NCBI GenBank assembly: GCA_017623455.1
Contig: JAGAPA010000027.1
Location: 1 to 51,595 of the forward strand
Length of the DNA stretch: 51,595 nucleotides
DNA from: Clostridia bacterium
GTDB taxonomy: Bacteria; Bacillota; Clostridia; Christensenellales; Pumilibacteraceae
Direction of reading: 5' to 3'
Part shown: in pieces, positions 1-51,595 of the stretch
Layout of the letters: every line of letters starts with the position of its first letter
Position numbering within the stretch: the stretch's first letter is position 1
Notes under the pieces: model-generated
Database searches by the model: none
Told to the model about the DNA's origin: nothing
What the model saw: only the letters and a program-made list of their open reading frames with translations
Made by a program: the position numbers and the translations under genes

Positions 1-68
1 CCATAAAGAGTTAAAATCATACGATTTTGGTTCTTTTTTCTTTGTTTTTAAGCTGTACAAAAATGAGC

Positions 69-98
69 TTGATTTTTCGCGTTATGGCATGGTATAAT
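69..98 (+). promoter_or_regulatory. Promoter of the PARG-like gene
   Basis: A TTGATT box at 69-74 is followed, 18 bases later, by a perfect TATAAT at 93-98. The start codon lies about 30 bases downstream behind a GGGAGG ribosome binding site. Confidence 0.6.
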
Positions 99-126
99 AA
101 AAAAGACGTAGAGGGAGGAATTGGGT

Positions 127-969
127 ATGCTGTACAGGAAAATGCGGAACGTGATGATTTTCAAGGATACGCAGGACAGATGCTTTAAGGGCGAGCTTTT
201 GGAGAAGATCAAGGCTTCGGTAAAAGAACAGGTGGCTATCTTGCAAGGAGATAGTATAACGGTGCCTTGTCCCAAGAATGTAGAAAAGGCAAACGTGGTA
301 GTCAGCACGAAGCGAACGCTTGAGGCGGCAGAACCGTATGCAAGACAGGGAAAGAAGGTGTGTGTGCTTAACTTTGCTTCGGCAACAAATCCGGGCGGTG
401 GAGTAAAGAACGGTTCGTCTGCTCAGGAAGAAAGTATTTGCAGATGTTCTACCCTTCATCCGTGTTTAGATATTGACGAGTGTTGGAAGGTTTTTTACGA
501 GCCACACCGCAAAGCCAACGATCCGCTTTATAACGACGATTGCATTTACACGCCTTCTGTTTGCGTTATTAAAAGCGATACGGACTATCCCGAACCGCTT
601 GAAAGTGAGCTTTATTGGAACGTTAACGTGATTACCTGCGCCGCGCCCAACTTAAGAGAAGAACCAAGCAATGAAATGAATCCGCATGCAGGGGATAAGA
701 AAGCGGACGTGAGCGAAACGGAGCTTGAAAAACTGCTGACTGCTCGAATCCGCCGTATTTTCGACGTTGCCGTGTCTTTTGGGAACGAGGTGCTTATCTT
801 AGGTGCGTTTGGTTGCGGAGCGTTCAAAAATCCGCCCACGCTTGTCGCAAAGGTTTTCAATACCGTTATGCAGGATTATCTGTATCACTTAAAAACTATA
901 GAGTATGCGGTGTTCTGTACAGAGCGTGAAAAAGCGAATTATATAGCATTCAAAAATTCCATGATGTAG
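127..969 (+). CDS. TIGR02452/DUF2263 family protein (PARG-like macrodomain hydrolase)
   Basis: Probable poly- or mono-ADP-ribose glycohydrolase of the microbial PARG type, a cytoplasmic macrodomain enzyme that removes ADP-ribose from proteins. The diagnostic signature is visible at about residues 88-106: NPGGG, then a short spacer and QEE, the catalytic loop of this family, preceded by a VLNFASA strand. A second conserved strand, LGAFGCGAFKNPP, lies near residue 220 and matches the GxGAFxN loop that contacts ribose. The length of 280 residues is normal for the family. The ATG at 127 is preferred to the upstream in-frame TTG at 121 because the GGAGG motif sits 8 bases before it. The gene is monocistronic, with its own promoter and a strong terminator. 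Its substrate here is unknown; phage defence or toxin reversal roles are known for relatives. Confidence 0.85.
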   Translation: MLYRKMRNVMIFKDTQDRCFKGELLEKIKASVKEQVAILQGDSITVPCPKNVEKANVVVSTKRTLEAAEPYARQGKKVCVLNFASATNPGGGVKNGSSAQEESICRCSTLHPCLDIDECWKVFYEPHRKANDPLYNDDCIYTPSVCVIKSDTDYPEPLESELYWNVNVITCAAPNLREEPSNEMNPHAGDKKADVSETELEKLLTARIRRIFDVAVSFGNEVLILGAFGCGAFKNPPTLVAKVFNTVMQDYLYHLKTIEYAVFCTEREKANYIAFKNSMM

Positions 970-994
970 CGAAAACTGATATACGTATACAAGA

Positions 995-1030
995 AAAACG
1001 GTTATCTGTGTGTTTGCAGATAACCGTTTT
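995..1030. terminator. Bidirectional terminator
   Basis: A perfect 14-bp stem (995-1008 with 1017-1030) with an 8-base loop and T/A tracts on both sides. It sits between convergent genes and can serve both. Confidence 0.85.
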
Positions 1031-1033
1031 ACG

Positions 1034-1723
1034 TTATTTACCAAGCATAAATCTATATTTAATTTCCGCGATTTCCCAATCCGTTTGATTGTCTACGTCC
1101 TGAACCTCGGTTTCGGGCATAAACATGGGAACGGTTTTTTCAAAGACTTTTTTATCGCCCATATCAAAGTATTTTTTGTCGTAGAAGTAGAATTGTCCGC
1201 AATCGTGATAAAAAGGTTCTAAGTCCTGAGAGCGGAAGTTTGCGTACTCGGGGAACTTAAACTTAAGCACGTCGTCTGACAATACGAATCCGCGTTGAGG
1301 GGGAAAGGAGAACTGAACGACGGGACATACCCTGTACGCCTGTTTTTCGCGAAGGAGAGCGAAGCAGTCCTTAAGCTTTTGCGCGGTAACGAAGGGAGCG
1401 CAGGGATAGATGCAGGCAAAGTAATCGATCTTTTCGCCAAGCTCGTCGTATTTTTGCAAAACCTCTTCCAAAACGTCGCGCGTGGTTGCGAAATCGTTTG
1501 CGGTTTTTGCAGAGCGCATAAACGGAACCTCTGCTCCGTAGCTACGCGAAATCTGCGCAATCTCCTCATCGTCGGTAGAAACCATTACGTGATCGAAAAT
1601 TCCGCTATCAAGTGCGGCTTGGATAGAGTATGCGATTATGGGTTTTCCGCAAAAATCCTTAATATTTTTTCTGGGAATTCTCTTGCTTCCGCCTCTTGCG
1701 GTAATAATTGCAATTACACTCAT
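1034..1723 (-). CDS. pseF: CMP-nonulosonate synthetase (acylneuraminate/pseudaminate cytidylyltransferase)
   Basis: Activates a nine-carbon acid (pseudaminic or sialic-type) with CTP so that it can be transferred to a surface glycan. The N-terminus IITARGGSKRIPRKN is the nucleotide-binding signature of CMP-NeuAc/PseF/KdsB-type enzymes, and FCGKPIIAYSI and VSTDDEEI follow as expected. The FPPQRG segment near residue 140 resembles the PseF subgroup more than NeuA, so pseF is the better guess, but the acid cannot be settled from sequence alone. Length of 229 residues is typical. The start codon overlaps the stop of the upstream glycosyltransferase by ATGA, so the two are translationally coupled. 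No NeuB/PseI-type synthase is seen in the window. Confidence 0.8.
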   Translation of the reverse strand: MSVIAIITARGGSKRIPRKNIKDFCGKPIIAYSIQAALDSGIFDHVMVSTDDEEIAQISRSYGAEVPFMRSAKTANDFATTRDVLEEVLQKYDELGEKIDYFACIYPCAPFVTAQKLKDCFALLREKQAYRVCPVVQFSFPPQRGFVLSDDVLKFKFPEYANFRSQDLEPFYHDCGQFYFYDKKYFDMGDKKVFEKTVPMFMPETEVQDVDNQTDWEIAEIKYRFMLGK

Positions 1724-2823
1724 TTTATATTCTCCTTCAATGTATTTACTGCCTGTTCAAATTCTTCCATAGACGACGGAACGATTATTTTTTCGGGGTT
1801 GCGATAGATGGCTTTAAGCCTGTCCACGATAGCCATAAGCTCGTTCATTTCCTCTTCCGTTTTCTCATAGCCTACAAACTTTACGGTAAAAATAACGGTC
1901 GGCTCTGCGTCAAGTATCATTTTGGGATTCATGGCGGCGGTGGAAATTGTGGAAACGAGAATCTTGTTCTCGATATCTATTGCGCTCATCAGTATCTCAA
2001 ACGGGCATTTTGCCGTATACGCAGGCACTTTTTCGTTATACGGAATAACGGTGGTGTGCGGATGCATTTTAACAACGAAGTTGTCTTGCCCGAAAGCTTC
2101 CGTCAAAATGTTTGCCATCTTGCATTGATTTTCCGTAATAATACTGTTCTCCAAGTACTGGTCAAACATTATTACGGGTTTGTCGATATCCTCAATCTGA
2201 GGGAAACTGTTTTTGTAAATTTTGCGGATAATGGGATTAAGCGCGTTGAGCTCGGGACGAATTTTAACCACTTCCATTTCCTGAACTCCCAAGCGGAGCA
2301 TGTCGGGACGGTACACGTAAACCTTTTTGCTCTTGCTCACCACCTCTTCGCCGATAAAGAGCTTGAAAGCGGTGCGTTTTAAGAAGCTTTCCTTTCTTGC
2401 AAGAAAATCATAGGTGTACATCCCCTCTTCCAAAAGTGTGCGTACGGTGTCTTTGCTCTTTAAGGTCTGACACGCAAGTCGTGTGGGAAAGTCCGGATAG
2501 CCTATGCAGATCTCATCGTAGTGCTTTTCTATTTTCGGGAAGTCCTTCAAAAGCTTTTTCTTGGACAGGGCAAGCCCCACTTTTTTAAGCGCGTTCTTAA
2601 CCCCTTCACTCTTATTGCGGGTGGTCAGATGAAAGTTGTCTATCTCGCCCGTCCATACGTAAACGTCTTCAAAAATCTTTTCCTCTCGCAGTTTTTCAAG
2701 ATCGAAAGTGCTGTCAAGCAATTGCATTGCGCACAAAAGATCCGATTTTACGCTTGGATCGTTAAGCTGAACGGTTATTGCGTTCATGAACTGATATACG
2801 CTTGTAACAATAAAAATTCTCAT
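1720..2823 (-). CDS. Sialyltransferase-like glycosyltransferase (GT52 / polysialyltransferase type)
   Basis: Probably transfers the CMP-activated sugar made by the downstream cytidylyltransferase to a cell-surface glycan. The start MRIFIVTSVYQFMNA resembles the first strand of GT52 and polysialyltransferase proteins. A KMHPHT motif lies near residue 253 and an STISTAA segment near residue 290; these correspond to the HP and S/T motifs that bind the CMP moiety in bacterial sialyltransferases. There are 367 residues, no signal peptide and no membrane helix, so it is cytoplasmic or peripheral. It is the first gene of a two-gene operon with its own promoter, and its stop overlaps the next start by 4 bases. 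The family call rests on motifs and gene context, so the exact GT family is open. Confidence 0.6.
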   Translation of the reverse strand: MRIFIVTSVYQFMNAITVQLNDPSVKSDLLCAMQLLDSTFDLEKLREEKIFEDVYVWTGEIDNFHLTTRNKSEGVKNALKKVGLALSKKKLLKDFPKIEKHYDEICIGYPDFPTRLACQTLKSKDTVRTLLEEGMYTYDFLARKESFLKRTAFKLFIGEEVVSKSKKVYVYRPDMLRLGVQEMEVVKIRPELNALNPIIRKIYKNSFPQIEDIDKPVIMFDQYLENSIITENQCKMANILTEAFGQDNFVVKMHPHTTVIPYNEKVPAYTAKCPFEILMSAIDIENKILVSTISTAAMNPKMILDAEPTVIFTVKFVGYEKTEEEMNELMAIVDRLKAIYRNPEKIIVPSSMEEFEQAVNTLKENIK

Positions 2824-2847
2824 AAAACGTCCTTACTGTTTTTTCTT

Positions 2848-2876
2848 ATTATACCATAAATTACAAATCTTTTCAA
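2848..2876 (-). promoter_or_regulatory. Promoter of the GT-pseF operon
   Basis: On the minus strand: TTGAAA (2876-2871), 17 bases, then TATAAT (2853-2848). About 150 bases of AT-rich sequence without an ORF follow up to the gmhA terminator. Confidence 0.7.
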
Positions 2877-3002
2877 TAATATAGTTATAATAAATTGCAA
2901 ATTTTTGCTAAATGTGCGGTTTTTAGGTGTAATAACAGGAATATTCGGCGTTGAGGATAGAGAGGTTACTTGGTATTTGGTGGAGGTTGGGAGTTGTAAG
3001 AA

Positions 3003-3028
3003 AAATCACCGTATTGTCACGGTGATTT
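3003..3028 (-). terminator. Terminator of the ROK-gmhA operon
   Basis: A perfect 10-bp stem (3003-3012 with 3019-3028), a 6-base loop and a T-run on the minus strand, just after the gmhA stop. Confidence 0.8.
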
Positions 3029-3050
3029 GGTAGTATGATTAGTAAGTTTT

Positions 3051-3689
3051 TTACGCGAAAAATTCGCTTTCGAGCATTGCGCACAAGCAGTGGTACACGG
3101 GTAGGTGAAGCTCTTGGATTTTGAATGTTTCAGTTTCGGGAACTGCAATCGTAACGTCGCAAATTTCTCTAAGCTTACCGCCCTTTGCTCCTGTAAAGGC
3201 GATGGTGTTCATAAATTTGGCTTTTGCAACCATTGTAGCGTAAACGCAGTTTTTTGAGTTGCCGGATGTGGAGAGTGAGATAAGGCAATCGTTTTTGTTT
3301 CCAAGACCGTATACCTGCTGAGCAAAAGCCGTTTCCCATGACCTATCGTTTGCAAAAGCCGAGATTATGCTTGTTTGCGATACGAGCGAAATTGCAGGGA
3401 GCGCGCCCTCCAATTTTTCCACAAGCTCCTTACCCCCGTCGTAAAGAGCGAGTGTGGATGCAAAGCTCTCGTCTACCGCTCTTTTCATCTTAAAGGACTT
3501 AAGCAGTTCGCCCACTATATGTTCGCTGTCCGACGCGCTTCCGCCGTTTCCGCAGCACAAAACCTTACCTTTGCTTTCGTAGGTTTTATAAAGAAGTTCA
3601 AATGCTTTTTCTATATCGCTTTTGCACGTGGTAAGCTGTGGATAACGAATGAAAAGCTCGTTAAAAATATCTTGCGTAAGTGTTTTCAT
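3051..3689 (-). CDS. gmhA: SIS-domain sugar-phosphate isomerase, GmhA-like (phosphoheptose isomerase)
   Basis: Likely converts sedoheptulose 7-phosphate to D-glycero-D-manno-heptose 7-phosphate or does a related phosphosugar isomerisation. The phosphosugar-binding loop GNGGSASDSEH at residues 47-57 and the second SIS loop SLSTSGNSKN near residue 136 are both intact. The C-terminal ETFKIQELHLPVYH matches the GmhA active-site helix with its conserved Gln, Glu and His. The length of 212 residues is close to GmhA (about 195). The upstream ROK kinase is only 11 bases away, so an isomerase-plus-kinase pair for an activated surface or catabolic sugar is likely. No HldE/GmhB partner is in the window, so the precise sugar is uncertain. 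Confidence 0.75.
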   Translation of the reverse strand: MKTLTQDIFNELFIRYPQLTTCKSDIEKAFELLYKTYESKGKVLCCGNGGSASDSEHIVGELLKSFKMKRAVDESFASTLALYDGGKELVEKLEGALPAISLVSQTSIISAFANDRSWETAFAQQVYGLGNKNDCLISLSTSGNSKNCVYATMVAKAKFMNTIAFTGAKGGKLREICDVTIAVPETETFKIQELHLPVYHCLCAMLESEFFA

Positions 3690-3700
3690 AATCTTTTCTC

Positions 3701-4621
3701 CTATAATGTTTTTGCTATGGCGATTGCTGCAAAGTCGCCCACGTTCTCACCGATTTTGGCAGGCAGAACGGAGCAGACAGCTCTCGATTGGTCAATGCTT
3801 TCTCTTTCTAAAACAGGGGTAAGCAAAGGCATAAACAGGTCGTAGTTGCGCATAAAAACTCCGCCTGCCACTATTACCTCGGGGTTGAATAAATCAATAA
3901 GGATGCTTATGACGTGTCCGAACTTTTCTGCGCTTTCTCTTACGATAGACGTAAAAAATTCATCGCCTTTGCGTGCTTTTTCGAATACCGTTTTAGCCGA
4001 AATTGTACCGTCCAAGATTATACCGCGCTCTTTTGCCCGAATGATGGCAAGATTTTTTATGCCGTTTCCGCTACAAAAGCCCTCTGCAGAGCCTGCCTTA
4101 TTAAAGCCTACGGGACCGTTGTTTGCAAGTCTTACGTGTCCGATCTCGCCTGCGTTTCCGTTAGTGCCCGAGTACAGCTTACCGTCAAGTATTAGCCCTG
4201 CCCCAAGCCCCGTGCCAAAGGTCATAAATATCATATTCTGCGTGCCTTGTCCTGCTCCAAACAGCCACTCGGCAACCGCGCACGCGTTCGCATCGTTTTC
4301 CAGTTTTGAGTAAAGCCCAAATTCGTCTGCGATATATTTAACAATCTCAAAGCCGTGCCACCCTTTTGCGAGATTGGGAGGACAAACGATAATTCCGCGC
4401 TTGGAGTCAAGCGGACCTCCGCACGAAATTCCCGCCTTTTTTACGGCGTACTGTTCTTTCCAACTCAAAACGAAAGGAGCGAGAAGCCCCAGCGTTACAA
4501 TGGGAGAGTCTTGTGTTTTTACCTCTTCGCGATGTAAAATTTTGAGCGAAGTCCCGTTCACCTCGCCAAGCGATACCGCGCACTTAGTTCCGCCAATGTC
4601 AAAGCCGATATAGTATTCCAT
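3701..4621 (-). CDS. ROK family sugar kinase
   Basis: ATP-dependent cytoplasmic sugar kinase, glucokinase/N-acyl-hexosamine-kinase like. Visible are the N-terminal phosphate-binding motif DIGGTKC at residues 8-14, the catalytic END near residue 106, and the ROK segments FGTGLGAGLILDGKLY and GNAGEIGH. The usual ROK zinc site (C-x-CG-x-x-GC after the GH) is absent: the corresponding stretch reads GPVGFNKAGSAEGFCSGNG and keeps only one cysteine. It has 306 residues, no HTH extension, and so is a kinase rather than a repressor. It is first in an operon with the GmhA-like gene and has a consensus promoter. The substrate is not predictable; N-acetylmannosamine or a heptose are candidates given the neighbouring CMP-sugar genes. 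Confidence 0.8.
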   Translation of the reverse strand: MEYYIGFDIGGTKCAVSLGEVNGTSLKILHREEVKTQDSPIVTLGLLAPFVLSWKEQYAVKKAGISCGGPLDSKRGIIVCPPNLAKGWHGFEIVKYIADEFGLYSKLENDANACAVAEWLFGAGQGTQNMIFMTFGTGLGAGLILDGKLYSGTNGNAGEIGHVRLANNGPVGFNKAGSAEGFCSGNGIKNLAIIRAKERGIILDGTISAKTVFEKARKGDEFFTSIVRESAEKFGHVISILIDLFNPEVIVAGGVFMRNYDLFMPLLTPVLERESIDQSRAVCSVLPAKIGENVGDFAAIAIAKTL

Positions 4622-4650
4622 AGTTTTTCCTTATAAATTAGTATGTAAAA

Positions 4651-4679
4651 ATTATATCATTAAAACCGTTACGTGTCAA
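4651..4679 (-). promoter_or_regulatory. Promoter of the ROK-gmhA operon
   Basis: On the minus strand a perfect TTGACA (4679-4674), 17 bases and a perfect TATAAT (4656-4651). Confidence 0.8.
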
Positions 4680-4750
4680 TAAGATATTTGTTTTGGATAA
4701 AAATTAGCGCATGATTGTCAAAAAAACGCTAACTAAATCGTCTAATACTA

Positions 4751-4779
4751 TTGCACTTGAACGTAAAACGTGATATACT
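4751..4779 (+). promoter_or_regulatory. Promoter of the esterase gene
   Basis: TTGCAC at 4751-4756, a 17-base spacer and TATACT at 4774-4779, 35 bases before the start codon. Confidence 0.55.
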
Positions 4780-4814
4780 AAACGTGATATGCGAAAAAAC
4801 GGAGAGAAAACGAA

Positions 4815-5486
4815 ATGAATGAAAAACAATATCTTGCAAAAAGCGAAAACGAAATGAATTATACGGTTTATTATCCCGAAAATTATGAAGATTTACCCTT
4901 GCTTGTCTACCTGCACGGAGCAGGTGAGCGTGGAGGTGAATTGTCGCACTTAACAAGACACGCTATCCCCAAACTTGTACATGAGGGCAAAGAATTTCCT
5001 GCGGTAATACTGTGTCCGCAGTGTCCAAAAGAATACGTTTGGGATAACGTTACCGCAATGCTCAAAGCTCTTATTGACAAGATTGCGTATGAGTATAAAA
5101 TCAAGAAAGACCGCATTTGTATAACGGGCTCGAGTATGGGCGGATACGGTACTTGGATGATGGGGCTTGCGTACCCCAACTTCTTCTCGGCTATAGGTCC
5201 GATTGCAGGAGGCGGAATGTCCTGGCGAGCAAGAAATTTGCGCAACACGCCCGTTTACGTTGTTCACGGCAAAAAGGATACCACAGTGCCGATTGAGTGT
5301 AGTGAGCTTATGGTAAGCGAGCTTAAAAAACACGGCGGAGAGGTTGAGTTTCTCGTTCTTAGTGAGCATGGGCACAATGACGGCATAAATTATGCGTACA
5401 GTAGTACCAATCTTATCGAATGGTTGCTGAGTAAGCGTAGAACAGACTTTACTCCCATTCCCGATGTCTGCTCCGAATATTTCTAA
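4815..5486 (+). CDS. Alpha/beta hydrolase, CE1/dienelactone-hydrolase-like esterase
   Basis: Cytoplasmic serine esterase of 223 residues, with no signal peptide. The catalytic triad can be read: the nucleophile elbow GSSMGGYG near residue 112, an acid in HGKKDTTVP near residue 158, and a histidine in SEHGHNDG near residue 190. The oxyanion loop is LHGAGERGG near residue 35. This pattern is shared by feruloyl/acetyl-xylan esterase-type CE1 proteins and prolyl-oligopeptidase-like hydrolases, so deacylation of an imported glycan fragment is plausible given the many sugar genes here. The gene is monocistronic with its own promoter, a GGAGAG ribosome binding site and a terminator-like 32-base repeat at its 3' end. 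The exact substrate is unknown. Confidence 0.8.
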   Translation: MNEKQYLAKSENEMNYTVYYPENYEDLPLLVYLHGAGERGGELSHLTRHAIPKLVHEGKEFPAVILCPQCPKEYVWDNVTAMLKALIDKIAYEYKIKKDRICITGSSMGGYGTWMMGLAYPNFFSAIGPIAGGGMSWRARNLRNTPVYVVHGKKDTTVPIECSELMVSELKKHGGEVEFLVLSEHGHNDGINYAYSSTNLIEWLLSKRRTDFTPIPDVCSEYF

Positions 5487-5490
5487 AAAC

Positions 5491-5522
5491 AAAAAGCCAC
5501 GCTCCAAACAAAGAGTGTGGCT
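5491..5522 (+). repeat. 32-nt terminator repeat, copy 1
   Basis: Contains a stem AGCCACGCTC / GAGTGTGGCT (one G-U pair) with a 7-base loop. An identical 32-base copy lies at 6578-6609, so the two copies bracket the Fic gene in direct orientation. It likely ends the esterase transcript. Confidence 0.8.
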
Positions 5523-5529
5523 TTCTATA

Positions 5530-5640
5530 TTGCCGTTATCGGTAAATAAATCGGGGAAATACTATGCAAGCAGTAAATATTTGCCGTTATCGGCAAATAT
5601 TTATCAAATTAAAGAAAAATGCTTGAATTTATTGCCGATA
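5530..5640 (+). promoter_or_regulatory. Operator array upstream of the Fic gene
   Basis: Three related sites share the core TTGCCG. At 5530-5545 is TTGCCG-TTAT-CGGTAA. At 5574-5603 is a perfect 13-bp inverted repeat around the same TTAT (arms 5574-5586 and 5591-5603). At 5632-5640 is a half site, TTGCCGATA, lying inside the spacer of the Fic promoter. The arrangement suggests autorepression by the Fic protein's own N-terminal HTH. Confidence 0.65.
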
Positions 5641-5651
5641 GGTGGTATAAT
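5623..5651 (+). promoter_or_regulatory. Promoter of the Fic gene
   Basis: TTGAAT at 5623-5628, 17 bases and TATAAT at 5646-5651. The spacer contains an operator half site. The start codon follows an AAGGAG at 5659-5664. Confidence 0.75.
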
Positions 5652-5670
5652 AATATAAAAGGAGTGCAGT

Positions 5671-6552
5671 ATGGAATTTTTATCGGTAACGGAAATGGCA
5701 AAGAAATGGGGATTGTCGGAAAGAACTGTCAGAAATTATTGTGCTCAAGGCAAAATTGACGGAGCTTTTTTGACGGGTAAAACATGGAGTATTCCAAAGG
5801 ATGCAAAAAAGCCGGAAAAGCTTAAAAAGGCAACGCTGTTAGACGTGCTGATGCGTGAAAAAGCAAATAAGGTGTCAGGGGGGATATATCACAAGGTTCA
5901 GATAGAGCTTACTTATAACTCCAACCATATAGAGGGAAGCAAGCTTACGCACGATCAAACCCGATTTATTTATGAAACGAACACCGTGGGCGGAGAGTCG
6001 GACACGCTGAGAGTGGACGATATCGTTGAGACGGCAAATCATTTCAGGTGCATTGATATTATTATCGAAAAAGCCCTAAAGCCTATAACCGAAAGTCTGA
6101 TAAAAGAGCTTCATTGGACGTTGAAAAACGGAACGAGTGATAGTAGGCTTGAGTGGTTTAACGTGGGGGAATATAAGAAGTTGCCCAACGAGGTGGGAGG
6201 TATGGAAACGACAGAGCCTCAAAAAGTGAGTGAAGCTATCAGGGAATTAATTGCAGAATATAATGCGATAGAGAAGAAAACTTTGGATGATATTATTGAT
6301 TTTCATTACAGGTTTGAAAAGATTCATCCATTTCAGGACGGAAACGGGAGAGTTGGTAGACTTATACTTTTTAAGGAGTGCTTAAAGTACGATATTATTC
6401 CGTTTGTCATTGACGAGCATTTGAAATTCTATTATTACAGAGGACTTAGTGAGTGGAAAAACGAGCGTGGTTTTTTGAGAGAAACCTGTATGCTTGGGCA
6501 AGATAAATTTAAGATTTGGCTTAATTATTTTAATATTAACTACCGTCAATAG
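5671..6552 (+). CDS. Fic family AMP-transferase with N-terminal HTH
   Basis: A Fic-domain protein that probably transfers AMP (or another nucleotide moiety) to a hydroxyl of a target protein. Residues 1-50 form a MerR/excisionase-like helix-turn-helix (SVTEMAKKWGLSERTVRNYC). The Fic core ends in a complete active-site motif, HPFQDGNGRVGR, near residue 218. An inhibitory motif of the [S/T]xxxE[G/N] type is seen as SNHIEG near residue 88, placing it N-terminal to the core (class II, self-inhibited). The flap segment GEYKKLPNEVGG lies near residue 165. At 293 residues the protein is complete. It is monocistronic, with three putative operator sites in its promoter, so autoregulation is likely. 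No separate antitoxin gene is adjacent, which fits the internal inhibitory helix. Confidence 0.9.
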   Translation: MEFLSVTEMAKKWGLSERTVRNYCAQGKIDGAFLTGKTWSIPKDAKKPEKLKKATLLDVLMREKANKVSGGIYHKVQIELTYNSNHIEGSKLTHDQTRFIYETNTVGGESDTLRVDDIVETANHFRCIDIIIEKALKPITESLIKELHWTLKNGTSDSRLEWFNVGEYKKLPNEVGGMETTEPQKVSEAIRELIAEYNAIEKKTLDDIIDFHYRFEKIHPFQDGNGRVGRLILFKECLKYDIIPFVIDEHLKFYYYRGLSEWKNERGFLRETCMLGQDKFKIWLNYFNINYRQ

Positions 6553-6577
6553 AAAAAACAATATATTTCTAAGCACC

Positions 6578-6609
6578 AAAAAGCCACGCTCCAAACAAAG
6601 AGTGTGGCT
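6578..6609. repeat. 32-nt terminator repeat, copy 2
   Basis: Identical over 32 bases to 5491-5522. Here the hairpin is followed by GGTTTTTTG and can terminate the Fic transcript; on the other strand it can terminate the convergent XRE gene. Confidence 0.8.
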
Positions 6610-6633
6610 GGTTTTTTGTAATGTTAATTTGTT

Positions 6634-6852
6634 TTACGGCTTTATTTCAAGAATATCATCTGCTGAAATATTCAGATAATTGCAAAGCTTGGATAACGTA
6701 GATAGCGAGGGCTGAATACGTCCCGACAGGTACTGCGAAATTGTGGGATTTGACACCCCGATAGCATTTGCAATTTCGGTTTTGCTTTTACCCGACTGTT
6801 CAATCTCTCGCCTGATGTTTTCCGATATTTTAATGTCTAATGAATTTTCCAC
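6634..6852 (-). CDS. Small XRE-family transcriptional regulator
   Basis: A 72-residue DNA-binding protein consisting of one HTH_3/Cro-CI domain: IRREIEQSGKSKTEIANAIG, then the recognition helix NPTISQYLSGR, then a stabilising helix LSTLSKLCNYLNIS. It has no sensor domain. The start is a GTG with no clear ribosome binding site, 11 bases after the stop of the upstream SDR, so it is probably translated by coupling and co-transcribed with the SDR. Convergent with the Fic gene. Its targets are unknown. Confidence 0.8.
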   Translation of the reverse strand: MENSLDIKISENIRREIEQSGKSKTEIANAIGVSNPTISQYLSGRIQPSLSTLSKLCNYLNISADDILEIKP

Positions 6853-6863
6853 ATTTACTGTAA

Positions 6864-7625
6864 TTACGGTCTAAGGCCGCTGCCTCCCTGAAGGGTGATG
6901 GTTTCGCCTGTTATAAAGGAAGCGTCGTCCGAGCAAAGGAATGTGCAAACAGCACCAACGTCCTTTTCGGGGTCTGCAAATCTGCCCATAGGCACGCCCT
7001 TGATGGTCTGTTCGTATCTTTCGGGATATTCTTCCTTAAACTTCTTTAAGCCCTCGGTCATAGCGAGCGGACAGATTACGTTTACACGCACTCCGTCGGG
7101 AGCCCACTCGGTTGCCGCAACACGAGAAAGACCTCTAATGCCCTCTTTAGCAGCTGCGTAGGACGATTGAGCAATACGTCCGAACAAGCCTGCGCCCGAT
7201 GCAAAGTTGATTACGCAACCCTTGGTTTCCTTAAGATAGGGGAACGCTTCACGCATATAAAAGAAGGTAGCATATATACCCGAATAGATTGCAAGGTCAA
7301 TATCTTCCTTGGTGTGGTCGATAAGCATTTTGCCCGAAGAAGAAGCCTGCGCGTTGTTGATAACCGCGTCGATTTTGCCGAACTTTTCTACGGTTTTTGC
7401 AATAACGTTCTTAATTGCGCCCTCGTCCGCACCGTCAGCAACAACGGGCAAAACTTCCGTGCCGTAGGCTTTTTCAAGCTCTTCTTTAGCCTTCAAAAGT
7501 GTAGACTCCGTTCTTCCGGTGATGACGAGCTTTGCGCCCGACTTAGCAAAAGCGGTGGAAAGACCGAATCCGATACCTCTTCCGCCTCCTGTAATGATTA
7601 CAACTTTATCTTTCAAACAAATCAT
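6864..7625 (-). CDS. SDR family oxidoreductase
   Basis: NAD(P)-dependent short-chain dehydrogenase/reductase of 253 residues, cytoplasmic. The Rossmann motif TGGGRGIG (residues 12-19), the NNAQ stability motif, a catalytic Ser in INFASGAG and the catalytic YxxxK (YAAAK) are all present. The C-terminal FLCSDDASFITGETITLQGG is the usual classical-SDR ending. It resembles 2,4-dienoyl-CoA reductase/glucose-dehydrogenase-like SDRs, but the substrate cannot be read from sequence. It starts an operon with the small XRE regulator. A GGAGG lies 7-8 bases before the ATG. Confidence 0.85.
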   Translation of the reverse strand: MICLKDKVVIITGGGRGIGFGLSTAFAKSGAKLVITGRTESTLLKAKEELEKAYGTEVLPVVADGADEGAIKNVIAKTVEKFGKIDAVINNAQASSSGKMLIDHTKEDIDLAIYSGIYATFFYMREAFPYLKETKGCVINFASGAGLFGRIAQSSYAAAKEGIRGLSRVAATEWAPDGVRVNVICPLAMTEGLKKFKEEYPERYEQTIKGVPMGRFADPEKDVGAVCTFLCSDDASFITGETITLQGGSGLRP

Positions 7626-7658
7626 AATAAATCCTCCTGTAAGATTGTTTACCGTATT

Positions 7659-7687
7659 ATTTTATTATAAAAACCGATATATGTCAA
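7659..7687 (-). promoter_or_regulatory. Promoter of the SDR-XRE operon
   Basis: On the minus strand TTGACA (7687-7682), 17 bases and TAAAAT (7664-7659). Confidence 0.6.
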
Positions 7688-7802
7688 TAGCAAAATGAAA
7701 AATAGTGGAAATTTTATCTGATTTTGACAAAATTTCATTAAAATCGTGCTAATTGCAAAAACGTCGATGAAAGCAGAAATGAGTGTAAAAAAAAATTGTG
7801 TG

Positions 7803-7831
7803 TTGACAAAAAGAAAATGAAATGTTATAAT
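7803..7831 (+). promoter_or_regulatory. Promoter of the ECF sigma operon
   Basis: Perfect TTGACA at 7803-7808, 17 bases, perfect TATAAT at 7826-7831. This is a housekeeping promoter, not an obvious ECF-type one. Confidence 0.8.
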
Positions 7832-7893
7832 TTTTTTAAGTTACCGCCAATAAAAGCGCGTGCTTGAGTGTATAAAGAGTAGGAAGGGATAAA

Positions 7894-8400
7894 ATGGACT
7901 TTACAAAATACATTCTCAGCTTCAAAAACGGGGATTATACTTGTTTCGACGAGTTTTACAAGCTTACGTCAAAGCAGGTCTATTTTACTGCGCTGTCTGT
8001 TTTAAGAGATAGAGCCGGAGCTGAAGATATAATGCAAGACACGTACGTATCGTTCCTCTCTTCAATCAACAACGTTAAAAGCGAAAACGTTTTAGCTTAC
8101 CTGTGCGTCATTGCGAAAAACAAGAGCATTAACAGAATAAGAAAGGACGATAGAACCGTGTTTTCCGAGGATGCTCTGCTTGCGCAAAAGATTGAACCAA
8201 ACGAAGGCAACGGAGGCTTTGAGGAGATAATATCATTGCTTGACGATAGTGAAGAGCGAGAGATAATAACTTATCATATAGTGTTGGGTTTTAAGTTCAG
8301 AGAGATCGCAGGGATCTTAGACAAGCCTCTTGGAACGGTATTGTGGAAATATAACAGAGCGCTTGCAAAACTACGCAAAAAGGCGGATAAATTTATATGA
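7894..8400 (+). CDS. ECF-type RNA polymerase sigma factor
   Basis: An alternative sigma factor of 168 residues. Region 2 (about residues 15-85) carries the core-binding helix GAEDIMQDTYVSFL and the -10 recognition segment AYLCVIAKNKSINRIRK. Region 4 (about residues 110-165) has the HTH FREIAGILDKPLGTVLWKYNRAL, which would read the -35 element. A short variable linker (DRTVFSEDALLAQK) joins them, as usual in ECF factors. It overlaps the next gene by ATGA, and that gene encodes a single-pass membrane protein, the standard sigma/anti-sigma pairing. The signal sensed is unknown. A GGAAGGG ribosome binding site precedes the ATG. Confidence 0.9.
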   Translation: MDFTKYILSFKNGDYTCFDEFYKLTSKQVYFTALSVLRDRAGAEDIMQDTYVSFLSSINNVKSENVLAYLCVIAKNKSINRIRKDDRTVFSEDALLAQKIEPNEGNGGFEEIISLLDDSEEREIITYHIVLGFKFREIAGILDKPLGTVLWKYNRALAKLRKKADKFI

Positions 8401-9401
8401 AAAATAAAGATTTGAAAAATTTAATAAGGAGTAAAGCGGACGAGGTTGTTATTGCTGACAAAAGCGCAGAAATTTTACAAGTCGTGAAAACCGCACCCGT
8501 AAGCCCACCTGTTACGGAGCAAAACGCTATGCCGAAGCAGTCTAAAAAATCATTTTTCGCAAGGTTTGCAATAGCTGCCGCCGCAGTAATAGTGCTTGCC
8601 GTTGCCGTCGTATTGCCGTTTGCGTTAAGTCCGCAGGGAGGTGGAGCTACTCTTACAAAAACGCAACAGGTTATGTCCAAGGAAGTATTTGCGCTTGGCA
8701 ACCTCTTAGAAAAAGAAAGCTCCGCGCTTTCCGCCGTTGCTGACAGTACGGATTCTCCTGCAGACGAGGTGTTCGACGCTATTGCAAAAAAGATCAACGG
8801 TTATTTGTTGTCGGCTGACGCATTTCTCTCTTCTTCCTCGCTCTCGGCAAAATACGAGGACAATACGGACGTAAGCTTTGCCGACTACGCAAAAAAGCTT
8901 ACCGTATCGTATACGGACAGTGATGCTTACAGCGTTGCCTACAAGCTATATTACAACGAAGCGGAAAGTGGAGCGAATACCGTAACGGTGGACGGAATAA
9001 TGGTGCTAAAAGATAAGAGCTTTGACGTTTGGGGCGAGTGGGAAAACGAAGACGACGAAGTGGAAATGGAGCTTAGAGTCTATCTTGACGAGTTCAGGTA
9101 TTTCAGTATAGAAAACGAAACCGAGATAAACGAGAACGAGTACGAATACGGATATTATGAGTTTGGCTTCTTAAGCTACGGCGTGTCGTTGTCGGTAAGT
9201 AACGAAAAAGGCAGAAAGCAAATAGAAATGGGAATTACAGAGGGCGGTATGGAAACCGAGATTACGTTCGTTTACGGCAAAAACGTTATTCACGGCTCGT
9301 ACGAAAATCCCATCTTTAAGACTGATTTTGATATTCGTCACGAAAACAATACTTACGAATATGATTTTGGGTTGGAGTTGAAAATTTCGTTAAAGAAATA
9401 A
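8397..9401 (+). CDS. Probable membrane anti-sigma factor
   Basis: A 334-residue single-pass membrane protein co-translated with the ECF sigma factor. The first 48 residues are hydrophilic and cytoplasmic and would hold the sigma factor. A transmembrane helix follows (FARFAIAAAAVIVLAVAVV, about residues 51-72). The rest is an external, acidic, serine- and tyrosine-rich beta-type domain (for example NENEYEYGYYEFGF) of unknown family. No ZAS zinc motif (HxxxCxxC) is present, so it is not a zinc anti-sigma of the classical type. The external part resembles in style the lipoprotein encoded about 500 bases downstream, which may belong to the same signalling unit. Function is inferred from the overlap and topology. 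Confidence 0.65.
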   Translation: MKNKDLKNLIRSKADEVVIADKSAEILQVVKTAPVSPPVTEQNAMPKQSKKSFFARFAIAAAAVIVLAVAVVLPFALSPQGGGATLTKTQQVMSKEVFALGNLLEKESSALSAVADSTDSPADEVFDAIAKKINGYLLSADAFLSSSSLSAKYEDNTDVSFADYAKKLTVSYTDSDAYSVAYKLYYNEAESGANTVTVDGIMVLKDKSFDVWGEWENEDDEVEMELRVYLDEFRYFSIENETEINENEYEYGYYEFGFLSYGVSLSVSNEKGRKQIEMGITEGGMETEITFVYGKNVIHGSYENPIFKTDFDIRHENNTYEYDFGLELKISLKK

Positions 9402-9420
9402 TAAAGCAAAATTGAAGAAT

Positions 9421-9451
9421 AATCGGGTTTTGTAAAGCCCGATTTTCTTTT
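9421..9451 (+). terminator. Terminator of the sigma/anti-sigma operon
   Basis: A 10-bp stem (9421-9430 with 9435-9444, one G-U), a TGTA loop and a TTCTTTT tract. Confidence 0.85.
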
Positions 9452-9936
9452 GCAAAAGGCTCTGACACAACAGTAGGTTGATATTTCAAGCGTAACGCTT
9501 GACCTAAAATAGTATGTTATACAAAGAAAAGTACAAACTTTAGTGGGTTATTGAATTTTGGTATGATTTATAGCTTTTTAGTACCGCTACGAAATACAGC
9601 GTGTTTTGTTCGGTTACAGACAATGCAGGTAATAATTTAAATTATTATATTTAGAGCAAAAGTGCTTACAAAATTTGTGTTATTGTTTTGCTAAATAACA
9701 ATATTGGGAGTACGCCTGCGTACCGCCCTTACAAGAACACTTGTCTTTCTTGTGTTTTTCTCGTCAAAACATAATAATATTTATCAACCATTTGTTGTGA
9801 CATAGCCTAAAAAAAATTAAAAAAAAATTTTCAAAATCACCAATAAAAACAATTCTATGCTTGTCTTATAGGTAAAGAACGCAAAAACAAACGCAAATGC
9901 GTATCTATATAAAACACAACTTGGAGGTAAAATACT
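9452..9936. other. Intergenic space with hairpin repeats
   Basis: 485 bases without a gene. It holds two members of the dispersed hairpin family: CAAGCG-TAA-CGCTTG at 9487-9501 and GTACG-CCTG-CGTAC at 9710-9723 set in a GGGAG...CCGCCC frame. The rest is AT-rich. The last 40 bases are the leader of the lipoprotein gene. Confidence 0.7.
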
Positions 9937-10788
9937 ATGAAAAAAATTAAAACTCTTGCACTTTTGCTTATAACCTGCATCTTCACCCTTTCGTTGGGTG
10001 TGTTCGTAGGTTGCTCGTCTGCTCCTGCAAAACAGGAAAACCTTACTGCTTTAGAACATTCCACAATAAGCGCTGTGGGAATTTTTAATTCCTCTACCAC
10101 GTCCGTTCAGACCGTATCTGCAGAGGCTGGTGTAGGTAAGGCGTACGATCTTTCGTTTGGCGGATTTGAGGATGTGATAAGCAAAAACTTATCAATTGCT
10201 TATATTACCGCAAATAACGGTGTTGTAAAAAGCGAGGTTACCGCGTCGGATAAGGAAGGCTATGAGTACAAGTACACCGTTAGCGTAACCGGCAAGGACG
10301 GCGAAAAGAAGGATTATACTTTCCACTACAACGTAACCGACAGAAACGGTAAAGAGCAATTCGGCGAAGGTATTGTGGAGATTAACGGCGTAGAGTTTTC
10401 CATTAAGAGCGAAAGCGAGATCAAAGACGGAGAGGAAGAGTATACCTTTACCATCAGCAAAGGCGAAAACGCATACGTTGTTGTAGAGCAGGAGATCGAG
10501 AACGGCGAGCACAGCTTTGCTTACAGTGCGTATATCAACGGCTACAAGGTGTTTGAAACCGAAACCGAGTACGAGATTGACCGTAACGGCAAGATTGAGA
10601 TTGGCTACTCCATCGAGATTGCAGGCGTGGAGTTTGAGTATTCCTACAATTTCGTTACCGAAAATGACGTAACTTATGCAAAAGTAGAAATCGAGATTGA
10701 CAAAGATAACAGCGAGAGAAACCTTTCGTTCAAATTCAGAATTGATACTTCAACAAACGGTGCAGTGCAGTTTGTTCCCATACAATAA
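9937..10788 (+). CDS. Hypothetical lipoprotein
   Basis: A 283-residue exported protein with a lipoprotein signal: KKIK, a hydrophobic stretch of about 20 residues, then VFVGCSS with the lipid-attached cysteine near residue 26. The mature part is acidic and beta-rich with repeated strands of the type EIEIAGVEFEYSYNF and EIEINGVEFSI, which suggests a beta-sheet repeat fold. No enzyme motif is visible. A GGAGG ribosome binding site lies 10 bases before the ATG. It follows the ECF sigma/anti-sigma pair in the same orientation but after a terminator; it may be a target of that sigma factor, though I could not identify a distinctive promoter to support this. Confidence 0.7.
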   Translation: MKKIKTLALLLITCIFTLSLGVFVGCSSAPAKQENLTALEHSTISAVGIFNSSTTSVQTVSAEAGVGKAYDLSFGGFEDVISKNLSIAYITANNGVVKSEVTASDKEGYEYKYTVSVTGKDGEKKDYTFHYNVTDRNGKEQFGEGIVEINGVEFSIKSESEIKDGEEEYTFTISKGENAYVVVEQEIENGEHSFAYSAYINGYKVFETETEYEIDRNGKIEIGYSIEIAGVEFEYSYNFVTENDVTYAKVEIEIDKDNSERNLSFKFRIDTSTNGAVQFVPIQ

Positions 10789-10833
10789 AAAAATCCATTA
10801 AATCTCTTCCCTTTATTAAAGCACTGCAACCAC

Positions 10834-10906
10834 AAAACACGGCAAGCTTACGGAATTAAGCCTGCCGTGTTTTACTTTGTCATAAAAAATGTTATACGTA
10901 TGCGAG
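10834..10906 (+). repeat. Terminator-containing repeat, copy 1
   Basis: A long hairpin (arms about 10834-10850 and 10857-10873, GC-rich core ACGGCA/TGCCGT) followed by a 33-base conserved tail. Bases 10863-10906 are identical over 44 bases to 13823-13866. It likely terminates the lipoprotein transcript. Confidence 0.75.
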
Positions 10907-10932
10907 AAAACCGTATGAAAGGCGAGATTGAA

Positions 10933-12831
10933 TTATCCGATTTTTCCGTTTTTACCCTTTACCGCAAGTTTTTTAATAAACGAGTCAGGATTGATAATCG
11001 AGCCGTTTTCGAGGTCTTGATCTGAAAACGAGGCAAGATATATTTCTTCTTCTTGGTAGCGGTTAAAATCGTATGCAACGTACACTCTTCCCTCTTCCGT
11101 AACGCATCCTGCCGGGTATGATACGCAGTATCTTTCGTCAAGAAGAATCGAGGGGGTAAAGGTGTTGCATTCGTCGGTGGAGATAAATGCCGTCATATAA
11201 GAGCGAGCCTTTGTGTTATTATTGGTCACGAGCAGATAATTTCCGGAGGGGAGTTTTGCAAGATAACTTCTGGCACTGGTGTGATCCATTAGTTTTTGCG
11301 GTTGTGTCCAGCTTTTTCCACCGTCGTAGGATACGGTTTTTGCGATGTAACTGTCGCACCTTATGATCATAAACAAGCTACCGTCTTTTCGTTCCACTAT
11401 TGCGTTTTCGTCAAATATTGAGTTGTTATCTCTAACTCCGCCTACGTATCTATAACTTTCTCCGTTGTCCTCAGATTCGTATATTGCGGATTCTCCCCAA
11501 AAAGGATAAGAGTGAATAGTGTTTTTCCAGCGGTGCCAAATGCTTACGGGCATAAGAATATTGCCGTTTTCTTTCGTTATCGGAGGTGTTGCAAGAACTC
11601 CGTCACACAAACGCTTGGGTGAAGTGTAGGTATAACCGTTGTTAGTGGGCAAAATTTTTGTGCACCAAACTCCGCCACGTCCGTCCCAGTGCTCGTACGA
11701 TTGAGCCCAAAAATGACGCAAAGCCCCGTCTTTTCCCACCCATAAAATCGGCTCGTGCAAGCGTACCGAATCTGCGTGGTCAAAAATAAACAGAGGCTTC
11801 CAGTTTTCTCCGTTGTCCTCGCTAACCATAATTGCGTTGTAGTTGTTAGGCTCTTCATCTCCGCCATAGTTATCTCCCGAAAACGTGCAAAAAAGTTTTC
11901 CGTATGCTTTGCAAACACAGGGCGCAGATTGCCACTTGCGTTTTTCTGCCGAAAAGTGATCGCTTTCAAAAGCGTCTACTCCGTAAATTTGGGGCGGAAG
12001 CATAGAGCAGTTAACGTCTGTTGATAACGAATTTTTCGTGTAATTAACCTTATTAAGGTATGCATGTGGCGTTTGCATTGCAAGTTCTAAATTCTTGCGG
12101 TTTTTGACAACGTTTTCTTGCAAAATTCCAAAGTCAGAGCCTGCCGAAAGCATATTAATGTCAAAGTTTGCCCAATACGTAAGTGTTTTTTGCCTCGTAT
12201 CGCCCGTAGACAAACCTATATACTTGTTTGCCTTTTTCAAAATATCTATACTGCGTTTTATGAGCGAGGTGGTATTTTCGTTAAATACCTCACAAAGTTC
12301 GTTAATAGAACCCGATAAATCGTTAGGTCCAAAAATGTAGCCGTCAATAAATTCATTCTTTACGATTTCCTCTAAGTTTTCCACAGTTTCGATATGCTCT
12401 ATCTGTATAAATCTGCAAAGGTTATCTTTGGTGTTTTTCACATAGTCCATAACGTTATCTTTCCCAAAACCCACCGCGTTCATTGGGCCAAAACCACGTG
12501 TGCCGTAGGGAGGATAGAGTGTGGATGCAATAAGTCTGTTTGCTTCTTCCACGGTTTTTACCATTGGGAAAATTATTCCGTCTACGCCCATTTCGAGCAC
12601 CTTTTTGGTGTACGTCAGATCGTCTTGCGGAACTCTGACTATAACGGAAGTACCACCAGCCTTTATTGCGATTATGTGAGCCATAAGGTTTTCGAGCGAC
12701 AGATAACTATGCTCTAAGTCTATCCAAATAAAGTCATATCCCGATTGTCCTACAATTTTTGATACGGCAATATCGTTAAGATTTACGTGCGTGCCAATCG
12801 TTTTTTGCATATTTTTGATTTTGTTTTTCAT
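10933..12831 (-). CDS. HpcH/HpaI-type aldolase fused to a sialidase-like beta-propeller
   Basis: A 632-residue two-domain protein. Residues 1-250 form a class II pyruvate aldolase of the HpcH/HpaI/GarL family: DFIWIDLEHS, GVDGIIFPMVKTVEEA, the YPPYGTRGFG loop and FGPNDLSGS, which carry the metal and pyruvate-binding residues. Residues about 275-632 are a BNR/exo-sialidase-like propeller with Asp-boxes SEDNGENW, SEDNGESY and SYDGGKSW. No signal peptide is present, so it is cytoplasmic. The start at 12831 is chosen because an AGGAG motif precedes it and the family begins there; the longer frame to 12900 adds an implausible hydrophobic leader. The fusion is unusual. A job on a sialic- or ulosonic-acid-like sugar is inference. 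It is divergent from an AraC regulator. Confidence 0.8.
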   Translation of the reverse strand: MKNKIKNMQKTIGTHVNLNDIAVSKIVGQSGYDFIWIDLEHSYLSLENLMAHIIAIKAGGTSVIVRVPQDDLTYTKKVLEMGVDGIIFPMVKTVEEANRLIASTLYPPYGTRGFGPMNAVGFGKDNVMDYVKNTKDNLCRFIQIEHIETVENLEEIVKNEFIDGYIFGPNDLSGSINELCEVFNENTTSLIKRSIDILKKANKYIGLSTGDTRQKTLTYWANFDINMLSAGSDFGILQENVVKNRKNLELAMQTPHAYLNKVNYTKNSLSTDVNCSMLPPQIYGVDAFESDHFSAEKRKWQSAPCVCKAYGKLFCTFSGDNYGGDEEPNNYNAIMVSEDNGENWKPLFIFDHADSVRLHEPILWVGKDGALRHFWAQSYEHWDGRGGVWCTKILPTNNGYTYTSPKRLCDGVLATPPITKENGNILMPVSIWHRWKNTIHSYPFWGESAIYESEDNGESYRYVGGVRDNNSIFDENAIVERKDGSLFMIIRCDSYIAKTVSYDGGKSWTQPQKLMDHTSARSYLAKLPSGNYLLVTNNNTKARSYMTAFISTDECNTFTPSILLDERYCVSYPAGCVTEEGRVYVAYDFNRYQEEEIYLASFSDQDLENGSIINPDSFIKKLAVKGKNGKIG

Positions 12832-12945
12832 AATTCGACGTTCTCCTAAAAAAGATTGTACTACGATTTTACTACAAAATAAAAGAAAATAAAATTGCAT
12901 TTTTTGCTTAAAAGATTGTTTTTATTGCTTTTTTATGTTAAGAGG

Positions 12946-12975
12946 TTGTTTTTTGTTTTGTTGTTATGCTATAAT
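12946..12975 (+). promoter_or_regulatory. Promoter of the AraC gene at 12995
   Basis: TTGTTT at 12946-12951, 18 bases and TATAAT at 12970-12975, the latter preceded by TGC (extended -10 type). Confidence 0.6.
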
Positions 12976-12994
12976 CAACGAAAGGAGTGCGAAG

Positions 12995-13795
12995 ATGGGG
13001 TATATTGAGAATTTCGTAAAAAACGAGAATTTAGAGTTCAGGTACGTAAAAGGCAATACGCAGATTTATAACGAAATGCAGTTTCATCCGTATGTAGAGC
13101 TGTACTTTTTTATTGGAGGAAATGCAGAATATGTTAGCGATCATACAAGACAATTCTTAAGCCACTGTCAGCTTGTTATAATTCCGCAGGGTAAGTATCA
13201 CTATTTTTCCGTGCCCAAAGACAGCGTAAGCGATTATGAACGGTGCGTAATTAACGTGCTTCCCGGTTTTTCATGCTATGCTCAGCTTGCAGATGCAATA
13301 AAGGATAAGGAAATACTTTCTTTTTCGCAAACGGACAGAATTGCGGAGCATTTTAATTATCTTATAAACAGTTATACCACCTTTTCCTCTGAGGATTTTG
13401 AGGTTGTGCTTGAGGCAGTTGTGAGGGATATTGTGTATCTTATCAAGTACGAAAAACCTAGCAAAGAAACGGAAGTGGTGCAAGGCGGATCGCTTGCGGT
13501 GGAGCTTGTGGATTATATTAACGAGCATTATACCGAAGCGATAAGCTTGAAGGATATTTCTGAAAAGTTTAATTACTCGGCTTCGTACTTGTTACATATT
13601 TTTAAGAAAAAGTACGGTATTGGCATTAAGAATTACGTCTTGCAAAAACGCTTGAACGCCGTTCGCTTGGATATTTTGCAGGGAGCAAAAATTCAAGAAT
13701 CGAGTAGGAAGCATGGTTTTGGGGACTATCCGTCATTCTATAGGCTGTATAAAAAGACTTTTGGATGCTCACCTTCGGATAATGAAAAACAATAA
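12995..13795 (+). CDS. AraC family transcriptional regulator
   Basis: A 266-residue regulator. The N-terminal part (residues 1-150) is a cupin sensor domain, with MQFHPYVELYFFIGG and CQLVIIPQGKYHYF typical of sugar-responsive AraC proteins. The C-terminal 100 residues hold two HTH motifs: SLKDISEKFNYSASYLLHIF and the second with QESSRKHGFGDYPSFYRLYK, ending in the KTFGCSPS signature. The start at 12995 has an AAGGAG 7 bases upstream; an earlier in-frame ATG lies inside the promoter and is rejected. It is divergently placed from the aldolase-sialidase gene, which is its most likely target. The inducer is unknown. Confidence 0.88.
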   Translation: MGYIENFVKNENLEFRYVKGNTQIYNEMQFHPYVELYFFIGGNAEYVSDHTRQFLSHCQLVIIPQGKYHYFSVPKDSVSDYERCVINVLPGFSCYAQLADAIKDKEILSFSQTDRIAEHFNYLINSYTTFSSEDFEVVLEAVVRDIVYLIKYEKPSKETEVVQGGSLAVELVDYINEHYTEAISLKDISEKFNYSASYLLHIFKKKYGIGIKNYVLQKRLNAVRLDILQGAKIQESSRKHGFGDYPSFYRLYKKTFGCSPSDNEKQ

Positions 13796-13866
13796 AAACA
13801 CGGTAAGCTTAAAAAATAGGCTTGCCGTGTTTTACTTTGTCATAAAAAATGTTATACGTATGCGAG
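13795..13866 (+). repeat. Terminator-containing repeat, copy 2
   Basis: A 17-bp stem (13795-13811 with 13817-13833, two G-U pairs) plus the same conserved 3' tail as copy 1 (13823-13866 identical to 10863-10906). The arms differ from copy 1 at several places yet still pair. Confidence 0.75.
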
Positions 13867-13927
13867 GAAATTAAACAATATACGTAAATTTCAATCCTTT
13901 GAGTCAGTCTTTATGAGAGAATCATAG

Positions 13928-13956
13928 GAGATTGCTTCGCTTTCGCTCGCAATGAC
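13928..13956 (-). repeat. CATTGCGAG-type palindromic repeat, copy 1
   Basis: On the minus strand it reads CGTCATTGCGAGCG...GAAGCAATCTC, the same core as copies at 14227-14261 and 48544-48573. Similar repeats are seen in intergenic DNA of unrelated phyla. Confidence 0.75.
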
Positions 13957-14055
13957 GTAGTGGTGGATTGCAAGGGTGTAGTGGCGGACTACAAGGGTGT
14001 AGTGGCGGACTACAGTGATGTGGGGGGATTAGCAGTGGTGTTAGTGTGTAAAAAA

Positions 14056-14168
14056 CAATAGTGACGGTGGGTCTGCCCACTACGCCTGCGCATAGTACTT
14101 TATTTAGAAAGAGAAAATAAAGTAACCAATAAAGATTAAAGTTTTAATTTAGTTAAATTACAATAATG
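14056..14168 (+). repeat. 113-bp direct repeat, copy 1
   Basis: Matches 14309-14421 over 113 bases with two differences. It starts with a hairpin GTGGG-TCTG-CCCAC and continues into AT-rich sequence. Confidence 0.85.
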
Positions 14169-14226
14169 GGTGTGCGTCTTCGCACTGGAGAATTGTTAGT
14201 AAAAAACAAACAAAATAAATACGAGT

Positions 14227-14261
14227 CGTCATTGCGAGAAGCGAAGTGACGAAGCAATCTC
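14227..14261 (+). repeat. CATTGCGAG-type palindromic repeat, copy 2
   Basis: CGTCATTGCGAG then GAAGCGAAGTGACGAAGCAATCTC-like sequence. It lies between the two 113-base direct repeats. Confidence 0.75.
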
Positions 14262-14308
14262 TTTGTAAAAGTACCAACAATAACTTTTATCGAACTTTAG
14301 CAAAATTA

Positions 14309-14421
14309 CAATAGTGACGGTGGGTCTGCCCACTACGCCTGCGCATAGTACTTTGTTTAGAAAGAGAAAATAAAGTAACCAATAAAGATTGAAGTTTTAA
14401 TTTAGTTAAATTACAATAATG
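14309..14421 (+). repeat. 113-bp direct repeat, copy 2
   Basis: Second copy of 14056-14168, ending just before the GH172 stop codon. Another hairpin of the family follows at 14424-14440. Confidence 0.85.
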
Positions 14422-14437
14422 ACTGTGGGTCTGCCCA

Positions 14438-15493
14438 CTAGATTATTTCGAGCTCGTCGGGTGATGGCATGGGCGGATAGTCGTTATCCATGTTATCAGA
14501 ATACCAGTACGCAACTGACGAGATGTCGTCTTTTAAGGGTAAGTATCTTCCACCGCTTCTCCAACCAAGCGCTTGAATGGTAACTTTGATATCTTCCTTA
14601 AAGTATATCGGGTCGTTTAAGTGCCAGCGGTACATATTAAAATAACGCGTAGCAAGATATCTTTGGTCAGTTTCGCATACTTTGTGAAGACCGGAGTAAG
14701 GCGTGGAAAATTCGGTATACGCGCCCTTTACGTCAAAGTTATACGCACCGCAAAAATAGTCTTCAGTACCCGTTCCGCAAATGGACGGGAAATCGCTGTC
14801 GCCGTCGAGGTAGAACTTAATTTCGCCCTCGCCCCACCAACCGTTGCTCTTTACACCCCAGTTCATATACGTGCCCACGTAGTGTCCGTTACCCTTTATT
14901 CCGTCAACAATGGTGTAGGGCTGTTTGTAAGGAAGCGGATTGGTGCGCCTGAACTGTGCGTGGAAGTACAGCGAGTCTTGTGGAATTTCCTTTTCTTCGC
15001 AGTCTATCTGATAGTAAATAGCAATGGGATCGGGAGAAATATTGTCAATTTCTACCTTAAAACCCTTAAAGTACGGCATTTCAAAATAGCAGTTCATGCC
15101 CTTTCGCGGATTATAACAAATGGGAAGTCCGTTGTTTTGACGGTATTCTCTGTTGTCCGCATTGCAGAAAAAGTCGGAAAGAGGAACGTGAACGGCAGGC
15201 TTGTCGTAGCCGTCAAAATAGATTTTCAGGATGAGCAAGCGTCCCGCTTTACTTCCGTCCGTTATCCAAAAGTGACGGATAGATCCTTGACCAACAACGT
15301 CTGCAAGCACGATTGTAGAAGACGGCTCTACGATATAGTAAGGGCTTACTTTCCAGCCCTGTCCCAAATCTCTTGAAGCATAAGAGCCCGTACCTTCCGT
15401 TGCTTTTCCGCCCTCACCCTTTTTTCCCGTAGGATTTTCGGGGCATATGGAAAAGGATTTTATGTTCTTTTTAGTAGTCAAATAATTTAACAT
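14438..15493 (-). CDS. DUF2961 / GH172 family glycoside hydrolase
   Basis: A 351-residue protein of the DUF2961 family, now GH172, whose characterised members act on fructofuranosides or arabinofuranosides. Typical features are the N-terminal SYASRDLGQGWKVSPYYIVEPSS, the phosphate-free jelly-roll core, GEGEIKFYLDGD near residue 220 and GTGTEDYFCGAYNF near residue 240. The glutamates in the last two are the likely catalytic pair by comparison with the family. No signal peptide is present, so it should act on imported oligosaccharides inside the cell. It is divergent from an AraC gene, with which it shares interlocked promoters. The real substrate is open. Confidence 0.82.
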   Translation of the reverse strand: MLNYLTTKKNIKSFSICPENPTGKKGEGGKATEGTGSYASRDLGQGWKVSPYYIVEPSSTIVLADVVGQGSIRHFWITDGSKAGRLLILKIYFDGYDKPAVHVPLSDFFCNADNREYRQNNGLPICYNPRKGMNCYFEMPYFKGFKVEIDNISPDPIAIYYQIDCEEKEIPQDSLYFHAQFRRTNPLPYKQPYTIVDGIKGNGHYVGTYMNWGVKSNGWWGEGEIKFYLDGDSDFPSICGTGTEDYFCGAYNFDVKGAYTEFSTPYSGLHKVCETDQRYLATRYFNMYRWHLNDPIYFKEDIKVTIQALGWRSGGRYLPLKDDISSVAYWYSDNMDNDYPPMPSPDELEII

Positions 15494-15518
15494 TTTATTA
15501 TCCTCCTTATCGATATTG

Positions 15519-15552
15519 TTGCAATTATATCAAAACGGGTGTATAATATCAA
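15519..15552. promoter_or_regulatory. Interlocked divergent promoters, GH172 and AraC
   Basis: Plus strand: TTGCAA at 15519-15524, 17 bases, TATAAT at 15542-15547 (AraC gene). Minus strand: TTGATA at 15552-15547, 17 bases, TATAAT at 15529-15524 (GH172). The -10 of each abuts the -35 of the other, so only one polymerase can bind at a time. Confidence 0.7.
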
Positions 15553-15598
15553 TGATAAATATTGTTATTTATTTAACATTTCTTGTTGTGGGGTAAAA

Positions 15599-16450
15599 AT
15601 GAAGATCAGCGAAATAAATCCGTATATCCGCTACGCGCGTCCGTCTGTTTTAAGTGAAAACGGACATTTATCGCTAAGAATTATTTATGACTACGAAATA
15701 ATTTATATCGAAAGAGGAAGCTTATCGCTATTTTATAACGGAAAGAATTACGAGTGTGGAGCAGGTGATTTTATTCTGCTATGCCCGGGTGTGGAGCATA
15801 GCTTTAAGGTTGGTAAGGGCGGAGTGTCGCAACCTCATATTCACTTTGACGTAACGCACACCAAAAACAGCGAGCGTATTCCCATATCGTTTAAGAACAA
15901 AGACGCAATGAGCGAGCAAGAAATATCGGATATTGCTCCAAACGTGTTTGAGGGCTATATAAGTTCTCCTATTATAAAAGTGGAAAACAAAGCCGAGTTT
16001 TTATCCGCGTTTTATAGGGTTGTGGCAACGGATAATAAGGATGACGACCTTTGCAAAAAAGGACTGTTAATTCAGCTTATTTCAGCTATTGCAAAGAACA
16101 ACTGCCCCGATATTTTTTCAAGCGAGGTTACTCAATCTCGGCTTGCAAGTCAAATCAAAGAGCATATAGATTCAGGCGCAGGGCTAAAGATGAGCTTGGA
16201 CGAATTTGCAAGCTTTTTTGCTTATAGTAAGTTTTATCTGGAAAAAATCTTTAACGACGAGTTTGGCGAAGGTATAGTGTCTTACCGCAATAAAAAGCGT
16301 ATGCAAACAGCGAAGCAAATGCTTAAAGAACATTCGGTAACGTACGTTGCTGACAATGCCGGCTACCAATCGGTATACGCGTTTTCAAGAGCCTATAAAA
16401 CCTTTTACGGAGCATCGCCAACTAAAGATAAAAAGGGTATTGACAGATAA
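15599..16450 (+). CDS. AraC family transcriptional regulator
   Basis: A 283-residue regulator, N-terminal cupin sensor (residues 1-160, with EIIYIERGSLSLFYNGKNY and GDFILLCPGVEHSF) and C-terminal double HTH (about residues 185-280). The first HTH is SLDEFASFFAYSKFYLEKIF; the second lies in VTYVADNAGYQSVYAFSRAYK and ends with FYGASP. The ATG at 15599 is preferred to the upstream one at 15539 because the latter overlaps the -10 box. The ribosome binding site is weak (GGGGT). It probably controls the divergent GH172 gene. A consensus promoter for the next gene lies within its last codons. Confidence 0.88.
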   Translation: MKISEINPYIRYARPSVLSENGHLSLRIIYDYEIIYIERGSLSLFYNGKNYECGAGDFILLCPGVEHSFKVGKGGVSQPHIHFDVTHTKNSERIPISFKNKDAMSEQEISDIAPNVFEGYISSPIIKVENKAEFLSAFYRVVATDNKDDDLCKKGLLIQLISAIAKNNCPDIFSSEVTQSRLASQIKEHIDSGAGLKMSLDEFASFFAYSKFYLEKIFNDEFGEGIVSYRNKKRMQTAKQMLKEHSVTYVADNAGYQSVYAFSRAYKTFYGASPTKDKKGIDR

Positions 16451-16468
16451 GGTTGCGTGTGCTATAAT
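16440..16468 (+). promoter_or_regulatory. Promoter of the zinc-ribbon protein gene
   Basis: Perfect TTGACA at 16440-16445, 17 bases and perfect TATAAT at 16463-16468. The -35 box overlaps the end of the AraC gene. Confidence 0.8.
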
Positions 16469-16499
16469 GTTAGTAACGATATGGAAAAGAGGTGTAAAA

Positions 16500-16907
16500 A
16501 TGTCTAAATTATTGAGATATAAATGTAAGACTTGTAACAAGGTAGAAGAGTATGACTCGGCAGATTTTTGTCCCAAATGCGGTAACAAATTCGTAAACAG
16601 CGAAGGAATGGTGCAAATTTACCGTATGGGTTCTCCCCTCGGTGTAGCCGTAGGTTATGGAATTTATATTAACGGCGAGCCGTACGGACATCTCGGCAAT
16701 ACCGAAACGACCCGTATTCCGCTTGCGTACGGCACATACAATTTCCACTTTACCTGCGGAATGACAAGAAAGTGCAAGGATGTCAGCATTACCCTTTCTC
16801 CCGAAAAGCCCAAAGCGTATATCAAAGCACGCATAAAAATGGGATTTTGGACAAACACTATTATTGCCGAAGAGGTAAGCGAAAGCGATATGCCGCCTAT
16901 CAAATAA
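16500..16907 (+). CDS. Small zinc-ribbon protein with a PEGA-like beta domain
   Basis: A 135-residue protein of unknown function. The N-terminus has a zinc ribbon with two CxxC pairs (CKTC at residues 9-12 and CPKCG near residue 24). The rest is a beta domain with GYGIYINGEPYGHLGNTE and IPLAYGTYNFHFTCG, the pattern of PEGA/DUF2846-like domains that hold an ING turn and a YxF strand. No signal peptide or membrane helix. The ATG at 16500 has a GAGGTG upstream; the longer upstream frame overlaps the AraC gene and the promoter and is rejected. Monocistronic. Confidence 0.75.
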   Translation: MSKLLRYKCKTCNKVEEYDSADFCPKCGNKFVNSEGMVQIYRMGSPLGVAVGYGIYINGEPYGHLGNTETTRIPLAYGTYNFHFTCGMTRKCKDVSITLSPEKPKAYIKARIKMGFWTNTIIAEEVSESDMPPIK

Positions 16908-16923
16908 GACTTCAAAAGAGATC

Positions 16924-16959
16924 AAAAACCGCAATACGTATATGCGTTTTGCGGTTTTT
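16924..16959. terminator. Bidirectional terminator
   Basis: An 11-bp perfect stem (16924-16934 with 16949-16959), with T tracts on both strands, between convergent genes. Confidence 0.85.
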
Positions 16960-16972
16960 CTTTATGCTTTTT

Positions 16973-18349
16973 TTAGATTTTCCTAAAGTCTTTTATGCGG
17001 TGGAACGTTTGATAGTTACTGTCGTGGAAAGAGTGCGCGTCGTTTATTGCCGTTCTGCACAAATATATTATATCGTCGCCGTCAAACTCAAAGTCCACGT
17101 ACTGAAAACCCACTTTCTCGGAGCTTTCGTGTCTATAGTCAAGTAGGTCCGTCGCTACTTCCCAATTATACAAATCGTCGGACACTAATAGTGAGAGAAG
17201 ATTGCGAGTAATAAGGTTATCCCAGTTATAAATACGAGTTGCTACGGAGTAGTATTTTTTGCTTACCTCGTCGTACTTTATCATAAACTTAGACATGTGA
17301 GCGGGGAAGGGAATAGTGCGATAGAAGGTGAGCTGAGCTTCGGGATTGTTTTTATCAACCTCGTAAGCAATCGCCTTGCCCTTTACGCCAAATCTCATTA
17401 CGTTAAGTAGCTTGTTTTCGGGCGAAACTACTATTGTGCCTTCAATCGTCATCATGCACAGCGGTTTGTCTTTAAGCTCCTCGTTAAATCTGTCAAACGG
17501 GCGTGGCTCGGTAAAGCTCCAATTTTCGGGAACGAGTAAATCGTCGCCTATGGCACAAGAGCCGACCATTGCGCTATGACACGTTTGTTTGTTGCCCCAA
17601 GCCCCCCACTCGAAAGTCGTATACAATCTGCCGTTATAAACAAGCTTATTTTGCGGATTGCAATGAATACCGTCATTGCCGTTTTTGCCGTTAGAACCGC
17701 GAAGTAAGCATACGGGCGCAGGGAACGTTTTTCCGCCGTCGGTAGACTTTGAAATCAATAAATCGCCGTATTCGGTAGAAGATGAAATCATATAAAGCTC
17801 GTTATTGTGGATAAACAGCTTGCCCCAAAAACAAGGCATAAGTTCGCTTACGTACTTCCAAGTTTCGCCGTTGTCGTCAGAGCGGAAAATGAGCGTTAGG
17901 TTTTGCGGATGTCCGCCGGCATAAAGGTCCATAGACGCAAGCAAGTATCCGTCGGGATGACGAACTAAAGAGGGAGAGCATAAATACCTTCCGGAAAACG
18001 CGTACGCTTCGTCGTCGGGATGTAAGTAATTTACGACAGTTCCCACACTTTTACCCGTTCTTGCAATACGTATGCGACTTTTTTTGTCATTACTCGTTAC
18101 GTAGAACTCATAATCAGTATTCGTTTCAAGATTTTCAATAACAAAATAATCGTCGTTTGTTTGACCGATTTTTATAAATTCGCCCTCATTACGCATGCGG
18201 TAGAAAATTTCAAAATTGCTAAAATTATCCTTTAGCCACTCAAAGCGTATAGAGTGCTCGTAAGGTACGACACGGCAAATATAGATATCTCCCACGTTGT
18301 ACAAAAACGGTCTGTAAGGCGCGTAACTCCACTTATTATATCCTTTCAT
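16973..18349 (-). CDS. Sialidase-like protein with an N-terminal FnIII domain
   Basis: A 458-residue protein. Residues 25-100 read as a fibronectin type III domain (SIRFEWLKDNFSNFEIFYR ... ENLETNTDYEFYVTS). The remainder is an exo-sialidase/BNR-type beta-propeller with Asp-boxes SDDNGETW and STDGGKTF and repeated blade segments (SPSLVRHPDGYLLASMD, KLVYNGRLYTTFEW). No signal peptide is seen, unlike most secreted sialidases, so it probably acts on imported glycosides or is a non-sialidase propeller hydrolase. It is monocistronic with its own promoter and a GGGAGG ribosome binding site. Together with the aldolase-sialidase fusion and GH172 gene it makes up a sugar-processing neighbourhood. Confidence 0.75.
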   Translation of the reverse strand: MKGYNKWSYAPYRPFLYNVGDIYICRVVPYEHSIRFEWLKDNFSNFEIFYRMRNEGEFIKIGQTNDDYFVIENLETNTDYEFYVTSNDKKSRIRIARTGKSVGTVVNYLHPDDEAYAFSGRYLCSPSLVRHPDGYLLASMDLYAGGHPQNLTLIFRSDDNGETWKYVSELMPCFWGKLFIHNNELYMISSSTEYGDLLISKSTDGGKTFPAPVCLLRGSNGKNGNDGIHCNPQNKLVYNGRLYTTFEWGAWGNKQTCHSAMVGSCAIGDDLLVPENWSFTEPRPFDRFNEELKDKPLCMMTIEGTIVVSPENKLLNVMRFGVKGKAIAYEVDKNNPEAQLTFYRTIPFPAHMSKFMIKYDEVSKKYYSVATRIYNWDNLITRNLLSLLVSDDLYNWEVATDLLDYRHESSEKVGFQYVDFEFDGDDIIYLCRTAINDAHSFHDSNYQTFHRIKDFRKI

Positions 18350-18403
18350 AAATTCCTCCCGATATAGGTTTTTAGTAGGTGAAAATCAGTTTTCTATTTT
18401 TAT

Positions 18404-18432
18404 ATTATATCATAACGTCGCTAAAAAATCAA
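18404..18432 (-). promoter_or_regulatory. Promoter of the FnIII-sialidase gene
   Basis: On the minus strand TTGATT (18432-18427), 17 bases and TATAAT (18409-18404). Confidence 0.65.
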
Positions 18433-18470
18433 TGTTCAAAACGGACAATATGATGTCAATTCCGGACAAG

Positions 18471-19190
18471 CTAAATCAGGAAAAGCCCCACAAGATAAAT
18501 CACAACGAGGTGCAACGGGTAGAAGATATAGAACATATACTTAAGCTTCTTAGTTCCGCGTTTTCCGTTGTAAAGGGCAAGAAGAGGGAGTGCAAGCAAC
18601 GCGTAAATCTGCACGCCCTGTATGTCTATAGCAAGCAGAATAAGCATTAATCCGCATGCGGCAAGCTTGCAGATTTTATTTGGCGCGTAGTAAATAAAAA
18701 CAGGTAACAGCATGTCAAGGTAGCCGTAGTCTATTTCAAAGCCCTGTTTTGAAAAAATTGTGGGCATAATAAATGCAACGAACGTTACGAATATAAGCAA
18801 TACGACACTAAGTACCACCTTAAAGACGTTAGCGTGCTTAATAATGCCGTCAATACTGAAAATCGTAATGATGGATAGAGAAAATGTAACGAGAATACTT
18901 TGATATAACGATTGCGTGGTAAAGTAAAATACGGCTTGACACAAAAGGGCAAGAGTGGCGATAAGCGGCAGGTAGCTTATACGGTTTTTCGTGTAATAGC
19001 ACCCCTCCGCGATCATGTACGCAAACAACGGCAAAGCAAGTCTTCCGATTATTCGCAAGCTTTCAAGGTCAGGGAAAAGCTCTACGCCTATATGATCAAT
19101 AAGCATAGACAGCATCGCAATTATTTTAAGTTGGTTGTTGCTAAAGCATCCTATTGTCTTTGAGGGCGCTTGCACGATAACGTTTGCCAT
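18471..19190 (-). CDS. TraX-like integral membrane protein
   Basis: A 239-residue multi-pass membrane protein of the TraX family (in F plasmids TraX acetylates pilin; chromosomal homologues are of unknown function). The family start LKIIAMLSMLIDHIGVELFP, then RIIGRLALPLFAYMIAEGCYYTKN, is clearly present. About seven or eight hydrophobic helices follow, ending FYIFYPLHLVVIYLVGLFLI, where the FYPLHL motif is shared with acyltransferase-3-like proteins. It has its own consensus promoter. There is no conjugation gene in the neighbourhood, so acylation of a surface polymer is the more likely role. Confidence 0.85.
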   Translation of the reverse strand: MANVIVQAPSKTIGCFSNNQLKIIAMLSMLIDHIGVELFPDLESLRIIGRLALPLFAYMIAEGCYYTKNRISYLPLIATLALLCQAVFYFTTQSLYQSILVTFSLSIITIFSIDGIIKHANVFKVVLSVVLLIFVTFVAFIMPTIFSKQGFEIDYGYLDMLLPVFIYYAPNKICKLAACGLMLILLAIDIQGVQIYALLALPLLALYNGKRGTKKLKYMFYIFYPLHLVVIYLVGLFLI

Positions 19191-19219
19191 AATTTCTCCA
19201 AAATCGATTATTATGCTTT

Positions 19220-19248
19220 ATTATATCACATAAACTATCAGTTATCAA
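19220..19248 (-). promoter_or_regulatory. Promoter of the TraX-like gene
   Basis: On the minus strand TTGATA (19248-19243), 17 bases and TATAAT (19225-19220). Confidence 0.7.
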
Positions 19249-19262
19249 CCTGTTTTATAAAA

Positions 19263-19308
19263 AAACTACGAACTAATAAAGCGTAAAAAACTTTATAGAT
19301 CGTAGTTT
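19263..19308 (-). terminator. Terminator of the TasA/GLUG protein gene
   Basis: A two-part stem (AAACTACGA with TCGTAGTTT and ATAAAG with CTTTAT, with a small internal loop) followed on the minus strand by a T-run. Confidence 0.75.
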
Positions 19309-19364
19309 AAGGGTTATGGTCATTTATTATTCCGTTTATTGTTTGAGTAATTTTAACTGCTTAA

Positions 19365-21245
19365 TTATTCTTTGGTAACAGTAACCGTTCCGTTGCCGTC
19401 GTCGTTAAGAACGTATCCGTCCATAATCTTAGCGAAGAATTCAGCGGAAGTGGTGGAGCAGTTTTTGAACGTTCCTCTTTCTGCCTCGCCTGCAAATCCT
19501 CCGATAATAGCGGTTGCACCGTCTGCTACGGTTACAGTACCTGTTGCGGAGCAATTAGTACATGTAAGGGGCATATTTCTGTTGCCACCGTCAGCATTGA
19601 TCGCGGTTGTAGAACCGATAAATCCGCCTGCTGTTGCACCGCCTGTTACAATATCAACGTCAGCACTGCAGCCGGTAAGCTTGTGACCGCCCTTACTGCT
19701 TTCGTTGTTGTTCCAGCCCGAGTCGGAGACGAATCCGCCAATAACCGCCGTCGTGCTTATAACGTTACTTGCATCGATTTTTCCCTCGGTCGTGCAGTTG
19801 TTTGCTATGGTGTGCGCGCCTGCATCACCGATAAATCCGCCAACGTCAACAGTTCCGCTTACAACGATATCAAGTCCGGTTACGTCACAGTTGTTGAACG
19901 TAGGCTGTCTGTGTCCTGTCTGAGTCTGACCTGTAAATCCGCCTACGGCACAATCTCCGTCTGTCTCGCTTACGGTAATCTTAAGCCCTTTAATATCAAC
20001 GTTATCAATGGAAAGATCTTGGTCCATATTGCCGGAGAATCCACCGATAAACTTAGCTCCGCCCGTAGCGTCGATTTCAAGGTTTTCAACGGTACAGTTG
20101 CTTGCGCTCGTCCAGTTGAAGTATCCGTAAATTCCGCCTACCCAAGCATCTTTATTGGCTGTGGTTACCTTGCAGTCTACGATATGAACGTTGTTAAGTA
20201 TGGAAGTATGACCGTTTGCTGCGAGAATACCGAAATACTGTTTGCTTGATGCCGTTCCTACAACGGAAGAGAGAGTAAGGTTCTTAACCGTTGCAGGGTA
20301 CTGACCGAGGTTCTGAATAAATCCCGCTCTGCCAGCACTTCCGTCAAGAGTGAAGTTGCTTACGGTGTGATCTCCGCCGTCAAACGTTCCCGAGAACTGC
20401 TTGATGGGTGTCCATTGATTACCGTCAAGGTTTATATTGTAATCAAGAACAACGGTTTTGCCTGAAAAAGTATTTCCGCTTGCCGAAAGAACACTTAATC
20501 CTGCCAATTCTTCTGCTGTGGAAAGGGTGAAGGTCTTGTCGGTTGTGTTGTACCAGGAGGTGTCCGCAGTTCCGTCCCAAACGTCTTCGGGTTCGGGGTA
20601 TTTGGCACCTGCGTCATAATTTTCGTCAAAACTGTCGCTCTCGGATGCAAGCTGCGTAGCCGCAAGGTATACGGAGAACGAAGAACCGATTTTAAGACCC
20701 TGATATTCGTTGCCTGCACTTTCCTGCATCTTGAGAACAAGAGTGATTGTATCGCTTGTCTTTGCTTCAAGTTCGCCTGCCGCGTCAAGATTTGCAAGAA
20801 CGTCTTTAAGCGTTCCTATCTTTTTATCAGCAGGTATGCTTGCTCTGTCTGTGATCTGTACTGCAGGGTCTGCGTAATATACGTCAATAACCTCTGCAAG
20901 CTTGGAAACCTCGCCGTCTGCAACGATGCTTATGTTGTATTTAAGTGCAAGCGTGCCAACGTTCGAAATTTTGATATGCCTTGCTTCAGCGTAGCCGGGC
21001 TCCCACTTGTCGTTATTGAACATGGGTCCTGCGGATGCGTCCGTCCAAGTAGCACTTGTAGGATCGGTTTTACCGTTAGCCCATTCCATAGTTACGTCAA
21101 GTGTTCCCGAAGCAATGATGTTGCCACTGCTCGTAACAGAGTCCGTAAACCAAGCGAAGGTCGTGCCTGCAAACATTGCAAGGCAAGCAAAAACAGATAC
21201 GATTGCCATAACCAAAGCTGATTTAATGCTTTTCCTTTTTGCCAT
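19365..21245 (-). CDS. Secreted TasA-type protein with SipW-dependent signal and GLUG repeats
   Basis: A 626-residue exported surface protein. Residues 1-45 carry the SipW-type signal, with the cleavage-site signature MFAGTTFAWFTDSVTSSGN followed by IIASGTLDVTMEW, as in TasA/camelysin matrix proteins. Residues up to about 210 form the TasA-like beta domain (WEPGYAEARHIKISNVGTLA). Residues about 225-620 hold GLUG-type beta-helix repeats, seen as a series of GGFxG turns (VGGFTGQT, VGGFIGDAG, IGGFVSDSG, AGGFIGST, IGGFAGEA). There is no LPXTG anchor. The start at 21245 has an AAGGAG 9 bases upstream; the longer frame is rejected. Neither a SipW peptidase nor a second matrix gene is in the window. 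Likely an adhesin or biofilm matrix protein. Confidence 0.85.
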   Translation of the reverse strand: MAKRKSIKSALVMAIVSVFACLAMFAGTTFAWFTDSVTSSGNIIASGTLDVTMEWANGKTDPTSATWTDASAGPMFNNDKWEPGYAEARHIKISNVGTLALKYNISIVADGEVSKLAEVIDVYYADPAVQITDRASIPADKKIGTLKDVLANLDAAGELEAKTSDTITLVLKMQESAGNEYQGLKIGSSFSVYLAATQLASESDSFDENYDAGAKYPEPEDVWDGTADTSWYNTTDKTFTLSTAEELAGLSVLSASGNTFSGKTVVLDYNINLDGNQWTPIKQFSGTFDGGDHTVSNFTLDGSAGRAGFIQNLGQYPATVKNLTLSSVVGTASSKQYFGILAANGHTSILNNVHIVDCKVTTANKDAWVGGIYGYFNWTSASNCTVENLEIDATGGAKFIGGFSGNMDQDLSIDNVDIKGLKITVSETDGDCAVGGFTGQTQTGHRQPTFNNCDVTGLDIVVSGTVDVGGFIGDAGAHTIANNCTTEGKIDASNVISTTAVIGGFVSDSGWNNNESSKGGHKLTGCSADVDIVTGGATAGGFIGSTTAINADGGNRNMPLTCTNCSATGTVTVADGATAIIGGFAGEAERGTFKNCSTTSAEFFAKIMDGYVLNDDGNGTVTVTKE

Positions 21246-21273
21246 TTTTTGTTTCTCCTTGTATAGATATTTG

Positions 21274-21298
21274 TTCATTGAATAATATATTCAGCGAA
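21274..21298. promoter_or_regulatory. Palindromic site 1 in the TasA/GLUG leader
   Basis: TTCATTGAAT-AATAT-ATTCAGCGAA. A 21-base stretch (21280-21300) recurs exactly in inverted orientation at 21409-21429. It sits just after the predicted transcription start. Confidence 0.6.
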
Positions 21299-21312
21299 CA
21301 TTTGTATTAAAA

Positions 21313-21341
21313 ATTATATCACTATACGCTTTTCGTGTCAA
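21313..21341 (-). promoter_or_regulatory. Promoter of the TasA/GLUG protein gene
   Basis: On the minus strand a perfect TTGACA (21341-21336), 17 bases and a perfect TATAAT (21318-21313). Confidence 0.8.
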
Positions 21342-21410
21342 CTAAATTTGACAATTTTTCTTTTTTATATAGATATTATTGCAATAAGATATTAAAAGCT
21401 ATGCTATTTG

Positions 21411-21435
21411 TTCGCTGAATATATTATTCGGCGAA
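21411..21435. promoter_or_regulatory. Palindromic site 2 upstream of the TasA/GLUG promoter
   Basis: TTCGCTGAAT-ATATT-ATTCGGCGAA, nearly perfect, about 70 bases upstream of the -35 box. With site 1 it could allow looping by a repressor. Confidence 0.6.
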
Positions 21436-21537
21436 TATTTTTTTGTGCAAATATTAAAATACAGCGAAATATTTTTTAATCAAAAGCCATATTTCTGACA
21501 AATTTTTAAGCTTATATAATACAAGTGCATAAAATAA

Positions 21538-21582
21538 TAAAAGTACCGTTTTGGCGCATACGTATTACGCTAAACGGTACTT
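21538..21582. terminator. Terminator of the AAA-FtsK-DnaE-like operon
   Basis: Long stem AAAAGTACCGTTT...AACGGTACTTTT with the GCG/CGC extension inside, T-rich on both sides. Confidence 0.75.
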
Positions 21583-21630
21583 TTTTAATGTTTTTTAGCA
21601 GGTTTTTTATTTTGGACACAAAAGGCCATA

Positions 21631-22530
21631 TTAAAAAATAGGATTTTGAATTAAACAAGCTATTACGTAAGTTTTAGAAACTGTATATTGTTTAATACGT
21701 TGTGTGTATAGCAAAAAATCCTTATTTTTTACTGTTGAAAGCTCAATTAGTTGTTCTTTATATAATAGGCGGTTGTTAGTTGAGTTTAGTAGTTTACAAA
21801 CCGTGTTATCTTCATTAAAAGGGAATATTTTGTCAATTTGAAAACCGAAAAGCTCAATTGTTTTATCAAGAATTTCACGTTGAGAGAAATTCTTATTTTC
21901 GACTTTTAAATCTGAAATTTCTAATATTGAAAAACTGTAAAATCCCAAATTGCAAAGGTCGTCTGTGCTAACTAAGGCTACGTAATCTTTGTATTTAGAA
22001 CCGTCTTCCATTGTAATAGAGTGTTCTTTAATTGATAAAGAAGGAGCGGTTTTTTTAGGGTAGGTAAAATACGTAGCAGAGTTGTTTGCCCCTTTTACGA
22101 AAAGAAAGTCATTGTATTTTAGATAAAGAAAGTTAAGAAGTTTTGCCTTCTCGCCCTTTTTGACGTAGAAGCAAATTGATGGCAACTTTGTGTTTAGATC
22201 GTTAAAATAGAACTTATGTGGTAAGTTGTAATGTAGAGAGTTTACTTTTGTAATTCCCAAAACGTAGTTAATAAATAAACTGTTTTCTTTACCATTCAAA
22301 AAATAATTTTCGCTTAAAAATTGCGTTACGTCCAAATTAAATAAAACAACGTTTTCCAATCTCCAACGTTTTATAAGATTAAGTTCGTTATCTAGTCTAT
22401 TTAATTCTTGAGAACTGAGCGTTTTAGAGTTTACTACTAAATTTAATACTTTTTCTAATTGCGTTTGGGGCTCGGCAGTATTAGAAGGTCGTGGCACGTT
22501 ATCAATTTGTTTTAAAACACGTAAATTCAT
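21631..22530 (-). CDS. Divergent DNA polymerase III alpha (DnaE) palm-like protein, catalytic residues lost
   Basis: A 299-residue soluble protein, last in a three-gene operon and 2 bases after the FtsK-like gene. Without a database I align it by eye to the DnaE palm. Residues 45-56 (RLDNELNLIKRW) match the RLEYEL.I helix. Residues 89-104 (YVLGITKVNSLHYNLP) match the YALGITxxDPLxYxLL segment and lead into KFYFN for ERFLN. Residues 180-200 (DDLCNLGFYSFSILEISDL) match the GLVKFDFLGLRTL strand, and DKIFPFNEDNTVCKLLNS matches IPLDDxxxFxLLxS. The catalytic PDxDxDF reads LPSICFY, and the third aspartate (KFDFLG) reads SFSILE. The GRGS loop is GKENS. The region between is shortened. So this looks like a non-catalytic palm relic, perhaps a structural or DNA-binding part. 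Homology is inferred, not computed. Confidence 0.6.
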   Translation of the reverse strand: MNLRVLKQIDNVPRPSNTAEPQTQLEKVLNLVVNSKTLSSQELNRLDNELNLIKRWRLENVVLFNLDVTQFLSENYFLNGKENSLFINYVLGITKVNSLHYNLPHKFYFNDLNTKLPSICFYVKKGEKAKLLNFLYLKYNDFLFVKGANNSATYFTYPKKTAPSLSIKEHSITMEDGSKYKDYVALVSTDDLCNLGFYSFSILEISDLKVENKNFSQREILDKTIELFGFQIDKIFPFNEDNTVCKLLNSTNNRLLYKEQLIELSTVKNKDFLLYTQRIKQYTVSKTYVIACLIQNPIF

Positions 22531-22532
22531 AA

Positions 22533-23234
22533 TTATCTCCTTTTGAGTGGGGTATTGATTTTTAGTTTAATAGGTTTATTTTCATTTAAATCAATATATA
22601 ACAATTCGCCTTTTTGTAATTTTTCCGCGCCTTTTTCATAAATTGCAAAAGAAGAGTCTACGCTGTTAGATAATTTGAAAGCAATTCGAGTGGGGATATT
22701 AGCGCTAATTTCGGGAGTAATAACGTTAGGGAAAATGCGTTGAGTTGCAATAATTATATGTATACCCGCGCCGTGCCCTTTTCTAACAAGTTCAGATAAA
22801 AGACTTTGTATTTTGTTTTCGTGTTTACAATCAACAGCGCCAATTTCGTCGATAACTACTATTATTCTATCTAATTTTGCGTTTGTAGATTCGTTGAATT
22901 TGTCAATATTTACAACCCCATGTTGAGAAAACAAGTCGTATCTTTTATTCATTTCTGAAACCAAAGATAAAAAAGAAGAAAGTGTATTATAATAATGATT
23001 AATTTTAACGTGTGAAGAAAATTCGCTAAAATCTGTTGCTTTGCAATTTATTAAGGAAATTTTGACGGAAGTTTGTAAATAATTGTCAATTAAATACCTA
23101 ATAATATCGTTTGTTAAAACCGACTTTCCCGAGCCTGTTTTTCCTAAAATCAATATATGCGGAGCTTTATTTATGGCGCACATGAAAAGTTTGTTGTTTT
23201 TCATTATTCCAATTGGAACGTTAATATTTTTCAT
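22533..23234 (-). CDS. Minimal FtsK/SpoIIIE-type DNA translocase ATPase
   Basis: A 233-residue ATPase that keeps only the FtsK motor core. Walker A is GKTGSGKS at residues 31-38, preceded by the family signature APHILIL. Walker B is IIVVIDEI at residues 124-131. IIATQR (161-166), NIPTRIAFKLSNSVDSS and GAEKLQKGELLY (202-213) are typical FtsK/SpoIIIE motifs. There are no membrane helices and no C-terminal gamma winged helix, so sequence-directed septal translocation is unlikely; instead it probably moves or remodels DNA in the cytoplasm. It lies 13 bases after the AAA+/M41 gene and 2 bases before the DnaE-palm-like gene, so the three act together. Confidence 0.85.
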   Translation of the reverse strand: MKNINVPIGIMKNNKLFMCAINKAPHILILGKTGSGKSVLTNDIIRYLIDNYLQTSVKISLINCKATDFSEFSSHVKINHYYNTLSSFLSLVSEMNKRYDLFSQHGVVNIDKFNESTNAKLDRIIVVIDEIGAVDCKHENKIQSLLSELVRKGHGAGIHIIIATQRIFPNVITPEISANIPTRIAFKLSNSVDSSFAIYEKGAEKLQKGELLYIDLNENKPIKLKINTPLKRR

Positions 23235-23247
23235 AAGATATAATCCT

Positions 23248-24552
23248 TTATAAACTAACGGAAACGATTTGACAAGAACTTTTAAGTTTTTGAATATCTT
23301 CGGATGTCAAAACGTGTTTTTGAGCAAGATTTTGAGCAATTTTTTCGAAAAAATCACGATTTTGAGCTATAATCTCTTTCGCTTTTCGGTAATATTTTTC
23401 AATTTCGGCATTTACTACGTATTCCTGCATTGCAAGTCGTTGAGCGGAGTCTTCCTGATATCCGAACGTACATAAATTAAGTCCGCAGGTTCCTATTTGT
23501 GTTATCATCTTGTAAGTATCGGATACAGCGCGCGACAGGTCTTGTTTTGAGCCTGCGCAAACTATTCCATATTTTTGTTCAATTCCTGCCATACCGCCAA
23601 GAGCGCAAACGATACGAGATTGTTTCCAATAGATAGGAGAAAAATTTTCGTCTTCATAATAATCGGTAAAGCCACCGTATTGATTGTATTTATTATGAGC
23701 GCAAACAATAGTTACGCTATTAGGACACAGAATTTCCGACACAACAGCGTGGCCTGCTTCGTGATAAACAATTTGAGAATAAGTTGCGTTAGGATTGGAT
23801 AGGTCATATGTTTCATTTCGATTAAATTGTAAGGATTTAATATCGTACACCGAACGCAAATACGTATTTAGAACGTGTTCCATAGTAATGGATTTTTCTC
23901 GTTTATAGCCAGCATAAATTCCAGCTTCATTAATAAGCGATTCGATTTCTGCGCAAGAGAGCCCTTCCAAAATTCGCGCAAGTGCAACGATATCCATATT
24001 CTCCACAATTTTCTTACTTCTTAAATAATGACTAATAATAGCTTGAGCATCCTTTCCCGTAGGAATTTTTATTTCTAAAATTTTATCAAATCTACCAGCG
24101 CGACGTAGTGATGTCGGCAAGTTCCTTATTACGTTAACTGTTGCTATAACAAAAACACGTTTTCCCTTTATGGAATCTATGCACGATTGAACAGTAACGT
24201 ATTCTTCAGCATCCGGATGTGAACCATCTCCGTTAGCAAACTTATCCATATCGTCCAAAAAAACGATGGAAGGAGCGTTTTTGATTGCCTTTTCAAACGT
24301 GGATTTTATAGTGGCAACAAACGTTTCGCGCGGTTGGTCTTTTTTGCACATAAACGCATTAAGTCCACTTTCTTCAATTAGAGCGCTCGCCATCATAGTT
24401 TTGCCAACTCCCGGTTCACCGTGCAAGAGCAATCCTGTAGGAGCGCAAGCTCCAAGATTTTCATAAATTGTGTTGTTTTTCAAAATGTCAGCAATTTCTT
24501 TTAGCTCTTCTTTAATTGTCTTGTATCCTATAATTTCGTTAAATTTACACAT
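23248..24552 (-). CDS. Soluble AAA+ ATPase fused to an M41 (FtsH-type) metalloprotease
   Basis: A 434-residue ATP-dependent protease. The AAA+ module has Walker A GEPGVGKT (45-52), Walker B IVFLDDMDK (96-104) and the RRAGRFD arginine-finger segment (150-156). The peptidase has HEAGH (264-268), the zinc-binding HExxH, and a likely third ligand in the GSKQDL segment, matching FtsH. Unlike FtsH (about 600 residues) it lacks the N-terminal membrane helices, so it is cytoplasmic. The ATG at 24552 has a GGAG 9 bases upstream; the longer frame to 24624 runs across the promoter and operator. First gene of the AAA-FtsK-DnaE-like operon. Its substrates are unknown; a regulated unfoldase-protease in a DNA-linked system is inferred. 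Confidence 0.85.
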   Translation of the reverse strand: MCKFNEIIGYKTIKEELKEIADILKNNTIYENLGACAPTGLLLHGEPGVGKTMMASALIEESGLNAFMCKKDQPRETFVATIKSTFEKAIKNAPSIVFLDDMDKFANGDGSHPDAEEYVTVQSCIDSIKGKRVFVIATVNVIRNLPTSLRRAGRFDKILEIKIPTGKDAQAIISHYLRSKKIVENMDIVALARILEGLSCAEIESLINEAGIYAGYKREKSITMEHVLNTYLRSVYDIKSLQFNRNETYDLSNPNATYSQIVYHEAGHAVVSEILCPNSVTIVCAHNKYNQYGGFTDYYEDENFSPIYWKQSRIVCALGGMAGIEQKYGIVCAGSKQDLSRAVSDTYKMITQIGTCGLNLCTFGYQEDSAQRLAMQEYVVNAEIEKYYRKAKEIIAQNRDFFEKIAQNLAQKHVLTSEDIQKLKSSCQIVSVSL

Positions 24553-24583
24553 AGTTCGTTCTCCTTTTTTTAATTCTGGAGTT

Positions 24584-24617
24584 ATTGTATCAGGTTTGAT
24601 GTACCGAAAATAGTACA
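24584..24617 (-). promoter_or_regulatory. Promoter and 18-bp operator of the AAA-FtsK-DnaE-like operon
   Basis: Minus strand extended -10 TGATACAAT (24592-24584) with no good -35. The -35 position is occupied by the palindrome TGTACC-GAAAAT-AGTACA (plus strand 24600-24617), which is also found at the WYL gene promoter. Confidence 0.65.
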
Positions 24618-24635
24618 CAAGCAAAAAGATAGAAA

Positions 24636-24663
24636 AAAGGTTGACAACTCGTCAACCTTTTAC
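24636..24663 (-). terminator. Terminator between the UDG-like gene and the AAA operon
   Basis: An 11-bp perfect stem (AAAAGGTTGAC with GTCAACCTTTT), a 5-base loop and a T-run on the minus strand. It separates two transcription units of the cassette. Confidence 0.8.
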
Positions 24664-24681
24664 TAAGCAAAGATTATATTT

Positions 24682-25446
24682 TTAGGATTCGTATTTACCC
24701 CACGCGTTTTCTAAAATTTCTTTAAATTTACAGAGTCCGTAATTATTGTAGCCGTTATATTCTCTGTACCACCACGCGCAAGTGGGATGGGGGACTTTGT
24801 GGAATTTATTCTCATCTAATTTTTCATTATAATTTTTCTTATAGTATTTTTCAAAATTATTAAACGCTTTTGTGGATAGAAAGACAATTAGGCTGGGTTT
24901 TAATACGTCAATAACACTAATAAGCGTTTTTGTAGCTATTTCATTATCTCTATTAATATTTGCAATTGATTTTCCATACTCAAAAGCTGGTCTTTGATAA
25001 AAATTCATAAAAGCAAAATTATGCATAAGAGAGTGTTCTTTTTTTCCATAATAGGCATTAATGGGCTGATTAAACATTCCATTTGAGCCCTTAAAGTTTT
25101 TACCAGCGGGAGAAATATATCTATTAACTACGTGTCTTGTAGCGTAATTTTCAAAATCCTTATAAAAAACATTTTCAAAATCTGAACTGTTGAAAGACAA
25201 AGCGTTATCATACCAGTTTAGTTTTTCAAAATCCTTAGCTACGTCTCTTTTGTTTTCATTAGAGAGATAGTGGCTTTCTCCAATTAGTAAAACCCGTTTT
25301 TCATGTTTATTGTAGTCTTTTCCGACAAAAGGAAGCATTTCCGGGTGATTTTTATAGTGTTCTATTTCTAGTAAATCGTTGTCGTATTCACAATTGTTAT
25401 CGCCTTCAAAATAAAAGTTTTCTAAATTATTTCTAGCTAAATTCAT
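24682..25446 (-). CDS. Uracil-DNA-glycosylase-fold-like protein
   Basis: A 254-residue protein with motifs arranged as in the UDG superfamily. Residues 53-61 read LLIGESHYL, placed where UDGs have the GxDPY water-activating loop. LKPSLIVFLSTKAF (172-185) matches the central strand that precedes the ligand pocket, and PHPTCAWW (209-216) takes the place of the HPS/HPSPLS minor-groove motif. HNFAFMNFYQRP near residue 145 could match the uracil-reading strand. Whether it keeps glycosylase activity cannot be told. The GTG at 25455 is too close to the GGAG, so the ATG at 25446 is preferred. It follows the WYL gene by 15 bases and is probably co-transcribed with it. Confidence 0.5.
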   Translation of the reverse strand: MNLARNNLENFYFEGDNNCEYDNDLLEIEHYKNHPEMLPFVGKDYNKHEKRVLLIGESHYLSNENKRDVAKDFEKLNWYDNALSFNSSDFENVFYKDFENYATRHVVNRYISPAGKNFKGSNGMFNQPINAYYGKKEHSLMHNFAFMNFYQRPAFEYGKSIANINRDNEIATKTLISVIDVLKPSLIVFLSTKAFNNFEKYYKKNYNEKLDENKFHKVPHPTCAWWYREYNGYNNYGLCKFKEILENAWGKYES

Positions 25447-25461
25447 TTTTTGCACTTCTCC

Positions 25462-26457
25462 TTATTTATATAAATTTTGTATTTCTTTAGCATCGTTTTT
25501 AATGTCGTCGCAAAGTGATGATGGGGATAGAACTTTTACGTATTTTCCAAATTGTAACAACCAAAAGCGCATAGCTTTTAAGCTCGCAAATAATGTAAAT
25601 TTAAGATTGTTGTCACTTAGTTTTTCCACTTGAATATTTTTTCCAAATTGATCGACAACCATATCTATCATACTATCAACCTGTTGAGTTGTTTGGAATT
25701 CGATTTTCGCAGGTGTATCAAAATATAAATAAGGTAAGCAATTAGATAGCTTGCCTATGTTTAAGCCATTTTTGCAATCCTTAACTTTTTGAATTGGAGT
25801 ATAATCTTTTTCTAACATTTTGATGTCTAACATTTTGTCAACTCTTAAAAATGCAAGGTTGTCGTGATTGTCAAAACAGCAAGCAAGATAATAATTGCCA
25901 TTTTTCATAAGCAACTGATAAGGGCTTGCAAAGTATTTATTTTCGCGTCTTTTTATCAATGATAGTTTAGTGGAGTAGGTAAGATAGTGAAATTGTATTT
26001 TTTTCTTTTTTTCTATGGCTTCACACAATTGTTCAACTTTCAAAAAGAATTGTTTATCATCAGTTTTTTGCCACTCGTCTAAATTAATAACGTGTTTTGC
26101 ATAATTTTTAAAATAGTGACCACCTTCGCATGAAAGTTTATCAATAAGTTCTTTTGTGTAATTTGTGCAAACGTTCTTATTTGATAAAACAGAATCTATT
26201 AATAGCCTAAGTTCACCCAGTTCAAACTTTCGCTCAGCTAAGTATACTCCTGTCGAATCTGATATAATATCGTATCCGGCATGTTGCAAAAATTCAATAT
26301 TGCGAGCTACGGCTTTCCGTTCACAATCAACGTCGTATTGCACTCGCAAAAGATGAATTATGTCTTTTTGACGAAGTTTGTGGTTGCTGTCAGAAAAATC
26401 CTGTAATATTTCTAATATGCGTAAAATTAATAGTTTTTTGGGTTCAAAGTTTTCCAT
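25462..26457 (-). CDS. WYL domain transcriptional regulator
   Basis: A 331-residue regulator. Residues 1-80 form a winged HTH of the HTH_11 type (RILEILQDFSDSNHKLRQKDIIHLL). Residues about 135-235 are a WYL domain with IQFHYLTYS, SPYQLLMKNGNYYLACCFDN and LAFLRVDKM, a fold that senses nucleic acids or nucleotides. Residues about 245-331 are the C-terminal WCX-type extension (FDTPAKIEFQ ... FGKYVKVLSPSSL). WYL regulators frequently repress phage defence operons. It is the first gene of the cassette; its promoter and that of the AAA operon share an 18-bp palindrome, so it likely represses both. Confidence 0.88.
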   Translation of the reverse strand: MENFEPKKLLILRILEILQDFSDSNHKLRQKDIIHLLRVQYDVDCERKAVARNIEFLQHAGYDIISDSTGVYLAERKFELGELRLLIDSVLSNKNVCTNYTKELIDKLSCEGGHYFKNYAKHVINLDEWQKTDDKQFFLKVEQLCEAIEKKKKIQFHYLTYSTKLSLIKRRENKYFASPYQLLMKNGNYYLACCFDNHDNLAFLRVDKMLDIKMLEKDYTPIQKVKDCKNGLNIGKLSNCLPYLYFDTPAKIEFQTTQQVDSMIDMVVDQFGKNIQVEKLSDNNLKFTLFASLKAMRFWLLQFGKYVKVLSPSSLCDDIKNDAKEIQNLYK

Positions 26458-26491
26458 TTTGTTGTCCTTTTATAACTATGTTATTGGGTAT

Positions 26492-26525
26492 ATTATAACA
26501 TAAGCCTTGTGCCGTTTTAGGTACA
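26492..26525 (-). promoter_or_regulatory. Promoter and 18-bp operator of the WYL gene
   Basis: Minus strand extended -10 TGTTATAAT (26500-26492) without a -35 box. The palindrome TGTGCC-GTTTTA-GGTACA (plus strand 26508-26525) covers the -35 position, as at the AAA operon. Confidence 0.65.
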
Positions 26526-26626
26526 TACAGTTTAGCGTAATTATTATAGTACTAATTCAAGATAAAGTCAATTATTTGTGTAGGAACTATTATACCAGCA
26601 ACGCCATTATAGCAAAAAATGTATAA

Positions 26627-26663
26627 AAGCAACCGTATCCGAACTCAAAGGATACGATTGCTT
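26627..26663 (-). terminator. Terminator of the AraC gene at 26715
   Basis: Stem AAGCAA-CGTATCC with GGATACG-TTGCTT (one mismatched pair), loop of 9, downstream of the AraC stop on the minus strand. Confidence 0.7.
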
Positions 26664-26714
26664 ATGGCGGAGTGTGTGAAACGTAAACCTACTTTAGATT
26701 GAGAATATATTGTT

Positions 26715-27596
26715 TTATTGCCGTGCATTACGCTTTCTGTACTTGGCAGGGGAGATAGAGAAGTATTTATTGAACTGCTTGCAAAAGTGCGTTACGTTAA
26801 CAAAGCCTGATTTGTTGCTTATTTGTTCGATAGAGTTGTCTGTATTTACAAGAAGATATTTGGCGTACAGAAGTCGTTCTTGTATAATATATTCGTGCAA
26901 GGATATGTGCATTGCAGACTTGAAAACTTTACTGATATAAAATGGGTGGAAAAATAGGTCGTCAGCCATTTGTTTTATCTTGAAATTTTTGCTGATGTTT
27001 GACGCAACGTAGGTAGTTATTGCCGAAATAAGATCTGAACTATCCTGCTCGTTGGCAGGATTTTTTACAATTTCTAAAAGCGCGAGCTTTAGCAAACACG
27101 AGCATATCGTAGTGTCCAAATCGCTTTGCTCGAGCGATTTTTTAACTCGTAAATCGTCCAGATATTCTTTTACTTTGCTGGAAGCCGTGCCTATGAAGAA
27201 CGGAGAAAACTCACCAAGCGTAACGTTTTCGTACCGTTCTGTTTCCTGTGTTTCTTTTTCTACGGGAGAGAGTGGCGGTCTGTTTTTGCTTTGTTCGCAG
27301 GATAAAAGATCGAAGTTGAAAATGTGAAGTAACACAACAATTCTGTTTCCGTCTATGCTTGTTGGTTTGAAAAAATAATAGGGCGTTTTGGGTGGAATTA
27401 TAATAAGTGAATTTTTTGAAACGGAAATTCTTTCGCCGTCAATACAAACACCCATTCTTCCATTTTCTACTATAAATAATCTCCAGTCCGGAGCGTTACC
27501 TTGTGGGATTATGTTTTCCATAAAAGATATTGACTGCGATTGTAATTTTGCAAACCTTACATAAGGGTTGATATTATCTATTTTTATCTGTTCCAT
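26715..27596 (-). CDS. AraC family transcriptional regulator
   Basis: A 293-residue regulator with an N-terminal cupin-like sensor (GRMGVCIDGERISVSKNSL and IIPPKTPYYFFKPTS) and a C-terminal AraC double HTH: IKQMADDLFFHPFYISKVF and SIEQISNKSGFVNVTHFCKQF, ending FSISPAKYRKR. The start at 27596 is chosen because GGAG lies 9 bases upstream and the protein then begins like the AraC at 15599 (MKISEINPYIRYA versus MEQIKIDNINPYVRFA), a close paralogue. It is divergent from the giant surface-protein operon and shares fully interlocked promoters with it, so control of that operon is likely. Confidence 0.88.
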   Translation of the reverse strand: MEQIKIDNINPYVRFAKLQSQSISFMENIIPQGNAPDWRLFIVENGRMGVCIDGERISVSKNSLIIIPPKTPYYFFKPTSIDGNRIVVLLHIFNFDLLSCEQSKNRPPLSPVEKETQETERYENVTLGEFSPFFIGTASSKVKEYLDDLRVKKSLEQSDLDTTICSCLLKLALLEIVKNPANEQDSSDLISAITTYVASNISKNFKIKQMADDLFFHPFYISKVFKSAMHISLHEYIIQERLLYAKYLLVNTDNSIEQISNKSGFVNVTHFCKQFNKYFSISPAKYRKRNARQ

Positions 27597-27643
27597 ATTT
27601 TCTCCAAATGTTTGTTTTTGAAAAGTTTTAAGATTGTTTACAT

Positions 27644-27679
27644 TATTGATTATAACATAAAATGATAGTATAATCAATA
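27644..27679. promoter_or_regulatory. Symmetric interlocked promoters, AraC and surface-protein operon
   Basis: A perfect 11-bp inverted repeat (27644-27654 and 27669-27679, 14-base spacer). Plus strand: TTGATT at 27646-27651, 17 bases, TATAAT at 27669-27674. Minus strand: TTGATT at 27677-27672, 17 bases, TATAAT at 27654-27649. Confidence 0.7.
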
Positions 27680-27774
27680 GTAAAAGGTGGAGTTTATCTA
27701 TATTTTTTTGAGATTTTCAAAAATTTGTTATGGATAAAAACAAAAACATCAAAATAAAGACACGAGGAGAAATT

Positions 27775-30700
27775 ATGAAAAACAAAAAATGGATAGTTTT
27801 GGCATCCTTGCTTTTGGCACTTGGAGTACAAGGCGGAGTGGCTATAGGCAACGAAACAAAGCCCGAAGAGAAAGACGTGAGTGAAAAGTATACCAAAAAT
27901 ATGCTTTTGGACGGAGCGGTGAGTGAGAGAAAGGCTGAAAGTAAAAACGTTGCGTATAGCGTGGAATACTATTTTGAAAACGGTGACGGACGTTTTGTTT
28001 TGGACAATAATCTTTCTTACGAAAAATTGGGAGAAGAGGGAGAAGAGGTAAGTGCGGACGCTGTTGAAAACGAAAACTATGCTATCGTAAGCGAACTATC
28101 CACCGTTTCCAAAACTCTTGCAAGCACCAATAATATCTTACGGGTTTATTACGGCTTGAAAAAATGTGATATTGCAGTAAAGTATTATTTCGAAAACGTG
28201 GGTGGTGAGTACGTAGAAGACACAAGTAAGTCGTATAACGTAACTGTATCTGCGGGAAAAACTGTCAGAGCAAACGTAATATTTCCACAAAATTACGAGC
28301 TTGACTATTCTTTAAGCACGCTCGAAGTTGAAGCTAACGATGAGGCTGAGCTGAGTGTGTACTATTCGCTTAAGAGTTATCCGTATACCGTGGAGCACTA
28401 TTTTGAAGAAAACGGGGAGTATAAAATAGACGAGAGCAAAACTCAGACGCTTTATGCAAAGCTTGGCGAAAGTGTAAACGTTGTAGCGCAAAACGTAGAC
28501 GGATATGTTTTTAACGAAAGCATAAGCAAAGCCGGGCTTGTAATAAAGGAGAAAAACAACGTAATACGCCTTTATTATACCGAAAATTCAAGTGAAGTTT
28601 GTGATTTTACCGTTAATATATATTATGAAAAGGAAAATGCGGACGGATTCAGCAAAGGAGAAACCAAAAACGTAGAGGGAACAACGCTACAAAGCCTGCT
28701 TGCAAGTAATCTTGGAGCAAAGGAGCATTTTGTTTTTTCTAAGTATAATGCAGACGGAAACGTAGTAGATTTGTATTATAGTCTTGAAAGGGTAAACCTT
28801 TTGGTGGAATACTTATTTGAAGAGAACGGCAACTGGGTAAAGAAAGAGGCTCTTAGCAAAAATTGTTCCGTAAAATACGGTAGTGAGTTTACTACGCCCA
28901 CGCACGGTATATATAAAAATAGAATAAACGCAGAAAAGTCCACTTTGAGTATAGACAAAGTGTTATCTTCTTCTGTTATCTCGGTTTATTACGGGCAGGA
29001 AAAGTACGAAGTTCAAATATGTGACGTGTGCGCTCTTTCTTCGCCGTTTATGGACAGTTATAACGAAGTAATCGCAAGCAGTTACGTTGCAAAACTTAGT
29101 AAGGATAGCGAAGAGTTTGACGTTGTGTACAAAGACGGCGCGTTTGTTGCTTCCCTTGCTGACGGAGAATATAATTTAGAAATATCTTCTCCTGCTTTTG
29201 AAGATAAGTATCAGTCAATAATTTACGTAAATGGTGGTAAGATTTCGGTTGAGTGCGTTTCGCAATTTAGTGAGCTTGCATTAAATAACGGTGGAAGTAC
29301 AACGCTTGTGTACGATAATGACGCTAACGTATGGGCAAATCTTGGACAGGAAGCATCGTCATTTTCGTATATTACCGCAACGGCAAGTGATTCGGTTGCG
29401 ATCTCTTTGACGGTAACGGCTCGCCACGAAAAATACGTGGCAAACAGTAATTGGAGAGATAGTGAGCATGCGGTAGGTGTTGCTTTGGTAAACGCACAAA
29501 ATACGGATTCTACTATATTTATAGGTCTGTATCAGAACGGAGTAAAAGTAAAAGCAAACGGTAAAAGCTCCATTATAACAAGAGATTATTTCAAAAGCTT
29601 TACACAAGGCGGTTCGCAAACGAGCAATAGCACGCTTTCGGTTGCTCGGTTGAGTAACGGCGAAATTTATATCTATCGCGACGGAAGGTACGTTGGGTGG
29701 ATAACTAGTGACGGCTGGTGTAACAACGTTCAGTTTTCTAATAATTGGAAGACGTATGTGGGTGAAAAATCGTATGTAGCCACAAGAACGGAAGCTCCAA
29801 ACGACTATAAGGAGTTTGTTTTCTCGGATATAGGTTATACGTATTCTTCCAATATAGTAAACGGTTTTGCAGGAACTGAGTTTTCGTTTAAGACAAGCGA
29901 CGGATTTAGCATAACCGAAAAAACATTACACAGACAGGCAATCGAAACGGTAAATGCAACAGCTTTGGACGGCAAGGTCTTAAAAGCAGTGCTTGTAAAC
30001 GGCGAGCATTATATGGATGCAACGGTTACGGGAAAAGACATTGCCCTTACCTTATCCGTAAATCCCACAAAGCACGTTAGTAAAACCAATGATATTTCGC
30101 TCATATACGAAGACGAGAGATATACGGTGGAAGTGTCGGGAAGAATACAGATCAGCGATTGGTTGAGTTTGGCGGAGAGTATAACCGTAAAACTTGTGAG
30201 CGAGCAAGGCATAACTTACGTTTGTTCGCCAAACGCACAAGGCATTTATAAGATAAATGTTCCAAAGGGCAAGTATACGGTGTTTGCAACGTGCGGAAAA
30301 TACGTTTCTGAAAAGCAAACGGCTGAAATAAACGATAATACTTCAATAAGCCTTATTGTGGAAGAGTTGGATTTTACCAAGTACAACTATTCTGGTCAAG
30401 ACGACGTTGTATGGGTACACGAAGATGACAATTCAATGATGTTAAACGGCAGAATAAACCAACAAAAGGTCGTTGACTTATTTGCTCAGTCTTATTCAAG
30501 TAATTTTGCATACTCTATTGATATGATTCAGGCGTGGAAGAATCCTGAAAGCAAGTATAATACCTCTGATGACGTAACGGGCGTACTGCTTAGACATTCG
30601 TCAGGCAAGTATTTGGGATTCTACGTTGAAAGTTCAAATTCGAGAGTTAGAATAGTATCAAATGCCGGTGACTGGTCCACAAGAGTTAATGTTCCCGTAA

Positions 30701-33700
30701 AGGCTGATCTTTACCGAAAGACGGATGAAACTACTCATAATATTACCGTAGTTAAAAATAACGGAGCAATTTATTTCCTTATAGACGGAGTAGTTCAATT
30801 TGTTTTGGACGGAACGAAAATCACAGACGGCTCAGGACTGGAGATTACCAATTACGAATCGTTTGATTATAAAGGCTCGACTACGATAAAGCTACTAAAC
30901 GAAACGGTAACCGAGATATTAAACGGTGGAAACGTAACGGCAGGCGTTGGTAGCGGATTTAATAATGCGGTTGTAGGAACGGTAGATAAGACGGGCTTTA
31001 AGAATGCGATTGTAACACAAAATCAAGAGCTTATAAGCTCAATTTTGATAACAAGTTACGGAATTGATGTAGTAAAAGACGAAAATATTATGGTAACTCT
31101 TGTAAGCAACGGCTATGACAAGATAAACGGTGAAATTTCTCAAAATTCACCCCTTCGAATTGTTGTTGAAGCAAAGCCGGGTTATGCATTGGACTACGTA
31201 AGGATAAACGGAGCGGACGTATATTTAAAGTCGTACAGTAAGGTTTATACTATCGACTTTGATCAGATAACGAAAGATACGGTAATAGAAATAGGTTCAA
31301 AAGAAGAAGAAATCGTAAATATCGTAGGACAACTTACGGAAAGCGTAGACTACGATAAAGCAATTGTTAGTTATTATGCCGACTCGGTTGTGTATACGAC
31401 AACGCCCAATAATAACGGAGAGTTCAGCATTAAAGCATTAGGAGAGGAAGGAATCGTGCAGGTAGTATTTGCAGACGGAAAAGTCAGAAACATTCAAATC
31501 AGCGATGTAAACGAAAACTTGGATTTGGGCGACGTTTCTCCCGTTACTTCAGCTTGGTCGCACAAGGATTTTAGTGTAGAGGCGGCTATGGACGTAGTTG
31601 CAAGTGATGATAGCAAATATGTATTTGCGATAGGCACAAGCGAAAGAAGTTCGGACAAAAAAGGACATTTCTACGTTTATAGCGTAGAAGAAAATAGAGT
31701 GGTTGCATCTTTGGAAAATAACTTAGGCAACTGCAGACAAATTGCTTATGAAAACGGTTATTGTTACGTTACTGCTCGTGATGATGGTATGTGGGTTATT
31801 GACGTAACTGACTACTGTGATGAAACTGTTGATTACGCTGATGCAAAGCCGAAGATAATATGCCATTACGATTCCGTGGAAATGGCAACGGGTATTATCG
31901 TTCACGATAGCACGGTGTTCCTTGCAAACAGAGTGTACGGAGTGGAGGTTGTGGACGTAAGCAATCCTTACGAGCCTGAGTTTATAACCAATATCCAGAC
32001 GGGTGAAGTTCAATCGCTTGACGTAAATAACGGGTTATTATTTGCGGGAATCTGGGGAGAGCAAAAGGTTTTAGTTGTGGATATTAGCGACCTTGCAAAT
32101 GCAAAAACCGTATACTCAATACCGCTTGACGGACGTGGCGACGGAGTGTTTGTAGAAGACGGTATTTTATACGCTGCAACAGGACACCACGCAAGGGGTG
32201 ATTATTCAACGACTACTTCGCCTGCTTGGGGTATGGGTAACGGACTTGAAGTATTCAAGGTGGACAAAAACGGATATGATAAAATTTTCGGTATAAAGTT
32301 CGATAAAGGACATGAAGACGGCTTAGACATGTGGGAAGCTGTAAAGGCAGGCAACTACGTGTATGTAACCAATACCTTTAACGGAACGTATATTTATGAC
32401 GTAACCGATATATACAATCCAGTACAAGTAGAACATCTGCATTGCGATAGAACGAATGCGTCGGCAAATAATGCAACAGGCGTTGCAATCATTGACGGGT
32501 CTATGTTTGTAACGGGCGGAAGAAACGGCTTGTTCAGATATGATAATCCAGACATTAAAGCGCCTACGCCAAATTCTATAAGACGTGGAAAGATTACAAA
32601 GTGTGGTAAAACCGATGCGAAGATTAGCGCTTTGGGAATAACCGATTATCAGATTGTTAAAACCGAAGGACAAGTACGTTCTATCGTTGTAACCGACAAG
32701 TATCTTCTTACGGCAAACGGAAACGAAGGAATATGCGTGTACGATAAGAAGGACAATACCTTATTAAATACCATTCATACAGGCTACATAGTAAAAGAAC
32801 TACAAATAGACGGAAACTATCTGTATAGTGCAGAAGATGCAGGCGGTATTGCTATTTACGATCTTGATGCAATCCAAAATAAGGGCGCAACTCCGTTATA
32901 TAGATATGACGCTACAACGCTTGGAAAAACGGATAACGTAAAACTTGTACAAACAATAAAATGCAATACAGCGGTGGAAGGTCATCCCCTTTCGGTAAAT
33001 CAGTACGATATAAGCAAATCCGTGACTGCCGTTGCTATAAGCGAAATTAGAATTGCGAATTATAATAACAGAAAATATATGCTTATGCATGCAGGTGGAT
33101 CGTGGGCATATATCGCGGACGTAACGGACATATCCAACGTGAAAGTTGTATACAAGTGCATGATAAACGCCGGTCTTATGTATGCCAGAAATTTTGTACA
33201 AAACGTAGTTGAAGATAAGTATTTTGTACTATCGGCAAATTCTGTGGGTTTTGTATATCTTAATATTGACGGTAGCGGAATTGCCAGAAATAGCGAAAAT
33301 ACCGATTATCTATATCACAATGCTTGGAGAACTTCGCCCACGGCAGTCAGACTTGGAGTTGTCGGTAACGGAATTACTACGGTAAACGTGAACGGAGAAT
33401 ACAAAGTAATGTTTACAACCGGACACGGATACAGAATTTTAGACAGAGAGGTTCAGTCTATTTACGACAATCCTATTTACGGTAACGTTGTGGGTGGTTG
33501 GCCTGTTGTGCTTGGCGACGTATTGGTGGTAAGTAACAGAGTGGGCGGAATATTAAGTATTTATGATATTAGTGATATAACTAACCCCTCTCAGATTGCT
33601 TATTATGAAACAAACGCTTCTCCCGACCTTGCGACAAGGGACGGAAACACGTTATACGTGCCGATTGGAAACTATGGCTTTATGGTAATCAGTCTTGACT

Positions 33701-33702
33701 AA
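27775..33702 (+). CDS. Giant secreted protein with MucBP-like repeats and LVIVD propeller
   Basis: A 1975-residue secreted protein with a signal peptide (KKWIVLASLLLALGVQGGVA). Residues about 60-420 contain five MucBP-like repeats, each with a start like VEYYFENG or VEHYFEENG and an end like IRLYYTEN or VYYGLK. Residues about 500-700 and 865-1050 are two lectin-like beta-sandwich modules (AVGVALVN, DVTGVLLRHSSGKYLGFYVE, YFLIDGVVQFVL) joined by regulatory-like linkers. Residues about 1260-1975 form a long LVIVD beta-propeller with recurring VDVSNPYEPEF / VTDIYNPVQVEHL blades. No LPXTG, SLH or membrane anchor is seen, so it is released or held by a partner. The start at 27775 has AGGAG 6 bases upstream. 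It forms an operon with the following lipoprotein gene, 16 bases away. Confidence 0.8.
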   Translation: MKNKKWIVLASLLLALGVQGGVAIGNETKPEEKDVSEKYTKNMLLDGAVSERKAESKNVAYSVEYYFENGDGRFVLDNNLSYEKLGEEGEEVSADAVENENYAIVSELSTVSKTLASTNNILRVYYGLKKCDIAVKYYFENVGGEYVEDTSKSYNVTVSAGKTVRANVIFPQNYELDYSLSTLEVEANDEAELSVYYSLKSYPYTVEHYFEENGEYKIDESKTQTLYAKLGESVNVVAQNVDGYVFNESISKAGLVIKEKNNVIRLYYTENSSEVCDFTVNIYYEKENADGFSKGETKNVEGTTLQSLLASNLGAKEHFVFSKYNADGNVVDLYYSLERVNLLVEYLFEENGNWVKKEALSKNCSVKYGSEFTTPTHGIYKNRINAEKSTLSIDKVLSSSVISVYYGQEKYEVQICDVCALSSPFMDSYNEVIASSYVAKLSKDSEEFDVVYKDGAFVASLADGEYNLEISSPAFEDKYQSIIYVNGGKISVECVSQFSELALNNGGSTTLVYDNDANVWANLGQEASSFSYITATASDSVAISLTVTARHEKYVANSNWRDSEHAVGVALVNAQNTDSTIFIGLYQNGVKVKANGKSSIITRDYFKSFTQGGSQTSNSTLSVARLSNGEIYIYRDGRYVGWITSDGWCNNVQFSNNWKTYVGEKSYVATRTEAPNDYKEFVFSDIGYTYSSNIVNGFAGTEFSFKTSDGFSITEKTLHRQAIETVNATALDGKVLKAVLVNGEHYMDATVTGKDIALTLSVNPTKHVSKTNDISLIYEDERYTVEVSGRIQISDWLSLAESITVKLVSEQGITYVCSPNAQGIYKINVPKGKYTVFATCGKYVSEKQTAEINDNTSISLIVEELDFTKYNYSGQDDVVWVHEDDNSMMLNGRINQQKVVDLFAQSYSSNFAYSIDMIQAWKNPESKYNTSDDVTGVLLRHSSGKYLGFYVESSNSRVRIVSNAGDWSTRVNVPVKADLYRKTDETTHNITVVKNNGAIYFLIDGVVQFVLDGTKITDGSGLEITNYESFDYKGSTTIKLLNETVTEILNGGNVTAGVGSGFNNAVVGTVDKTGFKNAIVTQNQELISSILITSYGIDVVKDENIMVTLVSNGYDKINGEISQNSPLRIVVEAKPGYALDYVRINGADVYLKSYSKVYTIDFDQITKDTVIEIGSKEEEIVNIVGQLTESVDYDKAIVSYYADSVVYTTTPNNNGEFSIKALGEEGIVQVVFADGKVRNIQISDVNENLDLGDVSPVTSAWSHKDFSVEAAMDVVASDDSKYVFAIGTSERSSDKKGHFYVYSVEENRVVASLENNLGNCRQIAYENGYCYVTARDDGMWVIDVTDYCDETVDYADAKPKIICHYDSVEMATGIIVHDSTVFLANRVYGVEVVDVSNPYEPEFITNIQTGEVQSLDVNNGLLFAGIWGEQKVLVVDISDLANAKTVYSIPLDGRGDGVFVEDGILYAATGHHARGDYSTTTSPAWGMGNGLEVFKVDKNGYDKIFGIKFDKGHEDGLDMWEAVKAGNYVYVTNTFNGTYIYDVTDIYNPVQVEHLHCDRTNASANNATGVAIIDGSMFVTGGRNGLFRYDNPDIKAPTPNSIRRGKITKCGKTDAKISALGITDYQIVKTEGQVRSIVVTDKYLLTANGNEGICVYDKKDNTLLNTIHTGYIVKELQIDGNYLYSAEDAGGIAIYDLDAIQNKGATPLYRYDATTLGKTDNVKLVQTIKCNTAVEGHPLSVNQYDISKSVTAVAISEIRIANYNNRKYMLMHAGGSWAYIADVTDISNVKVVYKCMINAGLMYARNFVQNVVEDKYFVLSANSVGFVYLNIDGSGIARNSENTDYLYHNAWRTSPTAVRLGVVGNGITTVNVNGEYKVMFTTGHGYRILDREVQSIYDNPIYGNVVGGWPVVLGDVLVVSNRVGGILSIYDISDITNPSQIAYYETNASPDLATRDGNTLYVPIGNYGFMVISLD

Positions 33703-33718
33703 GTAATAGGAGAAAGTT

Positions 33719-36700
33719 ATGAAAAGAAATAAAATTATCAAATCTATAATAATTTTCGTAATGATAATAGCAACAATGCTTGTTTTTAGTGGCTGTGAGA
33801 GTTGTAATGGAGGAACGAAAAAGAATTACACACTCACGGCAAACGAGAGCGTTGTTGTTACGGTGGGCGAAAGCGAACTTATAACGGTAGCCGTTTCTAA
33901 CTATGACGGAACGCCCGAGTTTTCGTACGTTAGTAGCAATGATAGCATTGCAAAGGTGGAAAATGGTTACGTAATTGGAGTAAGCGCAGGATCTGCAACA
34001 ATTACGGTAAGTGCGACGATAGACGGAAAAACACTTAGCGATACTATCAGCGTTACTGTAAATGCCAAGCAAAAAGCAACTGTAACGTTTATTGTGGACG
34101 GACAAGTTTATGACAGCAAAGAATATGACGTTGGATCTATCATAGAATTGCCCGAAAATCCCACTAAAGAAAGTACCGTTCAGTATTCGTATACCTTTGA
34201 AAAATGGGCAGGTTACGAAAACGGCGCAACGGTTGTAGGAAATGCTGAATACGAAGCTGTATTTACCGTTTCCACAAATTCGTACGTTGTTAAATTTGTA
34301 AGCGAGGGTAAGGTTGTAAAAGAAGAAACTTTGCTTTATGGCGAAGTGATAAATACACCTACTACTATGCCCACAAAACAGGGCGATGCGCAGTATTCGT
34401 ACACCTTTGACAAGTGGGAAGGCTACGAAAATGGTGCAACCGTTGTAGGAAACGTGGAATATACTGCAAAATTCAAAGAAAGCGTAAATGAGTATTTGAT
34501 TACGTTTATAGCAAACGGCGTTGTCGTAAAAGAAGAAAGTTTGCCGTATGGTAGCGTAATAACTGCTCCCGATATTACTCCCACAAAGCAGGGCGACGCG
34601 CAGTATTCGTATGCCTTTGAAAAATGGGACGGATATAAAAACGGCGCAACGGTTGTAGGAAATGCGGAATATAAAGCAAAATTCAGAGAAAGCATAAACG
34701 AGTATGCAGTAATGTTTAGCGCAAACGGAGAAGTTGTAAAGCAAGAAATTTTACCGTACGGTAGTGAGATTGTTTTGCCTCAAAATCCTACGAAAGAACC
34801 TACCGTTTCTACCGAATTTGCGTTTGATAGGTGGATTGGATATGAAGACGGCGCGACTGTTAACAAGAATATCCAATACGTAGCACAGTTTAGCGAAAGC
34901 GTAAGAAAATACGATGTCAAAGTGTTTGAAAATGCCGAAGAAGTGTACTCTATAAAGGTTGAGTATGGTTCGCTTATTAAAGATGCATTTGCAGATTTTG
35001 CGCTCAGCGCGCCTGTTGGATACGAGTATTCTTTTGAATATGAAGGCGAATTGGTTGTAGGCGACGTAAACGTAATTGCAACTAAAAACAAAAAGAAATT
35101 TACCGTAACGTTTCTAAATGGAGCAACGGTTGTAAAAGAAGAAGTTTTGGAGTTTGGTAGCGAGATTATCGCGCCTGACGCACCTGTTAAAAATCCGTCG
35201 GTTACTACGGTTTATACGTTTGCGAACTGGCTTACGGTGGAGAGTGATGCAAGCACAGCCGTGGATTTTAGCAAGCAAATTACGGTAAGTGATAACGCCG
35301 TTTATTATGCAAGCTTTAGTGAAAGCGTAAGAAAATACAGCGTAGTATTTAGTGTAGACGGTAAGGTTTACAAAACAAGCGAACAAGAATATGGAGAACA
35401 AGTTGTTTTGCCTGAAGCCGAGCCTGTAAAAGCGGAAACGTCGTCTACCGTTTACAAGTTCTTGTACTGGAAAAATTATATCGCTGGAGATCAGGTGTTT
35501 GGCGATATGGAATATGATGCTGTATTTAGCGAAACTCTTAAGAAGTTCACCGTAATTTATATGGTAGAAGATGAAGAATACGATAGTCAGGAAATCGAGT
35601 ACGGAAACGTTATCAGCGTAGACGAGCCTACAAAGGGAGGCGACGGAGAAGTATTTTACGTGTTCTCGCATTGGATTGTAGACGGCGCTAAGTTCGATGT
35701 TTCCACGCCCGTTACCAAAGACCTTACGATGACCGCTCACTTTACCAAAGCTTTTGCTGTTAGCGGAAAAGTGGAATTCCCAATCTCTTACTTTAATGAA
35801 AACTATGGTAAATATTATGAAGCATCCATAACTTGCGGTAATGATAGTGTAACCGTAAACGACGACGGAAGTTTTACGCTTATACTTGCAGAAGGAACGC
35901 AAAAGATAGTTGCATCTTGTGACGGATATGAAAGGGTAGAAAAAACAATTGATGTAAGCGAAGATAATACTTACGCAGGTACGCTTACGTTTACTTCTCC
36001 CGTTTATACGCTTAACAGAATAACGAATAACAACGGAGTATTAACTCCTGCAATCGGCTCGTCAACAACCTATCAAACTGCTCTTGTCAAAGCAAAGGCA
36101 AATACGAGTGAGTTTATCGTACGCTACGACTTAAATCCTAATTCTAACTTTATGACACACGGCGAACAGTTTGGGTTTAGACTTGAAAGTTCGTCTACAA
36201 AACTCAATCTGTTGCTTATTTCGTCGGGAATAAGAGTGATATTCAACAATAATTGGAGTACTAAAACCGAGTTTAAGTTCACGCAAAGTGGAGTAAACGT
36301 AAGCAGAACTTTATCAACTCCCCTTAACTTAGTTGTAAAGAAAGCTGAAGGAAAGTTCGAAATTAGCATATACGTAAATGATGTTCTTACAATAACCAAA
36401 GACCTAATGCAGGTTGAAGATTTTGACGCTGTTTCATACAAAACCCTTCTTTCTTCCTTTATCAGCGAAGATATCAGCGTAGGAGTTATGGTAAACTATT
36501 CTAATAATAAGTATACCGACAAAGCACCTCTTACCATAAGTAATTTACATTTTGCATACGGAAAAGACGTTGTTGAAAGTTATGAAAACACGTTGTATAC
36601 CGTAAGCGGAAAGGTAACACTTCCCACTACCAATTCGTTTGGCGAAAACTTAAATTTGGATATTTCTTCCGTTAAGCTGGTTATAAACGGAGCGGAAAAT

Positions 36701-39700
36701 CCGATAAATTCGGACGGAACATTCTCGGTTAAAACAAGAAAAGGAACAAAGACAATTACGGCAACGGTAAGTGGCTTTATCGGAGCAAATAAGCAAGTGC
36801 AGGTTAACTCCGATGTTACAAACCTTAATCTTGAAATTAAATATTACGACTTTACGACTAAGGTAAACGGCAATGCAAGTAACGCTATTACAAACGAAAA
36901 CGGAGTGCTTACTCCATCTGTTGTGGGAAGTCAGTCCTATCAGAGTATGACGTTCAAAAATTCAACTGTAAGTAACGTTCTTATGATTACTCAAACGATA
37001 AATCCTACTTCAGCATACATAAAGAGTAAGGATTTTCAACAGTCCGCGTTCTATTTCGAAGATGCAAAAACCAGCGAGAACAATTTTATTATTTTAAACT
37101 TAGGAAATAAGCTTCGTATCCTTAAAAATAGAACCTGGTCAACTCTTACAGAAGTAGCTTTTGAAGAAAACATCAACACTAATTCTTATACCGAGCCATT
37201 TACTCTTGTTGCTATTGTAGAAAGAGATGAAAACGCTAAGAGTTTTATTTTCAAGATGTACGTAAACGGTACGCTTGTAGTCAATAAAGATTTAGCAACG
37301 CTTAAAGGTAACGACGGAACAGTATTTGCAAACTATCTACCCTTTGCCGATATGTGTTTTGGGGTGGGAGCAAACTTTGCTTCAAGTGGAGGATTTAACG
37401 CGCAAACAGGTTCGCCCATAACTATTAGTGATCTTGATTATACGACGACTAAGTCAATAATTGACACTTATGAACTTTCAAGAACTGAGTTTGAAGTTGT
37501 TATCAACGACGAAAACGGCAATAAGCAATCTAGTACAACGTTATTATATGGTTCGCTAATTCCTGCCCAAACTGCTCCTAAAAAGGATAACGACGCGCAG
37601 TACACATACTCGTTTAAGGGATGGAAAGTAAACGGTGAAGATAGGTATTGGAACTTTGATAGCGATAAAGTAACCGGCAATATTATCCTTACTCCCGTGT
37701 TTGAAAGAACGGTTAATACCTATACTGTAATTTTCAAGAATGAAGATGGCTCAGAGTATGCAAAGTACGAAAATGTAGCATACGGTAGCGAGATTTTGTT
37801 ACCAACTGCTCCCACAAAGGAGAATACCGACAGTACGATCTGGGCGTTTGCAGGCTGGGAAGGATACGAAGAAGGTATGACTGTATCGGGCAATCATGTG
37901 TTTGTGGCTACGTTCAGTTCAACCAGCGCATCGTACGAGGTTAGCTTTGTAAACGGCGAACAAATAATAAAGAAAGAAACTCTTGCATACGGAACGCTAA
38001 TCACAGCGCCTGACGTTGTTCCGACAAAACTTCAAGATGAGCAGTATAACTATTCGTTTAAGGGCTGGAAGAACTTTATCGAAGGCGAAACAACTGTAAC
38101 GGGCAATATGACTTTTGAAGCTGAGTTTAACAGCACTTTAAGAAAGTATAAAGTAACATACGTTGTAGACGATGAAACCGTAAATGAAGAAGAAATTGAA
38201 TATGGCAAAACTGCGTCTTTGACGGAAGCAATAAAGAATGACGAAGGCGAAAAAGTTTATGTTTTCGCGCATTGGTCTACAAGTGTTGACGGCGCTAAGT
38301 TCGATGGAGTAATAACTAAAGATGAAATTCTTTACGGAGTATTTGCTGTATCTTACAGAACGAGCGGTAGCGTTGGCTTTGCTTCGGGCTTTGCGGATAA
38401 CTATTCTAACTATAACGTAAGTGATTGTGTAGTTACTATTGACGGCAATCCCGTATCTATAAGTTCGAACGGAGAATTTGAACAGGTTTTAGGAATTGGA
38501 GAGCATACTTTGACTGTAACGCATAGTAAGTTCGAAAGTGTAACTGCTACCCTTACCGTAAGCGAAGGCGTATTCGAGTGGGGAGAGATTAAGCTTGAAA
38601 ATCACCTGATGACTTTGGATAGATTTACTTATGCAAACGGAGTGCTTACGCCCAAGATTGGCGCTTCCACAACCTACCAGACGGCTTTGTTTAGCGAAGA
38701 AATAACTGCAAACACGTTTGCAATTCGTCAAAAGGTTAATCCTACAAGCGTGTATATGGCAAACTGGGAACAGATTGGATTTAGGATTGACGGCGGAGAG
38801 AATAAGAAAGTAAATATTCTTATTCCGTACAATCAAATTAGAGTAATATTTAATAATACTTACGATACGTATAGCGAAATTTCGTTTGCAGATACAAGCG
38901 TTATTATCAGCAATATCAAAACCTCTTACTATTTGTCTATGGTGGTGCAAAGAAGCGAAAACTCGTTTGTCGTTTCTGTATTCGTAGACGATGCATTGGT
39001 GCTTTCTACCGACCTTGCAGGTGTGAGAGTAACTTATGCAAGCACGGGTGTTTCGTACGATTACAATGACTATTTGCCGTTTACCGAAAACCTTAAAATA
39101 GGACTTATGGTAAACTATTCCAACAATAAGTATACTGAAATTGCGCCCTTAACGCTTAGTGCTTTCGACTACTCGACAGATGCTACTGCGATAGAAAATT
39201 ACTTTAACGGGAAAGTAGGAATTTCCGGTAGAATTTCGCTTCCGTCCGATTTTGACGGTGAAGATTACATCGATGAGTACGCAAGTGCTGTTAGTGTAAA
39301 GGTAAACGGAGCAAATGCAAAAGTAAATAGTGCAAACGGATTGTTTACCGCTGTTGTGGATAAAAATTCTACCGTTACGATTACAGCAAGCGCAAGCGGA
39401 AACTTTGTTGCAAGCGAAAAGAGTAAGACGGTAGAAAACGTAACGATAGAAAATAGTAACGTTGGAGTGATTGCTCTTGACGGATATATCGGAAAGACAG
39501 GATTTACACTTTCGGCAGGTAATACCGTGGACGAAAACGGACATATTCAGCCTAAAGAAGCAACTTACCAACGCGCGCTTATTACTCCCAATGCAAAGGT
39601 TAATACCTTTATTGTTAAACATACCGTAAATCCTAACGAGTTGTACGTACAACAGCAGACAGGAAAGAGTAAGCCAAATCCCCAACACGGAATAGTGCTT

Positions 39701-40159
39701 ACCGACGGAACAAACACTCTGGCTGTTGTTATCGAGAATAAAAATATGAGATTTATCAACGCTTCCACGCATAAATCTCAAAACGTAACGGGAGCAAGTA
39801 CCAATCCTTCGCTTACTACTCTTACAAGTCCGTATACTCTTACGTTTATTGTAACTAAGACAACGGAAAGCGACGTAACAACAATAGCGGTTGACGTATT
39901 TCTTACTTACACCAACAATGGTAGCGAAGTAACGATAAAGCTTTTTGATAAGTCTACGTGTAAGATAGATTCGTCTAATACCGTACCTGTTGCCCTTCCA
40001 ACAGGAACAATCACGGGCGTAGGTGCGTGCTGGCACTATTCTACCGGAAGATATACCGCAGGGGCAGGATTTACCGTAAGTGACGTGCATATCTCGGATG
40101 ACATTAAGGTGATCAATGCTCAACAATCATATCTCAATTCTCTCATAAGTGGCTTATAA
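33719..40159 (+). CDS. Giant surface lipoprotein with Big_2, Flg_new and lectin-like repeats
   Basis: A 2146-residue lipoprotein; the signal ends in LVFSGCES with the lipid-attached cysteine near residue 26. Residues 35-115 are a Big_2 immunoglobulin-like domain. Residues 120-675 hold eight InlB B/Flg_new-type repeats of about 70 residues, with starts such as VKFVSEGKVVKEE and ends such as YENGATVVGNAEY. Four more lie at about 1255-1545. Between and after them, four units alternate: a carboxypeptidase-regulatory-like domain (near 680, 960, 1545, 1830) followed by a lectin-like module of about 200 residues (near 765, 1043, 1630, 1925) with GVLTPxIGxSTTYQTAL and VGVMVNYSNNKY signatures. Several repeats are nearly identical in DNA. 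Likely an adhesin or glycan-binding surface fibre partnered with the upstream gene. Confidence 0.82.
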   Translation: MKRNKIIKSIIIFVMIIATMLVFSGCESCNGGTKKNYTLTANESVVVTVGESELITVAVSNYDGTPEFSYVSSNDSIAKVENGYVIGVSAGSATITVSATIDGKTLSDTISVTVNAKQKATVTFIVDGQVYDSKEYDVGSIIELPENPTKESTVQYSYTFEKWAGYENGATVVGNAEYEAVFTVSTNSYVVKFVSEGKVVKEETLLYGEVINTPTTMPTKQGDAQYSYTFDKWEGYENGATVVGNVEYTAKFKESVNEYLITFIANGVVVKEESLPYGSVITAPDITPTKQGDAQYSYAFEKWDGYKNGATVVGNAEYKAKFRESINEYAVMFSANGEVVKQEILPYGSEIVLPQNPTKEPTVSTEFAFDRWIGYEDGATVNKNIQYVAQFSESVRKYDVKVFENAEEVYSIKVEYGSLIKDAFADFALSAPVGYEYSFEYEGELVVGDVNVIATKNKKKFTVTFLNGATVVKEEVLEFGSEIIAPDAPVKNPSVTTVYTFANWLTVESDASTAVDFSKQITVSDNAVYYASFSESVRKYSVVFSVDGKVYKTSEQEYGEQVVLPEAEPVKAETSSTVYKFLYWKNYIAGDQVFGDMEYDAVFSETLKKFTVIYMVEDEEYDSQEIEYGNVISVDEPTKGGDGEVFYVFSHWIVDGAKFDVSTPVTKDLTMTAHFTKAFAVSGKVEFPISYFNENYGKYYEASITCGNDSVTVNDDGSFTLILAEGTQKIVASCDGYERVEKTIDVSEDNTYAGTLTFTSPVYTLNRITNNNGVLTPAIGSSTTYQTALVKAKANTSEFIVRYDLNPNSNFMTHGEQFGFRLESSSTKLNLLLISSGIRVIFNNNWSTKTEFKFTQSGVNVSRTLSTPLNLVVKKAEGKFEISIYVNDVLTITKDLMQVEDFDAVSYKTLLSSFISEDISVGVMVNYSNNKYTDKAPLTISNLHFAYGKDVVESYENTLYTVSGKVTLPTTNSFGENLNLDISSVKLVINGAENPINSDGTFSVKTRKGTKTITATVSGFIGANKQVQVNSDVTNLNLEIKYYDFTTKVNGNASNAITNENGVLTPSVVGSQSYQSMTFKNSTVSNVLMITQTINPTSAYIKSKDFQQSAFYFEDAKTSENNFIILNLGNKLRILKNRTWSTLTEVAFEENINTNSYTEPFTLVAIVERDENAKSFIFKMYVNGTLVVNKDLATLKGNDGTVFANYLPFADMCFGVGANFASSGGFNAQTGSPITISDLDYTTTKSIIDTYELSRTEFEVVINDENGNKQSSTTLLYGSLIPAQTAPKKDNDAQYTYSFKGWKVNGEDRYWNFDSDKVTGNIILTPVFERTVNTYTVIFKNEDGSEYAKYENVAYGSEILLPTAPTKENTDSTIWAFAGWEGYEEGMTVSGNHVFVATFSSTSASYEVSFVNGEQIIKKETLAYGTLITAPDVVPTKLQDEQYNYSFKGWKNFIEGETTVTGNMTFEAEFNSTLRKYKVTYVVDDETVNEEEIEYGKTASLTEAIKNDEGEKVYVFAHWSTSVDGAKFDGVITKDEILYGVFAVSYRTSGSVGFASGFADNYSNYNVSDCVVTIDGNPVSISSNGEFEQVLGIGEHTLTVTHSKFESVTATLTVSEGVFEWGEIKLENHLMTLDRFTYANGVLTPKIGASTTYQTALFSEEITANTFAIRQKVNPTSVYMANWEQIGFRIDGGENKKVNILIPYNQIRVIFNNTYDTYSEISFADTSVIISNIKTSYYLSMVVQRSENSFVVSVFVDDALVLSTDLAGVRVTYASTGVSYDYNDYLPFTENLKIGLMVNYSNNKYTEIAPLTLSAFDYSTDATAIENYFNGKVGISGRISLPSDFDGEDYIDEYASAVSVKVNGANAKVNSANGLFTAVVDKNSTVTITASASGNFVASEKSKTVENVTIENSNVGVIALDGYIGKTGFTLSAGNTVDENGHIQPKEATYQRALITPNAKVNTFIVKHTVNPNELYVQQQTGKSKPNPQHGIVLTDGTNTLAVVIENKNMRFINASTHKSQNVTGASTNPSLTTLTSPYTLTFIVTKTTESDVTTIAVDVFLTYTNNGSEVTIKLFDKSTCKIDSSNTVPVALPTGTITGVGACWHYSTGRYTAGAGFTVSDVHISDDIKVINAQQSYLNSLISGL

Positions 40160-40192
40160 TAATTGAGGTAATAGCGGACAGATTAATAAATA

Positions 40193-40225
40193 ATGAACCC
40201 TAAAGCTTTTGGTTTTAGGGTTCAT
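40193..40225 (+). terminator. Terminator of the surface-protein operon
   Basis: A 12-bp stem ATGAACCCTAAA / TTTAGGGTTCAT followed by TTTAT. Confidence 0.8.
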
Positions 40226-40426
40226 TTTATAATTGAAGTTTTTGGAGTGTACAAGGTTATTTAATTATTTTTTCGACACAATAAGCAGTTTTATTGTTAT
40301 TTTAGTATACGCGAGATAGCGGTGGGCAGACCCACAGTCAGTATGAAAAACTAATACCTGTTGATTGTTCGCTTAGTTGAAGAACAATATAGGGAGTACG
40401 CCTTCGCACCTTTGGAACTTCGTCCG

Positions 40427-40458
40427 CGAACGAAAATCGCTTTGCGATTATTCGTTCG
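40427..40458. repeat. Imperfect palindrome
   Basis: CGAACGAA and ATCGC on the left pair with GCGAT and TTCGTTCG on the right, with a TTT loop. It lies between two other hairpins and has no obvious gene function. Confidence 0.5.
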
Positions 40459-40482
40459 GAATCTCGGATTTTCTTCGGCACG

Positions 40483-40516
40483 AAAAAAAGGACACCGTAT
40501 ATGGTGTCCTTTTTTT
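40483..40516 (-). terminator. Terminator of tRNA-Ser
   Basis: A perfect stem AGGACACC / GGTGTCCT with A and T tracts, directly downstream of the tRNA 3' end on the minus strand. Confidence 0.85.
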
Positions 40517-40517
40517 G

Positions 40518-40612
40518 TGGCGGAGAAAGCGAGATTCGAACTCGCGCTTCAGGTAATGCCCGAACTAACCCCTTAGCAGGGGGTCCCCTTATAGCCTCTT
40601 GGGTATTTCTCC
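40518..40612 (-). tRNA. tRNA-Ser(GCU)
   Basis: Read on the minus strand it has a 7-bp acceptor stem GGAGAAA / TTTCTCC, a D-arm with AAGAGGCTATAAGGGG, an anticodon arm CCCCTGCTAAGGGG with anticodon GCT, a long class II variable arm, a T-arm GTTCGAATC and an encoded CCA end. The 95-base length fits tRNA-Ser. It reads AGC/AGU codons. It has a strong terminator; no integrase lies next to it. Confidence 0.95.
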
Positions 40613-40740
40613 AATCCTTTTGCGTGCTACGGCTATAATAGCTTTAATATAGTACCACACAAAAACTTGTTTGTCAAGGAATTTTACCTTTTTTAATCGC
40701 GAAAATTGCAGTTTTGATAAAATTAGTGCAAAGTGTACGT

Positions 40741-41385
40741 TTATTTTAACAGCGCTAAAAGCTCGTTAGGAGTGTCAATAAAGGTTGTTGCGCCGTGTTT
40801 TATGAGGAAATCCTTATCTCTGAATCCCCAGGTTACCGCAATCATATCAAGCTCGGAGTTTTTTGCGGTCATAACGTCCACGTCCGAATCGCCTACGTAA
40901 ACTGCGTTCTTTTTGTCTATCTTAAGTGCATCGATTGCAATGTTTACAAGGTCGGGATCGGGCTTCGTTTTATATCCTGCGCGTTCTCCCACAGCAATGT
41001 CCACAAGACCTTTGAACATCTCTTCCACAAGCTCGTCAACGCCTGCCTGAATCTTGTTGGAAACGATAGCCGTTTTGTAGCCCTGTTCTTTAAGCGTTTT
41101 CAAAAGCTCAATAACACCGCTGTACGGCGCGGTCTTGATTTTGGAGTGGGTGAGATAATACGCCTTAAAGGTACTAAAGCACTCGTCAATCTTGTCCTTT
41201 TCGGTATTTGCAGGAACTGCGCGTTCGATAAGAAGCCGTATGCCGTTGCCTACGAACGAGCGAACCTCTTCGTACGTTCTTGTGGGAAATCCGCAAGAGG
41301 TAAGCGCGTAGTTGGTGCTATCGCACAAATCGTCCAATGTATTCATAAGCGTTCCGTCAAGGTCGAAAATAACTGCGTTTTTCAT
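40741..41385 (-). CDS. gph: HAD family hydrolase, phosphoglycolate phosphatase-like
   Basis: A 214-residue HAD-IA phosphatase. Motif I is DLDGTLMNT with the nucleophile Asp and acid/base Asp (residues 9-17), motif II is VSNK, motif III is KPDP and motif IV is GDSDVDVMTA. The cap lies between motif I and II, as in phosphoglycolate phosphatase Gph, which cleaves 2-phosphoglycolate arising from DNA repair. The same set of motifs also occurs in other small-sugar phosphatases, so the substrate is not fixed. It has a promoter of its own and lies between the tRNA and the sugar-catabolism genes. Confidence 0.8.
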   Translation of the reverse strand: MKNAVIFDLDGTLMNTLDDLCDSTNYALTSCGFPTRTYEEVRSFVGNGIRLLIERAVPANTEKDKIDECFSTFKAYYLTHSKIKTAPYSGVIELLKTLKEQGYKTAIVSNKIQAGVDELVEEMFKGLVDIAVGERAGYKTKPDPDLVNIAIDALKIDKKNAVYVGDSDVDVMTAKNSELDMIAVTWGFRDKDFLIKHGATTFIDTPNELLALLK

Positions 41386-41427
41386 AATCGTTCTCCATTA
41401 AGTGGGTGAATAGTTTTGTTCGCGTAT

Positions 41428-41456
41428 AGTATACATTAAAAATAAATTTAAGTCAA
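41428..41456 (-). promoter_or_regulatory. Promoter of the HAD phosphatase gene
   Basis: On the minus strand TTGACT (41456-41451), 17 bases and TATACT (41433-41428). Confidence 0.65.
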
Positions 41457-41545
41457 GTAAGAGGCACACTCTCAATATCTCTAATTTAACGGCGTACTCT
41501 TTTAGTTTTTTTTAGAATAAGGTTGAGATTTTTTTGTTTTCCCTC

Positions 41546-41574
41546 TTGACAATAAGTAGCTTTTCGTTTATAAT
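41546..41574 (+). promoter_or_regulatory. Promoter of the TIM-barrel operon
   Basis: Perfect TTGACA at 41546-41551, 17 bases and perfect TATAAT at 41569-41574. Confidence 0.8.
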
Positions 41575-41612
41575 CAACGTAAATAAAAAAACACTGTTTA
41601 CCGGAGGAGATT

Positions 41613-42491
41613 ATGGCAGGAAATATAGGTATAGCAACTGGTGTGTTTTGGAATGAATATGGGGAAGAATGTATTGATAAGTTAGCAAAAATCGGCTATA
41701 ATGCATTGGATTTTTCTATGTTTACGGACGGACATAAAAGGCTTAAGATTTTTGACGAAAGTCTATCGGACGAGGAAAGGTATTTCAGCTCGGTAAAAAA
41801 CAGAGCTGACGGGAACGGCGTTACGATTGCGCAGACGCACTTGTCTTTTCCCATTGATTATGATACGGACAGGGAACGTAGGGCTATAGTGGACAAGCTT
41901 TTGCCCGAGCTTGACGCAAGCCTGATATTGGGTGCGCCATACGTGGTAATTCACCCCTCGCGTAAGCTGAGCGGACTTGGCAATTTTGCCGAAGGAGTGG
42001 AGAATTACGGCAAGATAATAACCGCCGTAAACGAGCATATAAAAGGCACGAACTTGCAGGTTTGCGTGGAGAATATTCCCATCTACAACAAGTACAAATA
42101 CTGCCGTGTTCAGGGTGCTTGCACGAGAGCGGACGACCTTATAAAATACGTGGGAAAGTTTGGCGTAGGCGCGTGCTTGGATACCGGACACTCTCACCTT
42201 GTGGGTGAAAATCCCGCATACGTAGCGCGTAAACTCGGTAAAAATCTCAAGGTTATGCATATTAACGACAACTATGGAATTGATGACGACCACATTATGC
42301 CATACACGGGCGGAATTAATTGGAGTCAGCTTGCTACAGCGCTTAAGGAGATTGGCTACAAGGGCGATTACTGTGCTGAGATTGACGGGCTTTTGAGCAG
42401 AATAAAGAGAACGGATCGTGAGTTTATGTTTGACGTTGCCTCAACTAACTGCAAGCTTCTCAAAAAATTCCGCGAGGAGGTAGAGGGATGA
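41613..42491 (+). CDS. Sugar phosphate isomerase/epimerase (xylose-isomerase-like TIM barrel)
   Basis: A 292-residue AP-endonuclease-2-type TIM barrel, a family of metal-dependent sugar isomerases, epimerases and lyases. The four metal ligands can be read in order: Glu in CVENIP, Asp and His in CLDTGHSH, His in VMHINDN and Glu in CAEIDG. A conserved QTHLSFP and YVVIHPS are also present. It is first in a three-gene operon with a promoter of its own, and overlaps the next gene by ATGA. The next gene is a paralogue. The substrate is not known; catabolism of a rare sugar is likely since GH35, oxidoreductase and aldolase-like genes follow. Confidence 0.85.
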   Translation: MAGNIGIATGVFWNEYGEECIDKLAKIGYNALDFSMFTDGHKRLKIFDESLSDEERYFSSVKNRADGNGVTIAQTHLSFPIDYDTDRERRAIVDKLLPELDASLILGAPYVVIHPSRKLSGLGNFAEGVENYGKIITAVNEHIKGTNLQVCVENIPIYNKYKYCRVQGACTRADDLIKYVGKFGVGACLDTGHSHLVGENPAYVARKLGKNLKVMHINDNYGIDDDHIMPYTGGINWSQLATALKEIGYKGDYCAEIDGLLSRIKRTDREFMFDVASTNCKLLKKFREEVEG

Positions 42492-43360
42492 AAATAAGCA
42501 CCAGCGTAAACAACAGTATTATAGAAAAAGTAGGAGCCGACAAGCTTTTTTCGATGATGAACGAAGCAGGGCTTGACGCTATTGATTTTGGCTTGCTGGA
42601 GGGGTATAAAAAGCCTCTTGAAATAATGAGTGGACCTGAGGAGGAGTTCGTTGCGTACTACACAAACCTCAGAGAGATTGCAAACAGAAATGGCGTGGAG
42701 ATTGGACAAACTCACGCGTATTTCCCCTCGGAGTACAAGGACGAAGAGGAGTTTAATTGGCTTATTGAGCAGTTTGAGCGTAACATTCACGCAACGGCGT
42801 TGCTTGGCAGTAAATATATCGTTATTCACCCTGCAAACTACCGCCCGGACGAGTACGGCAACGACAGGATCAACGAAAAGACGTACAGACTTTTTAAGGC
42901 ACTTATTCCCATTCTTGAGAAGTATGACGTGTACAACGCGGTAGAGAATATGTGGATGTCGCGCGACGGCGTTATTATGGAAACGGGCATATCCAACGCA
43001 GACGAGATGCTTAAGTGCATCGAAAAGGTGGGAAGCGATAGGTTTGTAACCTGTCTTGATAGCGGACATATGCTCAACGTGGGCAGAAACCTTGGCGACG
43101 AGGCGAGGAAGCTGGGCAAAACTCTTAAAATAGTGCACCTTCACGATAACCGCTGGATGAGGGATTCGCACGAAATTCCGCTCTTTGGCGAAACCGATTG
43201 GGTTGATTTGATGCGCGCGCTGAAAGAGATCGGGTACGAGGGAAATTTTAACGTAGAGGGAAGCTCTGCAAAGTTTTATAATATTGGCGGAGAAGAAATG
43301 CTTTACGAGTTTTTTAAGCTCGTTGCAAAGGCATCCAAAATCTGCATTTCACTAGTTTAA
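42488..43360 (+). CDS. Sugar phosphate isomerase/epimerase, paralogue of the preceding gene
   Basis: A 290-residue TIM barrel of the same family, 4-base overlap with the upstream gene. Metal ligands are intact: Glu in AVENMW, Asp and His-equivalent position in CLDSGHML, His in VHLHDNRW and Glu in NVEGSS. The pair probably arose by duplication and may form a heteromer or catalyse successive steps. It is followed 15 bases later by the AraD-like gene. The last residues AKASKICISLV are probably read correctly, since the stop TAA is clear. Confidence 0.85.
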   Translation: MKISTSVNNSIIEKVGADKLFSMMNEAGLDAIDFGLLEGYKKPLEIMSGPEEEFVAYYTNLREIANRNGVEIGQTHAYFPSEYKDEEEFNWLIEQFERNIHATALLGSKYIVIHPANYRPDEYGNDRINEKTYRLFKALIPILEKYDVYNAVENMWMSRDGVIMETGISNADEMLKCIEKVGSDRFVTCLDSGHMLNVGRNLGDEARKLGKTLKIVHLHDNRWMRDSHEIPLFGETDWVDLMRALKEIGYEGNFNVEGSSAKFYNIGGEEMLYEFFKLVAKASKICISLV

Positions 43361-43375
43361 GGAGAATTAAATTTT

Positions 43376-44053
43376 ATGCTTGAACATCTTAAAATCAAAG
43401 TATGCGAGGCATATAAGGCGCTTAATAAAAACGGCTACGCAAGCGAGGGTTTTGTGTCGGCAATAGACAGGGGCGACGATCTTATCGTTGTTCCGCCTGC
43501 TTACGAGATTGCGGATCTTACGTATGAAGATATGCTCGTTGTCGATCTTGTGGGAAACGTTATAGAAGGCGACGGCGACGTGCCGAGCGAGGTTGTTGCG
43601 CATGCCGAAATCTACAGTAAATTCAATAAGATAGAATCTATTGCTCAGACGTATTTTACATACTCCACGGCGTTTGCACAGACGGGCAGAGATATTCCCT
43701 TTTACGGCGCATACCATGGTGCGAGATACTATGGGGATATCCCGTGTATTCTTCTTGCCGACGAGGATTTTATGATAGAGGGAGATAGCGACAAAAACGA
43801 GTTTATGAGAGAAGTAGGGCGTACGATAGCCGAACAGATGCAGGGCTTTAACTTTGTGGAAATGCCTGCTTGTCTTATCGAATCTATCGGGCTCGTATCG
43901 TTTGGAACCACTCCGCAAGAAGCTTTGAGGGTTGCATATACCACCGAAAAAGTTGCAAAAACCGCATACGTATGCGAGAAATTACAACCTCAAATACAGC
44001 CTGCGCGACCGGAGCTTTTGGATTTGGTGTTTGACGGGAAAAATCCAAAATAA
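43376..44053 (+). CDS. AraD-like class II aldolase/epimerase family protein without zinc ligands
   Basis: A 225-residue protein clearly built on L-ribulose-5-phosphate 4-epimerase: LKIKVCEAYKALNKNGY, SAIDRGDDLIVVPP, YEDMLVVDLVGNVIEGDGDVPSEV and YSTAFAQTGRDIPFYGAYHG match the family in order. Yet the zinc-binding HTH that precedes the YxTAFAQ segment reads QTY, and the later HSHGPFxWG reads IESIGLVSFG. All three zinc histidines are therefore absent. It probably lost the aldol-type reaction and may be a regulator, a scaffold, or an enzyme working without metal. Third gene of the TIM-barrel operon. Confidence 0.75.
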   Translation: MLEHLKIKVCEAYKALNKNGYASEGFVSAIDRGDDLIVVPPAYEIADLTYEDMLVVDLVGNVIEGDGDVPSEVVAHAEIYSKFNKIESIAQTYFTYSTAFAQTGRDIPFYGAYHGARYYGDIPCILLADEDFMIEGDSDKNEFMREVGRTIAEQMQGFNFVEMPACLIESIGLVSFGTTPQEALRVAYTTEKVAKTAYVCEKLQPQIQPARPELLDLVFDGKNPK

Positions 44054-44120
44054 GCTTTAAGGTCTTAAATAATCCAACAATATATTAAGAAAATAATAAC
44101 GGAAAAGAAAAACTAAGTAG

Positions 44121-44126
44121 TATAAT
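44121..44126 (+). promoter_or_regulatory. Probable -10 box of the GH35 gene
   Basis: TATAAT at 44121-44126 about 34 bases before the ATG. The -35 box is not convincing, so activation by a regulator is possible. Confidence 0.45.
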
Positions 44127-44159
44127 AGACGTAGCTAAAGTAAAAAAAGGAGCGAAAAA

Positions 44160-46253
44160 ATGAAGATTGGTTATAATGAAAAATATTTAATAAAAGACGG
44201 AAAGCCTTGGTTTTTGGTAATGGGCGAGTATGAGTATTCGCGTAGTGATTGTAGGTATTGGAAGGACGGAATTCTTAAGATGAAAGCTTTGGGCTGTAAC
44301 GCCGTTCAGTCCTACGTTATTTGGAGTCATCACGAAGAGATAGAGGGTAAGTTTAATTTCAGAGGAAACAACAACCTCCGCAAGTTCATTCGTGAAATTA
44401 AGGACGCAGGAATGCTTATGTGCTTGCGTATTGGACCGTGGGTGCACGGAGAGGTTAGAAACGGAGGATTTCCCGATTGGATGTTCGAAAAGAACATGAA
44501 GACGAGAACCGACGACCCCGAATATATGGCGGTTTTGGAGCGCTACCTTCGCGAGATTTACAAGCAATGCGAGGGATATATGCTCGAAGACGGCGGTCCC
44601 ATTTTTTCCATACAGGTAGAAAACGAGTACCAAAAGCACGCTTGGGGCGGAGCGCAAACGCGCGAGGATGGTGACAGACACGTAAATAACGTTATCGCGC
44701 TAATTGAAAAAATCGGATTTAAAGTGCCCATATATCTTGCAACCGCTTGGGGTGACGCGGCAATTGGAAACGCGTTGCCGTGTTGGGGCGGATATTGTGA
44801 AGCACCGTGGGAAGGACATATTAATCCTCAGCCCCCGTCGGCAAACTATCTTATTAAGCACAATCCCAACGCTTCGCCAATCGGTGAGTATGAGGACAAA
44901 CCACTTACGACTCAAGACTTTACCGTAAGTAAGCAAAATTATCCATATCTTACCATAGAGCAGGGCGCAGGAGTGCAGATGACAAAGATCCGCCGACCCA
45001 TAAGCTTGCCCGAAGACAACGGAGCAATGACCATGTGCCGTATTGCGCAGGGCGTTGCAAACCTCGGTTACTACGTATATCACGGCGGAATGAACCCTGT
45101 CGGCGCGCTTTCTACTATGCAGGAGTATTATCATCCAAAGCTTTGCAAAAAATATTGGGGCTTTGCGTGTGACTTAAGCGAGATAAACTATGATTTTCAG
45201 GGCGCAATATCCATGTACGGAAAAATGAAAGGCACAGGCTACGAGCTAAAGCTCTGGGCAATGCTTGCAAGAGAGTTTGAGGACGTTCTTACACCGGCGG
45301 ACACGTTCTTGCCTGCCGATGCTGTAGAAGATCCCAAAGATTTCACTACGCTCCGCTATGCGATCCGCAAATATGGAAACAGTGGAATGGCGTTCTTTAA
45401 TAACTTCGTAAGACGTTATGACGTAACCGACAAGACGGTCGAAAACTTTAAGGTGAAGGCAGGGGAAGAGGAGATAGCTTTCCCGACGTTTACGCTAAAA
45501 AATAAGCAGTATTGCGCGTATCCGTTCAACCTTAAGGTGGGCGATATGACGGTAAAATACGCAACGGCAACACCGTTTTGCGTGCTTAACGGAAAAGACC
45601 TCGTTTTGTGGTCGGATACGGGTAGCGCGGAAATAGCGGTTGAGAATATGACGGATAATAATATTATCGTTCTCACCAAAGAACAGGCGCTTTCTGCGTT
45701 CAAGCTAAACAATAAGGGCAGAGAGTATATCGTTATTGCAAACGGCGAAGTGTACGAAAAGGACGGAGAAATTATGCTTGGTGCAGAGTGTTCTCCCGTT
45801 GTTAAAATTTACCCTGCGGTTGATAAGCTTACGGGCTTTACGAAGGTAGGAATGGACGGCGGTCTTGCCGTGTTCAGTAAAAATCAGCCCGAAAAAGCCA
45901 AGGTGTCCTTCGTGGAAAAAACGAGAACGAACGACTATGCCGATTACGAAATCTCGATAACGTATGCGCCAAAATGCGACAATGCGTACCTTAACTTCGA
46001 TTTTGACGGTGATAGCGCCGATCTTATCGTGGACGGAGAGAAGGTAAGCGATACGTTCTATAACGGTGTGCCGTATGAGGTTGGCGCAAAGCATCACAAC
46101 TTCCCCACGACTTTAACGTTACGCGTGTTCCCGCTTAAAAATACCGATCATGTATTTGTGGAGAAAAAACCCGAGTATGACGAGAACGGCGTAGCTATGA
46201 AACTTAAAAACGCTACTATTTCCACCGAAAAGATTTATACGTTAAAGTTCTAA
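44160..46253 (+). CDS. Glycoside hydrolase family 35-like beta-galactosidase
   Basis: A 697-residue intracellular glycosidase, no signal peptide. The N-terminal TIM barrel (residues 1-330) shows NAVQSYVIWSHHEEIEGKFNF, RIGPWVHGEVRNGGFPDW and the acid/base QVENEY near residue 152, all GH35 marks. The nucleophile is likely the glutamate in YLTIEQGAG near residue 266, one of two glutamates set apart as in the clan. The C-terminal half has two or three beta-sandwich domains (for example MTVKYATATPFCVLNGKDLVLW). It probably cleaves beta-galactosyl or similar residues from imported oligosaccharides and feeds the sugar genes around it. Followed by a strong bidirectional terminator. Confidence 0.85.
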   Translation: MKIGYNEKYLIKDGKPWFLVMGEYEYSRSDCRYWKDGILKMKALGCNAVQSYVIWSHHEEIEGKFNFRGNNNLRKFIREIKDAGMLMCLRIGPWVHGEVRNGGFPDWMFEKNMKTRTDDPEYMAVLERYLREIYKQCEGYMLEDGGPIFSIQVENEYQKHAWGGAQTREDGDRHVNNVIALIEKIGFKVPIYLATAWGDAAIGNALPCWGGYCEAPWEGHINPQPPSANYLIKHNPNASPIGEYEDKPLTTQDFTVSKQNYPYLTIEQGAGVQMTKIRRPISLPEDNGAMTMCRIAQGVANLGYYVYHGGMNPVGALSTMQEYYHPKLCKKYWGFACDLSEINYDFQGAISMYGKMKGTGYELKLWAMLAREFEDVLTPADTFLPADAVEDPKDFTTLRYAIRKYGNSGMAFFNNFVRRYDVTDKTVENFKVKAGEEEIAFPTFTLKNKQYCAYPFNLKVGDMTVKYATATPFCVLNGKDLVLWSDTGSAEIAVENMTDNNIIVLTKEQALSAFKLNNKGREYIVIANGEVYEKDGEIMLGAECSPVVKIYPAVDKLTGFTKVGMDGGLAVFSKNQPEKAKVSFVEKTRTNDYADYEISITYAPKCDNAYLNFDFDGDSADLIVDGEKVSDTFYNGVPYEVGAKHHNFPTTLTLRVFPLKNTDHVFVEKKPEYDENGVAMKLKNATISTEKIYTLKF

Positions 46254-46263
46254 AAAACAATAA

Positions 46264-46312
46264 AAAAAGAGCAAGAGTAAAAGGCTAAAACCGGTTATTC
46301 TTGCTCTTTTTG
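46264..46312. terminator. Bidirectional terminator
   Basis: Stem AAAAAGAGCAAGA / TCTTGCTCTTTTT with TAA/TTA extension, between convergent GH35 and AraC genes. Confidence 0.85.
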
Positions 46313-46323
46313 TTTTAAAAAGT

Positions 46324-47121
46324 TTAGTCGCTTTTTACGGAAGAGAGGTACTCTGACGGTGAGCATCCGTACATCTTTGAAAAGTAGCGATAGAAGGTTG
46401 CGAGGCTGTCAAACCCATTATCGAACGCAAGCGAAGCTATATTGGGCTTGGACTGTTTTACGGCTTGTTTCATAAGGTGCTGAAGGCGTATAATGTTTAT
46501 GTACGTCGTGAGGTTTTCCTTAACGTATCGCGAAAAGAGTTTGGAAAAGTAGTACTTGTTATAACCGAACTGTTTTGCAAGCGTTTCCAAGGTTAGATCT
46601 TTTTGGTAGTTGTCTTCGATGTAGTTAAGAATTTGTATAATAAGTTCGGTATCGGGGCTAGTTTCCACCTCTACCGTGTCGTAGTGGTCTAAAAGCATTC
46701 CAAACATCACCATCATATACCCTTTTTTTACCATTTCGGGAAGCGTATTGAAGTTGGGCGTTAGCAAAATGTTCTTAATTTTGCGGTTAAATTCCTTGTC
46801 CGTTAGTAGGCAGGGTAGGGTTTTGTTTTTGAACTTGCCGATAAACTCCGAACTCATATTTGCAGGCACGATAACGCAACAATGTTCGTGCGGTTCGCGG
46901 GTGCAAGAGTGGTAATGAGTGTAGTAATTAGACACGAAAACGATGTCGTCTTCTTCCGCCGAGTAATACGTTCCGTTAATCTCTCCGTCCATTGCGCCTT
47001 GCGTTACGTACAAAATTTCGAAGTTGCGGTGGAAATGTACGTTACAGCGTTTTGAGTTACTAAAACTCATTCTTAAAGCAGCGGATTTGTCGGTGTGGTT
47101 TTCATATTGTATGTTTTCCAT
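46324..47121 (-). CDS. AraC family transcriptional regulator
   Basis: A 265-residue regulator: N-terminal cupin (HFHRNFEILYVTQGAMDGEI, a metal-binding-like His motif) and C-terminal HTH domain with LTLETLAKQFGYNKYYFSKLF and SLAFDNGFDSLATFYRYF, ending YGCSPSEYL. It is divergent from the isomerase gene at 47258, with a palindrome between. It likely activates that gene and perhaps the GH35 side. Not closely similar to the three other AraC proteins of the window. Confidence 0.88.
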   Translation of the reverse strand: MENIQYENHTDKSAALRMSFSNSKRCNVHFHRNFEILYVTQGAMDGEINGTYYSAEEDDIVFVSNYYTHYHSCTREPHEHCCVIVPANMSSEFIGKFKNKTLPCLLTDKEFNRKIKNILLTPNFNTLPEMVKKGYMMVMFGMLLDHYDTVEVETSPDTELIIQILNYIEDNYQKDLTLETLAKQFGYNKYYFSKLFSRYVKENLTTYINIIRLQHLMKQAVKQSKPNIASLAFDNGFDSLATFYRYFSKMYGCSPSEYLSSVKSD

Positions 47122-47164
47122 GGGTATTTTTCCTTAAATGCCAATAATTGAGAATAAATATTAT

Positions 47165-47190
47165 AATATTGATAGGAAAATATCAATATT
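47165..47190. promoter_or_regulatory. Perfect 10-bp inverted repeat between AraC and isomerase genes
   Basis: AATATTGATA-GGAAAA-TATCAATATT. It lies midway in the divergent promoter region and is the best operator candidate there. The left part overlaps a minus-strand TATAAT at 47165-47160. Confidence 0.6.
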
Positions 47191-47257
47191 TGGTGTTATG
47201 ATTATATCATAGACATTATTATAAGTCAATAAATAAATTTAAATAAAGGAGAAAATT

Positions 47258-48217
47258 ATGCAATTAAGTGTTGTAAACGGAGTATTTGGAGGAGTAACGC
47301 TTGATGAGAGCTTGAAATTCCTTTCGGACAAGGGCGTAAAACAGCTTGAGCTTGGCGTGGGAGGATATCCCGGAACGGTACATGCTGACGCTAAGGTTCT
47401 TATCAAAGACGAAAAGAAGAGAAAGGAGCTTATGGACACCTTCGCAAAATATGGTATGACCATTTCCGCGCTTTCCGTTCACGGTAACTGCGTACATCCC
47501 GACAAGGCGGTAGCAGCAAAGTTTGAAGAAGACTTCAGAGCGGCTTGCGTGCTTGCAGGACAGATTGGTATTGACAGAATCGTAACCTTTTCCGGTTGCC
47601 CCGGTTCTGACGAGGGCGCAAAACAGCCTTCTTGGGTAACCTGTGCTTGGCCTCCGGAATATCTTGACGTTTTGGATTATCAGTGGAATCAGGTTCTTAT
47701 TCCCTACTGGAAAGAGGCTGTAAAGTTTGCAAACGCAAATGGAGTAAAGAAGATTGCTCTTGAAATGCACCCCGGTTTTTGTGTGTACAACCCCGAAACC
47801 CTTCTCAAGCTCCGTAAGGCTGTAGGCGACACTATCGGAGCTAACCTCGATCCCTCTCACCTTTTGTGGCAGGGTATGGATATTATCGACGTTATCTACG
47901 AGCTTAAGGACGCTATCTACTATTTCCATGCAAAAGATACCGAGCTTAATATGCGTAACGTAAGAAAGAACGGCGTGCTTGACACCAAGCATTATTCTGA
48001 TCTTGAAAACCGTTCTTGGGTGTTCAGAACAATGGGTTACGGCACGGACAACTGGAAGCAGATTATTTCCGCGCTCAAAGTTGTTGGTTATGACGACAGC
48101 ATTTCCATCGAGCACGAAGACGCGCTTATGGCTCCTTTCGAGGGGCTCGAAAAGGCTATCGACTACCTTAAGCCTATGCTTATAGAGGGTGGCGGAGCTA
48201 AAATGTGGTGGGCATAA
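47258..48217 (+). CDS. Sugar phosphate isomerase/epimerase family TIM barrel
   Basis: A 319-residue TIM barrel of the AP-endonuclease-2/xylose-isomerase-like family, longer than the two at 41.6-43.4 kb. Metal ligands: Glu in ALEMHPG, Asp and His in NLDPSHLLW, His in YYFHAKD and Glu in SIEHED. The sequence GLDxSHL/HAKDTE is typical of members acting with Gfo/Idh/MocA oxidoreductases, which is the next gene downstream. It could be a lyase or isomerase of a 3-keto sugar or C-glycoside, by analogy with known pairs. GGAG lies 8 bases before the ATG. The gene is followed by repeats rather than a terminator. Confidence 0.85.
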   Translation: MQLSVVNGVFGGVTLDESLKFLSDKGVKQLELGVGGYPGTVHADAKVLIKDEKKRKELMDTFAKYGMTISALSVHGNCVHPDKAVAAKFEEDFRAACVLAGQIGIDRIVTFSGCPGSDEGAKQPSWVTCAWPPEYLDVLDYQWNQVLIPYWKEAVKFANANGVKKIALEMHPGFCVYNPETLLKLRKAVGDTIGANLDPSHLLWQGMDIIDVIYELKDAIYYFHAKDTELNMRNVRKNGVLDTKHYSDLENRSWVFRTMGYGTDNWKQIISALKVVGYDDSISIEHEDALMAPFEGLEKAIDYLKPMLIEGGGAKMWWA

Positions 48218-48220
48218 AAA

Positions 48221-48330
48221 CAAGCGTGACGCTTGACCCAATATTTGTACTTTAACAAAGCAAGTAATTAAATATCGTTAGTTTTTTTGTTTGGGAGTGC
48301 GCCTCCGCACCTCGCAATAAAGCCTTTTTA
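48221..48330 (+). repeat. 110-bp hairpin repeat, unit 1
   Basis: Begins with CAAGCG-TGA-CGCTTG and later has GTGCG-CCTC-CGCAC within GGGAG...CTCGCAATAAA, ending CCTTTTTA. Confidence 0.8.
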
Positions 48331-48440
48331 GCAACGTGACGTTGCATCCGATTATTGCCAATTTAACAAGGTAAACAATTAACTACCGTTAGTTCTTTCA
48401 AATTGGGAGTGGACCTGTCCACCGCAATAAATCCTTTTTA
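48331..48440 (+). repeat. 110-bp hairpin repeat, unit 2
   Basis: Begins with GCAACG-TGA-CGTTGC and later has GTGGA-CCTG-TCCAC, ending in the same CCTTTTTA. The stems differ from unit 1 but keep pairing. Confidence 0.8.
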
Positions 48441-48543
48441 ATGGGCATTGAGTGTAGAGGAAGTCAAGCCTTTCACCGCACGGGGTTGTTAAAATGTACG
48501 TAGACGACTGCGAATCGTCCACACCCTTACAAAACAACCATTA

Positions 48544-48573
48544 CGTCATTGCGAGCGGAAGCGAAGCAATCTC
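48544..48573 (+). repeat. CATTGCGAG-type palindromic repeat, copy 3
   Basis: CGTCATTGCGAGCGG then AAGCGAAGCAATCTC, matching the two copies at 13.9 and 14.2 kb. Confidence 0.75.
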
Positions 48574-48643
48574 AAATCCCAAATGGAGTTTAGCGAAAGC
48601 TAAATAAATAAACACAAATCATATATTCAAGGAGAAAACAACA

Positions 48644-49741
48644 ATGAATAAAATCGTAAGAATTGGCGTTATTGGCTGTGGAGGAATTGCCAATGGTAAG
48701 CATATGCCTTCATACGCCAAAAATCCCGATGCTAAACTCGTAGCGTTTTGTGATATTATCGAAGAGCGCGCTATAAAGGCGAAAGCCGATTATGGTGACG
48801 AAGAAAGCAAAACGTATATCGACTACAAAGAACTACTAAAAGACGAGAGCATTGACGCGGTACTTGTTTGTACGCACAATAAGCTTCATTGCGAAATTAC
48901 TTGCGCGGCACTTAACGCTGGCAAGCACGTAGTTTGCGAAAAGCCTATGGCGATGAACTATGAAGAGGCAAAGAAGATGCTTGAAGCACGCGATAAGGCA
49001 GGCAAGGTGCTTACAATCGGTTATCAGAGCAGATTCAGACCTGATGCAATGCTACTGAAAGATATTGTAAACGACGATGAACTCGGCGACATCTACTATG
49101 CCGAAGCGCCTGCAATCCGTCGTCGCGCAGTTCCCACTTGGGGTGTATTTATCGACGAGGAAAAGCAGGGTGGCGGTCCGCTTATCGATATTGGAACACA
49201 CGCGCTCGATCTTACGCTTTATATGATGAACAACTACGAGCCTGCATACTGTGTGGGTAAGACTTTCCACGCTCTTAACAAGCAGACTCAGACGGGTAAC
49301 GCTTGGGGTGACTGGGATACCGAAAAGTTCACGGCGGAAGACTCGGCGTTCGGATTTATCGTAATGAAGAACGGCGCGGTTATCTATCTTAAGTCGTCTT
49401 GGGCACTCAACTATGCCGATCCTATCGAAGCTGTTACCGTTCTTTGTGGAACGAAGGGCGGAGCGGATATGAACAAGGGACAAAATTGCCTTCGCGTCAA
49501 CACCGTAGAACACGGCAGACAAGTTATCAAGGAGTATAACCTTAAGAGCGGTAGTGTTGCGTTCTTCGACGGCGTGAGCGGTGGAAGTCCTGCGGATTTA
49601 GAAGCAAAATGCTTTACCGACGTTATACTTGGCAAGCGTAAAGAACTTTGCGTAACTGCTGATCAAGCCGCAGTCGTTACGAGAATTTTGGAGGGAATTT
49701 ACGAGTCTGAAAAGACGGGTAAACCCTATTATTTTGACTAA
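48644..49741 (+). CDS. Gfo/Idh/MocA family oxidoreductase
   Basis: A 365-residue NAD(P)-dependent sugar dehydrogenase. The N-terminal Rossmann domain begins IGVIGCGGIANGKH and continues with LVAFCDI, the EKPMAMNYEEA signature (residues about 105-115) and the C-terminal substrate domain with GGGPLIDIGTHALDLTLYMM, where the DxGxHxxD motif holds the catalytic His. It probably oxidises a glycoside or sugar at C3, or an inositol-like ring. The AAGGAG lies close to the ATG. It shares a transcription direction with the isomerase upstream and ThuA downstream (19 bases), and these three families are known to work in 3-keto sugar or C-glycoside routes. Confidence 0.88.
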   Translation: MNKIVRIGVIGCGGIANGKHMPSYAKNPDAKLVAFCDIIEERAIKAKADYGDEESKTYIDYKELLKDESIDAVLVCTHNKLHCEITCAALNAGKHVVCEKPMAMNYEEAKKMLEARDKAGKVLTIGYQSRFRPDAMLLKDIVNDDELGDIYYAEAPAIRRRAVPTWGVFIDEEKQGGGPLIDIGTHALDLTLYMMNNYEPAYCVGKTFHALNKQTQTGNAWGDWDTEKFTAEDSAFGFIVMKNGAVIYLKSSWALNYADPIEAVTVLCGTKGGADMNKGQNCLRVNTVEHGRQVIKEYNLKSGSVAFFDGVSGGSPADLEAKCFTDVILGKRKELCVTADQAAVVTRILEGIYESEKTGKPYYFD

Positions 49742-49760
49742 TATATAGGAGTAAAAAACT

Positions 49761-50501
49761 ATGACAAAGATTACATTTTTGTGTGAAACAAATCCCGGTG
49801 CAAACCGCGAAACGGGTATCAATCCTGCTTATGAGAACGGAATGGACCAATACGTATACGACTTTTTGTGTTCAAAAGGTTATGACGTAACTTGGATTAA
49901 GATTTCTCCCACCGATGATGGAAGCGCGCTTACCGACGAAATTTTGGAAAATACCGAAGTATTGCTCTGGTGGGGACATATTTATCATAAGAACATTTTA
50001 GATAGTGTTGCAGAAAAGGTTGTAGCACGTGTTAACCGTGGTATGGGCTTCTTTGCAATGCACTCAGGACATCACTGCAAGCCGTTTAAGCGCCTTATCG
50101 GAACGACTGGCAATCTTTCCTGGAGAGAGATTGGAGAGAGAGAAAGAGTTTGGGTAACCGACTTCGGTCACCCCATTACAAAAGGTCTTGGCGACAGCTT
50201 CGTGATCGACCACGAAGAAATGTACGGCGAGCCTTTCGATATCCCCAATCCCGACGAACTCGTATTCATTTCTTGGTTCCAAGGCGGAGAGGTAATGCGA
50301 TCGGGATGCGTATGGAAGAGAGGTAGAGGTAAAGTATTCTTCTTCCGTCCCGGTCACGAAACGCTTCCTACCTACAAGTACGAATCCGTTCAGAAGGTTA
50401 TCGTAAACGCTATCGAATACCTTACCCCCGACGAGATCGTTGCACCCTACGGTGCGCCCAAGATCCCCGTTCCTCCCGAGGGCGATATTAAGACCTGGTA
50501 A
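49761..50501 (+). CDS. ThuA domain-containing protein
   Basis: A 246-residue ThuA-like protein (class I glutamine amidotransferase-like fold; the founding member is involved in trehalose/sucrose utilisation). Typical parts are YDVTWIKISP, VLLWWGHIYH, GMGFFAMHSGHHCKPFKRLIG and FGHPITKGLGDSF, followed by HEEMYGEPF and a C-terminal RPGHETLPTYKYESVQKVIVNAIEYL. In related operons ThuA acts next to Gfo/Idh/MocA enzymes in breakdown of 3-keto-disaccharides. It lies 19 bases downstream of the oxidoreductase gene and is followed by a terminator. Confidence 0.85.
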   Translation: MTKITFLCETNPGANRETGINPAYENGMDQYVYDFLCSKGYDVTWIKISPTDDGSALTDEILENTEVLLWWGHIYHKNILDSVAEKVVARVNRGMGFFAMHSGHHCKPFKRLIGTTGNLSWREIGERERVWVTDFGHPITKGLGDSFVIDHEEMYGEPFDIPNPDELVFISWFQGGEVMRSGCVWKRGRGKVFFFRPGHETLPTYKYESVQKVIVNAIEYLTPDEIVAPYGAPKIPVPPEGDIKTW

Positions 50502-50517
50502 AATAGCTAAATAAAAA

Positions 50518-50562
50518 ATAAAACACTTCATCAATGTTTTAATAACTTTCATGAGGTGTTTT
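50518..50562 (+). terminator. Terminator of the Gfo/Idh-ThuA operon
   Basis: Stem AAAACACTTCAT / ATGAGGTGTTTT (one G-U) with a T-run. Confidence 0.8.
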
Positions 50563-50598
50563 TTTGTGTCTAAAATTGCAAAAACTAAAAAAATGGCA

Positions 50599-50627
50599 TT
50601 GAGTATTTTCCGTTTTTGCCATATAAT
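50599..50627 (+). promoter_or_regulatory. Promoter of the second SDR gene
   Basis: TTGAGT at 50599-50604, 17 bases and TATAAT at 50622-50627. Confidence 0.65.
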
Positions 50628-50649
50628 AAAGCAAAAGGAGAGAACGCGT

Positions 50650-51405
50650 ATGAAACTTAGGAATAATAACGTAATTGTTTTTGGTGGCGGAAGCGGTATA
50701 GGAGAGGCAATTGCAAAGCGTTTTTGCAAAGAGAATGCAAAGGTTTTAATAGTTGGTAGAACGGAAGAGAAATTATTGCAAGCAAAGGCGGAAATAAATT
50801 CCGATAACCTGTTTGTTAAGGCTTTTGATATTACCAAGGTTGACGAGCATATATCGCTTTTTGAATATGCTGAAAAAACAATGGGAAGAGTAGATGCATT
50901 TGTAAATTCCGCCGCAATAGGTGGAGCGCAAACGTTTGGAAGAGGGTATGAGCCGTGGGATATAACGAGCGAAGAGTGGGATAAGTTTACAGATATAAAC
51001 TTTAAGTCTGCATTCTTTTTAATGCGCAACGAGGTGGATTATTTATTGTCAAAGTCTGTCCGTGGTAATATTCTTAATATCGCGTCAAACGCTGCGTGTA
51101 TGGATATAATAGGTGCGTACGGAGCGTCCAAGCAGGCAATAATTAAGTGGACAAGGGCGTTTGGCAAAAGGTTTGGACATCACGGAATTATAATAAACGG
51201 AATTGCTCCCGGCGCAACGCTTACGCCTATGATTGCAAACTATGCAAAAGACGTCAATCAAAAATACGAGCGTCACGCCATAGAGCGTTTTATTCGCCCT
51301 GACGAAATTGCTGAGCTTGCCTTTTATCTAATGAGCGATTTTGGCGAGATAGTTTGTGGGCATACCGTTGTTGCTGACGGCGGTGATAATCTTGCAACTT
51401 TATAA
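50650..51405 (+). CDS. SDR family oxidoreductase
   Basis: A 251-residue classical short-chain dehydrogenase/reductase. TGxxxGIG appears as FGGGSGIG (residues 11-18), the catalytic Ser in NIASNAA and the YxxxK as YGASK, and the C-terminus has SDFGEIVCGHTVVADGG. The first ATG of the longer frame overlaps the preceding terminator; the ATG at 50650 has AAGGAG 7 bases upstream. It is only distantly similar to the SDR at 6.9 kb. The substrate is unknown; a role in the sugar pathway of the upstream genes is possible. Confidence 0.85.
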   Translation: MKLRNNNVIVFGGGSGIGEAIAKRFCKENAKVLIVGRTEEKLLQAKAEINSDNLFVKAFDITKVDEHISLFEYAEKTMGRVDAFVNSAAIGGAQTFGRGYEPWDITSEEWDKFTDINFKSAFFLMRNEVDYLLSKSVRGNILNIASNAACMDIIGAYGASKQAIIKWTRAFGKRFGHHGIIINGIAPGATLTPMIANYAKDVNQKYERHAIERFIRPDEIAELAFYLMSDFGEIVCGHTVVADGGDNLATL

Positions 51406-51422
51406 CGTTTTAGAAAAAACAT

Positions 51423-51451
51423 AAAAACTCCGATACGTGGCGGAGTTTTTT
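51423..51451 (+). terminator. Terminator of the SDR gene
   Basis: AAAAACTCCG / CGGAGTTTTT, 10 bp, with a T-run. Confidence 0.85.
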
Positions 51452-51513
51452 GTTATTGTAAAATAAACCACTAGCTGTGCTAGTGGTCGCCGAAGTAGCT
51501 TTAGCGTTCCGTA

Positions 51514-51542
51514 GTGACAAAAACGTCCTCCTCTGTTATAAT
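51514..51542 (+). promoter_or_regulatory. Promoter of the putative transposase
   Basis: GTGACA at 51514-51519, 17 bases, TATAAT at 51537-51542. The -10 box starts at the last base of the left arm of the RBS-masking inverted repeat. Confidence 0.65.
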
Positions 51543-51591
51543 ATAACTATGTTTCGACACTAAGTAAATAAAACAGAGGAGGACAACACAA

Positions 51592-51595
51592 ATGG
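51592..51595 (+). CDS. Start of a probable tnpA-like transposase gene (truncated by the window edge)
   Basis: Only the ATG and one base are in the window. A GAGGAGG ribosome binding site lies about 10 bases upstream. Identity is inferred from the IS200-like end. Confidence 0.4.

Follow-up and report, generated by a model that had tools for sequence, protein, structure and literature searches.

The locus lies on a 51,595-nucleotide contig of a Clostridia bacterium (the window), where five non-overlapping minus-strand ORFs fill positions 21631–26457, in line with the five same-strand genes first read from the sequence. The impression that this region is AT-richer than its flanks holds in 1500-base windows, with a G+C of 0.309–0.363 in the five over the locus versus 0.355–0.473 in the remaining ones. 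The genes form two transcription units with a terminator-like hairpin between them: a WYL regulator and gene 2, followed by an M41 protease, an FtsK motor and a Pol III alpha-like protein. All features described below lie on the minus strand.

Unit 1 is preceded by a composite promoter (26492–26525, by pattern and matrix) in which the box TGTACCTAAAACGGCACA (26508–26525) is separated by a 10-bp gap from TATAAT (26492–26497). Upstream of this, a consensus scan located a sigma-70-like promoter, TTGACT-N17-TATAAT (26543–26571, 11/12 matching), possibly a basal promoter of the regulator; with 26 sigma-70-like sites in total versus 24.5 in shuffles, this site is suggestive only. The unit encodes a 331-residue WYL-WCX transcription regulator (25462–26457), the predicted owner of the promoter box, and gene 2 (24682–25446; ORF from 25455, ATG at 25446), which is of unknown family, contains GESHY and HPT motifs and recurs near WYL genes. 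The hairpin between the units (24635–24661) has a 12-bp stem and T tail typical of an intrinsic terminator; the terminator scan returned three such sites across the region versus 3.4 in shuffles, hence no excess. The unit 2 promoter (24584–24617, by pattern and matrix) combines the box TGTACTATTTTCGGTACA (24600–24617), a 10-bp gap and TACAAT (24584–24589). It is followed by a 434-residue cytosolic AAA+/M41 metalloprotease (23248–24552), whose start was set at the ATG at 24552 because a longer ORF from 24624 would begin within the promoter, by an FtsK/SpoIIIE motor core of 233 residues (22533–23234), and by a 299-residue Pol III alpha palm/finger fragment (21631–22530). An inverted repeat 3' of the last gene (21531–21592; 21-nt arms, 86% complementary), absent from the terminator-scan list, is a possible terminator.

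Protein families of the locus

Gene 3 matches both Pfam AAA and Peptidase_M41 over curated cut-offs. The protein begins right at the AAA domain and leaves no room for membrane helices, as the sequence-only reading had proposed. A 25-member M41 alignment shows no variation at HE.GH, a downstream Asp, the Gly and Lys of Walker A or the two Asp of Walker B. By profile search, nine of the 391 class genomes carry a cytosolic M41; these are set apart by score, the nine matches reaching at least 402 bits and all remaining ones, which we assume to be FtsH, 298 bits or less. The protein resembles FtsH in its AAA and M41 domains with HExxH, Asp ligand and zinc-site residues, but has no membrane part and belongs to a separate subfamily. 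The AAA domain also matches IetA profiles (74 bits, PADLOC) next to a proteolytic function, as in IetAS; however, here the M41 protease is fused in cis, and none of the other four genes encodes a protease. An IetAS reading of this gene was rejected, the NCBIfam IetA score being 61.4 against a cut-off of 510 bits.

The proposal that the FtsK motor lacks membrane and gamma parts likewise stands, given that gene 4 is only 233 residues long and that the motor alone was matched (Pfam FtsK_SpoIIIE, over the curated cut-off), with no gamma-domain match. The gamma domain is present in the FtsK relatives of loci L082 and L091. Walker A (GKTGSGKS) and Walker B (VVIDE) are intact by eye and the motor looks ordinary, its closest relatives in 74 family genomes being larger FtsK frames. 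By eye, the L082 FtsK has a degenerate Walker A.

Gene 5 matches Pfam DNA_pol3_alpha over the curated cut-off, with no PHP domain in the Pfam search, and its family profile finds Taq Pol III alpha over two segments (E 4e-18). The profile alignment places the Taq PDIDTD opposite Ptlsly of the family (LPSICFY in the window sequence), and the palm Asp pair is absent from all five aligned gene-5 relatives. The third Asp is missing by eye only, outside the profile matches, where LGFYSFSI corresponds to LGLLKMDFLGL in DnaE. These are the palm residues we presume to be catalytic, and gene 5, suspected from the outset of lacking them, is probably an inactive relative of a replicative polymerase. Identity to the aligned piece of a family member's DnaE is 18%. 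Neither tblastn against plasmids and phages (no match) nor a viral-contig scan (0/23 pattern matches confirmed) detected gene 5, both searches being of low sensitivity because Pol III alpha fragments on the plasmid pCY186 surfaced later through their place beside M41. In the available part of a 2013 Pol III alpha survey, remaining fragments without an intact active site were discarded (PMC3919608).

The UDG-like label given to gene 2 is not supported. Pfam, NCBIfam and PADLOC returned no match, a single weak phrog match (E 0.03) is of unknown function, no UDG was found by PDB profile search, and HHalign against three UDG sequence sets of relatives gave probabilities of 3.5, 0.9 and 0.6%. UDG superfamily membership thus finds no support in four family libraries, the PDB profile search or HHalign. 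A GESHY...HPT resemblance is retained. PADLOC 2.0 named no system at the locus, identifying just WYL, AAA and FtsK/HerA-type domains in genes 1, 3 and 4, and none in genes 2 and 5.

A shared promoter box and its predicted regulator

The same composite promoter, TGTAC-N8-G(T/C)ACA-N10-(-10), heads both units, while shuffling predicts 0.10 matches. The 2.4-Mb draft genome contains four exact pattern matches in all, and only the window's two score as boxes by a matrix trained on M41 upstream regions alone, the window's own M41 site included. No third box of at least 15 bits was found in the 51.6-kb window (next-best 14.6).

A box of at least 11 bits precedes 38/79 M41 relatives (41 without) and 21/78 WYL relatives (57 without), and the M41-trained matrix also finds it before 6/14 Pol III alpha-like and 3/10 gene-2 relatives. 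When Pol III alpha-, DnaA-, DnaB-, DnaG- and FtsK-like genes are pooled, 11/30 carry the box versus 104/1543 other neighbour genes at the same threshold (Fisher 3e-6, relatedness ignored). These counts left out eight near-identical or repeated loci, and the spacing counts seven; the sister genomes L008 and L009 were both counted. Among sites of at least 15 bits, box and -10 are separated by exactly 10 bp at 18/31 M41, 5/14 WYL and 6/9 other genes. On pCY186, TANNNT occurs at that spacing in 8/8 sites, seven of which have 5/6 letters of TATAAT. The box precedes 2/13 WYL genes of conserved context (L181–L193), and none of at least 15 bits was found before the WYL, M41 and DnaE-like genes of L085.

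The WYL label of gene 1 is secure, with Pfam WYL and WCX over curated cut-offs, and the WYL profile matches seven solved sequences, all WYL proteins, including DriD (8tp8) and PafBC. R205 together with R/K208 occurs in 19/24 WYL relatives (R and K in the window protein), a pair matched by eye to the ssDNA-binding Arg pair of PafBC. Furthermore, the putative recognition helix covaries with the box letters: helix RKA pairs with C at box position 6 in 37/45 half-sites and helix RR with A in 42/46. Across these two classes 31/36 WYL proteins are concordant, a value reached in 0/20000 permutations, which ignore relatedness. In a third class (RK then S, T or N) position 6 is mixed (A 21, T 8, G 8, C 7). 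The WYL protein is hence predicted to be a DriD/PafBC-like regulator binding the palindromic box TGTaCC-N6-GGtACA. In L049 and L061, LRR domains are fused to WYL, over the Pfam cut-off.

The fixed 10 bp to the -10 element, with the box in place of the -35, indicates that the WYL protein most likely activates rather than represses, although a box over the -35 region could serve a repressor instead. The two-unit locus as one WYL regulon is well supported. It is quite unlikely that five unrelated accessory genes merely share a general WYL stress box: the boxes before those 104 other neighbour genes and the differing partner sets between loci would fit such an arrangement, but the exact composite pattern, scored as a box, marks this locus alone in its genome, M41 adjoins Pol III alpha fragments on pCY186, and 18 loci among the best 80 of 108 M41 loci have WYL no more than 300 bp from M41, 17 of them on the same strand.

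Recurrence in other genomes

The 74 family genomes were screened for genes 5, 2, 1 and 4 one at a time, the 391 class genomes with profiles of genes 3, 2 and 5, and a species collection for gene 3 (best 80 of 108). The full five-gene set was seen in the window only, and a fixed five-gene system was therefore rejected on these single-gene searches; pairs and triples recur elsewhere, mostly in Clostridia and including bacteria of the gut and rumen. Of the new multi-gene system proposed from the sequence, the fixed composition and the UDG identity fall away, whereas the shared promoter upholds the idea, as do homologues that share neighbourhoods elsewhere and so do not simply occur independently.

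A WYL gene is present in the fetched flanks of 40/80 M41 loci (best 80 of 108), a count that takes in near-identical loci (e.g. L105, L106, L107 and L110) and four loci left unscored for want of a picked M41 ORF. The eight further M41 genomes of the even class sample gave WYL in three, none in four and a contig too short in one; these loci are not independent of the species-collection loci, several apparently being shared (e.g. L147 and L092). Gene 2 was found by profile in 2/391 class genomes. Beyond the window its relatives have WYL or M41 in 8/9 loci, seven of the nine sitting in M41-chosen loci; L154, the sole one found via gene 2 itself, has neither within 12 kb.

In L085, M41, WYL and DnaE-like genes occur together. 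The pairs and triples recur with short DnaA-, DnaB-, DnaG-, PolC/DnaE-, FtsZ- and FtsK-like genes, relatives that were found with queries drawn from these very loci. On the Butyrivibrio plasmid pCY186, M41 sits between two fragments of Pol III alpha whose catalytic motifs are altered; the same region encodes a full-length PolC that keeps its motifs, along with DnaX, DnaB and initiation proteins. Altered catalytic motifs are also seen in window gene 5, L085, L007, L008/L009 and L178, and motifs are kept by eye in M41, P0004, the L104 DnaG and the PolC-like proteins of L069, L108 and L138. Several loci also hold McrBC, GmrSD, KAP or TIR-like genes, and on pCY186 the same box stands ahead of a McrBC operon, at its McrB-like gene. 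Names read by eye comprise MutS2, PrfH, recombinases, lysis genes, McrB/McrC of L085 and FtsZ of L136. The Pfam neighbour tally covers 109 proteins, 103 from the first 150 of 400 dereplicated (47 dropped by eye) and six added by hand; it is no unbiased frequency, because the six were already suspected and the rest were picked from the start of the list. Further neighbours include RtcB (Pfam), PrfH-like (by eye) and dGTPase genes; two loci lie on viral contigs, and L219 is prophage-like by eye.

Proposed mechanism and alternatives

The genes, box, spacing, covariation, recurrent neighbourhoods and altered catalytic motifs are computed; ligand, activation and output we infer. The reading we favour, and judge about evenly balanced, is that a DriD-like WYL activator, probably triggered by ssDNA, switches on a protease and altered replication proteins to counter replication stress or invading DNA. 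The WYL domain would probably bind single-stranded DNA arising at replication forks that are damaged or foreign, and the protein on its box would activate both units. This would supply the gene-2 protein, the soluble AAA+/M41 protease, the FtsK-like motor and the probably inactive Pol III alpha. The inactive polymerase and motor may then engage DNA or replisome parts while the protease removes proteins there, and replication of damaged or invading DNA would be halted or remodelled. The locus would be one member of a wider, mostly clostridial WYL-controlled accessory network, with replication and division proteins of minimal or inactive-looking form among its products. The defence role considered in the sequence-only reading is favoured by the McrBC operon with the same box and by GmrSD, KAP, TIR-like and dGTPase neighbours; the role itself we infer.

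A doubtful but serious alternative is an accessory DNA-damage or fork-rescue module serving the cell itself rather than acting against invaders, along the lines of the DriD regulon or of mutasomes built around the inactive polymerase relative ImuB. Consistent with it are a promoter layout and a set of regulated genes like those of DriD, the boxes that L185 and L187 carry ahead of MutS2-like genes (by eye), the RtcB and PrfH-like neighbours and the ImuB precedent (available part of PMC12926913). Its patchy occurrence (M41 in 9/391 and gene 2 in 2/391 class genomes) argues against, as do some loci in islands with McrBC-like, GmrSD or KAP genes and the two on viral contigs.

Phages inhibit UDG, FtsZ and FtsH. 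The altered replication and division proteins might instead be decoys or guards that resemble the host proteins targeted by phage inhibitors, capture or signal these inhibitors, and so trigger or spare the cell. The recurring set consists of core proteins (DnaA, DnaB, DnaG, Pol III alpha, FtsK, FtsZ-like and FtsH-like, with DnaX on pCY186), several with altered catalytic motifs such as the L082 FtsK, and LRR-WYL fusions (L049 and L061) and nearby defence genes at some loci point the same way. We nevertheless consider this unlikely: a host-like surface of gene 5 is doubtful because of its 18% identity to the DnaE piece, and the several members listed above, from M41 to the PolC-like proteins, keep their catalytic motifs by eye. 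Similarly improbable is a broader version, an inducible clostridial "shadow replisome and divisome" in which an ssDNA-sensing WYL protein would deploy inactive or stripped DnaA, DnaB, DnaG, DnaX, Pol III alpha, FtsK and FtsZ with the soluble FtsH-like protease, as decoys or guards detecting or poisoning phage or plasmid replication takeover. If true, bacteria would here have a counterpart of integrated decoys.

The genes might also be remnants or spares of mobile-element replication, in which replisome genes of plasmid or prophage origin, some of them decayed, have come under a local regulator. Such an origin would account for the replication genes accompanying M41 on pCY186 and for the prophage-like L219. 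It is very improbable given that the ORFs are open, promoters are conserved, the regulator–box match is maintained, and the palm Asp pair is gone in 5/5 aligned gene-5 relatives.

Under the favoured DriD-like reading the effector set is new and the regulation of a known kind. In the available part of PMC12340889, Caulobacter DriD sites overlap the -35 and targets include didA, bapE, recJ and dnaG; shared features are the WYL regulator, a palindrome over the -35 at the same fixed -10 distance, and replication/division targets. The DriD box differs (ATACGAC-N7-GTCGTAT), as does the host group, and an M41 protease or inactive polymerase is not among the targets given there (PMC12340889). PafBC similarly has a WYL-WCX architecture, with an Arg pair in the WYL domain whose counterpart here is matched by eye, and acts on the polymerase complex at -35, but is a heterodimer with a -26 motif, whereas the locus in the window pairs a palindrome with a single WYL gene (PMC11804915, in part). 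BrxR-type regulators also pair inverted repeats with a WYL protein beside defence genes; however, BrxR represses, while box position and fixed spacing suggest activation here (PMC9122601, in part). ImuB-type polymerases are likewise catalytically dead relatives kept as accessories, but ImuB is of the Y family and gene 5 of the C family, with no RecA-type partner among the five genes (PMC12926913, in part).

If the favoured reading is true, inactive C-family DNA polymerase relatives would be regulated parts of an accessory stress or immune response, and ssDNA-sensing WYL control, as in Caulobacter and mycobacteria, would also operate in Clostridia of the gut and rumen and be linked there to a restriction operon. 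With the DNA box and the helix-to-base rule, the regulon could be called in clostridial genomes, and Butyrivibrio proteoclasticus B316 is a cultured strain with the complete plasmid pCY186.

The five-gene locus and its products

The window is an entire contig (C51) of a 2.4 Mb draft genome with a completeness of 77.6%. As the sequence-only reading had described, it carries a run of AT-rich genes on one strand: five minus-strand ORFs fill positions 21631–26457, at a G+C of 0.31–0.36. Four of the five labels proposed for them are supported by Pfam, namely a WYL-WCX regulator (gene 1, 25462–26457), an AAA+ M41 protease (gene 3, 23248–24552), an FtsK motor core (gene 4, 22533–23234) and a Pol III alpha palm fragment (gene 5, 21631–22530). 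The UDG-like label of gene 2 (24682–25446) is not supported: comparison with UDG sequences gave probabilities below 4%, a PDB profile search matched no solved UDG, and none of four family libraries (Pfam, NCBIfam, PADLOC, phrogs) assigned a family. A GESHY motif is common to gene 2 and seven relatives, most of which also carry HP(T). Well beyond Clostridia, a gene 2 relative (NZ_CP049142.1:170754-171416, 29% identity) is carried by a conjugative plasmid of Pseudomonas nitroreducens.

The likely start of gene 3 is the ATG at 24552, which is preceded by AAAGGAG; a longer ORF would begin within its own promoter. The resulting 434 aa protein is without a membrane segment, in agreement with the earlier description. 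An alignment of 25 members shows no variation in the HE.GH zinc site, in an Asp further downstream, in the Walker A Gly and Lys, in the two Walker B Asp residues or in two Arg residues, and gene 3 should therefore encode an active protease. Gene 4 retains both Walker A and Walker B. For gene 5, a profile built with four relatives matched two stretches of Taq Pol III alpha, palm and fingers (E 4e-18). The palm Asp pair is absent from all five proteins, in line with the proposed loss of catalytic residues; a third Asp is missing from gene 5 as judged by eye only.

Flanking the locus, window 27730-40159 holds two plus-strand ORFs of great length (1990 and 2146 aa); by eye, the first resembles a secreted protein with repeats. 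Positions 21282-21437, which separate the locus from the next gene on the minus strand (19365-21278), contain a perfect sigma-70 promoter, TTGACA-N17-TATAAT (21341-21313), as well as a repeated TTCGCTGAATATATTATTC element.

A palindromic box heads both units

A 12-bp hairpin with a T tail separates genes 2 and 3, dividing the locus into two units. The palindrome TGTAC-N8-G(T/C)ACA is present twice in the 51.6 kb, upstream of gene 1 and of gene 3 (shuffles give 0.10), each time with a -10 element at exactly 10 bp. Four sites in the draft genome match the composite pattern exactly, by a search that misses deviating sites, and two of these are the window boxes; the stretches surrounding the other two hold no matrix site of at least 14 bits. 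A reversed control pattern gave zero matches in the draft genome.

The same arrangement is found on plasmid pCY186 of Butyrivibrio proteoclasticus B316, which encodes WYL, M41, dnaX, DnaA/Hda, full-length PolC and DnaB. Its M41 gene lies between two annotated ‘hypothetical proteins’ of 480 and 332 aa, which are Pol III alpha fragments; in each, the palm motif has its first Asp replaced. The plasmid has eight boxes of at least 14 bits, all with TANNNT 10 bp away. They lie upstream of M41, the 480-aa fragment, WYL, the dnaX operon, a small gene that PolC follows, a McrB-McrC-WYL operon and two further units. The McrBC restriction operon (L222:39062-43709) thus has its own WYL gene and the same box.

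Distribution of the box and its associated genes

A search of the species collection for the M41 subfamily gave 108 relatives, of which the best 80 were kept. Of these 80 loci, 40 have a WYL gene within the fetched flanks (four were unscored, as no M41 ORF was picked); the nearest is on the M41 strand in 37 of the 40 and at most 300 bp away in 18. As background, 59 WYL relatives (E 1e-30 or better) were counted in 118 class genomes.

A box matrix was trained on the regions upstream of M41 (consensus TGTaCCAAATTTGGtACA). Sites of at least 11 bits lie upstream of 38/79 M41 and 21/78 WYL genes, the remaining 41 M41 genes having none. The same holds for 6/14 Pol III alpha-like, 3/10 UDG-like, 2/5 DnaB-like, 1/4 DnaA-like, 1/4 FtsK-like and 1/3 DnaG-like genes, the rate being 104/1543 for other genes and 1.5% for shuffled M41 regions. 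At sites of at least 15 bits, a -10 element at the 10-bp gap is present in 18/31 M41, 5/14 WYL and 6/9 other cases. In the RKA and RR classes, the putative WYL recognition helix covaries with half-site base 6, while a third class is mixed; the statistics take no account of relatedness. MutS2-like genes (by eye; L185:8721-11129, L187:5094-7463) are also preceded by a WYL box and adjoin a WYL gene whose chromosomal context is conserved, perhaps reflecting an earlier role of this box.

Across 391 evenly sampled class genomes, the M41 subfamily occurs in nine (402 bits or more, versus 298 or less for all other matches), gene 2 in two, and gene 5 in the window only. Of the other eight genomes with M41, three have WYL in the fetched stretches and four do not; the contig of the last is too short. 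M41 and box also occur on two viral contigs, in one of which M41 follows lysis-type genes and precedes a recombinase, by eye. The parts are thus uncommon, patchily distributed and probably mobile. The proposed multi-gene system stands as a common box at both units and a recurrent WYL-M41 neighbourhood, without conservation of the full set of five genes. The observation is real, with more coherence than was visible from sequence alone.

Altered replication and division proteins

WYL or M41 loci hold short relatives of DnaA, DnaB, DnaG, Pol III alpha and FtsK and, more weakly, FtsZ. Two DnaE palm-finger proteins (L008:5373-6698, L009:4458-5780) have a weakly FtsZ-like C-terminal part (Pfam Tubulin, 18 of 33 bits; PDB FtsZ, E 0.0016). 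An FtsK motor with a gamma domain and, by eye, an FtsZ-like middle part (L091:5576-8177) lies directly 3' of a DnaB_C-only protein. At L178, a PolC palm reads PDFSLR where PDxDLN is expected, directly adjoining a WYL gene located independently of M41. One island (L085) combines M41, an extended-type WYL protein and a gene 5 relative with a dGTPase and, by eye, McrB- and McrC-like genes; PADLOC calls the former REase_II and does not match the latter. At L007, the 17-kb contig that carries a DnaE-like gene lacks both WYL and M41. Larger PolC-like proteins retain the catalytic motifs by eye, and activity loss is therefore not universal; the altered replication proteins may have a decoy role.

Further proteins were observed at these loci. 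An FtsK-like protein with a gamma domain (L082:6438-7613) reads GGCAGSIST in the Walker A region and is therefore probably without ATPase activity. A 322-aa FtsZ-like gene (by eye; L136:14883-15923) lies immediately 3' of a strong WYL box. A family of 267–321 aa with the motif YLASWGMxRGSSFLLQ recurs nearby (L007:12564-13367, L061:5580-6545, L091:1358-2254), the L007 member having no Pfam match.

Regulation and possible role

The WYL family profile matched seven solved sequences, DriD (8tp8) and PafBC among them. Both are ssDNA-switched activators (PMC12340889, PMC11804915), and DriD sites overlap -35 with a constant spacing to the -10 element (PMC12340889). The window-type boxes resemble the latter in their fixed geometry relative to -10, which argues for a DriD/PafBC mode of activation here. 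Regulation by WYL proteins is already known, and here it is presumably of the ssDNA type. The effectors as a set, inactive-looking C-family polymerases among them, were not found described in the open-access literature searched.

From the roles we infer for the products, a protease, a DNA motor and an inactive polymerase would be suited to clearing or blocking forks. Such a set may serve plain damage rescue; a role against invading DNA is favoured because restriction, GmrSD, KAP and TIR-like genes (TIR match below the Pfam cut-off) are neighbours in several loci.

A strong-box M41 gene (L152:9206-12211) adjoins a divergent DUF6273 protein that is TIR-like (below cut-off). Some WYL proteins are LRR-extended, above the Pfam cut-off at L061:3617-5596 and L049:5945-7627, below it at L056:7412-9274, and by eye at L085:14435-16411. 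The L061 protein also carries a sigma-70 region 4 domain, possibly a built-in sigma contact.
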